Of a DNA stretch of 34,338 nt, positions 1 to 34,338 are shown piece by piece; position 1 is the stretch's first letter, and every line of letters starts with the position of its first letter. This stretch comes from an uncultured Cycloclasticus sp. (GTDB taxonomy: Bacteria; Pseudomonadota; Gammaproteobacteria; Methylococcales; Cycloclasticaceae). Below the pieces are notes generated by a model. That model did not search any database, had not been told where the DNA came from, and saw only the letters and a program-made list of their open reading frames with translations. The position numbers were made by a program, and so were the translations under genes. Where the stretch lies: contig CAJXTU010000015.1 in the NCBI GenBank assembly GCA_913060865.1, forward strand, positions 1-34,338. Reading direction: 5' to 3'.

Positions 1-14
1 CGTGATTTTTTCAT
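1..14 (-). CDS. Start of a gene cut by the window edge
   Basis: On the minus strand an AGGAG ribosome-binding site (plus positions 21-25) is followed six bases later by an ATG at 14, then codons for Lys-Lys-Ser before the window ends. The MKKS opening is typical of a signal peptide, and the next gene on the same strand is an exported VPLPA-CTERM protein. No more than four codons are visible, so no function can be given. Confidence 0.45.
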
Positions 15-282
15 AAAAAACTCCTTTATTTCATTATAAGAATTTTCTACTTAAAGCACCGACTCTTTATTGGGGGGATTACATAATGATGTAAAGTCGG
101 TTGTAGAGGACACATTAATCGGCAATAAAGCATAAGCATGAACGAAGTGCTGTGATCGCTCTATTGATGAATGATAGACACTGTTGCTCAAACAACAGGA
201 CTGCTTTTTATCACAGGGTATATAAGACTAAAATTTACTTTTAGGGTGGGGTTGGATGCTTAAAAATAAAAATATAGGCATT
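15..282. other. Intergenic region with nested inverted repeats
   Basis: No convincing gene lies here. Upstream of the truncated minus-strand gene there is an outer inverted repeat CCGACT (59-64) / AGTCGG (95-100) enclosing an inner one, TTACAT (79-84) / ATGTAA (89-94). These may form an operator or a hairpin in the leader of the minus-strand gene. A weaker CTGTTG/CAACAG pair occurs near 181-198. No -35/-10 pair stands out. Confidence 0.3.
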
Positions 283-309
283 AAAAAAGGGGCAATATGC
301 CCCTTTTTT
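283..309. terminator. Bidirectional rho-independent terminator
   Basis: A GGGGC (289-293) / GCCCC (299-303) stem with an AATAT loop is flanked by an A run on the left and a T run on the right, so it can act on both strands. It lies 16 bases past the stop of the minus-strand VPLPA-CTERM gene, which it most likely terminates. Confidence 0.85.
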
Positions 310-324
310 AATAATTAAATTTGC

Positions 325-966
325 TTATACTTTGTTTTTTCTACGAAAACCCAGAAAGCCTAAAAGTGCAGGGGCAAAAAACCAAATAGCAGCTGGTAGC
401 GGCACGTCTGGTATCCTGCTGCTCAGTAAATACTTCTCACTTTCATCGCCTCCACCGACTTGGTCAATTGATATAAGGTGGAGTCCAGTATTGAATTTTT
501 TCTTTTCAATACTACTTATAAGGTCGTCAAAAGTGTTGTTCGTTTTGTAAAGACCAAAAAAGCTGACCCATTCATTTCTATGATCAACACCATTAGTCAT
601 ATTTTTTTCATTTTTAGAGGTAAATGTTGTGTCAAAAGTAGGGCCGCCAAAATTCCCGCCAGAACCATTTTGGTCAAATAAAACACCAGCAGACTGTTGG
701 TAAAATCCAATCTCAGAAAAAAGAGGTATGGTTGAGTCGTCGAAATAAACCTGTGCTATTGACGAGTTAACGCCAACATTATTGTAAAAAGTAAAGATTG
801 CTTTTGCGCCATCATCATGAACAGCCATTGATAATTGATTGCTGATATCAGTGTCGCCGTTGTTACTATCCTGAGTAAAACTGTATGTGTAAACGCTTGC
901 TGCACTAGCAAAGCTGCTAATAAATATTAAACAAAGAGTTAGTGAGACTGATTGTATTTTTTTCAT
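325..966 (-). CDS. VPLPA-CTERM sorting-domain exported protein
   Basis: About 213 aa, function unknown. An N-terminal signal peptide (MKK, hydrophobic stretch, then SFASA|AS as a likely cleavage site) is followed by a polar, Asn/Ser/Gly-rich body. The protein ends in a textbook VPLPA-CTERM tail: VPLPAAIWFF, a hydrophobic helix, then an Arg-Arg-Lys basic end. In known families such tails are recognised by an exosortase in the inner membrane and go with exopolysaccharide production, so this is probably a secreted or surface-retained matrix protein. An upstream in-frame ATG at 981 would add five residues (MEFNV), but the lysine-rich MKK start at 966 makes the better signal peptide. It is followed by a strong terminator. 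No exosortase is in the window. The galE and rhamnose genes nearby fit a polysaccharide context only loosely. Confidence 0.8.
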   Translation of the reverse strand: MKKIQSVSLTLCLIFISSFASAASVYTYSFTQDSNNGDTDISNQLSMAVHDDGAKAIFTFYNNVGVNSSIAQVYFDDSTIPLFSEIGFYQQSAGVLFDQNGSGGNFGGPTFDTTFTSKNEKNMTNGVDHRNEWVSFFGLYKTNNTFDDLISSIEKKKFNTGLHLISIDQVGGGDESEKYLLSSRIPDVPLPAAIWFFAPALLGFLGFRRKNKV

Positions 967-1051
967 AACATTAAATTCCATTTAAAAGATAATGTTAACT
1001 ATATCACACTATCTGATTGTAGATATTGTACTTTAGTGCTAGTTATGACGA

Positions 1052-1076
1052 TTATAAAAGTAAATTACTTTTATAA
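1052..1076. promoter_or_regulatory. Perfect 12-bp palindrome upstream of the MBL gene
   Basis: TTATAAAAGTAA (1052-1063) and TTACTTTTATAA (1065-1076) are exact reverse complements around one central base. The site lies 38 bases before the metallo-beta-lactamase start and 86 bases upstream of the divergent VPLPA-CTERM gene, where an operator for either gene could sit. There is no T run on either side, so it is not an obvious terminator. The regulator is unknown. Confidence 0.4.
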
Positions 1077-1113
1077 CTAACCCTATAATAAACTTATAAT
1101 ATTACTGGAGCAC

Positions 1114-2508
1114 ATGATGTACAAAATTTCTCACCACGGAGCGGTGACGGGGGTAACGGGGTCTTGCCACCGGTTATCAATTAATGCGAGTGATACGGAT
1201 GCTGCTTTTTCTGTGCTTATTGATTGTGGTTTATTTCAAGGCGCTGAAGCCGAGCAAGATTCACTAACTAAAAAGCAGGTGAATTTCCCCATTGATGATG
1301 TTCGAGCGGTATTGTTAACTCATAGTCATATTGATCATGTGGGTCGCCTGCCTTATTTACTAGCAGCGGGATTTGAGGGGCCTATTTATGCAACAAAGGC
1401 TACGGCTTTATTATTACCCTTGGTGATTGAAGATGCATTGAAAGTTGGCGTAACGCGTAATGCGTCTATCATAGGGTCGGTAATGGCGCGCTTAACCAAG
1501 CAGTTAAAAGGTATTGATTATGGGCAATGGTTTAGCTTGGCCGATAACTTAAAGGCTAAGTTCAAGGTGGCTGGGCATATTATAGGGTCTGCATATATTG
1601 AATTTGATGTGTCTCAGCAACAAAATGTCAGTAAGAAAGTCTCTAAACGTGTTGTGTTTTCGGGTGATTTAGGGGCACCGTACTCACCATTATTAGCAGC
1701 GCCAAAAGCCCCTTACCGTTGTGACGAATTGGTGATTGAAAGTACCTATGGTGATCGTTGCCATGAAAGCCGTGCGAAACGTCGAATAATGTTACAACAA
1801 ACCATTGAGCGGTGTTTGGCTAACGCTGGCACGGTGCTTATTCCAGCTTTTTCTATTGGCCGTACTCAAGAGTTACTGTATGAAATTGAACATATTATTC
1901 ATACCCAAGGTGGTGATTGGAAAAAGGTGGATGTTATTGTGGATTCGCCACTAGCAGCCAGTTTTACCAAGCATTACCGGCAGTTAAAAGACTTGTGGGA
2001 TAAAGAAGCGCAACGAAAATTATCGTCGGGGCGTCACCCCTTATCGTTTGAGCAACTTTTGACTGTTAATTCACATACTGAGCATGAAGCCTTATTGGCA
2101 CGTTTAAAACAAACTGGGCAGCCATCTATAGTAATTGCAGCCAGTGGTATGTGCGCTGGTGGGCGAATGCAAAATTATTTACAAGCGTTGCTGGGAGATA
2201 CGCGAACAGATGTCGTGTTTGTAGGCTATCAGGCCGTGGGCACACCTGGGCGTGATATTCAACAATATGGGCCAGATGGTGGTTATGTTGTTTTTGACGA
2301 CGGTGTTCGTATTGATATTAGGGCGGGGGTTTATACATTAGGCGGATATAGTGCGCACGCAGACCAGAAAGATTTAATTAATTTTGTTAAGCGTATGCGG
2401 CATAAGCCACAGATCATCAGGCTTATACATGGCGATGGTAGCGCGAAAAAAGCATTAAAGTATGAATTTGAACAGCAATTTGATGCACAAGTTATTATTG
2501 CTAGTTAA
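1114..2508 (+). CDS. MBL-fold / beta-CASP RNA-type metallo-hydrolase
   Basis: A 464-aa protein of the RNA/DNA-processing metallo-beta-lactamase group (CPSF73-like, with an RMMBL C-terminus). The metal-binding motif HSHIDHVGRLP starts at about residue 70. Further motifs are GHIIGSA (His), SGDLGAPYSP (Asp ligand), the beta-CASP region with ASGMCAGGRMQNYL, and the C-terminal SAHADQKDL motif supplying the last His. Family members are cytoplasmic endo- or exonucleases; the substrate of this bacterial branch is not settled. Two ATGs are possible, 1114 and 1117; the GGAG at 1107-1110 is better spaced for 1117, which changes the protein by one residue. It is monocistronic and convergent with galE. 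Confidence 0.85.
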   Translation: MMYKISHHGAVTGVTGSCHRLSINASDTDAAFSVLIDCGLFQGAEAEQDSLTKKQVNFPIDDVRAVLLTHSHIDHVGRLPYLLAAGFEGPIYATKATALLLPLVIEDALKVGVTRNASIIGSVMARLTKQLKGIDYGQWFSLADNLKAKFKVAGHIIGSAYIEFDVSQQQNVSKKVSKRVVFSGDLGAPYSPLLAAPKAPYRCDELVIESTYGDRCHESRAKRRIMLQQTIERCLANAGTVLIPAFSIGRTQELLYEIEHIIHTQGGDWKKVDVIVDSPLAASFTKHYRQLKDLWDKEAQRKLSSGRHPLSFEQLLTVNSHTEHEALLARLKQTGQPSIVIAASGMCAGGRMQNYLQALLGDTRTDVVFVGYQAVGTPGRDIQQYGPDGGYVVFDDGVRIDIRAGVYTLGGYSAHADQKDLINFVKRMRHKPQIIRLIHGDGSAKKALKYEFEQQFDAQVIIAS

Positions 2509-2521
2509 GTAGGGTTTGAGT

Positions 2522-2553
2522 TGTTGGGCTTAAAAAACTCAGCCCAACCTACA
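2522..2553 (-). repeat. Palindromic intergenic repeat, copy A
   Basis: Read on the minus strand, this 32-base element starts TGTAGGTTGGGCT and ends AAGCCCAACA, with the GTTGGGCT/AGCCCAAC arms pairing. A related copy in the opposite orientation lies 27 bases away (2580-2609). Both sit between the convergent MBL and galE genes, where such hairpins often serve as bidirectional terminators. Confidence 0.6.
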
Positions 2554-2579
2554 AAATTCCCTTAATAATCCCCATAAAT

Positions 2580-2609
2580 TAGGTTGGTGCTGACGCAGGA
2601 AGCCCAACA
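2580..2609 (+). repeat. Palindromic intergenic repeat, copy B
   Basis: TAGGTTGGTGCTGACGCAGG followed by AAGCCCAACA resembles copy A at both ends (TAGGTTGG and AAGCCCAACA) but has a diverged centre. It is inverted relative to copy A. Repeats of the AGGTTGGGCT...AGCCCAAC type are scattered in many proteobacterial genomes. Confidence 0.55.
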
Positions 2610-2635
2610 AACATGGGTTAAATTAACGATTCGAC

Positions 2636-3670
2636 TTAGCTTTTATAACCCTTTGGGTTTAAGCTTTGCCAGTGCCAGCTATCTTTAACCATATCCTCTA
2701 ATTGCTGTGTTGCTTGCCAATTAAGCTCTTTTTTGGCGCGGCTAACATCGGCGTAGCAGGCGGCTACATCACCGGCGCGACGAGGGACGATTTCATACGG
2801 TACGTCTACGTGATTAACCTTGCTAAAAGCTTTTACCATATCTAATACGCTAATACCGTTGCCAGTACCAAGGTTATAGGCTTGCACACCTTTAATGCCT
2901 TCACTAGATAATAATTTTTCTACCGCTTTAAGGTGCCCTTTGGCAAGGTCAACCACATGAATGTAGTCTCTTACACCTGTGCCATCATGAGTGTTGTAAT
3001 CGTTGCCAAAAATGGCGAGTTGCTGCCGCCTGCCAATAGCAGTTTGGGTAATAAAAGGCATGAGATTATTAGGTGTGTCATTTGGGTCTTCGCCGATCAT
3101 ACCCGACGGGTGTGCACCAACAGGGTTGAAATAGCGCAGTAAAGCTATGGACCAAGGGGCTGTTTTATTAAGCACATCGGCGGCGGGTAGGTCGCCGAGC
3201 ATTTGTTCAATAATAAGCTTTGAGCGCCCATAAGGGTTGGTGGCCGATAAGGGCATATCTTCAGTCAGCGGCAGCTTGCTTGGGTCACCATAAACGGTGG
3301 CTGATGAACTAAATACCAAATTTTTACACTTAGCCGCTTGCATCGCTTGGGCTAATACCAAGGTGCTATTAAGGTTGTTATCATAGTATTCCAGTGGCAT
3401 CGCACAAGACTCGCCAACAGCTTTAAGGCCCGCAAAATGGATAACAGCGTCAATAGGGTGCTGTTCAAATATGTCTTTCATTACCGCGGCATCACGGACA
3501 TCACCTTTAATAAAGCGGAGTGTTTCCCCCGTGATTTGTTGTACGCGGTTTAATGACTCTTCACTGGCATTTGATAAATTATCAATGGCTAGTACCTCGT
3601 AGCCAGCTTGTAATAATTCTATGCAGGTATGTGATGCAATATACCCTGCTCCGCCAGTGACTAAAATCAT
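2636..3670 (-). CDS. galE: UDP-glucose 4-epimerase
   Basis: A 344-aa extended short-chain dehydrogenase that interconverts UDP-glucose and UDP-galactose using tightly bound NAD. The N-terminal Rossmann motif [10 protein letters not shown] is GalE-type, SSSATVYG supplies the catalytic Ser/Thr, and YGRSK holds the Tyr-Lys pair. The C-terminal substrate region includes [11 protein letters not shown] and [13 protein letters not shown]. Length matches GalE (about 338). The start follows AAAGGATGAATAA. It is divergent from the rhamnose operon, with 157 bases between the genes, so UDP-galactose and dTDP-rhamnose supply may be co-regulated for surface polysaccharide. Confidence 0.95.
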
Positions 3671-3827
3671 TTATTCATCCTTTAACAAAAGATTTAGTAT
3701 AACGTGTTCATTGGTTTTAGATAAGAGATGGCGTCGTTATAAAAAGTTTGAAATTAGGGTGAAAAGTTTCAGTATTAATGGAAGCTACTATAAAATACTG
3801 GCTGACATTAATAAAAGGGAGTGTACG

Positions 3828-4712
3828 TTGAAAGGGATTGTATTAGCAGGCGGGAGTGGTACACGTTTGTACCCCATCACACGTGGTGTATCTAAGCAGC
3901 TTGTGCCGCTTTATGATAAACCGATGATTTACTACCCAATATCTGTCTTAATGCTAGCGGGTATTACAGAGATTTTGATCATCACAACACCGGAAGATCA
4001 AGCTAGTTTTCAGCGCTTATTAGGCGATGGAGCTGAACTGGGTGTTCGTTTTGAATATGTTGTGCAACCTTCACCCGATGGTTTGGCGCAAGCGTTTATT
4101 TTAGGCGAGGACTTTATTGGTGGCGATGATGTGTGCTTGGTACTGGGTGATAATATTTATCATGGCCACGATTTAACAAGTATGCTCGCTAATGCCGTTA
4201 AAAATGTAAGTGCGCAAAATTGCGCGACGGTTTTTGGCTATCGGGTTGCTGACCCAGAGCGCTATGGTGTAGCGGAATTTGATGCTGAAGGCAAAGTGAT
4301 TAGTTTGGCTGAGAAACCTGAGCAGCCTAAAAGCAATTATGCGGTGACCGGTTTATATTTTTACCCGAATGATGTGGTTCAAAAAGCGAAATCGGTGGTG
4401 CCTTCGCATCGTGGTGAACTTGAAATTACATCGGTGAACCAACTTTATCTGGAAGAAGAACGCTTAAAGGTAGAGCTGATGGGGCGCGGTTACGCTTGGT
4501 TAGACACGGGCACCCATGAAAGCTTGTTGGAAGCGGCTCAATTCATTGAGATTATAGAAAAGCGTCAAGGTTTGAAGGTGGCCTGTTTGGAGGAAATTGC
4601 ATTTGAGCAAGGCTATATTAATAAGGAGCAGCTTGTGGCTTTAGCCCAACCGTTGGCTAAAAATCAGTACGGCCAGTACTTGCTTCGGTGTGCAGAAGAA
4701 GCGGGTGTGTAA
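3828..4712 (+). CDS. rfbA: Glucose-1-phosphate thymidylyltransferase
   Basis: A 294-aa RmlA enzyme that makes dTDP-glucose from dTTP and glucose 1-phosphate, the first step towards dTDP-L-rhamnose. The N-terminal nucleotide-binding signature [13 protein letters not shown] is intact, followed by [16 protein letters not shown] and [18 protein letters not shown]. The open frame extends 69 codons further upstream, but the family begins exactly at (M)KGIVLAGG, which here is encoded from a TTG at 3828 with AGGGAG at 3815-3820. I therefore choose the rare TTG start. Its stop codon overlaps the rfbC start by one base (TAATG), so translational coupling is likely. First gene of the rfbACDB operon. Confidence 0.95.
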
Positions 4713-5287
4713 TGCGATTTATTAGGCAATCTATCCCAGATATTATTATTGTAGAACCACAAGTGCACGGCGATGAGCGTGGTTATTTTGTAGAAACATT
4801 TCGACACGACTTGTTTGAAGAGGCGGTTGGTTATGCCGTTAATTTTGTACAAGATAATGAATCAAAATCCTCAAAAGGGGTGTTAAGGGGCTTACATTTT
4901 CAATTAGCACCGCATGCACAAAGTAAGTTAGTACGTGTTATTGAAGGCAGTGTGCTTGATGTGGCTGTTGATATTCGTGTGGGTAGCCCTACTTTTGGGC
5001 AACATGTTGCGGTTGAGTTATCTGGGAAGAATAAACGACAAGTGTTTGTTCCTAGAGGTTTTGCACATGGTTTTGTCGTGCTGAGTGATACAGCAACGTT
5101 TGCTTATAAAGTTGACAATTACTACTCACCAGAGTGTGACCGTGGTATGGCCTTTGATGACCCGCAATTAAATATTGATTGGCGTTTACCGAGTGAGCAG
5201 TTGATGCTCTCTGGTAAAGACACAAAGCAACCTTTATTCAAGCTATTACCTGAATGTTTTCATTATTCAACAAATTACTATGCCTAA
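4712..5287 (+). CDS. rfbC: dTDP-4-dehydrorhamnose 3,5-epimerase
   Basis: A 191-aa cupin-fold RmlC, catalysing double epimerisation at C3 and C5 of dTDP-4-keto-6-deoxyglucose. Characteristic segments are HGDERGYFVETF, VQDNESKSSKGVLRGLHFQ (with the catalytic His), VDIRVGSPTFG, and PRGFAHGFVVLSD. Length matches the family (about 180-190). The ATG at 4712 shares its first base with the rfbA stop; an in-frame start 24 bases upstream would only add a non-conserved MCRRSGCV. The gene overlaps rfbD by 8 bases. Confidence 0.95.
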   Translation: MRFIRQSIPDIIIVEPQVHGDERGYFVETFRHDLFEEAVGYAVNFVQDNESKSSKGVLRGLHFQLAPHAQSKLVRVIEGSVLDVAVDIRVGSPTFGQHVAVELSGKNKRQVFVPRGFAHGFVVLSDTATFAYKVDNYYSPECDRGMAFDDPQLNIDWRLPSEQLMLSGKDTKQPLFKLLPECFHYSTNYYA

Positions 5288-6161
5288 AACGATTATAGTC
5301 ACCGGCGGCAGTGGTCAGTTAGGGCAGTCATTACGTGGTTTAGTTGGAAGTGAGGTGGGTTGCCAGTATCTATTTCCAAGCCGTGAGCAGTTGGATTTAA
5401 CTGACTCAGTGAGTATTGATGCTTTTTTTGAGGAAAAGACGTTCGACATAATTATAAATTGTGCGGCACATACAGCAGTTGATCAGGCAGAGTCAGAACC
5501 TGAATTGGCTGATCAAGTTAACCATTTGGCCGTTAAAAAGTTGGCTAAAATTGCATCAAGCCGACAGGTAAGGTTTATTCATATTTCAACCGATTATGTG
5601 TTCAACGGTGAAAACTTTAAACCCTATATTGAAAGCGATGAAGTAGCACCGCAAGGCGTATACGGTTTAAGCAAATTAAGGGGTGAGCAGGCGGTGGAGG
5701 CGAGTATGCCAACTAATGCCGTCATTATTCGCACCAGTTGGGTATATTCTGAATTTGGCAATAATTTTGTTAAAACGATGCTCAAATTAGGTGAGCAGCG
5801 TGAGAAGTTGAACGTTATTTATGACCAAGTAGGTACGCCCACATATGCAGGAGATTTGGCGCAAGCAATCATCCATATTGTGAACGCTGAAGGATTTAAC
5901 CAGCCTGAATTTGGAACGGCGGTTTATCACTATAGTAATGAAGGGGTTTGTAGTTGGTATGATTTTGCCAACGCAATATTTGAATTAAGCGCAATAGATT
6001 GCCGTGTTGGGCCGATTGAAACGAAAGATTACCCCACCCCCGCGAAACGCCCCCATTATAGTGTGCTGAATAAAGCTAAAATAAAACGAACGTACGCGAT
6101 GCGTATTCCCTATTGGAAAGAAGCACTACAACGCTGTTTGTATGCATTAAAGGAAAAATAA
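5280..6161 (+). CDS. rfbD: dTDP-4-dehydrorhamnose reductase
   Basis: A 293-aa RmlD, the last step, reducing dTDP-4-keto-rhamnose to dTDP-L-rhamnose with NAD(P)H. It has the N-terminal GGSGQLGQSL Rossmann motif, NCAAHTAVDQAE, STDYVFNG, and the catalytic YGLSK Tyr-Lys motif. Also present is RTSWVYSEFGNNFVKTM. The start lies inside the end of rfbC, again suggesting coupled translation. Only three bases separate its stop from rfbB. Confidence 0.95.
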   Translation: MPKTIIVTGGSGQLGQSLRGLVGSEVGCQYLFPSREQLDLTDSVSIDAFFEEKTFDIIINCAAHTAVDQAESEPELADQVNHLAVKKLAKIASSRQVRFIHISTDYVFNGENFKPYIESDEVAPQGVYGLSKLRGEQAVEASMPTNAVIIRTSWVYSEFGNNFVKTMLKLGEQREKLNVIYDQVGTPTYAGDLAQAIIHIVNAEGFNQPEFGTAVYHYSNEGVCSWYDFANAIFELSAIDCRVGPIETKDYPTPAKRPHYSVLNKAKIKRTYAMRIPYWKEALQRCLYALKEK

Positions 6162-6164
6162 TTC

Positions 6165-7232
6165 ATGAAAACAATCTTGGTGACCGGCGGAGCCGGTTTT
6201 ATCGGGTCGGCCGTCATCCGTCATTTAATTAATGACACGGATTATAACGTTGTCAATGTTGATAAATTAACTTATGCAGGCAATCTGGAGTCGCTGGAAT
6301 CGGTAAGTGATAACAGCCGTTATACTTTTGAACACGTGGATATCTGTGATGCGACTGAGATAAAGCGTGTCTTTAAACAGCATCAACCGGATATCGTGAT
6401 GCACCTTGCAGCGGAGTCACATGTCGATCGTTCCATTGATGGGCCTGGAGAGTTTATTCAAACGAATATTGTGGGTACATACAATTTATTGGAGCAAGCG
6501 AGGCATTACTGGGCCGCGTTAGGCGATGCTAAAAAGGTGGGATTCCGTTTTCATCATATTTCAACGGATGAGGTGTATGGTGACTTGGAAGGTACGGATG
6601 ATTTGTTTACTGAGGAAACACCGTATGCACCCAGTTCGCCTTATTCAGCCAGTAAAGCCAGTTCTGATCATCTCGTTCGCGCATGGTACAGAACCTTTGA
6701 TTTTCCAACAATTATTACCAATTGCTCAAACAACTACGGGCCGTATCATTTTCCAGAGAAACTGATTCCTTTGGTTATTTTAAATGCGTTGGCGGGTAAA
6801 CCGTTGCCTGTTTATGGGAAAGGTAATCAGGTTCGGGACTGGTTGTATGTAGACGATCACGCGAGAGCCTTGGTGTTGGTGGCGACGACAGGTGAGATAG
6901 CGGAGACCTATAATATTGGTGGCCACAACGAAAAACAAAATATCGATGTGGTTAAAACGATTTGTCATCTACTAGAAGAGCTAGCACCAAATAGACCCGA
7001 GGGTGTTAATGCCTACGAAGAGCTGATTACATTTGTCACTGACCGGGTGGGGCATGATGTTCGCTACGCGATAGACGCCGGTAAGATTCAACAGGAGTTG
7101 AGTTGGGTGCCAGAAGAAACCTTTGAAACTGGACTTCGTAAAACGGTTAAATGGTATCTTGAAAATCAACAGTGGTGCAGTAATGTACAAGATGGAAGTT
7201 ACAAACAAGAACGTTTGGGTATAGTTGGGTGA
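6165..7232 (+). CDS. rfbB: dTDP-glucose 4,6-dehydratase
   Basis: A 355-aa RmlB that converts dTDP-glucose to dTDP-4-keto-6-deoxyglucose, the second pathway step. Seen are [15 protein letters not shown] (NAD binding), [21 protein letters not shown] with the catalytic Asp-Glu pair, [15 protein letters not shown] (Tyr-Lys), [17 protein letters not shown], and [19 protein letters not shown] precedes the ATG. It closes the four-gene set. No clear terminator follows directly; the nearest hairpin is at about 7684. Confidence 0.95.
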
Positions 7233-7937
7233 GGTTGACGGTAGTTAGATAAGATCTTTGGGCAAAAAGGGAGTCCATGTTTTTTAACTTCTAAAACTTA
7301 ATAAAACGTTTGTTAATACGGTGGTGTATTTGCTTTAGTGTTGAGTTTCTAATTTTATTTAACAGAGTGATAAAGATGGTTGAAAGGCGTGTTAACCAGC
7401 TGAGAAATAAACGAAGCTTAAAAAAATTAAGCCGCACTGCTCCAGAGTCAGTGCTGTATTTCATCAATAGCTGTATGCGGATGTGCTGCTATATGTAGTT
7501 GTCGAGTTTTTTTAACCACAGTTTGTCTTCAGGGTAGTAGTTTTTTTTCAACAACATTTGTCGAAAAGGCACTGTTATGCGGATGAGGGCAGACTTGTCT
7601 GTAATGCCCGTGCAATCAATAATTTTAGTTTTACTGAATAATTAGTAGTCTGCCTGTAGTAACCACTCAGTCTTTTTGTTGACTAAAAGGCTTACCATTT
7701 TAATTGGTAAGGCTTTTATGGAGGGCTATCTTAAATGTTGCAGGTTCAACCCTCTTACTCCCCGAACAAAATTTTAAATATGCATCATGTTTAATAAAAA
7801 TTTCACTTGTAACGTAATACAGGTGAATTAATTTTGATTTGAGTTTCTTGCTGCATTAGTTTTCTTAAACGAGTGCTCTTCCTTTTTTCGTTTAGTAAAT
7901 AGTTATGAGCGTTGATTTAATGCCTAAAGCGGTCTAG
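7233..7937. other. Gene-poor stretch downstream of rfbB
   Basis: I see no convincing coding region. The longest open frame (7310-7498, 62 codons) has no ribosome-binding site and no recognisable protein. Two structures are visible: a GGGCA...TGCCC hairpin near 7586-7610, and an imperfect stem AAAAGGCTTACCA / TGGTAAGGCTTTT around 7684-7717 with one internal mismatch. The second could be a late terminator of the rfb operon or the end of a small RNA. Confidence 0.35.
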
Positions 7938-7984
7938 GCACAATTATGGTGCGGCGCGGCAATTTTGGCGGTCATGCATGGTGC
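7938..7984 (+). promoter_or_regulatory. Paired NtrC-like enhancer sites upstream of cynS
   Basis: Site 1 at 7938-7952 reads GCACAATTATGGTGC, a near-ideal GCAC-N7-GTGC NtrC site. Site 2 at 7970-7984 (GGTCATGCATGGTGC) keeps the right half and has a poor left half. Their centres are exactly 32 bp apart, the spacing of the two NtrC sites at the enterobacterial glnA promoter. They lie about 240-275 bases upstream of the expected cynS transcription start, within reach of an enhancer-binding protein. Confidence 0.65.
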
Positions 7985-8190
7985 ATAAAGCTTTTTTCCC
8001 CGGCTGATTTATCAGGTTAAGTTAAGCAAATAATTTTTCTTGGAGCCACTACGGTAATAACGAAGTACTACTTAGTTGCTAGTTTAATAGTTCTTAAGGC
8101 TGTATTCGTTTGCCCTACGAGGCTTTTACGACATTGCCTTCTTAGATCTAATTTATGTTCTATATCTAGTTATAAATATAAAAATTTCTT

Positions 8191-8207
8191 TTGGCATAGC
8201 TATTGCA
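8191..8207 (+). promoter_or_regulatory. Sigma-54 (-24/-12) promoter of cynS
   Basis: TTGGCAT-AGCTA-TTGCA has the invariant GG (8193-8194) and GC (8205-8206) ten bases apart, matching the RpoN consensus TGGCAY-N5-TTGCW. Transcription would begin near 8218, giving an 82-base leader before cynS. Together with the upstream NtrC-like pair this points to induction by nitrogen limitation. Confidence 0.85.
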
Positions 8208-8299
8208 CTTAAGTAAATACATGCGAATGAAGCCTGTAATAAGGGCCTTTTTATGACTGGCCTATTTTTATTATGTTGAACTTTAATAAGGAATTAATT

Positions 8300-8743
8300 A
8301 TGACACGCAACGAAGTAACCGAATTAATCATCTTGCAAAAATCGGTTAAAGCTTTGACTTGGCCTCAACTCGCTGAAGCCATTGGCATGAGTAAAGAGTG
8401 GACGACAGCGGCTCTATTAGGGCAGATGACGCTAACTAAAGAACAAGCCGATACCATAGGTGCATTGCTTGATTTACCTGGACAGGCGGTTGTGCAACTA
8501 CAGGTCGTTCCATACAAAGGTTCATTACCGACAGCGGTTCCTACAGACCCACTTATTTATCGTTTCTATGAACTCGTTAATGTTTATGGGACGACTTTTA
8601 AGGAGCTCATTCATGAGGAGTTTGGCGATGGAATTATGAGTGCCATTGACTTCAGCATGGACCTTAAACGCGAACCCGACCCAAAAGGTGATCGTGTAAA
8701 TATCGTGATGAGCGGAAAGTTCCTTCCCTATAAAAGCTACTAA
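8300..8743 (+). CDS. cynS: Cyanate hydratase (cyanase)
   Basis: A 147-aa cytoplasmic enzyme that decomposes cyanate with bicarbonate to ammonia and CO2, letting the cell use cyanate as a nitrogen source or detoxify it. The N-terminal helical domain (LTWPQLAEAIGMSKEWTTAALLGQ) precedes the catalytic C-terminal domain. The active-site residues are all present: Arg and Glu in IYRFYELVNVYG (E. coli R96/E99) and Ser in IMSAIDF (S122). The frame opens nine codons earlier, but AAGGAA spaced seven bases from the ATG at 8300 and the family's usual MTRNEV-type start decide the position. The FNT gene follows after 35 bases. No carbonic anhydrase (CynT) or CynR is present. Confidence 0.95.
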   Translation: MTRNEVTELIILQKSVKALTWPQLAEAIGMSKEWTTAALLGQMTLTKEQADTIGALLDLPGQAVVQLQVVPYKGSLPTAVPTDPLIYRFYELVNVYGTTFKELIHEEFGDGIMSAIDFSMDLKREPDPKGDRVNIVMSGKFLPYKSY

Positions 8744-8778
8744 CAATTTAACTAACTGTAAAAACTGGAGTATATGAA

Positions 8779-9588
8779 ATGTCTTATTTAGAACCGAGTG
8801 AATTTGTTACAAAAATGGTGGATTCTGGTGAATCCAAAGTATATATGTCGACAAAAGATACGTTTATTCGTGCTTTTATGGCCGGCGCCATTTTAGGGTT
8901 AGCGGCTATTTTTGCCATCACCGTTGCGGTTAAAACAGGGTCGCCACTAGTAGGCGCTCTTTTATTCCCTGTTGGCTTTATTATGCTGTATTTAATGAAG
9001 TTTGACCTATTAACGGGTGTGTTTACCTTAGTGCCACTCGCCTTATTGGATAAAAGGCCGGGCGTTACCATCGGCCAAGTGTTTAGAAACTGGGGCTTGG
9101 TGTTTCTTGGTAACTTTGCGGGCGCATTAACAACAGCGTTTATGATGTCGTTTATTTTGACCTATGGTTACAGTGTGGATGGTGGCGCGATTGCTGCTAA
9201 AGTGAGTACTATTGGTGAATCTAGAACCTTGGGCTATAAAGAACAGGGCGCTAGTGGTTGGTTTACTATTTTCATCCGTGGCATGTTGTGTAACTGGATG
9301 GTCTCAATGGGTGTTGTTGGCGCGATGATTTCAACCTCGGCAAGCAGTAAGATGCTAGCCATGTGGATGCCTGTTATGCTGTTCTTCTTTATGGGGTTTG
9401 AGCATTCAATCGTTAATATGTTTTTGTTTCCATTTTCTATGATTATGGGCGGTGAATTTACCTTTGTAGATTATTTAGTTTGGAACGAGATTCCAACGGT
9501 ATTGGGTAACTTGGCGGGTGGTTTATGTCTAGTGGGTCTTCCTTTGTATTACACTCACGTAAGAACAAGTCCAAACCGTTCTATATAA
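8779..9588 (+). CDS. FNT-family monovalent anion channel/transporter
   Basis: A 269-aa inner-membrane protein of the formate/nitrite transporter family, with six predicted membrane segments. Family marks include FDLLTGVFTLVPLAL, FRNWGLVFLGNFAGAL, RGMLCNWMVSMGV and GFEHSIVNMFLFP, which holds the conserved pore histidine. FNT pentamers pass small monovalent anions such as formate, nitrite and hydrosulfide. The substrate here cannot be read from sequence. Its position directly behind cynS suggests cyanate, bicarbonate or nitrite (inference). CTGGAG precedes the ATG by eight bases. It shares the cynS sigma-54 promoter and is followed by a terminator. Confidence 0.88.
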   Translation: MSYLEPSEFVTKMVDSGESKVYMSTKDTFIRAFMAGAILGLAAIFAITVAVKTGSPLVGALLFPVGFIMLYLMKFDLLTGVFTLVPLALLDKRPGVTIGQVFRNWGLVFLGNFAGALTTAFMMSFILTYGYSVDGGAIAAKVSTIGESRTLGYKEQGASGWFTIFIRGMLCNWMVSMGVVGAMISTSASSKMLAMWMPVMLFFFMGFEHSIVNMFLFPFSMIMGGEFTFVDYLVWNEIPTVLGNLAGGLCLVGLPLYYTHVRTSPNRSI

Positions 9589-9616
9589 TAGTTATTATTA
9601 ACAATAACCAATAAAC

Positions 9617-9646
9617 AAAGGTCAGCCCTTAAAAGGCTGGCCTTTT
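9617..9646 (+). terminator. Rho-independent terminator after the FNT gene
   Basis: AAAGGTCAGCC and GGCTGGCCTTT pair as an 11-bp stem (one G-T pair) around a short CTTAAAA loop, with TTTT at the 3' side. It ends the cynS-FNT operon. The next gene starts only about eight bases beyond it, so partial read-through or attenuation could feed the kinase gene. Confidence 0.8.
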
Positions 9647-9653
9647 ATTGAAT

Positions 9654-11375
9654 ATGACCGATCAATTAAATATATCCAGCGGGCAATATTCCGACAAAGG
9701 TCGAAAGAGCATCAATCAAGATTTTCATGGTCTATATATTCCTGATGATCACCTATTAACGTCTAAGGGTATTGCCATTGTTTTAGCCGATGGCATTAGT
9801 AGCAGTGATGTTAGCCATATTGCTAGTGAATCATCTGTTAGCGGTTTTCTATCGGATTATTTCTGCACCTCAGAAACCTGGTCTGTTAAACAATCGGCGC
9901 AACGGGTTTTAACGGCAACCAACTCTTGGCTATATGCCCAAAGCCAACAAAGCCCACATCGGTTTAATAAAGATCGTGGCTATGTGTGTACGTGTAGCGC
10001 GATGGTCATAAAATCAAGAACTGCCTATATTTTTCATGTGGGCGACAGCCGTATTTATCGCGTCAATGGCAATACACTAGAACAACTCACTAACGATCAT
10101 AGACTATGGGTTTCAGAGGATAAAAGTTACCTTAGCCGCGCAATGGGGATTAAACAGCAACTCGATATTGACTATCAAGATCTAGCGGTAGAAGAGGATG
10201 ATACCTTCTTTTTTGCAACTGATGGCGTCTATGAGTTCGTTAGCGATACGTTCATTATTAATGCCATCAATGATCATACGGGCAGACTGGACGAAGCAGC
10301 CAAGCTGATTGTTAATGAAGCCTTTAAACAAGGTAGCGATGATAACCTGACCGCACAAATTGTTCATATCAATACACTACCTGCCCATGATACAAGTGAG
10401 CTTTATCAACAAATAACTGAGCTCCCATTCGCCCCCTCATTAGACGCGCGAATGACATTTGATGGCTACAAAATTATTCGAGCCATTCATCAAAGTAGTC
10501 GTAGTCACGTTTATTTAGCGGTTGATGTAGATAACGGCGAGCAGGTTGTTCTTAAAACGCCATCGATAGACCTCAGAAACGACACAACATATTTAGAACG
10601 TTTTACGATGGAGGAGTGGATTGCACGACGCATTAATAATGCACATGTGCTGAAACCATGTGCTCAGACTCGCAAACGACACTACCTTTATATCGCCTTG
10701 GAGTTTATTGACGGCCAGACATTAACTCAGTGGATGGTTGATAACCCCAAACCCGATTTAGAAACCGTGCGGGGCATTATCGAGCAAATAGCTAAAGGCT
10801 TACGTGCTTTCCATCGTTTAGAGATGTTGCACCAAGATTTAAGGCCAGAAAACATCATGATCGATTCAACAGGAACGGTGAAAATTATTGATTTCGGCTC
10901 AACCCGAGTGGCTGGGATAATGGAAATAGCCAGCTCGAATCAGCAAAACAATATACTGGGTACCGCGCAATATACCGCCCCAGAATATTTCCTTGGTGAA
11001 AGGGGTACCACCCGTTCTGATCTGTTCTCGTTAGGTGTTATTACCTATCAAATGCTAACCGGGAATTTACCCTATGGCGTAGAAGTCGCAAGATGTAAAA
11101 CCAAGGCGGCGCAAAATAAACTGCATTATAAAACCGTGCTAGACGATGAGCACGAAATCCCCGTTTGGTTTGATGATGTATTGAAAAAAGCAGTGCACCC
11201 TAATCCTTATAAACGTTACGGGGAATTATCGGAGTTTATATTTGACCTGCGCCAACCCAATAAGGTGTTTTTAAATAAAACTCGCCCACCGCTCATGGAA
11301 CGTAACCCCGTGCTTTTCTGGAAAAGCACATCGTTAATTTTAGCCGCTATTGTTTTATATTTACTGAGTCAATAA
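9654..11375 (+). CDS. PP2C phosphatase-Ser/Thr kinase fusion, TM tail (copy 1)
   Basis: A 573-aa bifunctional signalling protein. Residues about 1-240 form a PP2C phosphatase with its metal-binding motifs (SINQD, VLADGISS, HVGDSRIY, FATDGVYEF, GSDDNLTA). Residues about 270-520 form a Hanks-type kinase: VVLKTP (Lys), HQDLRPEN (catalytic Asp, near residue 395), IDFGSTR and TAPEYF. The glycine-rich loop is degenerate, and the usual HRD is HQD, so this is a non-RD kinase. A single C-terminal hydrophobic helix (about 553-571) anchors both domains on the cytoplasmic face. The ATG at 9654 is preferred over a TTG at 9648; neither has a good ribosome-binding site. A paralogue lies at 20821-22524 beside a nitrate transporter. 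Related kinase genes sit near nitrate-assimilation genes in Pseudomonas (from memory). Its target is unknown. Confidence 0.88.
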   Translation: MTDQLNISSGQYSDKGRKSINQDFHGLYIPDDHLLTSKGIAIVLADGISSSDVSHIASESSVSGFLSDYFCTSETWSVKQSAQRVLTATNSWLYAQSQQSPHRFNKDRGYVCTCSAMVIKSRTAYIFHVGDSRIYRVNGNTLEQLTNDHRLWVSEDKSYLSRAMGIKQQLDIDYQDLAVEEDDTFFFATDGVYEFVSDTFIINAINDHTGRLDEAAKLIVNEAFKQGSDDNLTAQIVHINTLPAHDTSELYQQITELPFAPSLDARMTFDGYKIIRAIHQSSRSHVYLAVDVDNGEQVVLKTPSIDLRNDTTYLERFTMEEWIARRINNAHVLKPCAQTRKRHYLYIALEFIDGQTLTQWMVDNPKPDLETVRGIIEQIAKGLRAFHRLEMLHQDLRPENIMIDSTGTVKIIDFGSTRVAGIMEIASSNQQNNILGTAQYTAPEYFLGERGTTRSDLFSLGVITYQMLTGNLPYGVEVARCKTKAAQNKLHYKTVLDDEHEIPVWFDDVLKKAVHPNPYKRYGELSEFIFDLRQPNKVFLNKTRPPLMERNPVLFWKSTSLILAAIVLYLLSQ

Positions 11376-11537
11376 TTTTTCATTACAAAACAGTATTTAA
11401 AAACCATATAAATTAATAAGTAATGCTGAATACTGTAGCTATAAACGTGAAATGACTGAGTGGATTTCTCACCCCGTTCGTCAACCCTAACATTACTTGA
11501 AAAAGCAGCATCTCATTGCTGTATTTATTGTGTGGCA

Positions 11538-11562
11538 ATTACTTTTTTTTGCTAAAAGTAAT
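11538..11562. promoter_or_regulatory. Inverted repeat upstream of the GGDEF-EAL gene
   Basis: ATTACTTTT (11538-11546) and AAAAGTAAT (11554-11562) are perfect arms around a seven-base loop. The AAAAGTAA/TTACTTTT core is shared with the palindrome at 1052-1076. It may be an operator; read on the plus strand it could also be a weak terminator for the kinase gene. Confidence 0.3.
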
Positions 11563-11658
11563 GCAATTAATTTTGGGGTTAAAATAGTCAAAACTGTGAT
11601 TTAGTCTATATTTATATAATTACACTTACAGTGCGAACTAAGGGTTCTAATCCATTGT

Positions 11659-14600
11659 ATGAAAAATATTAAAATTAAATTTTATAGTCTGTTGATGCTC
11701 ATAGCCATGATACTGATGCTGGTTGTTTGGCAGATCGATCAGGTAATAATTGAGCGGCATGTAACCGAGAGCAGAAACTCAGTCCATGATACGTTGGCAG
11801 GTGTAACCGCTAGCCTAACGTTTAATTTATATAAAAATATCCAAGTTGTTAAAGGACTTCCAGCCATGTTTTCGGTAAATCCCTCTCTACCCGAAGAAAA
11901 GTTTGGTCTGGCAGTGCAAAATCTATTTGATGAGCATACTCAGCTGCGAAACATTGCTGCTGCCCCAGGCCTTGTCATTAAGTATATGTACCCTATAAAG
12001 GGCAATGAAGCTGCTATTGGTGTGGATTTTAGGTCGCTACCTTTACAAATAGATACCGTGATGCAAACGAAGGAGTTAAGAAAAGTAGTGTTGGCTGGAC
12101 CTTTAACGTTAATACAAGGCGGTGAAGGCATTATTGCAAGAAGCCCTGTTTTTATTCAGGATGCCGATGGTAAAGAAAGTTTTTGGGGTGTTATTTCTGC
12201 GGTGATTGACGTGGATCTTTTGTATCAACGCAGTGGGCTGCTAGATCCAAAATTACCCATAGAACTTGCACTACGAGGTAAAGACGGTTTTGGTAAAGAA
12301 GGGGAGATCTTTTTTGGTAATCCGACTGTTTTCGATGATTTTAATATTAAGAGTACGATTGAATTACCGACAGGTTCCTGGCAAATTGTTGCTAGGCCAG
12401 TGGGTGGCTGGGAAGCCATGCCCAACGATATTTTGGTAAAAAGGTTTTTTCTTTTTTCTCTAACCTTATTAGTTTTTTCTGCAATATTTGCTTTTTTAAA
12501 AGTATCAATGAGTGCGGCTACTGCAAACCAAAGATTCAAGAACCTCTTAGAAAATTCGCCCATCGCTTATGCGCTAAATAACACTCAAGAAGAAATTACC
12601 TTTTTAAATAAAGCTTTTGTGGCGACTTTTGGTTACACCTTGGAAGATATACCCACGTTAAAAGATTGGTGGGAAAAAGCATACCCAGACCCTGATTATA
12701 GTGAAAAGTTAAAACAAGAGTGGGCATCGTATGTAGACCAGATGGTCTCTAGTGAAAAAGGGGTTGCTCCATTAGAAGTGACTATTTGCTGCAAAGATGG
12801 GTCGAAACGTATCGCGTTGGTTAGTATCACTGAGAATAAGCAAACGAGTATGGGGGAATTCCCCGTGATTCTCTATGATATTACTGAACGTAAGCAAGCA
12901 GAAAAGCTCGCTAGTGAAAGAGAGAGCCAGCTTTCATCTTTTTACAGGCTAGGCCTTGTTGGCTTAGCGATTACCTCGCCAGAGAAAGGTTGGGTTCGAA
13001 TCAATCAACGTTTATGCGAGATGTTGGAGTATTCTGAAGATCAGTTACGGTCGATGACATGGGCGGAGTTAACACACCCAGAAGATCTAGACGCTGATGA
13101 GGAGCTGTTTACTCACTTGCTGGCAGGTGAAATAGAAAATTACAGTTTGGAAAAACGCTTTATTAGTCAATCTGGAAAAATCATTCCTACTAATTTAGTG
13201 GTTAGTTGTGTTCGTAAGAGCGATGGTCAAGTGGATTACGTGACGGCAATGGTTCAAGATATTACGGTGCAAAAGCAAAGCCAAATGGAAGTGCTTGAAT
13301 CTGAAAAGCGATTACAGCTAAGCCAATCAGCGGGTGGCATTGGAACATGGGAGGCAGATTTCATTACCAACAAGGAAGTTTGGTCTGATGCTATTACTGA
13401 TCAGCTTGGCTTCCCTGATATAGAGGAACCCACTTGGGATGACTTTATTAATACCATTCACCCTGATGACCGAGAACATGTTATTTCGAGTGTGAATAGG
13501 CATATCGAAAATGGTTCTCCACTGAACATTGAGTACAGAATCATTGACACATCTGGAGCTATACGTTGGATGAACTCCATCGGTGAAGCCGATTTTGATG
13601 CGGCGGATAATCCAATAAAAATGCGAGGAACCGTACAAGATATTACTGCAAGGAGGATGGCTGAGGAAAAAATGCGACTGGCTACTCGTGTGTTTAATGA
13701 AACAAACGAAGGTATTTTAGTGACCGACGCGCAAAAAAATATTATTGATGTGAACCCCGCTTTTAGTATGGTTACAGGTTATAAACGTGAGGAATTAATG
13801 GGCCAAAACCCTCGGGTTTTAAGTTCTGGTCAGCAGTCACCAGCATTTTACGAAGAGATGTGGGACGGTATTAACACTGATGGGTACTGGCGAGGTGAAA
13901 TTTGGAATCGTAATAAGTCTGGCGATGTTAATGCCGAATTACTATCTATTTCAGCTCTTAAGGATGACGATAATAAAATCGTCAATTACGTAGGGATATT
14001 TACAGATATTACCGAAAGCAAAAAACAGCAAGAAAAGCTGAGCCTGATGGCGCATTATGATGTGCTGACTAAACTTCCTAATCGTGCATTATTTATAGAT
14101 CGTTTCAACCAAGCTATTGCACATAGTATGCGAACGAAGCATCGCTTAGCTGTTTGCTTCCTTGATTTAGATAACTTTAAACTGATCAATGACAACTACG
14201 GTCATGATGTAGGTGATGCCGTGTTGAAAGAGGTTGCTAATCGTATTAGTTTAAACATTAGAGAAGAAGATACGGTTTCACGTCAGGGCGGTGATGAGTT
14301 CACTTTACTGTTGAATGATGTTGAATTAATAGCGGAAAGTATTCTGACCTTGGAGAGAATTCACGATGCGTTGGCTGACCCTTATTCCGTCGATGGGGTG
14401 CAGCATTATATAAAAGCATCGAGTGGGGTCACTTTTTATCCTGATGATAAAGGTGATATAGACACCTTGTTGAGACACGCCGATCAAGCGATGTATAAAG
14501 CAAAGTTATCTGGTAAGAACTGTTACCGAGTATATAACGCTGAGGAAGACCAACGGGTTATTGAAAAACATCATCAAATAAGTGAAATTGAAAAGGCACT

Positions 14601-15717
14601 AGAGAATGATGAGTTGACGTTGTATTACCAACCAAAAGTTAATATGCGAACAGGTGAAGTGTTTGGTGTTGAAGCCCTCATTCGCTGGATTCATCCAGAA
14701 AAAGGATTGATTCCTCCATTGAAATTTTTACCTACAATAGAGGGTGCTGATTTAGAAATTAAGATTGGTGACTGGGTTATCGATCAGGCACTAAAGCAAT
14801 TATCATTGTGGGCGAAGAAAGGGCTTTGTTTGGAAGTCAGTGTAAATATTTCATCTAAGCATTTGTTATCAGCCTCTTTTATTGAAAAGTTGGCTGAAAC
14901 ATTAAATCAATATGAAGACTTAGATACTCAACTATTACAGATTGAAATTCTAGAAAGTAGCGCCTTAGGCAATACTAAAATGATTAGTGACATTATAGAA
15001 TCTTGCCAAAGCAAGTTTGGTGTTAGTGTTGCTTTAGATGATTTTGGCACGGGCTATTCATCATTAACTCACTTGAGAAGTCTACCAGTCGATATGGTTA
15101 AAGTAGATCAAAGCTTTGTGCGAGATATGATAGATGATCCTGACGATTATGCCATTATAGATGGCGTCATTGGGCTTGCCGAAACGTTTAATAGGCAAGT
15201 GATAGCCGAAGGTGTAGAAACCATAGAACATGGTTTGTTGTTATTGCTGATGGGCTGTGAACTGGCGCAAGGTTATGCGATAGCTAAACCTATGCCTGCG
15301 AAAGAGCTTGGGCATTGGGTTGATAACTACACGCCGATTCAAGAATGGGTATCGTGTGCCGAGCAGCATTATTCGATAAAAGACACTCGAAAAGAATTTA
15401 TGCGAATTGTCGGTGGACAATGGTTGAATCGGGTTGAGCTAAAACTAAAAGCATTACCAGAGAGCGAGATGACTTGGCCTATTTTAGATGTAGAAAAGTG
15501 CCACTGCGGCTCCTGGTTTAAAAAAGAACAGCAGGAACGTTTGTTTTCAACAGCGCTTGTTAGTGAACTTGATCAAGGCCATAAAGAAATGCATAAAATG
15601 GTAGATGCGTTGGTTTTAAAATATACGCGTGGAGAGGTTCTGGTATCTGATAATGAGATTAGTGAATTAGAGGGAGTTTTTTTCAAACTGATTGACGCAC
15701 TTGAAAAAATGAAGTGA
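11659..15717 (+). CDS. CHASE-PASx4-GGDEF-EAL sensor with CZB-like C-terminus
   Basis: A 1352-aa inner-membrane protein that makes and/or degrades cyclic di-GMP. Order: a TM helix (about 7-27), a periplasmic CHASE-type domain (about 30-265), a second TM (about 267-287), four PAS domains (about 290-410, 420-545, 550-670, 680-800), GGDEF (about 805-965), and EAL (about 985-1225). The cyclase motif GGDEF (near 877) is intact, with an RxxD inhibitory site (REED) five residues before it. The phosphodiesterase has EAL (near 1005), DDFGTGYSS and EGVET, so both activities are possible. The last 110 residues resemble a CZB zinc-binding domain: CHCGSW near 1282 and GHKEMH near 1314. The first CZB histidine appears replaced by Gly (GGQWLN). 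No strong ribosome-binding site is seen before the ATG. It appears monocistronic. Confidence 0.9.
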   Translation: MKNIKIKFYSLLMLIAMILMLVVWQIDQVIIERHVTESRNSVHDTLAGVTASLTFNLYKNIQVVKGLPAMFSVNPSLPEEKFGLAVQNLFDEHTQLRNIAAAPGLVIKYMYPIKGNEAAIGVDFRSLPLQIDTVMQTKELRKVVLAGPLTLIQGGEGIIARSPVFIQDADGKESFWGVISAVIDVDLLYQRSGLLDPKLPIELALRGKDGFGKEGEIFFGNPTVFDDFNIKSTIELPTGSWQIVARPVGGWEAMPNDILVKRFFLFSLTLLVFSAIFAFLKVSMSAATANQRFKNLLENSPIAYALNNTQEEITFLNKAFVATFGYTLEDIPTLKDWWEKAYPDPDYSEKLKQEWASYVDQMVSSEKGVAPLEVTICCKDGSKRIALVSITENKQTSMGEFPVILYDITERKQAEKLASERESQLSSFYRLGLVGLAITSPEKGWVRINQRLCEMLEYSEDQLRSMTWAELTHPEDLDADEELFTHLLAGEIENYSLEKRFISQSGKIIPTNLVVSCVRKSDGQVDYVTAMVQDITVQKQSQMEVLESEKRLQLSQSAGGIGTWEADFITNKEVWSDAITDQLGFPDIEEPTWDDFINTIHPDDREHVISSVNRHIENGSPLNIEYRIIDTSGAIRWMNSIGEADFDAADNPIKMRGTVQDITARRMAEEKMRLATRVFNETNEGILVTDAQKNIIDVNPAFSMVTGYKREELMGQNPRVLSSGQQSPAFYEEMWDGINTDGYWRGEIWNRNKSGDVNAELLSISALKDDDNKIVNYVGIFTDITESKKQQEKLSLMAHYDVLTKLPNRALFIDRFNQAIAHSMRTKHRLAVCFLDLDNFKLINDNYGHDVGDAVLKEVANRISLNIREEDTVSRQGGDEFTLLLNDVELIAESILTLERIHDALADPYSVDGVQHYIKASSGVTFYPDDKGDIDTLLRHADQAMYKAKLSGKNCYRVYNAEEDQRVIEKHHQISEIEKALENDELTLYYQPKVNMRTGEVFGVEALIRWIHPEKGLIPPLKFLPTIEGADLEIKIGDWVIDQALKQLSLWAKKGLCLEVSVNISSKHLLSASFIEKLAETLNQYEDLDTQLLQIEILESSALGNTKMISDIIESCQSKFGVSVALDDFGTGYSSLTHLRSLPVDMVKVDQSFVRDMIDDPDDYAIIDGVIGLAETFNRQVIAEGVETIEHGLLLLLMGCELAQGYAIAKPMPAKELGHWVDNYTPIQEWVSCAEQHYSIKDTRKEFMRIVGGQWLNRVELKLKALPESEMTWPILDVEKCHCGSWFKKEQQERLFSTALVSELDQGHKEMHKMVDALVLKYTRGEVLVSDNEISELEGVFFKLIDALEKMK

Positions 15718-15942
15718 ATGACTGGCTAAAGGCATCATAAATGATGCGGCTGGGTTCTTTCTTGCTAGGAATATATTGTTGATATATTGAGTAATAGGCG
15801 ATAAATAGCTCGACTACTTAAGGTGTTAGTAATGGGCGATAGATTGCTAATACAAATAACAAGTGTTTTCATCAGCGTTTAATGCCTTTATGGCTTGTAA
15901 ATGATGCTGTTAAAGCTTATGTCTATCCTAGCGAATATGTTT

Positions 15943-15971
15943 GCCAATGGATGCTTTGTGCATCCATTGGC
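15943..15971. terminator. Perfect 12-bp hairpin between convergent genes
   Basis: GCCAATGGATGC and GCATCCATTGGC form a perfect stem with a TTTGT loop. It lies between the GGDEF-EAL gene (plus) and the NnrU-like gene (minus), so a role in termination or 3'-end protection for both is plausible. No T run follows on either strand, so it is not a standard intrinsic terminator. The rest of 15718-16011 shows no gene. Confidence 0.5.
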
Positions 15972-16011
15972 AGTTAATAGAGGCGTTTAAAACTGTCAAT
16001 AAGACTTAAGA

Positions 16012-16686
16012 CTAAATCAAAGGCGAACCACCGAACCATGTTTGGTGAAAATAAATAACGCATAGAAATAATGCAATACCGATAAGGGCACCCCAGATAT
16101 TCAGTTCACTCAATACGAGTTTGTTACGTTTAGTGATTATGGCAACAAAAGGAATGTATGAGGTTTGTTCGGTAAATTTATCCCAAGACTCGCCATAACG
16201 AGCACGGTATTTACGATCTAAGTTCATCGGTGCAATAAGGCCTTCAAATGCAATGGTACCGAATAGCAGGTGAGACGCCCAGTCACCGTTGACAATAAAG
16301 TGAGCTAAGCCCCATAAGCCAAGGCCAATAAGTCCAGCGTGGCGGGTAATACGTACCATGCCTCGAGCAGTTACTTGGTCAGGTGGAATTAGGCCCATTA
16401 AGGTTGGGTTTTTATCAAAAATGCTCATGGGGAGTAATAAAAAGGCAAAGAACATCAGGCCAACACTAACCGGTTTTAGAGCATCAGCAGTACCCCATGT
16501 GGCGATAAACGGAGCGGCTTTATAAGCAAAGCCCATCCAAGTTAATGCAACAAAAATACTGAGCGAGAATAAGACCTTAAATAAAGTTTCGCCTAGGATT
16601 TTGACAATGTGAGCACGTAATGGACTGCCGGATATAATCCAATGCATGCCAAGAAAGAAGAGACAAGCAGCGGCTAGTGAGTTCAT
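16012..16686 (-). CDS. NnrU-family membrane protein
   Basis: A 224-aa inner-membrane protein with five to six hydrophobic segments. FFLGMHWIISGSPLRAHIV at the N-terminus and TRHAGLIGLGLWGLAHFIVNGD in the middle are typical of NnrU. The latter has an Arg-His pair like that of isoprenylcysteine-type methyltransferases, as does YRARYGESWDKFTEQTSYIPF later on. NnrU was named for a role in nitrite/NO reductase expression; relatives include the haem-dependent zeta-carotene isomerase and methanethiol methyltransferases, so the activity is open. GGAGG stands before the ATG. It lies 112 bases behind the dioxygenase beta subunit on the same strand, suggesting a link to the aromatic module rather than to nitrogen metabolism. 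Confidence 0.75.
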   Translation of the reverse strand: MNSLAAACLFFLGMHWIISGSPLRAHIVKILGETLFKVLFSLSIFVALTWMGFAYKAAPFIATWGTADALKPVSVGLMFFAFLLLPMSIFDKNPTLMGLIPPDQVTARGMVRITRHAGLIGLGLWGLAHFIVNGDWASHLLFGTIAFEGLIAPMNLDRKYRARYGESWDKFTEQTSYIPFVAIITKRNKLVLSELNIWGALIGIALFLCVIYFHQTWFGGSPLI

Positions 16687-16713
16687 TTATTTAATCCTCC
16701 AACTAAATTTAAA

Positions 16714-16732
16714 CTCCCTGTCATACAGGGAG
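16714..16732 (-). terminator. Hairpin between dioxygenase beta and NnrU genes
   Basis: CTCCCTG and CAGGGAG form a perfect 7-bp stem with a five-base loop, followed on the minus strand by TTTAAATTT. This could be a leaky terminator or processing site that lowers NnrU expression relative to the dioxygenase. Confidence 0.45.
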
Positions 16733-16798
16733 GGCTTTTATCCTAACGTTCTAAAGCATACCCAAAAAGTAGGGGAAGGCTCGTGTTTTATGTCATTG

Positions 16799-17356
16799 TT
16801 AAAAGAAAATACTGATATTGTTTGCCAGCAACATGCCTTGATCAAGAATCATATGACGTTTGGCGATAACCCACCCATGCTGATTATCATTTTTACGTAT
16901 TAGGTCACGTCGAGCTCCAACAAAAATATCAGTTTGTCGTTCTAAACGGTTGCGGTAGATAACAAAGCAACATTCCACTTCATATTCACCATCAATATCG
17001 GTCGTACGAATTTTTACGTTGCTGACCAAGTGGCGTGTTCGAGAAGGAGGTTCTTCAGCCCAGGCTAAACCGGTGGCAAGCCGACGAATTCTTAGGCCTA
17101 GACTGGCCTTATCATCATCAAATATGGCGGCTTCGTCAAAATTAGAAATCTCTTTTTTGCTATCTCTGCGAGATTTTGTATAACGTGTTGGCATATAGTA
17201 ATGAATGTCATCGGCGAGTAACTCATACCACTGATCAAATTCACGGTCATCAAGCAGCATGCCTTCAGTATATAAAAACTGTTCTATATCCTGCTGTAAT
17301 TCGGGGCTAGTGGCTGTTTGTGTGCTTGAGGCTACGCTGGGTAATAACTTAAGCAT
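16799..17356 (-). CDS. Ring-hydroxylating dioxygenase, beta subunit
   Basis: A 185-aa NTF2/SnoaL-like subunit of the toluene/biphenyl/naphthalene dioxygenase family. It packs with the alpha subunit in an alpha3-beta3 oxygenase and is mainly structural. Seen are [20 protein letters not shown] and [18 protein letters not shown], then [30 protein letters not shown] and [11 protein letters not shown]. The start codon lies inside the end of the alpha gene (8-base overlap) behind GGAGGAGTC, so translation is coupled and the subunits should be made in equal amounts. Confidence 0.9.
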
Positions 17357-18689
17357 GGTTTGACTCCTCCGTTGTTTTACTATTTATTTCTGACCAATTG
17401 TCGGACATCATCATTGTTTTCCAGCGATCATAAAAACCTCGAGCAGCTGTTTCGGCATAAACATAGCTTGTTTTACCGGGTAGCCCACCGGAATTATATT
17501 CTTCTTGACCAAGCCCCATTTGAGCATTAAACGGTGTTTTTCTAGCAATATGCCCGCGTAGAATTTGTTGAATTTCAACCCAGTTTTCACCATCATCCTG
17601 TTCAAGTATTCCAGCAGCGCTAAATGTTCTTAAAATAGCTTTTCGGTAGGCATCTTTAATTGACGCAGGTGCTTTTTTATCAACGATGCCGATAGCCCAA
17701 ACTTCAATTTGATTAGGCCCACGAGGGTGCCATACACGCAAGGTATTAACAGCAGGAAGAAATGATAGGCTTGGGAAGACCGTCATATGTGCACCGCTCA
17801 TTTGCTTGCCGCGTACCTCACCTAACCGCTCTATGGCCTCGGGGCGTGTGGTTTCTTCATAATAGGTGCCGACTTCTTCACCCAATAATGAGGCAAGAAA
17901 ACCAGGAGCATGTAGGAAAAACCCAGTACCGTGACCATTAGGGTCGCTGTATTGGCGACCTTCTTGTGGCATTTGGATCATGCTGGAGTCTACGCCCGGC
18001 GGTAATCCGGCGATAACAGGGGAAATATGGCTTGAGGGTAGGTGATACATATCGCTACAGAATTGCTCAGCAGCAAATTTCCAATTACAATCAATCACCC
18101 ATTTATGGATACCGGGAATGGCTTCGGTGCCCCCGTCGGCACGGTCAAGCATTAAGTCTATGTACCACTTCATATCACCTAAGTACTCATCTAAAGAAGG
18201 AACCTCTTCGTCCCAACAGCCAAAAATCAAGCCTTTGTAGCTTTCAATACGTGCGACTTTAGTAGGGCTCCATTCTTTTTTATCAACCTCTCCATAGGCA
18301 CGTTCTTCAAAGGGGACATCAACAAGGTCGCCGGCACTACTGTATGCCCAGCCATGGTAAGAGCAAGTAAAGGCTTTTGCGTTGCCAGAGTCTGTTCGAC
18401 ATAAACGCATGCCACGGTGACGGCATTGATTCATAAAAGCGACGACTGATCCATCTTTTTGGCGTACCACGAGTACGGGATCTTCACCCATATACGTAGA
18501 AAAGTAATCCCCATAATTGGGTATTTGAGATTCGTGAGCTAAAAACAACCAGTTACGAGCGAATACTCGTTCTAATTCAAGTTCATAGAGGTCGTCGTCA
18601 TAGTAAATATTAGGGTCCAGTAAGCCCTTTTCTGCATCAACTAGTTGATCTAGTTTATCTGTTAATTTTGTGGGTTTGCGTTGCTTCAT
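17349..18689 (-). CDS. Ring-hydroxylating dioxygenase, alpha subunit
   Basis: A 446-aa catalytic subunit that adds O2 across an aromatic ring to give a cis-dihydrodiol. The Rieske [2Fe-2S] domain has CRHRGMRLC...CSYHGW (C-x-H, then C-x2-H). The catalytic domain has [11 protein letters not shown], supplying two His ligands of the mononuclear iron and the bridging Asp. Length matches biphenyl- or naphthalene-type alpha subunits (about 450). The substrate cannot be told from sequence: PAH, biphenyl, alkylbenzene and terpenoid or steroid rings are all possible. CAGGAGAACGCA precedes the ATG. The needed ferredoxin and ferredoxin reductase are not in the window, so they must be encoded elsewhere. 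Divergent from the ring-cleavage genes. Confidence 0.92.
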
Positions 18690-18933
18690 TGCGTTCTCCT
18701 GAGTGCTGTTTTTTTTATGTGTTTAGTTGTGTTGTAATAAGTAATTCAAGGCGTTAATTTTTTAGCTAACAAAGCATAGAAAGCATAGAATGTTATAGTT
18801 ATCTAATATTAGTTATTTTCTTTTGTAATGTATAGCAATATATTAGCTTTTGATGATATATTTGATAGCGCTAAAATAGCCAGAAATGGAAATAAATGTT
18901 AGCGTTGTTTAGTAAAAAATTCAGGAGAAAAAT
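18690..18933. promoter_or_regulatory. Divergent control region of the aromatic module
   Basis: This AT-rich region separates the dioxygenase (minus) from the hydrolase (plus). It contains a tandem 9-base duplication, AAAGCATAG at 18771-18779 and 18780-18788, and a 10-base palindrome CTAATATTAG at 18803-18812, either of which could bind a regulator. A possible sigma-70 promoter for the hydrolase is TTGATG (18850-18855) and TAAAAT (18872-18877) with a 16-base spacer. No sigma-54 signature is seen, in contrast with the nitrogen genes. Confidence 0.4.
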
Positions 18934-19806
18934 ATGTCACTTTGGTTAGATTTTATGGGTAGCGAAATCCGTTACATTGAAACCCCAAGTTATGGTAAAA
19001 CGCGTATTGCCGAGGCAGGTAGAGGGAATAAGGAAACAATTATTTTCCTTCATGGCGTTGGTGGGCACCTTGAAGCGTATGCGAAAAATATTGTTGCATT
19101 ATCAGATCAGTTTCATGTGATTGCTTATGATTACATTAGTCATGGTCTATCTGACAGATTGCCGAATATAGATTACACGCCCTTAGTGTTTGTCGATCAC
19201 TTGCGAGAATTGATGGATGCGATGGGTATTGATAAAGCTAATTTATCGGGTGAGTCTATGGGTGGCTGGGTTTCTGGCTTATTTGCCGTTAAATACCCCG
19301 AGCGGCTCCAACGTTTAAATTTCAACACAGCAGCTGGGCTTCCTATTATTACTGAGAAAGGACGACAAGAGTTACAAGATCTGGTTGACCTCACAGCTAA
19401 AGCAACAACTCAAGGTCCACCAACGTTTGAAAGTATTAAAAACAGGATGAAATGGTTATTTCACCCAGCGAACCACGACAGTATGATTACTGAGGAACTC
19501 GTTAATACACGTTTAACCTGTTATACGCAGGCAGGGTCGAAAGAAACGGCTCCAAAAGTACTGGCTATGATCGGTATGCATGATGATTTTTTAATTCCAA
19601 TGGAAGAGATTAAAGCACAGACGCTCTTCTTATGGACAGAAGATAACCCTTGTCATGATATTGCATGCGCTAAAAGCAGTGCTGCTAAAATTCCTGGTTC
19701 TCAACTATACATTATGAAGAAAGATGCAGCGCATTGGCCTCAGTATGAGTCGCCTGAAGAGTTTAATGACGTTGTGCGTCAGTTCTTTACAAACGGCACA
19801 ATTTAA
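18934..19806 (+). CDS. Alpha/beta hydrolase, meta-cleavage product hydrolase type
   Basis: A 290-aa C-C bond hydrolase of the BphD/TodF/HsaD type, expected to split the 2-hydroxy-6-oxo-dienoate made by the next gene's enzyme. The oxyanion-hole motif FLHGVGGHLEAY, the nucleophile elbow LSGESMGGWVSG (Ser), the late acid in LWTEDNPCHD, and the catalytic His in DAAHWPQYE make a complete triad. CAGGAG is seven bases before the ATG. The extradiol dioxygenase follows after 11 bases, so the two are an operon. Its substrate is inferred from context only. Confidence 0.87.
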   Translation: MSLWLDFMGSEIRYIETPSYGKTRIAEAGRGNKETIIFLHGVGGHLEAYAKNIVALSDQFHVIAYDYISHGLSDRLPNIDYTPLVFVDHLRELMDAMGIDKANLSGESMGGWVSGLFAVKYPERLQRLNFNTAAGLPIITEKGRQELQDLVDLTAKATTQGPPTFESIKNRMKWLFHPANHDSMITEELVNTRLTCYTQAGSKETAPKVLAMIGMHDDFLIPMEEIKAQTLFLWTEDNPCHDIACAKSSAAKIPGSQLYIMKKDAAHWPQYESPEEFNDVVRQFFTNGTI

Positions 19807-19817
19807 GGGGTGTATAA

Positions 19818-20723
19818 ATGAATACGTTTGAATTAAGTCCTTCAAGTTTAGGCTACTTTGTTTTTAATGCTACTAACCTTAATAGCTGGAAAGAGTTTGC
19901 CGTTGATATTATTGGTATGCACTTGGCCGATGAGCAGGAGGGTTCTAGACTGTTACTGCGTCTAGATGACCGCGCACAGCGTTTTATTTTTGAACAAAGT
20001 GATGAAGATGACCTTGCAGCAGTGGGTTGGGAATTTGATACAGAGCAAGAGCTAGAAAATATAGTTGCACATATTAAAAGTGAAGGTGTTTCCATTGAGT
20101 TGGCCAGTAATGAGCTATGCATCAATCGTTGCGTAGAGAAACTATATACCTGTATGGACCCAAATGGGGTGCAACACGAGCTCTATTTTGCACCTGCCTT
20201 TGCGGCACTGAAGGAACCTTTTAATTCTCCAGTGATGCTCGGTGACTTTATTGCAGGTAAATTAGGTGCGGGTCATTATGTGTCCGTTACTCAAGATGCG
20301 GCAGCAACAGAGCATTTCTTTCTGAATATCTTATGTTTACGCCTCAGTGACTATATACGCGCTGAATTAGGCCCTGGTGGTCCATTATTGGATACCACTT
20401 TCCTTCATACAAAAACAGGGCGTCATCACTCAGCTGCTTTTGCTGCGATGCCTTTTCCAAAAAAGCTTCATCATGTGATGATTCAAGTAGAAAATATGAA
20501 TGATGTTGGTTTAGCGTATGATCGTTGCAAACAAGCTAACTTACCTATTGTGATGGAACTGGGTCATCACCCTAATGACCAAATGTTTTCTTTTTATGTG
20601 CAGACCCCGGGTGGCTTTGTACTAGAGTTCGGTTGGGGTGGTATTGTTATTGATGACAATGATTGGTCGGTAAAGTCATACTCACAATTAAGCGATTGGG
20701 GCCATCAGCAACCTGTATCGTAA
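19818..20723 (+). CDS. Type I extradiol (catechol 2,3-) dioxygenase, BphC/HsaC type
   Basis: A 301-aa two-domain vicinal-oxygen-chelate enzyme that cleaves catechols next to the hydroxyls (meta-cleavage). The N-terminal non-catalytic domain starts SLGYFVFNATNLNSW. The C-terminal domain supplies the Fe(II) ligands: His in GAGHYVSV, His in KLHHVMIQV, and Glu in GGFVLEFGWGG. RHHSAAFAAMP and the late YVQTPGG agree with the BphC family. Length matches BphC/HsaC (about 298-300). AAGGGG precedes the ATG. It is followed by a strong terminator. Whether the diol is biphenyl-like, PAH-like or steroid-like cannot be decided. Confidence 0.9.
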   Translation: MNTFELSPSSLGYFVFNATNLNSWKEFAVDIIGMHLADEQEGSRLLLRLDDRAQRFIFEQSDEDDLAAVGWEFDTEQELENIVAHIKSEGVSIELASNELCINRCVEKLYTCMDPNGVQHELYFAPAFAALKEPFNSPVMLGDFIAGKLGAGHYVSVTQDAAATEHFFLNILCLRLSDYIRAELGPGGPLLDTTFLHTKTGRHHSAAFAAMPFPKKLHHVMIQVENMNDVGLAYDRCKQANLPIVMELGHHPNDQMFSFYVQTPGGFVLEFGWGGIVIDDNDWSVKSYSQLSDWGHQQPVS

Positions 20724-20741
20724 CCTAGCTATTTTTAAACT

Positions 20742-20777
20742 AAAAAGCCTTGGACTGTATAAGTTCAAGGCTTTTTT
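20742..20777 (+). terminator. Rho-independent terminator of the hydrolase-dioxygenase operon
   Basis: AAAAAGCCTTGGAC (20742-20755) pairs with GTTCAAGGCTTTTT (20763-20776) around a seven-base loop, with one G-T pair and a T run at the end. It lies 19 bases past the extradiol dioxygenase stop. Confidence 0.88.
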
Positions 20778-20800
20778 TATTGCTTGCTGTTTATAAAATG

Positions 20801-20819
20801 ATGCCTTCTGTTAAGGCAT
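20801..20819 (-). terminator. Terminator of the narK-kinase operon
   Basis: ATGCCTT and AAGGCAT form a 7-bp stem with a five-base loop one base past the kinase stop codon, followed on the minus strand by CATTTTATA. It separates this operon from the convergent aromatic operon. Confidence 0.65.
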
Positions 20820-20820
20820 T

Positions 20821-22524
20821 TTATTTCAGCCATAAGAGAACGATATTGGCTAATAAACTTAAAATGGCGAGTCCTTTCCAAACTATTAACGGGTTACGTT
20901 CGATGAGTGGTATGTGTGCTACTTCTGTAAACTCTTTGTTAGGGTATGAGAGGTCATGAATGAATTCTGATATTTCTTCATAACGGTTAGAGGGCTTTCT
21001 TTTGACGGTTTTTCGGATGGCACCATCTACCCAAAGAGGGATGTCTAAGTCGATGTTTAATAATGAAAGATACGTTAATTTACTTAATGCTTTTTCGCCG
21101 TATTTCTCGCTAAATGGAAGTTGCCCACTAATCATTTCGTAAGTGATGACGCCTAAAGAAAAGGCATCTGAACGGTAGCTAGCAGCTTGGCCTAATAAAT
21201 ATTCCGGAGCGGTATAGTGCTGCGTTCCAAGTAAGCTTAGTCGATGAATGGGGCTTGCTATTTCCTCCACACCGGCGACTTTTGTTGAACCAAAATCGAT
21301 GATTTTCACGGTACCTTGTGTATCAATGATGATGTTTTCCGGTTTTAAATCTTGGTGAATCATTTCCTTGCGATGAAAGGCTCTTAATCCACGTGCGATT
21401 TGGCGCACAATGCCTCTAACCTCGTGCAAACTAGGTTGAGGGTTGTCGCTCATCCAGTGTCTGAGTGTTTGGCCTTCAATGTATTCGGTTACGTAATAAA
21501 GAAAGCGGCGCGTTCTAGTTTGTTCAATAATTTTTAGAACGTGATTGCTATCAATGCGGCGACCAATCCATTCTTCATGCACAAACATATCTAAAAAGGT
21601 GGGGTCGTCCACATAGTTAACAGAGGGCGTTTTGATCACAACTCGTTGGCCTGTTTTCTCATCGGTGGCGAGATAAACTTGTGTTCGATTACTGGCATGA
21701 AGTTCACGCTCTATGCGGTAACCATCGATAATCATGCCGGCATTTAAATCAGGTGGAAAGGGTAATTCGGTTAGTTTTCGATAAACCTCTTGCTCATTGA
21801 TTTGTGGTAATTGATTGAATCTGACCAGTTGGCAGGTGACGTTATCGTCGCTACCATTTTTCATGGCAAGTGCTGTTATTTCTCGAGCGGCACGGTCTAA
21901 GTTGTTAGTGTTATCAATGATTTTCTCTAGCATGACTGCATCGCTAATAAACTCATGAACGCCGTCGGTGCTAAATAAAAACGTGTCGCCTATTTCCAAT
22001 AAAAAATTGGTGTAATCAATTTCTAAATGTAGGTCGATACCCATTGCACGGGTGAGGTAATTTTTGTCTTTAGATACCCAAAAGCGGTGATCATCGGTGA
22101 GCAACTCAAGTTTATTGTCACGTATTCGGTAAATGCGCGTATCACCAATATGAAATAAGTGAACGGTGGACGATTTAACAATCAACGCACTCATGGTGGT
22201 TGCCAAGCCTTTTTGATTAGCGCCACCTTGTTGCGCCATTCCAAGCATCCAGCGATTAGTGGCGGTTAAAACCTTTTGTACAGAGGTTTTAACTGTCCAA
22301 CTATCAGGCGTGCAGTAATAATCAGCTAATAGGCTTTTTACACACGACTCGCTAGCGAGCTTGCCGGCATCACAACCACTCACGCCATCGGCAATAACAA
22401 CAGCGACTCCTTTCTGTTCTAGCACGGGAGATTCAGGCAGCAAGACGCCATAGCTATCTTGGTTTTCTACCTTAAGGCCTTTATCTGACGATTGGCCAAG
22501 ATCAATAAGTGATTCTGCTTGCAT
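20821..22524 (-). CDS. PP2C phosphatase-Ser/Thr kinase fusion, TM tail (copy 2)
   Basis: A 567-aa paralogue of the fusion at 9654-11375, with the same layout. The PP2C domain (about 1-240) has VENQDSYG, VVIADGVSG, HIGDTRIYRI, FSTDGVHEFI and GSDDNVTCQ. The kinase (about 265-520) has VVIKTP, HQDLKPENIII, IDFGSTK and TAPEYLLG, and the protein ends in a single membrane helix. Here too the glycine loop is degenerate and HRD is HQD. All PP2C metal-binding Asp residues are kept, so both activities look possible. It begins 20 bases after the narK stop, so it belongs to the sigma-54-driven narK operon. The nearest candidate targets are the transporter and the nitrate/nitrite reductases (inference). 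Confidence 0.88.
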   Translation of the reverse strand: MQAESLIDLGQSSDKGLKVENQDSYGVLLPESPVLEQKGVAVVIADGVSGCDAGKLASESCVKSLLADYYCTPDSWTVKTSVQKVLTATNRWMLGMAQQGGANQKGLATTMSALIVKSSTVHLFHIGDTRIYRIRDNKLELLTDDHRFWVSKDKNYLTRAMGIDLHLEIDYTNFLLEIGDTFLFSTDGVHEFISDAVMLEKIIDNTNNLDRAAREITALAMKNGSDDNVTCQLVRFNQLPQINEQEVYRKLTELPFPPDLNAGMIIDGYRIERELHASNRTQVYLATDEKTGQRVVIKTPSVNYVDDPTFLDMFVHEEWIGRRIDSNHVLKIIEQTRTRRFLYYVTEYIEGQTLRHWMSDNPQPSLHEVRGIVRQIARGLRAFHRKEMIHQDLKPENIIIDTQGTVKIIDFGSTKVAGVEEIASPIHRLSLLGTQHYTAPEYLLGQAASYRSDAFSLGVITYEMISGQLPFSEKYGEKALSKLTYLSLLNIDLDIPLWVDGAIRKTVKRKPSNRYEEISEFIHDLSYPNKEFTEVAHIPLIERNPLIVWKGLAILSLLANIVLLWLK

Positions 22525-22544
22525 GCTGCTGGCGTGTAGATGTA

Positions 22545-24011
22545 TTAAGTGACGTCGATCAGTTCTACTGTACCATCTTCTAACACTTCAGCTGTTTGTC
22601 CTTTGGGTTCTTCTAAGAATATGAGCATGAACAATAAGACGACGCCGGCTGTTGCACCAATCACCATAAAGAAAATTTGTGGAGAAACGAAAGATAGGAC
22701 AGTTAAAAAGGTTAAGCCACCAACATTGCCGTAAGCACCGACCATCCCAGCTACTTGCCCCGTCATACGGCGCTGAATTAAAGGAACCATCGCATAAACC
22801 GCGCCAGAACCACCCTTTGAAAATAGACCACATATAATGGTGCAGGCGACGACTAGTGGCACGGCCCAAGCTTGTGTTACCTGACCTAATAATATAAAGG
22901 TTAACGTGATGCCTGAAAATAAAATAACGAGAGATTTTTTTCGACCCATTTTGTCACTCATAATGCCACCACCAGGACGAGCTATTAAATTCATAACAGG
23001 GTAAATAGCAGCCAAAAGGCCAGCGGTAACAGGAGATAGCCCAAACATATCAATGTAGAACAGTGGAAGCATCGAAACAAGTGCTAATTCAGAACCAAAC
23101 GTCACCATATAAGCGAGATCTAAAATGGCTACTTGTTTAAATTTATAGCGAAATAAGTCAGGCACTTCTTTGCTGAAAATATCTTTATTCACTTTAATAA
23201 TGTGCATCGCTTGATAGAGATAAACAGCCGCAATACCGATATAAGCAATGAGTACCATTTGATCACTTAACCAACTCATACCACTGGGCGACAGCTTCCA
23301 CGTTAGGAGTGCTAGCGCAGCATAAATAGGTAAGCTCATTATCAAGTAAAGTAGTAAATCAACTTTACTAGTGACTTCCATGCCGCCTACTTTTTTGGGT
23401 TTGAAGTAGGTGGAGCCTTTTGGTGTATCAGTCACACTGAGATAATAAAAGATACCATATACAAAGGCGATGACCGCCGTTGTTGTTAAAGCGTATCGCC
23501 AACCGTCATCGCCACCCATCCATAGAGCTAATGCTGGTAATGCCATCGCTGAGGCTGCTGAACCAAAGTTACCCCAGCCGCCATAAATACCTTGGGCAAT
23601 GCCCGTTTGTCTTGCTGGGAACCATTCGCCGATCATGCGGATACCAACAACGAAACCAGCGCCTACAAAGCCTAATAAAAACCGAGCTAAGGCTAATTGT
23701 TCAAAGGTTTGAGCCCATGCAAAAAACAAACATAAGAAGCTCGATACGATGAGAATGCCAGAAAACATGCGACGTGGGCCAAAACTATCAACCATCATGC
23801 CGACCACGATACGTGCAGGAATCGTTAAGGCGACGTTTAAAATTAATAAGACGGATACTTCTTGGCTTGTTAGATTAAATACATCTCTGATCACGGACAT
23901 TAACGGTGCGTGGTTAAACCAGACCATGAAGCTAATAAAAAAAGCAAACCAGGTCGTATGTAAAATACGAATATTTCCTTTAAACGATAGTAAATTTAGT
24001 TTTTGCGACAT
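22545..24011 (-). CDS. narK: NarK/NasA-type nitrate/nitrite MFS transporter
   Basis: A 488-aa inner-membrane protein of the nitrate/nitrite porter family of the major facilitator superfamily, with 12 predicted membrane segments. Both nitrate-signature glycine-rich regions are present: IYGGWGNFGSAASAMALPAL in the first half and MVGAYGNVGGLTFLTVLSF in the second. The conserved substrate-binding arginines lie in GIRMIGEWFP and PLIQRRMTGQ. It supplies nitrate to NasA. The frame opens 15 codons further upstream (24056), but a sigma-54 promoter occupies 24045-24063 with its start site near 24037, so that start would lie outside the message. AAGGAG before the ATG at 24011 confirms the shorter form. 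Operon with the PP2C-kinase gene. Confidence 0.9.
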   Translation of the reverse strand: MSQKLNLLSFKGNIRILHTTWFAFFISFMVWFNHAPLMSVIRDVFNLTSQEVSVLLILNVALTIPARIVVGMMVDSFGPRRMFSGILIVSSFLCLFFAWAQTFEQLALARFLLGFVGAGFVVGIRMIGEWFPARQTGIAQGIYGGWGNFGSAASAMALPALALWMGGDDGWRYALTTTAVIAFVYGIFYYLSVTDTPKGSTYFKPKKVGGMEVTSKVDLLLYLIMSLPIYAALALLTWKLSPSGMSWLSDQMVLIAYIGIAAVYLYQAMHIIKVNKDIFSKEVPDLFRYKFKQVAILDLAYMVTFGSELALVSMLPLFYIDMFGLSPVTAGLLAAIYPVMNLIARPGGGIMSDKMGRKKSLVILFSGITLTFILLGQVTQAWAVPLVVACTIICGLFSKGGSGAVYAMVPLIQRRMTGQVAGMVGAYGNVGGLTFLTVLSFVSPQIFFMVIGATAGVVLLFMLIFLEEPKGQTAEVLEDGTVELIDVT

Positions 24012-24047
24012 TGCAAGAGTTCTCCTTCGATAGATTAGGTCGTTAAA

Positions 24048-24063
24048 GCAATACATGTGCCAA
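24048..24063 (-). promoter_or_regulatory. Sigma-54 promoter of narK
   Basis: On the minus strand TTGGCAC-ATGTA-TTGC followed by TTT matches the RpoN consensus essentially perfectly, with GG (24061-24060) and GC (24049-24048) ten bases apart. Transcription should start near 24037, 26 bases before the narK ATG. Confidence 0.9.
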
Positions 24064-24124
24064 CTCCTATCTCTCTGTTTTTATTCTAGTTTTTTGTATA
24101 TTTTTAAAATCATTAGATTAGCTT

Positions 24125-24171
24125 GCACCAAATTAAAACATGGACTAATTAATACCGCACCGCAATAAGGC
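24125..24171. promoter_or_regulatory. Shared NtrC-like enhancer pair between narK and nirB
   Basis: Two GCACC-starting 15-mers lie at 24125-24139 (GCACCAAATTAAAAC) and 24157-24171 (GCACCGCAATAAGGC), exactly 32 bp apart as at glnA. The left half-sites are strong and the right half-sites degenerate. The centres are about 95 and 127 bases upstream of the narK start site, and about 152 and 120 bases upstream of the nirB start site. One pair could therefore drive both divergent sigma-54 promoters. Confidence 0.5.
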
Positions 24172-24257
24172 AGAGAGCTTTTGCAGGCAAGATAAGAGTA
24201 CGTTTTTCTTGAAAATATAATTAGTAATATCAGTTGGTTATCGACAATTATATGGGT

Positions 24258-24274
24258 TGGCATATAACGTGCTT
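24258..24274 (+). promoter_or_regulatory. Sigma-54 promoter of nirB
   Basis: TTGGCAT-ATAAC-GTGCTT has GG (24259-24260) and GC (24271-24272) ten bases apart; only the first T of the -12 TTGC is changed to G. Transcription would begin near 24284, 33 bases before the nirB ATG. It faces away from the narK promoter. Confidence 0.8.
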
Positions 24275-24316
24275 GTGTCAGTTTAATCCTATTAATTATC
24301 TTGGAAAGAATAAAGT

Positions 24317-26845
24317 ATGAGTGATAAAAAGCAATTGGTTGTTATTGGCAACGGTATGGTTGGGCATAAGTTCCTACAGTCCATGACTAACAGTGAAGCA
24401 ATGCAAGATTATGAGATTACAACATTTTGTGAGGAAACTCGTCTTGCTTATGATCGTGTTCAGCTGACCTCTTACTTTAATGGTAAAACGGAAGATGATC
24501 TGTCTCTCGTTGAGCCAGGTTTCTTTGAAGAAAATAAGATAACGGTTCATACAGGTGATCGTGCGTCAAAAATTGACCGTGATAAGAAAATTGTCACCTC
24601 TGACAGTGGTCGGAGTATTTCATACGATAAAATTGTGTTAGCAACAGGTTCATTTCCCTTTGTTCCGCCTATTCCAGGGCATGAAAGGGATAATTGTTTC
24701 GTTTATCGTACGATAGATGACCTAATTGATATTACTAACGCCGGTGAGACATCAAAGGTGGGTGTTGTCATTGGTGGCGGTTTGCTGGGTCTTGAAGCGG
24801 CAAAAGCATTAAAAGATCTCGGATTAAAAACTCACGTTGTTGAATTTGCGCCACGTTTAATGGCGGTGCAAATTGATGATGGAGCAGGTGCTGTACTTCG
24901 TAAAAAGATTGAAGAACTAGATGTCAGCGTTCATACGCAAAAGAATACGCAGGGTATTGTTGATGGTGAGGAATGTGTTCATCGTATGAATTTCGCAGAT
25001 GGCACGCACATCGAAACGGATGTTATTTTATTTTCAGCCGGTATTCGTCCACGTGATGATATTGCTCGTGATTGTGGTTTAACACTTGGTGAACGCGGTG
25101 GCATTGTTGTTGATAATAACTGTCAAACATCGGATGAAGATATTTATGCGATTGGTGAATGTGCTTTATGGGATGGCAAAATATTTGGTCTAGTGGCGCC
25201 GGGTTATCAGATGGCTCAAGTGGCTGCGGATCAATTATCTGCAAAAGAAAACAGTTTTACGGGTGCAGATATGAGCACCAAGTTAAAACTGATGGGTGTT
25301 GATGTTGCGAGTATTGGTGATGCGCACGCGACAACAGAAAAAGCAAAAGTGTATACCTATGTGAACGGCGCAGACGACGTGTATAAAAAAATCGTTGTGA
25401 GCGAGGATAATAAACGTTTATTGGGAGCCGTTTTAATTGGAGATACGGTTGATTACGGCAATTTATTGCAACTTAAACTCAATGATATTGCCTTACCAGA
25501 ATACCCCGATTCATTGATTTTACCGCAACGCGATGGTTCTGGAGTAACTGGCTTAGGCGTAGAAGCGTTACCGGACTCTGCTCAAATATGTTCGTGTTTT
25601 GATGTGACTAAAGGTGCGCTTTGCCATGCAGTGTCTGATGGGGCGACAACGATGGCTGCCATTAAAGAGTGCACTAGTGCAACAACAGGTTGTGGTGGTT
25701 GTACAGCGTTGGTCGGGCAAGTACTTAATAAAGAGTTGGAAAAAATGGGCATGGATGTAAACACAGACCTGTGTGAGCATTTTGCTTATACACGTCAGGA
25801 AATGTATCACCTGATTCGTGTTGAGAAAATTAAAACATTTGATGACTTGTTAGCAAAACACGGTACAGGCTATGGTTGTGATATTTGTAAACCAGCGGCA
25901 GCCTCTATTTTTGCTTCATGTTGGAATGATTATGTATTAGAAACGCCTCATGCGGGTCTTCAAGATACGAACGACCGCTACCTTGCCAATATCCAAAAAA
26001 ATGGTACGTATTCCATTGTTCCTCGTATTCCAGGTGGTGAAATTACGCCAGACAAACTGATTGCGTTAGGTGAGGTGGGTAAAAAATATAATTTGTATAC
26101 CAAAATTACCGGTGGTCAACGAGTGGATTTGTTCGGTGCACGCCAGGATAAGCTGCCTGTTATTTGGAAAGAGCTTATCGATGCGGGTTTTGAAACCGGG
26201 CATGCTTACGGTAAATCGCTACGTACAGTGAAGTCATGTGTTGGTAGTACATGGTGTCGTTATGGTGTTGCCGATAGCGTAACAACCGCTATTAATTTAG
26301 AAAATAGATACAAAGGCTTGCGAGCACCACATAAATTTAAATTTGCAGTATCAGGCTGTACGCGTGAATGCGCCGAGGCGCAAAGCAAAGACGTTGGCGT
26401 TATCGCCACTGAAAACGGTTGGAACTTATATTTATGTGGAAATGGTGGTATGAAACCACGTCATGCAGATTTATTTGCGACGGGTTTAGATGATGAAACG
26501 CTGGTTAAATACATTGATCGTTTCTTGATGTTCTACATCAAAACAGCAGACCGTTTGCAACGTACCTCGACATGGATGATGAATTTAGAAGGTGGTCTAG
26601 ATTACTTGCGTGAAGTGGTGATCGACGATTCACTTGGACTCGCCTCAACCTTTGAAGAAGAAATGCAATTGGTGATTGACACTTACCAGTGCGAGTGGAA
26701 AAAAACGGTTGAAAATGAAGAAAAATCTAAAAAGTTTAATACCTTTGTCAACTCAGATAAGACGGATAGTCAAATCGTATTTGTACCAGAACGTGACCAA
26801 ATACGACCTGCGCACAAAGAAGAAATTGCAGCGAAACTTAATTAA
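24317..26845 (+). CDS. nirB: Assimilatory nitrite reductase [NAD(P)H], large subunit
   Basis: An 842-aa cytoplasmic flavoprotein that reduces nitrite to ammonium with six electrons from NAD(P)H. Order: an FAD-binding domain (VVIGNGMVGHKFL at the N-terminus), an NAD(P)-binding domain (GVVIGGGLLGLEAAKAL near 150), and BFD-type [2Fe-2S] motifs (CSCFDV near 424, CTSATTGCGGC). Then come the nitrite/sulfite reductase ferredoxin-like half-domain and the sirohaem/[4Fe-4S] domain with CVGSTWC (near 641) and CTREC (near 680). All cluster cysteines are present. Length agrees with E. coli NirB (847). First gene of the plus-strand operon and 14 bases before nirD. Confidence 0.96.
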   Translation: MSDKKQLVVIGNGMVGHKFLQSMTNSEAMQDYEITTFCEETRLAYDRVQLTSYFNGKTEDDLSLVEPGFFEENKITVHTGDRASKIDRDKKIVTSDSGRSISYDKIVLATGSFPFVPPIPGHERDNCFVYRTIDDLIDITNAGETSKVGVVIGGGLLGLEAAKALKDLGLKTHVVEFAPRLMAVQIDDGAGAVLRKKIEELDVSVHTQKNTQGIVDGEECVHRMNFADGTHIETDVILFSAGIRPRDDIARDCGLTLGERGGIVVDNNCQTSDEDIYAIGECALWDGKIFGLVAPGYQMAQVAADQLSAKENSFTGADMSTKLKLMGVDVASIGDAHATTEKAKVYTYVNGADDVYKKIVVSEDNKRLLGAVLIGDTVDYGNLLQLKLNDIALPEYPDSLILPQRDGSGVTGLGVEALPDSAQICSCFDVTKGALCHAVSDGATTMAAIKECTSATTGCGGCTALVGQVLNKELEKMGMDVNTDLCEHFAYTRQEMYHLIRVEKIKTFDDLLAKHGTGYGCDICKPAAASIFASCWNDYVLETPHAGLQDTNDRYLANIQKNGTYSIVPRIPGGEITPDKLIALGEVGKKYNLYTKITGGQRVDLFGARQDKLPVIWKELIDAGFETGHAYGKSLRTVKSCVGSTWCRYGVADSVTTAINLENRYKGLRAPHKFKFAVSGCTRECAEAQSKDVGVIATENGWNLYLCGNGGMKPRHADLFATGLDDETLVKYIDRFLMFYIKTADRLQRTSTWMMNLEGGLDYLREVVIDDSLGLASTFEEEMQLVIDTYQCEWKKTVENEEKSKKFNTFVNSDKTDSQIVFVPERDQIRPAHKEEIAAKLN

Positions 26846-26859
26846 GCGATAACAAACGG

Positions 26860-27219
26860 ATGAAGACAGAAATGGCTAATGAATTGAATGGTAATGAAAT
26901 TGATATCTGTGCCTTAACAGACCTTACCGACAATGCGGGAACGGCAGCACTAGTTAATGATGTGCAGGTTGCCCTATTTTACATAAAAAGAACTGAACAG
27001 GTATTTGCGCTAAGTAATTACGATCCTTTTAGTGAAGCAAATGTTTTATCTCGCGGTATCATCGGCAGCATAGGCGATGAGCTCGTGGTGGCGTCACCGA
27101 TCTACAAACAACACTTCAACCTTGAAACAGGGCAATGTTTGGAAGATGAAAAGGTATCTATTCCTGCTTACCCAACACAAATAATAAATGGCCGTGTTTT
27201 AATCGGTTTAGCAAGTTAA
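26860..27219 (+). CDS. nirD: Nitrite reductase small subunit
   Basis: A 119-aa Rieske-fold protein of the NirD family, partner of NirB. As in other NirD proteins, the Cys/His cluster ligands of true Rieske proteins are missing, so it carries no iron-sulfur cluster. Matching segments include FALSNYDPFSEANVLSRGII, VASPIYKQHFNLETGQCLED and VSIPAYPTQI. A second in-frame ATG at 26872 would give a 115-aa protein closer to the usual length (about 108); ribosome-binding sites are weak for both, so the start is uncertain by four codons. Confidence 0.92.
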   Translation: MKTEMANELNGNEIDICALTDLTDNAGTAALVNDVQVALFYIKRTEQVFALSNYDPFSEANVLSRGIIGSIGDELVVASPIYKQHFNLETGQCLEDEKVSIPAYPTQIINGRVLIGLAS

Positions 27220-27233
27220 TTGGGCTTATAACA

Positions 27234-28148
27234 ATGAAAGCAACTTATTACACGTTCGACGTATTTACCGATGAGCTATTCCAAGGAGCTCAAATTGCGG
27301 TTTTCCCAAAAGCAGACGGATTGCCAGAGGATAAGCTTGACCTAATTGCTCGTGAAATAAACTTATCTGAAACTGCGTTTATCTATGAAACGGATGAAGG
27401 CGACAGCACATTTAATGTTCGTATTTTCTCACCAACAGGCGAGCAAAATTTTGCGGGGCATCCTGTTTTAGCGATTGCCAATGTATTGGCTGAAACAGGG
27501 CGAATTAGCGTGGATGGTGACTATACAAGTATCAACTTGAAGCAAAAAAGCCAAGATGTGATAGCTAATATTTCTGTGAGTGACAGTGATAAGCGGTTTG
27601 TACAATTTACCTTGAATAGCTCACCTGTGGTGGATCGTTTTACTCCCCCTGGTAACGAACTAGCAAAACTATTGTCAATTAATGAAAACGATATTGACCA
27701 TGCAAACTACCATACGCGCCTTGTGTCTAGTGGGCTACCTTATCTGATTGTGCCATTGAAATCACAAACGGCTGTTCGTAAAGCGCGTTTTGATGTTAAA
27801 GCCTGGAGTGAGTCATCAGCACCTGCAATGGCGGCACAAGAAATTTTTATCTTCAGCGCAAAAACAGATTCTGATGATAGTAACTTCCATGCCCGTTTAT
27901 TGGGCCCAAGTGTTGGTGATCATGAAGATCCACCGATTGGTTCAGCCTTGCCTGCTTTTACAGGCTACTTAGCGTCACACGACCATATCAGGGAAGGAAC
28001 GTACAGCTTTGCAATTGATCGTGGTACTTTAGAGACACGTAGAAGTTTATTGCATGTAGAAATGGATAAACGTTCGGGGCGCCCAATAACGTTGCGAGTA
28101 GGGGGTAACTCCGTGTTAGTTAGCAAAACCGAATTAATGATTAATTAA
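27234..28148 (+). CDS. PhzF-family epimerase/isomerase-like protein
   Basis: A 304-aa protein of the PhzF/YddE family, two-lobed diaminopimelate-epimerase fold. MKATYYTFDVFTDELFQGAQ at the N-terminus and INLSETAFIYE, whose Glu corresponds to the catalytic residue of PhzF, are typical, as are FSPTGEQNFAGHPVLA and GPSVGDHEDPPIGSALPAF. Members isomerise dienes or related small substrates, but most bacterial ones have no known role. It sits tightly between nirD and nasA (14 and 11 bases), so it is co-transcribed with nitrate assimilation; no phenazine genes are nearby. The link with nitrate reduction is unexplained. Confidence 0.85.
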   Translation: MKATYYTFDVFTDELFQGAQIAVFPKADGLPEDKLDLIAREINLSETAFIYETDEGDSTFNVRIFSPTGEQNFAGHPVLAIANVLAETGRISVDGDYTSINLKQKSQDVIANISVSDSDKRFVQFTLNSSPVVDRFTPPGNELAKLLSINENDIDHANYHTRLVSSGLPYLIVPLKSQTAVRKARFDVKAWSESSAPAMAAQEIFIFSAKTDSDDSNFHARLLGPSVGDHEDPPIGSALPAFTGYLASHDHIREGTYSFAIDRGTLETRRSLLHVEMDKRSGRPITLRVGGNSVLVSKTELMIN

Positions 28149-28159
28149 ACGAGTTTAAT

Positions 28160-30364
28160 ATGCTATTTGGAAGAGATAAAAAGAACCCTATCAAAATAGC
28201 CGATAAAAAGGCTGAAAAATGGACCTATGCGACTTGTGGTTATTGCTCAGTCGGTTGTTCTATCGAAATTGGTACCAATGCGGAAGGTAAAGTAGTTGGC
28301 TCTAGAGGTGTTGGCGGTGCCGATGTTAACCGTGGCAAACTGTGTGTAAAAGGTATTTTTGAACATGAATTGTTTGAATCGTCTGGACGTGGAGATAAGC
28401 CGCTTATTCGTGAGAGTATTCACCAAGGGTATCGAGAAACGAACTGGGATGATGCCGCCAAAACAATGGTTAGTGAGATCAACCGTATCCAAGAAACTTA
28501 CGGTAGGGACTCTTTTGCCGTTGTGTCGACAGGGCAATTACTAACAGAAGAATTTTATACGTTAGGAAAATTAACTCGCGGTGTTATTGGTACGAATAAT
28601 TATGATGGCAACACAACCTTGTGTATGGCGTCGGCCGTGTCGGGTTACAAACGCTCATTTGGATCTGACGGTCCACCGGGTTGTTACGAGGATTTCGAAC
28701 ATACCGAGTGCCTAATGGCATGGGGGTCCAACTTACCCGAGCAGCACCCTATTATTTATTGGCGTTTACAAGAGTCTCGCGAAAAACGTGATTTTCCTCT
28801 TATTGTAGTAGATCCACGTGTCACCATGTTGGCTCAAAAAGCCGATATTCATTTGGCAATAACACCCGGTACAGATGTTGTTCTGCAAAATGCCTTGATG
28901 TATGTCATCTTGGATGAAGGGCTGGAAGATCGTGAGTATATTGAAGCTAATACGGTCGGTTTAGAACAGCTTGAAGCAGAAGTTCAAAAGTATGACCCAA
29001 CATCAGCCGCAGCTATCTGTGGGATTGATGAAGATACGATTCGGAATGTAGCGCGCATTTACGCGAAAGCAGGATCAGCGATGAGTATTTGGACGATGGG
29101 TATAAACCAAAGTACGCATGGCTCGGATGGTGTTGTTGGTATCAATAATCTCAATTTAATTACCGGTAATGTTGGTAAAGAAGGGGGCACGAGTTTGTCC
29201 ATTACCGGGCAATGTAATGCAATGGGTACACGTGAGTGGTCATCTTGTTCTGGTTTACCGGGCTACCGTTATCTAGAAAATGAACAAGATAGAAAAGATA
29301 TTGGAGAATTTTGGAATGTTGACCCAGAGTTTTTTCCAAAAAAACGAGGGCTTGCTCAAACGGATATTTTTCCAGCCATAGAGACTGGTCAAATAAAGGG
29401 CTTATGGCTTATTGCGACGAACCCGATGACGTCAATGCCTAATACTGAACGTACCCGTAAGATTCTAGAAAAATTGGATTTCTTAGTGGTTCAGGACAGT
29501 TATGCCGATGTAGAAACGACTCAATATGCGAATTTATATTTACCTGCAGCAACATGGGCTGAGAAAGAAGGTGTATTTACCAATACGGAGCGACGGGTCA
29601 ATATCGTTCGAAAGGTGACGGATGCACCGGGTGATTCAAAATCGGATTTTGATATTTTCAACTTATTGGCAAAATACTTTTCAGGTAGCGAAAAAATGAC
29701 CTTTCCTGATAAACCTGAAGGTGCTTTTGAGGAGATGAAAGCATTATCGAAAGGACGGTTAGCCGATATTTCAGGAATGAATCATGATCTGATTGAAAAA
29801 CAACGCGGTATTCAATGGCCCTATACAGAAGAGCAATCTAATAAAGGTGAATTGCCACCCAGTGGTGGTAAGCGGTTGTACACAGAACCTGGAACGTTCA
29901 GCCATGCAGATGGTATGGCTAAATTAATACCCCTGCCGTTTATTGATAATAACGAAGTGCCTGATGATAAGTTTCCATTTTGGCTTAATACAGGACGCTT
30001 GGTTGAGCATTTTCATACGCGTACGAAAACAGGAAAATTGGGTAATACCAACAAGTATAGCCCGATTCCATTTATGGAAATAAACCCTGATGCAGCGAAA
30101 GACCTTGGTGTTGATCAAGGTGAATACGTGCGTTGCGTGTCTAGGCGAGGGGATGCGATTGTGATGGCGATGTTAACGCAACGTGTGCCTAAAAATATGG
30201 TGTTTATTCCTTTCCACTATTTTGATTGTGTTAACCGCTTAACACTCGGATTATTAGACCCCCATTCACGACAGCCCGCTTATAAGCAATCGGCCGTTAC
30301 GATAGAAATACTTGAAGACCAACAGGCTGCCGCACAACTCAGCATGGAAATGCGTCGTTTTTAA
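28160..30364 (+). CDS. nasA: Molybdopterin assimilatory nitrate reductase catalytic subunit
   Basis: A 734-aa molybdo-bis-PGD enzyme reducing nitrate to nitrite. The N-terminal [4Fe-4S] site is C26-x2-C29-x3-C33-x28-C62, followed by KG of the CVKG motif. Further family segments include NNYDGNTTLCMASAVSGYKR, WGSNLPEQHPI, ATWAEKEGVFTNTERRVNIV, and a C-terminal MoCo-binding domain ending near MVFIPFHYFD. No twin-arginine signal is present, so it acts in the cytoplasm. It lacks the C-terminal [2Fe-2S] domain of Klebsiella-type NasA (about 866 aa) and is closer in size to NarB. Electrons probably come from the following ferredoxin-DmsC fusion. Formate dehydrogenase is the main alternative but is made unlikely by the NarK/NirBD context. 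Confidence 0.9.
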   Translation: MLFGRDKKNPIKIADKKAEKWTYATCGYCSVGCSIEIGTNAEGKVVGSRGVGGADVNRGKLCVKGIFEHELFESSGRGDKPLIRESIHQGYRETNWDDAAKTMVSEINRIQETYGRDSFAVVSTGQLLTEEFYTLGKLTRGVIGTNNYDGNTTLCMASAVSGYKRSFGSDGPPGCYEDFEHTECLMAWGSNLPEQHPIIYWRLQESREKRDFPLIVVDPRVTMLAQKADIHLAITPGTDVVLQNALMYVILDEGLEDREYIEANTVGLEQLEAEVQKYDPTSAAAICGIDEDTIRNVARIYAKAGSAMSIWTMGINQSTHGSDGVVGINNLNLITGNVGKEGGTSLSITGQCNAMGTREWSSCSGLPGYRYLENEQDRKDIGEFWNVDPEFFPKKRGLAQTDIFPAIETGQIKGLWLIATNPMTSMPNTERTRKILEKLDFLVVQDSYADVETTQYANLYLPAATWAEKEGVFTNTERRVNIVRKVTDAPGDSKSDFDIFNLLAKYFSGSEKMTFPDKPEGAFEEMKALSKGRLADISGMNHDLIEKQRGIQWPYTEEQSNKGELPPSGGKRLYTEPGTFSHADGMAKLIPLPFIDNNEVPDDKFPFWLNTGRLVEHFHTRTKTGKLGNTNKYSPIPFMEINPDAAKDLGVDQGEYVRCVSRRGDAIVMAMLTQRVPKNMVFIPFHYFDCVNRLTLGLLDPHSRQPAYKQSAVTIEILEDQQAAAQLSMEMRRF

Positions 30365-30388
30365 TAGGTTAGGTTAAAAAATACTCTT

Positions 30389-32278
30389 ATGTTTGAAGTT
30401 AGAAGTGATGAACCAAAATATGCGTTTCTTTGGGATAAAGAAACAAAAGCCAAAAATCAATATGGCGACTCTATTGAGTTAGCTCCTGATACGAGTGATT
30501 TACATGGCGTTAGTTTAAATATTAATAATGATGCTGCGGTGGGTGACAATCCTAACCGTTATAAACAACATGGTTTTTATCTCAATGCAGATAACTGTAT
30601 TGGTTGTCATGCTTGTGAAGCAGCCTGTAGCGAGAAAAACGATAATCCTGCACATATATCCTTTCGTTCAGTTGGTTTTGTAGAAGGTGGCACCTACCCA
30701 GAATACCAACGTTTAAATATATCTATGGCGTGCAATCATTGCGATGATCCGGTTTGTCTTAAGGGCTGCCCAACACGCGCTTACACAAAATATGCAGAAT
30801 ACGGTGCGGTTCTTCAAGACCCCGATATTTGTTTTGGTTGTGGTTACTGCACATGGGTTTGCCCTTATAACGCACCTCAGTTAGATCCTGTAAAGGGTGA
30901 AGTTAGTAAATGTAATATGTGTGTTGATCGCCTTGAAGTGGGTTTGAAACCAGCCTGTGTATCCGCTTGTTTAGGGAATGCGCTGGACTTTGGTGTGATT
31001 GAAAATGTGCCCGACAACCGCGAACAAAGTAAAACAGAGATTCCAGGGTTTCCAACGACAGAGATTACCCACCCAAATATTCGCTTCCAGCAAACACGTC
31101 AAACAAATCGTGAAATGACGCGTACGGACTCGATGCCGCTTAAATATCATAAGGATGAAGATAAAGGACAATACAAATCAGTTGTCGATGAAAAACATGG
31201 TGTTGAAAGGCAATGGAACTGGGCATCATTATTGATAACACATGAAAGTTCGCACGTTATTTTTACCCTTACAACGCAGGCCATTTTAGGCGCATTTTTA
31301 ATGTTGGTTATAGGGCATGTTATTGAGAATGAGCTGATCCTCGCTATTCAGTCCTCTAGTGCATATTTACCATTATTAGGCGTTATGAATGGTTTGCTAA
31401 TGATTGGACTATATAAACTTAATATGCACTTAGGTAAGCCGCATCGTTTTTATCGTGGTTTTTATAATCTTCGTCATTCACCTGTCAGCCGAGAAATTGC
31501 AGGTGTTAGCTTGTTCTTTACCAGTTTATTAGGGTTTACCTTTTTTAGTTTCTTAGAAATGAACCTTTTGGTTGGCATGTTTGCGATCCTCGGGGTCATC
31601 AGTGGTCCCCTTGGTTTGTTTTATATGTATAAGTTGTATCGTATTAAGGCGAGACCATTTTGGGATCATTGGCAAACAGCGTCCTCATTTGTTGGTACCT
31701 GTTTGAGTTTGGGGGCTTTAGTTATTGGCTTAGGTGTTTTGATAAGTAGTGATATGTCGAGCGCTTTAGTTAATGATTTGCTAGTCCTGTTGTTAGTAGG
31801 GCTATTGCTTGAAACAGCCGGTCATATCGCTCATGCACGAGACTTGAAAAAAGGTGTAGGGGAAGGTGCTGCGTCTTGGCATCAGCAAGTAACGCTCTTC
31901 GGATGGCCTTACATGATCAGTAATGGTTTGCTTGCAGTGTCTATTTTAACAACGATATGGTTATTGGCACTTCCTACGTCAATTATACTTTGGTGCACCC
32001 TTGTGATGGCTTTATTGTCCACGGCAGTTATTAGGCGTTCTTTGTTCTTCGCATTGGTTATTCCAACTACTATGCCGGGTGCATTCTTTTGGAAAAATAA
32101 AGGGTTTGAACAACATGCAAAAGACACCGGCTTAGCTAAAATGCAACAAGTTGGCGTGGCGTATGAAGCGCATAGAACCTTTAATATCAAAGAGTTATTG
32201 TTAACTATTAAAGAAACTTCTATGAAGGAAGCAGTGGATCAAGTCAAAAGTATCTTTATATGGAAAGAGGTTAAATGA
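30389..32278 (+). CDS. DmsB-like four-cluster ferredoxin fused to DmsC-like membrane anchor
   Basis: A 629-aa fusion. After a 65-residue extension come four cysteine groups for four [4Fe-4S] clusters: C70/C73/C76/C80, C115/C118/C123/C127, C148/C151/C154/C158 and C175/C178/C190/C194. A linker (about 205-275) leads to about eight membrane helices (about 280-590) of the DmsC family, with the hallmark LNMHLGKPHRFYRGFYNLRHS and SREI. In DMSO reductase, DmsC oxidises menaquinol and DmsB relays electrons to DmsA. Here the two jobs are on one chain directly behind nasA, so it most likely delivers quinol electrons to NasA in the cytoplasm (inference). The stop overlaps the ravA start (ATGA). No frameshift: the fusion is one open frame. 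Confidence 0.88.
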   Translation: MFEVRSDEPKYAFLWDKETKAKNQYGDSIELAPDTSDLHGVSLNINNDAAVGDNPNRYKQHGFYLNADNCIGCHACEAACSEKNDNPAHISFRSVGFVEGGTYPEYQRLNISMACNHCDDPVCLKGCPTRAYTKYAEYGAVLQDPDICFGCGYCTWVCPYNAPQLDPVKGEVSKCNMCVDRLEVGLKPACVSACLGNALDFGVIENVPDNREQSKTEIPGFPTTEITHPNIRFQQTRQTNREMTRTDSMPLKYHKDEDKGQYKSVVDEKHGVERQWNWASLLITHESSHVIFTLTTQAILGAFLMLVIGHVIENELILAIQSSSAYLPLLGVMNGLLMIGLYKLNMHLGKPHRFYRGFYNLRHSPVSREIAGVSLFFTSLLGFTFFSFLEMNLLVGMFAILGVISGPLGLFYMYKLYRIKARPFWDHWQTASSFVGTCLSLGALVIGLGVLISSDMSSALVNDLLVLLLVGLLLETAGHIAHARDLKKGVGEGAASWHQQVTLFGWPYMISNGLLAVSILTTIWLLALPTSIILWCTLVMALLSTAVIRRSLFFALVIPTTMPGAFFWKNKGFEQHAKDTGLAKMQQVGVAYEAHRTFNIKELLLTIKETSMKEAVDQVKSIFIWKEVK

Positions 32279-33801
32279 GGGATCGGCTTCAACGAATTTT
32301 TGAAGCGTTAAATGTTGGACTCATTGAACGGGAAACACCGTTAAAGCTTGCACTATTGTCGGCACTTGCTGGCGAACATATTTTGTTATTAGGCGCTCAT
32401 GGAACAGCTAAAAGTGTATTAGCACAACGGTTACATTTAGCCTTCAAAGATGGGGAATACTTTGAACGTTTACTGACGCGTTTTTCAGTCCCTGAAGAAT
32501 TATTTGGCCCGCTGTCAATTAAGTCATTAGAGAATGATCGCTATCAACGTTTAACGAAACATTATTTACCATCGGCCACAGTTGCTTTTATAGATGAAAT
32601 ATTTAAAGCAAACAGTGCTATTTTGAATTCCTTGCTAACTATTTTGAATGAGCGCGAATTTGACAATGGTGATGTTCGAGAAAAAATTCCCCTTATATCT
32701 GTTATTGGCGCCAGTAATGAATTGCCAGAAGATGATAGTTTGTTGGCATTATATGACCGTTTCCTATGTAGATATCAAGTTCAGGCCATTTCTAATGAAC
32801 GGTTTGATGAATTATTGCACTTAAACGATCAGTCCATTACACCGCCGAATGAAGCAGACCAATTAACGGCTCAGTTAGTGCTGGATATTCAACGACATGC
32901 AGATGAAATAACATTATCGGAAGAGGTCGTTGAATTGCTAAAGGCTCTTCGTGAATACCTCCAGACCTCATTATTATATATTTCAGATAGGCGATGGAGG
33001 AAAGTGGTTAAGCTTTTAAAAGTAGCCGCTTGGAGCAACGGACAAAAAAAAGTCACAATATGGGATTGTTGGTTGTTGCAACATTGCCTGTGGGACGCGC
33101 CTGAAAAAAAAGAACAGATAGCCGCTTGGTTTCATTCTCATGTGGGCGTTGGTAGTGGGTTTAATTCTGAACGCTTGAACAAGTTAGTGTCAACATGGGA
33201 ACGTGTTTTACACAATGATACGGATAGTAAAGTTCAGCTAACGAATGCAGATCATCAGCTGTTGTACATGTCTGCAGATGGGGAGCAAACGACCGAAAAA
33301 TCATATTCTCAATGGCATAAGCGTGGTGAAGAATTACTTTATTTATCTCCCCCTGATCAGCCAGATAGAACACATGCTGGGCAAGGCTTCACCGCTGATG
33401 AACTGTTAAATGAATTCTTTGATGATAGAAAACAGCAGTCTCACATTCGAGGAAAATGGCAACATATTGATCGATATCTGGCAGATTCCAGTAATCGTTT
33501 TGTTACGGATATTGAAAACTCACCTATTATGGTTGCCAAACATCATAAAGAAGCTTTTATACAAGGCCGGGTGGATGAGGTTGAGCGTTTACGAGACGAT
33601 ATTCAGCAATTTAAGAAAAACTTACAAGCCCAATATGACTCTTTAGATCGATCAAATAGCGAACACCTTTGGTTAGACCCAGACTTTATTAAAATGGCCG
33701 ACGACAGTTTAATTTATTCGATTGAACAAGCAGATGCGTTCATTGAAAGGCTAGGTATCGTATTAGATGGGTATTTTACCTTGCCAACATTAGCGGCTTA
33801 A
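32275..33801 (+). CDS. ravA: RavA-like MoxR-family AAA+ ATPase
   Basis: A 508-aa ATPase. The Walker A motif GAHGTAKS (near 39-46), FSVPEELFGPLSIKSLE, the Walker B FIDEIFKANSAILNSLLTIL, and a sensor region ASNELPEDDSLLALYDRFL make the AAA+ core. SDRRWRKVVKLLKVAAWSNG is the RavA-type helical lid. The C-terminal third (about 300-508) corresponds to the RavA-specific LARA/triple-helical part and is diverged. Length is close to E. coli RavA (498). RavA works with the VWA protein ViaA as a chaperone-like pair affecting respiratory Fe-S complexes (E. coli work on fumarate reductase and Nuo). Here it overlaps the DmsBC-like gene by four bases, pointing to maturation or control of this reductase (inference). 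Confidence 0.88.
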   Translation: MRDRLQRIFEALNVGLIERETPLKLALLSALAGEHILLLGAHGTAKSVLAQRLHLAFKDGEYFERLLTRFSVPEELFGPLSIKSLENDRYQRLTKHYLPSATVAFIDEIFKANSAILNSLLTILNEREFDNGDVREKIPLISVIGASNELPEDDSLLALYDRFLCRYQVQAISNERFDELLHLNDQSITPPNEADQLTAQLVLDIQRHADEITLSEEVVELLKALREYLQTSLLYISDRRWRKVVKLLKVAAWSNGQKKVTIWDCWLLQHCLWDAPEKKEQIAAWFHSHVGVGSGFNSERLNKLVSTWERVLHNDTDSKVQLTNADHQLLYMSADGEQTTEKSYSQWHKRGEELLYLSPPDQPDRTHAGQGFTADELLNEFFDDRKQQSHIRGKWQHIDRYLADSSNRFVTDIENSPIMVAKHHKEAFIQGRVDEVERLRDDIQQFKKNLQAQYDSLDRSNSEHLWLDPDFIKMADDSLIYSIEQADAFIERLGIVLDGYFTLPTLAA

Positions 33802-33823
33802 TACCCGCTTTAATGCCTGCCAC

Positions 33824-34338
33824 ATGAGTTCGGCTTTATTAAACAATCGGTATGAAGTTTTAGATTTACTGTCTGAATCACTGTATAGCACGGTTATATC
33901 TCTTCCTCATGGGGGGCTGATAGAACGCGTCAGCGGCATTTTACAATGGCGAAATGCGTTACTTGACGGTGAACTACCTGATCATGAACAACTTAATTGG
34001 CCCGATCAGCAGATAAAAATCACTTTATTAAAGCGTCTTGAATCACTCAATATTGCCCGATATTGCAGGCAACAAGAAGAGTTAACAGACTTAATTCTTA
34101 TTGATATATGTGAGGGAATTTCAACGGCTGAGGAATATTTTAAAATTAAGCCGGATGGTTTTGTAGACAAGCTAGCTCAACAACAAAATAAACGTGAACG
34201 AGAGTCTGAGTTTAAAGACGAAGCAGGTATTAGTAACGACGGTGGACAACAGCAACGACAGGAACAGGAACAGTCCGAAACAACCGAAACATCCGAAACA
34301 TCCGAAACATCCGAAACATCCGAAACATCCGAAACATC
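33824..34338 (+). CDS. Partial ViaA-like partner of RavA, Ser-Glu-Thr repeats
   Basis: At least 171 codons, open to the window end. It begins MSSALLNNRYEVLDLLSES 22 bases after ravA. The visible part is a helical N-terminal region (about 1-120), then a charged Gln/Glu-rich stretch, then repeated Ser-Glu-Thr from a 9-base tandem repeat. No VWA motif (DxSxS) is visible because the frame is cut, so the ViaA assignment rests on position behind ravA and the helical start. I do not recognise close similarity to E. coli ViaA in this part. Confidence 0.6.
   Translation, partial: MSSALLNNRYEVLDLLSESLYSTVISLPHGGLIERVSGILQWRNALLDGELPDHEQLNWPDQQIKITLLKRLESLNIARYCRQQEELTDLILIDICEGISTAEEYFKIKPDGFVDKLAQQQNKRERESEFKDEAGISNDGGQQQRQEQEQSETTETSETSETSETSETSET
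34274..34338 (+). repeat. 9-base tandem repeat encoding (Ser-Glu-Thr)n
   Basis: The unit TCCGAAACA is repeated at least seven times from 34274 (second unit starts with A instead of T, giving Thr-Glu-Thr) and continues to the window end. Units are nearly identical at DNA level, suggesting recent expansion. As the unit is a multiple of three, copy-number change would lengthen or shorten the linker without breaking the frame. Confidence 0.95.

What the first reader, a model, noticed from the sequence alone, without database searches (positions are those of the whole stretch)
28160..32278. Candidate quinol-linked assimilatory nitrate reductase (NasA plus DmsB-DmsC fusion)
Known assimilatory NasA enzymes take electrons from ferredoxin, flavodoxin or an NADH reductase. 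Here NasA lacks its own [2Fe-2S] domain and is followed by one protein combining four [4Fe-4S] clusters with a quinol-oxidising membrane anchor. Without a Tat signal the enzyme faces the cytoplasm. That gives a membrane-bound, DMSO-reductase-like layout used for assimilation.
Basis: partly seen in the sequence, partly recalled or inferred. Interest (0 to 1): 0.75.

Follow-up and report, generated by a model that had tools for sequence, protein, structure and literature searches.

The report
Quinol-fed nitrate reductase for nitrogen assimilation
A marine oil-degrading bacterium, and many sulfur- and methane-oxidising relatives, carry a cytoplasmic nitrate reductase next to a membrane protein that looks built to feed it electrons straight from the respiratory quinone pool, a power source not usually ascribed to nitrate assimilation.

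Summary
NasA (28160-30364, 734 aa) lacks the C-terminal [2Fe-2S] domain and a Tat signal. A 629-aa protein (30389-32278) follows, joining a 16-cysteine DmsB-type domain to an 8-helix DmsC-type anchor, beside narK, nirB and nirD. The pair is conserved: of 369 class genomes 59 hold both, 3 only NasA, 1 only the fusion; 58 of 61 fusion copies lie directly behind NasA. The active-site pair is Cys-Met, as in nitrate reductases, not Cys-His as in formate dehydrogenases. Charge distribution puts the Fe-S side in the cytoplasm in 88 of 88 rows; E. coli DmsC shows the reverse. The host genome shows one other molybdopterin enzyme (formate-dehydrogenase type) and no other DmsC domain, so NasA is the likely partner. 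NasA forms its own clade. Best reading: a membrane-bound, probably non-electrogenic quinol:nitrate reductase facing the cytoplasm, serving assimilation. Complex, quinol oxidation and nitrate activity are inferred. A paper passage I read names only NADH and ferredoxin/flavodoxin donors for Nas enzymes; quinol-linked NarGHI has been proposed for assimilation, so this is a new variant, not a new kind.

The parts
28160..30364 (+). NasA-type molybdopterin oxidoreductase, 734 aa, one N-terminal [4Fe-4S] site, no C-terminal BFD domain, no Tat signal
28622..28627 (+). Cys155-Met156 (proposed Mo ligand and neighbour), nitrate-reductase type
   Evidence: 67 of 67 clade rows, one of them the window's own copy; canonical NasA beside such loci 6 of 6 Cys-Met, formate dehydrogenases 4 of 4 Cys/Sec-His
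30389..32278 (+). DmsB-DmsC fusion, 629 aa
30596..30970 (+). 16-cysteine, four-[4Fe-4S] DmsB-type domain (residues 70-194)
31256..32017 (+). eight-helix DmsC-type membrane anchor (helices at residues 290-543)
31427..31495 (+). loop 2-3 with His347 and Glu369, aligned with His65 and Glu87 of E. coli DmsC (their role in quinol binding is recalled)
24317..26845 (+). NirB, nitrite reductase large subunit
   Evidence: TIGR02374 1124.6 bits, cut-off 578.35
26860..27219 (+). NirD, nitrite reductase small subunit
   Evidence: TIGR02378 112.3 bits, cut-off 74.65
27234..28148 (+). PhzF-family isomerase, role in the cluster unknown
   Evidence: present in 27 of 51 loci with over 5.5 kb upstream
22545..24056 (-). 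NarK-family nitrate/nitrite transporter
   Evidence: TIGR00886 318.5 bits, cut-off 311.7
20821..22524 (-). PP2C phosphatase / Ser-Thr kinase protein; a like-named gene stands beside a canonical nas cluster
   Evidence: control cluster
32275..33801 (+). RavA-like MoxR AAA+ ATPase whose start codon overlaps the fusion's stop (ATGA)
   Evidence: next to the fusion in 18 of 68 loci
33824..34336 (+). start of a protein, cut by the window end; two full-length relatives carry a VWA domain
   Evidence: the cut piece itself hits no Pfam family

Best explanation
NasA and the DmsBC fusion form one membrane-bound quinol:nitrate oxidoreductase whose catalytic side faces the cytoplasm. Quinol (probably ubiquinol) is oxidised in the DmsC half, near the His347/Glu369 loop; electrons pass through four [4Fe-4S] clusters of the DmsB half, then the single [4Fe-4S] cluster of NasA, to Mo-bisMGD, where nitrate is reduced to nitrite. 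NirBD makes ammonium from it. Because the quinol site appears to lie on the same side as nitrate, the enzyme should be electroneutral, i.e. conserve no energy, which fits assimilation rather than respiration. Using quinol would spare NADH that chemolithotrophs and methanotrophs make at a cost. Shown here: genes, motifs, conserved linkage, charge bias, lack of an obvious other partner. Inferred: the complex, quinol oxidation, the electron route, nitrate as substrate, the energetic reason.
For: Linkage: 59 of 369 class genomes hold both genes, 58 of 61 fusion copies directly behind NasA, gaps 3-797 bp; 72 of 73 contig loci with room upstream; co-presence (15) or co-absence (3) in 18 of 18 genomes of the genus, with NirB present in 14 of the 15 and in none of the 3. 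The NasA-fusion pair stays while NirB type, PhzF and MoxR vary. Active site: Cys-Met in 67 of 67. Orientation: K+R mean 18.4 on the Fe-S side against 0.7 on the far side, 88 of 88 rows; E. coli DmsC control 4 against 8. The Fe-S-side loops are longer (mean 142 against 29 residues), but density too is higher there in 88 of 88. Fold: anchor half aligns with alternative complex III chain 8k9e_C (Z 23.0, rmsd 3.1, 276 aligned) and menaquinone-bound polysulfide reductase chain 2vpw_C (Z 18.0, rmsd 3.8, 245 aligned). No other candidate partner seen. Only nitrate-reductase-type protein found in the genome. Setting: NarK-type transporter, NirBD; cyanate lyase and a formate/nitrite transporter about 15 kb upstream of nirB. 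Thermodynamics: nitrate/nitrite about +420 mV against ubiquinone about +110 mV (recalled).
Against: No biochemical data. Best NCBIfam score of NasA is formate dehydrogenase alpha (555 bits, cut-off 666), ahead of NasC (498, cut-off 1100). Exceptions to linkage: G015 has both genes on different contigs, away from contig ends; G290 has NasA with no fusion in the 4.2 kb behind it and none found in the genome; L062 has a fusion without NasA in the 2 kb upstream. In G273 and G067 NasA runs to a contig end and no fusion was found elsewhere. Some genomes also hold a canonical NasA, sometimes in the same cluster, so the pair could have a distinct job there. The predicted fusion model is poor in the DmsB half (mean pLDDT 58.1 overall) and the NasA model is unusable (52.9), so docking was not tested. 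The fold match does not show what the anchor oxidises: cytochrome bd chains score Z 16.8-18.9.
Confidence: 0.7

Rival explanations
1. Same complex, but its main job is disposing of excess electrons or nitrate (redox balance, detoxification, slow nitrate-to-ammonium respiration through NirBD) rather than nitrogen assimilation.
For: NirBD can serve either purpose (recalled; also said in PMC4914600, passage); a quinol donor ties the enzyme to the respiratory chain; in some genomes a canonical NasA sits in the same cluster and could do the assimilation.
Against: The cluster resembles a canonical nas cluster (kinase/phosphatase, nirB, nirD, nasA); no NarG- or NapA-type protein turned up in the genome; the predicted quinol site is on the nitrate side, so no energy would be conserved (plus inference); in 2 genomes of the genus given as 99% complete it is the only NasA-like candidate of the first look (G749, G751).
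Confidence: 0.15
2. NasA is a soluble ferredoxin- or flavodoxin-dependent enzyme like cyanobacterial NarB; the fusion is a neighbour that serves another oxidoreductase.
For: NasA has one [4Fe-4S] site, like NarB (PMC7816997, passage, calls NarB a monomer with a single [4Fe-4S] cluster); exceptions G290, G015, L062.
Against: No other plausible partner seen in the genome; 58 of 61 fusions directly behind NasA; co-absence in the genus.
Confidence: 0.07
3. The molybdoenzyme is not a nitrate reductase but a quinone-linked formate dehydrogenase or another dehydrogenase feeding electrons to quinone.
For: Highest NCBIfam score is Fdh-alpha; PDB best hit is a formate dehydrogenase.
Against: Cys-Met instead of Cys/Sec-His, and TGQ.NAMG.RE instead of the formate dehydrogenases' RGQNNVQG; the tree gives it its own branch (100/100) apart from five formate-dehydrogenase-type rows; gene context is nitrate transport and nitrite reduction.
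Confidence: 0.05

Closest known systems
Canonical assimilatory nitrate reductase NasA/NasC (here mostly about 870-970 aa, BFD [2Fe-2S] domain where checked; donor NADH, or ferredoxin/flavodoxin)
   Same: Cys-Met active site; sits with nirBD and, in the control, a kinase/phosphatase gene; cytoplasmic (recalled)
   Different: At most 39% identical to the window's protein, which is 734 aa without BFD domain; no flavoprotein partner gene next to it in the window but an Fe-S/membrane fusion; separate clade
DMSO reductase DmsABC (E. coli)
   Same: Four-cluster B module plus eight-helix C anchor; His65 and Glu87 of DmsC have counterparts
   Different: B and C fused; no Tat signal; charge pattern flipped; catalytic subunit has Cys where DmsA has Ser
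Sulfite-oxidising SoeABC
   Same: Molybdoprotein, Fe-S protein and membrane anchor acting in the cytoplasm (PMC6335251, passages)
   Different: Oxidises sulfite, three separate subunits; no sequence comparison made here
Respiratory nitrate reductase NarGHI, proposed to serve assimilation in symbionts and studied for it in Mycobacterium tuberculosis
   Same: Quinol-linked nitrate reduction (recalled); assimilatory use proposed (PMC6474228, passage; Malm 2009 seen only as a reference title)
   Different: NarG is a different branch (63.3 bits, best stretch 436-509); NarI is a haem-b protein and the complex electrogenic (recalled)
NrfD/PsrC-type membrane subunits (polysulfide reductase, alternative complex III)
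   Same: Fold of the anchor half
   Different: Different partners; sequence identity 11-13% in the aligned chains

Membership tests
Assimilatory nitrate reductase NasA/NasC | Mo-bisMGD enzyme with N-terminal [4Fe-4S] motif | tested here: met
   Pfam PF04879, PF00384, PF01568
Assimilatory nitrate reductase NasA/NasC | Cys-Met active-site pair of nitrate reductases | tested here: met
   67 of 67 clade rows. Of 6 plasmid proteins annotated or taken as Nas, 5 have Cys-Met; the Rhodococcus one has Cys-Thr and lacks the Fe-S cysteines
Assimilatory nitrate reductase NasA/NasC | Score above the curated NasC cut-off (NF047855) | tested here: not met
   497.9 against 1100 bits
Assimilatory nitrate reductase NasA/NasC | C-terminal BFD [2Fe-2S] domain of the gammaproteobacterial type | tested here: not met
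   absent; present in the paralogue of L015. One-cluster types also lack it (recalled)
Assimilatory nitrate reductase NasA/NasC | Cytoplasmic, no Tat signal | tested here: met
   0 of 64 scored; 4 of 68 rows not scored
Assimilatory nitrate reductase NasA/NasC | Reduces nitrate for nitrogen assimilation | not testable with these tools
   context only
DMSO reductase DmsABC | Four-[4Fe-4S] B subunit | tested here: met
   16 Cys; TIGR02951 162.9 bits is below its 214.1 cut-off
DMSO reductase DmsABC | DmsC anchor domain | tested here: met
   PF04976 56.6 bits, cut-off 22.3
DMSO reductase DmsABC | Tat-exported DmsA-type catalytic subunit with Ser ligand | tested here: not met
   Cys155 where E. coli DmsA has Ser, no Tat
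Formate dehydrogenase (Fdh-alpha) | Cys/Sec-His pair and score above TIGR01591 cut-off | tested here: not met
   Cys-Met; 555.2 against 666.25 bits
Respiratory nitrate reductase NarGHI | NarG-type catalytic subunit | tested here: not met
   narG model 63.3 bits, cut-off 1084.15
Periplasmic nitrate reductase NapA | Score above NapA cut-off, Tat signal | tested here: not met
   403.3 against 904 bits; no Tat
SoeABC | SoeA-type catalytic subunit, sulfite oxidation | not tested
   no SoeA sequence was fetched

The most novel reading that the evidence does not exclude
A third donor class of assimilatory nitrate reductase: an electroneutral, cytoplasm-facing quinol:nitrate oxidoreductase (NasA plus a flipped DmsBC fusion), spread through methane-, sulfur- and hydrocarbon-oxidising Gammaproteobacteria, which spares NADH by drawing electrons at the quinone level, in some lineages with its own RavA/ViaA-like AAA+ helper pair for metal-centre assembly.
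Probability: 0.6. Interest if true: 0.72.

Novelty: new variant of a known kind. Interest (0 to 1): 0.6.

Why it matters
Nitrate assimilation is normally charged to the NADH or ferredoxin budget. If this enzyme is real, many marine and sediment chemolithotrophs and methanotrophs pay the first two electrons from the quinone pool, where their energy substrates deliver them, which changes growth-yield and nitrogen-budget estimates. It would also be a DmsBC-type module used facing inward for biosynthesis, with B and C in one chain and a single gene pair to delete, so it is directly testable. Annotation may well be inconsistent: for the window's NasA none of the 25 NCBIfam models shown (of 28 that matched) reaches its cut-off.

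Tried and rejected
Formate dehydrogenase reading: suggested by the top NCBIfam and PDB hits, rejected on active-site residues and tree. Pairing of the fusion with another molybdoenzyme: rejected for this genome; the second Fer4_11 protein is a 155-aa ORF with no membrane anchor, next to a 338-aa ORF that I take by eye for MoaA, not searched. One search also listed a third, short match (C18:7-369, a Molydop_binding piece); as it and the formate-dehydrogenase-type gene both lie at contig ends I take it for that gene's C-terminus (inference). Chance neighbourhood: rejected by the surveys.

Structure of NasA: model too poor to use (mean pLDDT 52.9); not searched. The DmsB half of the fusion was also modelled poorly, so no docking argument is made. 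Foldseek alone gave no match at E <= 0.001; the fold statement rests on VIA-align Z, a second look at Foldseek's own list.

Plasmids: no record encodes a relative of the fusion at E <= 1e-40; all 585 plasmid records with a NasA match are below 60% identity. Phylum-wide sample: 6 of 398 genomes, the own one included, two of them outside the class.

Literature: searches (nitrate reductase or assimilation terms with DmsC, quinol, membrane anchor, Cycloclasticus, quinone and methanotroph, ubiquinol and DMSO reductase) listed no paper whose title or abstract start names this pair. Of their hits I read passages of PMC4013037, PMC4914600, PMC5322542, PMC12510462 (and its section 19), PMC4899447, PMC12388587, PMC4315400, PMC10609526 and PMC6474228; from searches 14, 64 and 65 passages of PMC3893208, PMC7816997 and PMC6335251; everything else only as listings. 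The library holds open-licence papers only and no supplements were read, so 'not in print' is not shown. PMC12510462 reports unplaced DMSO-superfamily hits in a Cycloclasticus genome, possibly this gene. One search (nitrate, sole nitrogen source, Cycloclasticus) found nothing.

Limits of the surveys: the genome search scored at most 3 and 2 candidates per genome, and one search did not list its weakest rows; the 80 contig loci are the best 80 of 535. The 88 fusion rows and 67 NasA rows (one the window's own copy) are related sequences, not independent trials; the tree used 13 of 68 clade rows (two of them the same sequence) and 20 others, some on long branches.


Full report
What is there. The finding's coordinates are exact. 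The gene row on the plus strand is nirB 24317-26845, nirD 26860-27219, a PhzF-family isomerase 27234-28148, nasA 28160-30364, the fusion 30389-32278, a RavA-like MoxR ATPase 32275-33801 (its ATG overlaps the fusion's TGA in ATGA) and the start of a further gene, of which two full-length relatives carry a VWA domain. Divergently upstream lie a NarK-family transporter and a PP2C-phosphatase/kinase protein. The window belongs to a 2.43 Mb genome, 99.94% complete; the nearest named contigs are Cycloclasticus (87% identical fusion).

NasA. Pfam finds the three usual molybdopterin-oxidoreductase domains and nothing else. None of the 25 NCBIfam models shown, of 28 that matched, reaches its cut-off: formate dehydrogenase alpha 555 of 666 bits, NasC 498 of 1100, NapA 403 of 904. 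In 15 members of the clade the same top families match 15 of 15 (which gives no bit scores for the other members). The residues around the expected Mo ligand decide between these: Cys155-Met156 in 67 of 67 clade rows, as in the canonical NasA paralogues (6 of 6), both NapA rows and 5 of 6 plasmid proteins taken as Nas (the Rhodococcus one has Cys-Thr and lacks the Fe-S cysteines). The four reference formate dehydrogenases and the only other large molybdoenzyme of this genome have Cys-His or Sec-His. A tree of 33 rows puts the 13 clade rows on one branch (100/100) apart from canonical NasA, NapA and the formate dehydrogenases; some rows have long branches, so its sister group is not settled.

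The fusion. Sixteen cysteines in four groups at residues 70-194 are kept in 88 of 88 rows (one of the 16 in 87), and eight hydrophobic helices follow. His347 and Glu369 in loop 2-3 align with His65 and Glu87 of E. coli DmsC and are invariant in 41 aligned members; that these matter for quinol binding in DmsC is recalled, not looked up. The anchor half of a predicted model (10-residue means mostly 72-95 with dips to 42; 58.1 overall) aligns with 8k9e_C (alternative complex III, Z 23.0, rmsd 3.1, 276 aligned) and 2vpw_C (polysulfide reductase with menaquinone, Z 18.0, rmsd 3.8, 245 aligned). Cytochrome bd chains reach Z 16.8-18.9, so the fold alone does not name the substrate.

Which way it faces. 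Neither protein has a Tat signal: 0 of 64 scored NasA (4 of 68 rows could not be scored) and 0 of 88 fusions; the pattern found 2 of 3 periplasmic controls. Lys plus Arg on the loops of the Fe-S side average 18.4 per protein against 0.7 on the other side, in the same direction in 88 of 88; E. coli DmsC, whose Fe-S side is periplasmic (recalled), gives 4 against 8. The Fe-S-side loops are longer (mean 142 against 29 residues) and some positive residues there are conserved functional ones, but density too is higher on that side in 88 of 88.

Does the pair belong together. In 369 genomes of the class the fusion occurs in 60 and the NasA ortholog (68% identity or more, then a gap down to 39%) in 62; both in 59. 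Of 61 fusion copies 58 have NasA directly upstream on the same strand. The three others: G187 and G186 lie at contig ends, G015 has the genes on different contigs. NasA without fusion: in G273 and G067 it runs to a contig end and no fusion was found elsewhere; in G290 4.2 kb behind it hold none. Among 80 contig loci, 73 had over 500 bases upstream and 72 of these hold NasA; the exception, L062, has no NasA in its 2 kb upstream. In 18 genomes of the genus, 15 have both and 3 neither; NirB follows the same pattern except in one 58%-complete genome. The pair is the constant part: of 51 loci with over 5.5 kb upstream, 27 show this NirB, 10 a different NirB type and 14 none, and 27 show PhzF; of 68 with over 1.2 kb downstream, 18 have the MoxR gene.

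No other partner. In the own genome PF00384 finds NasA and one formate-dehydrogenase-type protein with NuoG-like Fe-S modules; PF04976 (DmsC) finds only the fusion; PF13247 finds the fusion and a 155-aa ORF without anchor. So the fusion has no other evident reductase to serve, and NasA is the only nitrate-reductase-type protein found.

Mechanism. I read this as a quinol:nitrate reductase facing the cytoplasm, as in the best explanation. The route quinol, four clusters, NasA cluster, Mo is inferred from DmsABC-type architecture. Since the conserved loop lies on the Fe-S side, quinol protons would be released where nitrate consumes them, so no energy would be stored; this is an inference and would distinguish it from NarGHI. 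The many methane, sulfur and hydrocarbon oxidisers among the loci (titles) suggest a reason: their electrons enter at or near quinone level and NADH is costly. This is a hypothesis; I did not test enrichment.

Relation to what is known. PMC7816997 (passages) divides assimilatory nitrate reductases by NADH or ferredoxin/flavodoxin donors. A cytoplasmic membrane-bound molybdoprotein complex of like layout has a precedent in SoeABC (PMC6335251, passages). NarGHI has been proposed to serve assimilation in symbionts (PMC6474228, passage). The new element is the combination: a separate NasA clade with a single-chain DmsBC partner. Searches showed no paper on it, in an open-licence library and mostly at the level of listings.

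Complications. Some genomes hold a canonical NasA as well, in places within the same cluster (for example L092, L015, L047), which may point to condition-dependent use of two donors. The MoxR/VWA pair resembles RavA-ViaA, which in E. coli is linked to Fe-S respiratory enzymes (PMC3893208, passages); a helper role here is a guess.

Verdict. Observation confirmed, interpretation supported, activity untested. New variant of a known kind; interest 0.6.

Noticed in passing
window 32275-34336: A RavA-like MoxR ATPase (PRK13531 271.7 bits, below its 681 cut-off) overlaps the fusion's stop codon and is followed by a VWA-type gene; next to the fusion in 18 of 68 loci. RavA-ViaA in E. coli is tied to Fe-S respiratory complexes (PMC3893208, passages).
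   Followed up: partly
window 27234-28148: A PhzF-family isomerase sits between nirD and nasA and occurs in 27 of 51 loci with over 5.5 kb upstream; no role in nitrate assimilation is known to me.
   Followed up: partly
window 9648-11375 and 20821-22524: Two PP2C-phosphatase/kinase fusion proteins, 52% identical, one beside a formate/nitrite transporter and one beside the NarK-type transporter, hinting at a shared way of regulating nitrogen-oxide transport.
   Followed up: partly
window 8273-9588: Cyanate lyase followed by a formate/nitrite transporter, perhaps a second inorganic-nitrogen cluster in the same window.
   Followed up: no
L015, L047, L092 (also G071 = L092, G080, G090, G304, G184, G237, G205): Clusters in which the NasA-fusion pair is followed by a canonical-type NasA (BFD domain checked in L015 only), with a NasB-like flavoprotein ORF between them in L015 and L047.
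   Followed up: partly
NasA residues 1-25 (window 28160-28234): A conserved N-terminal stretch MLFGRxKKNPIK... before the first cluster motif, not seen in the canonical NasA rows; possibly a docking element for the fusion.
   Followed up: no
L062: An orphan fusion gene without NasA in the 2 kb upstream; a 433-aa ORF upstream on the other strand looks to me like a transposase (not searched).
   Followed up: partly
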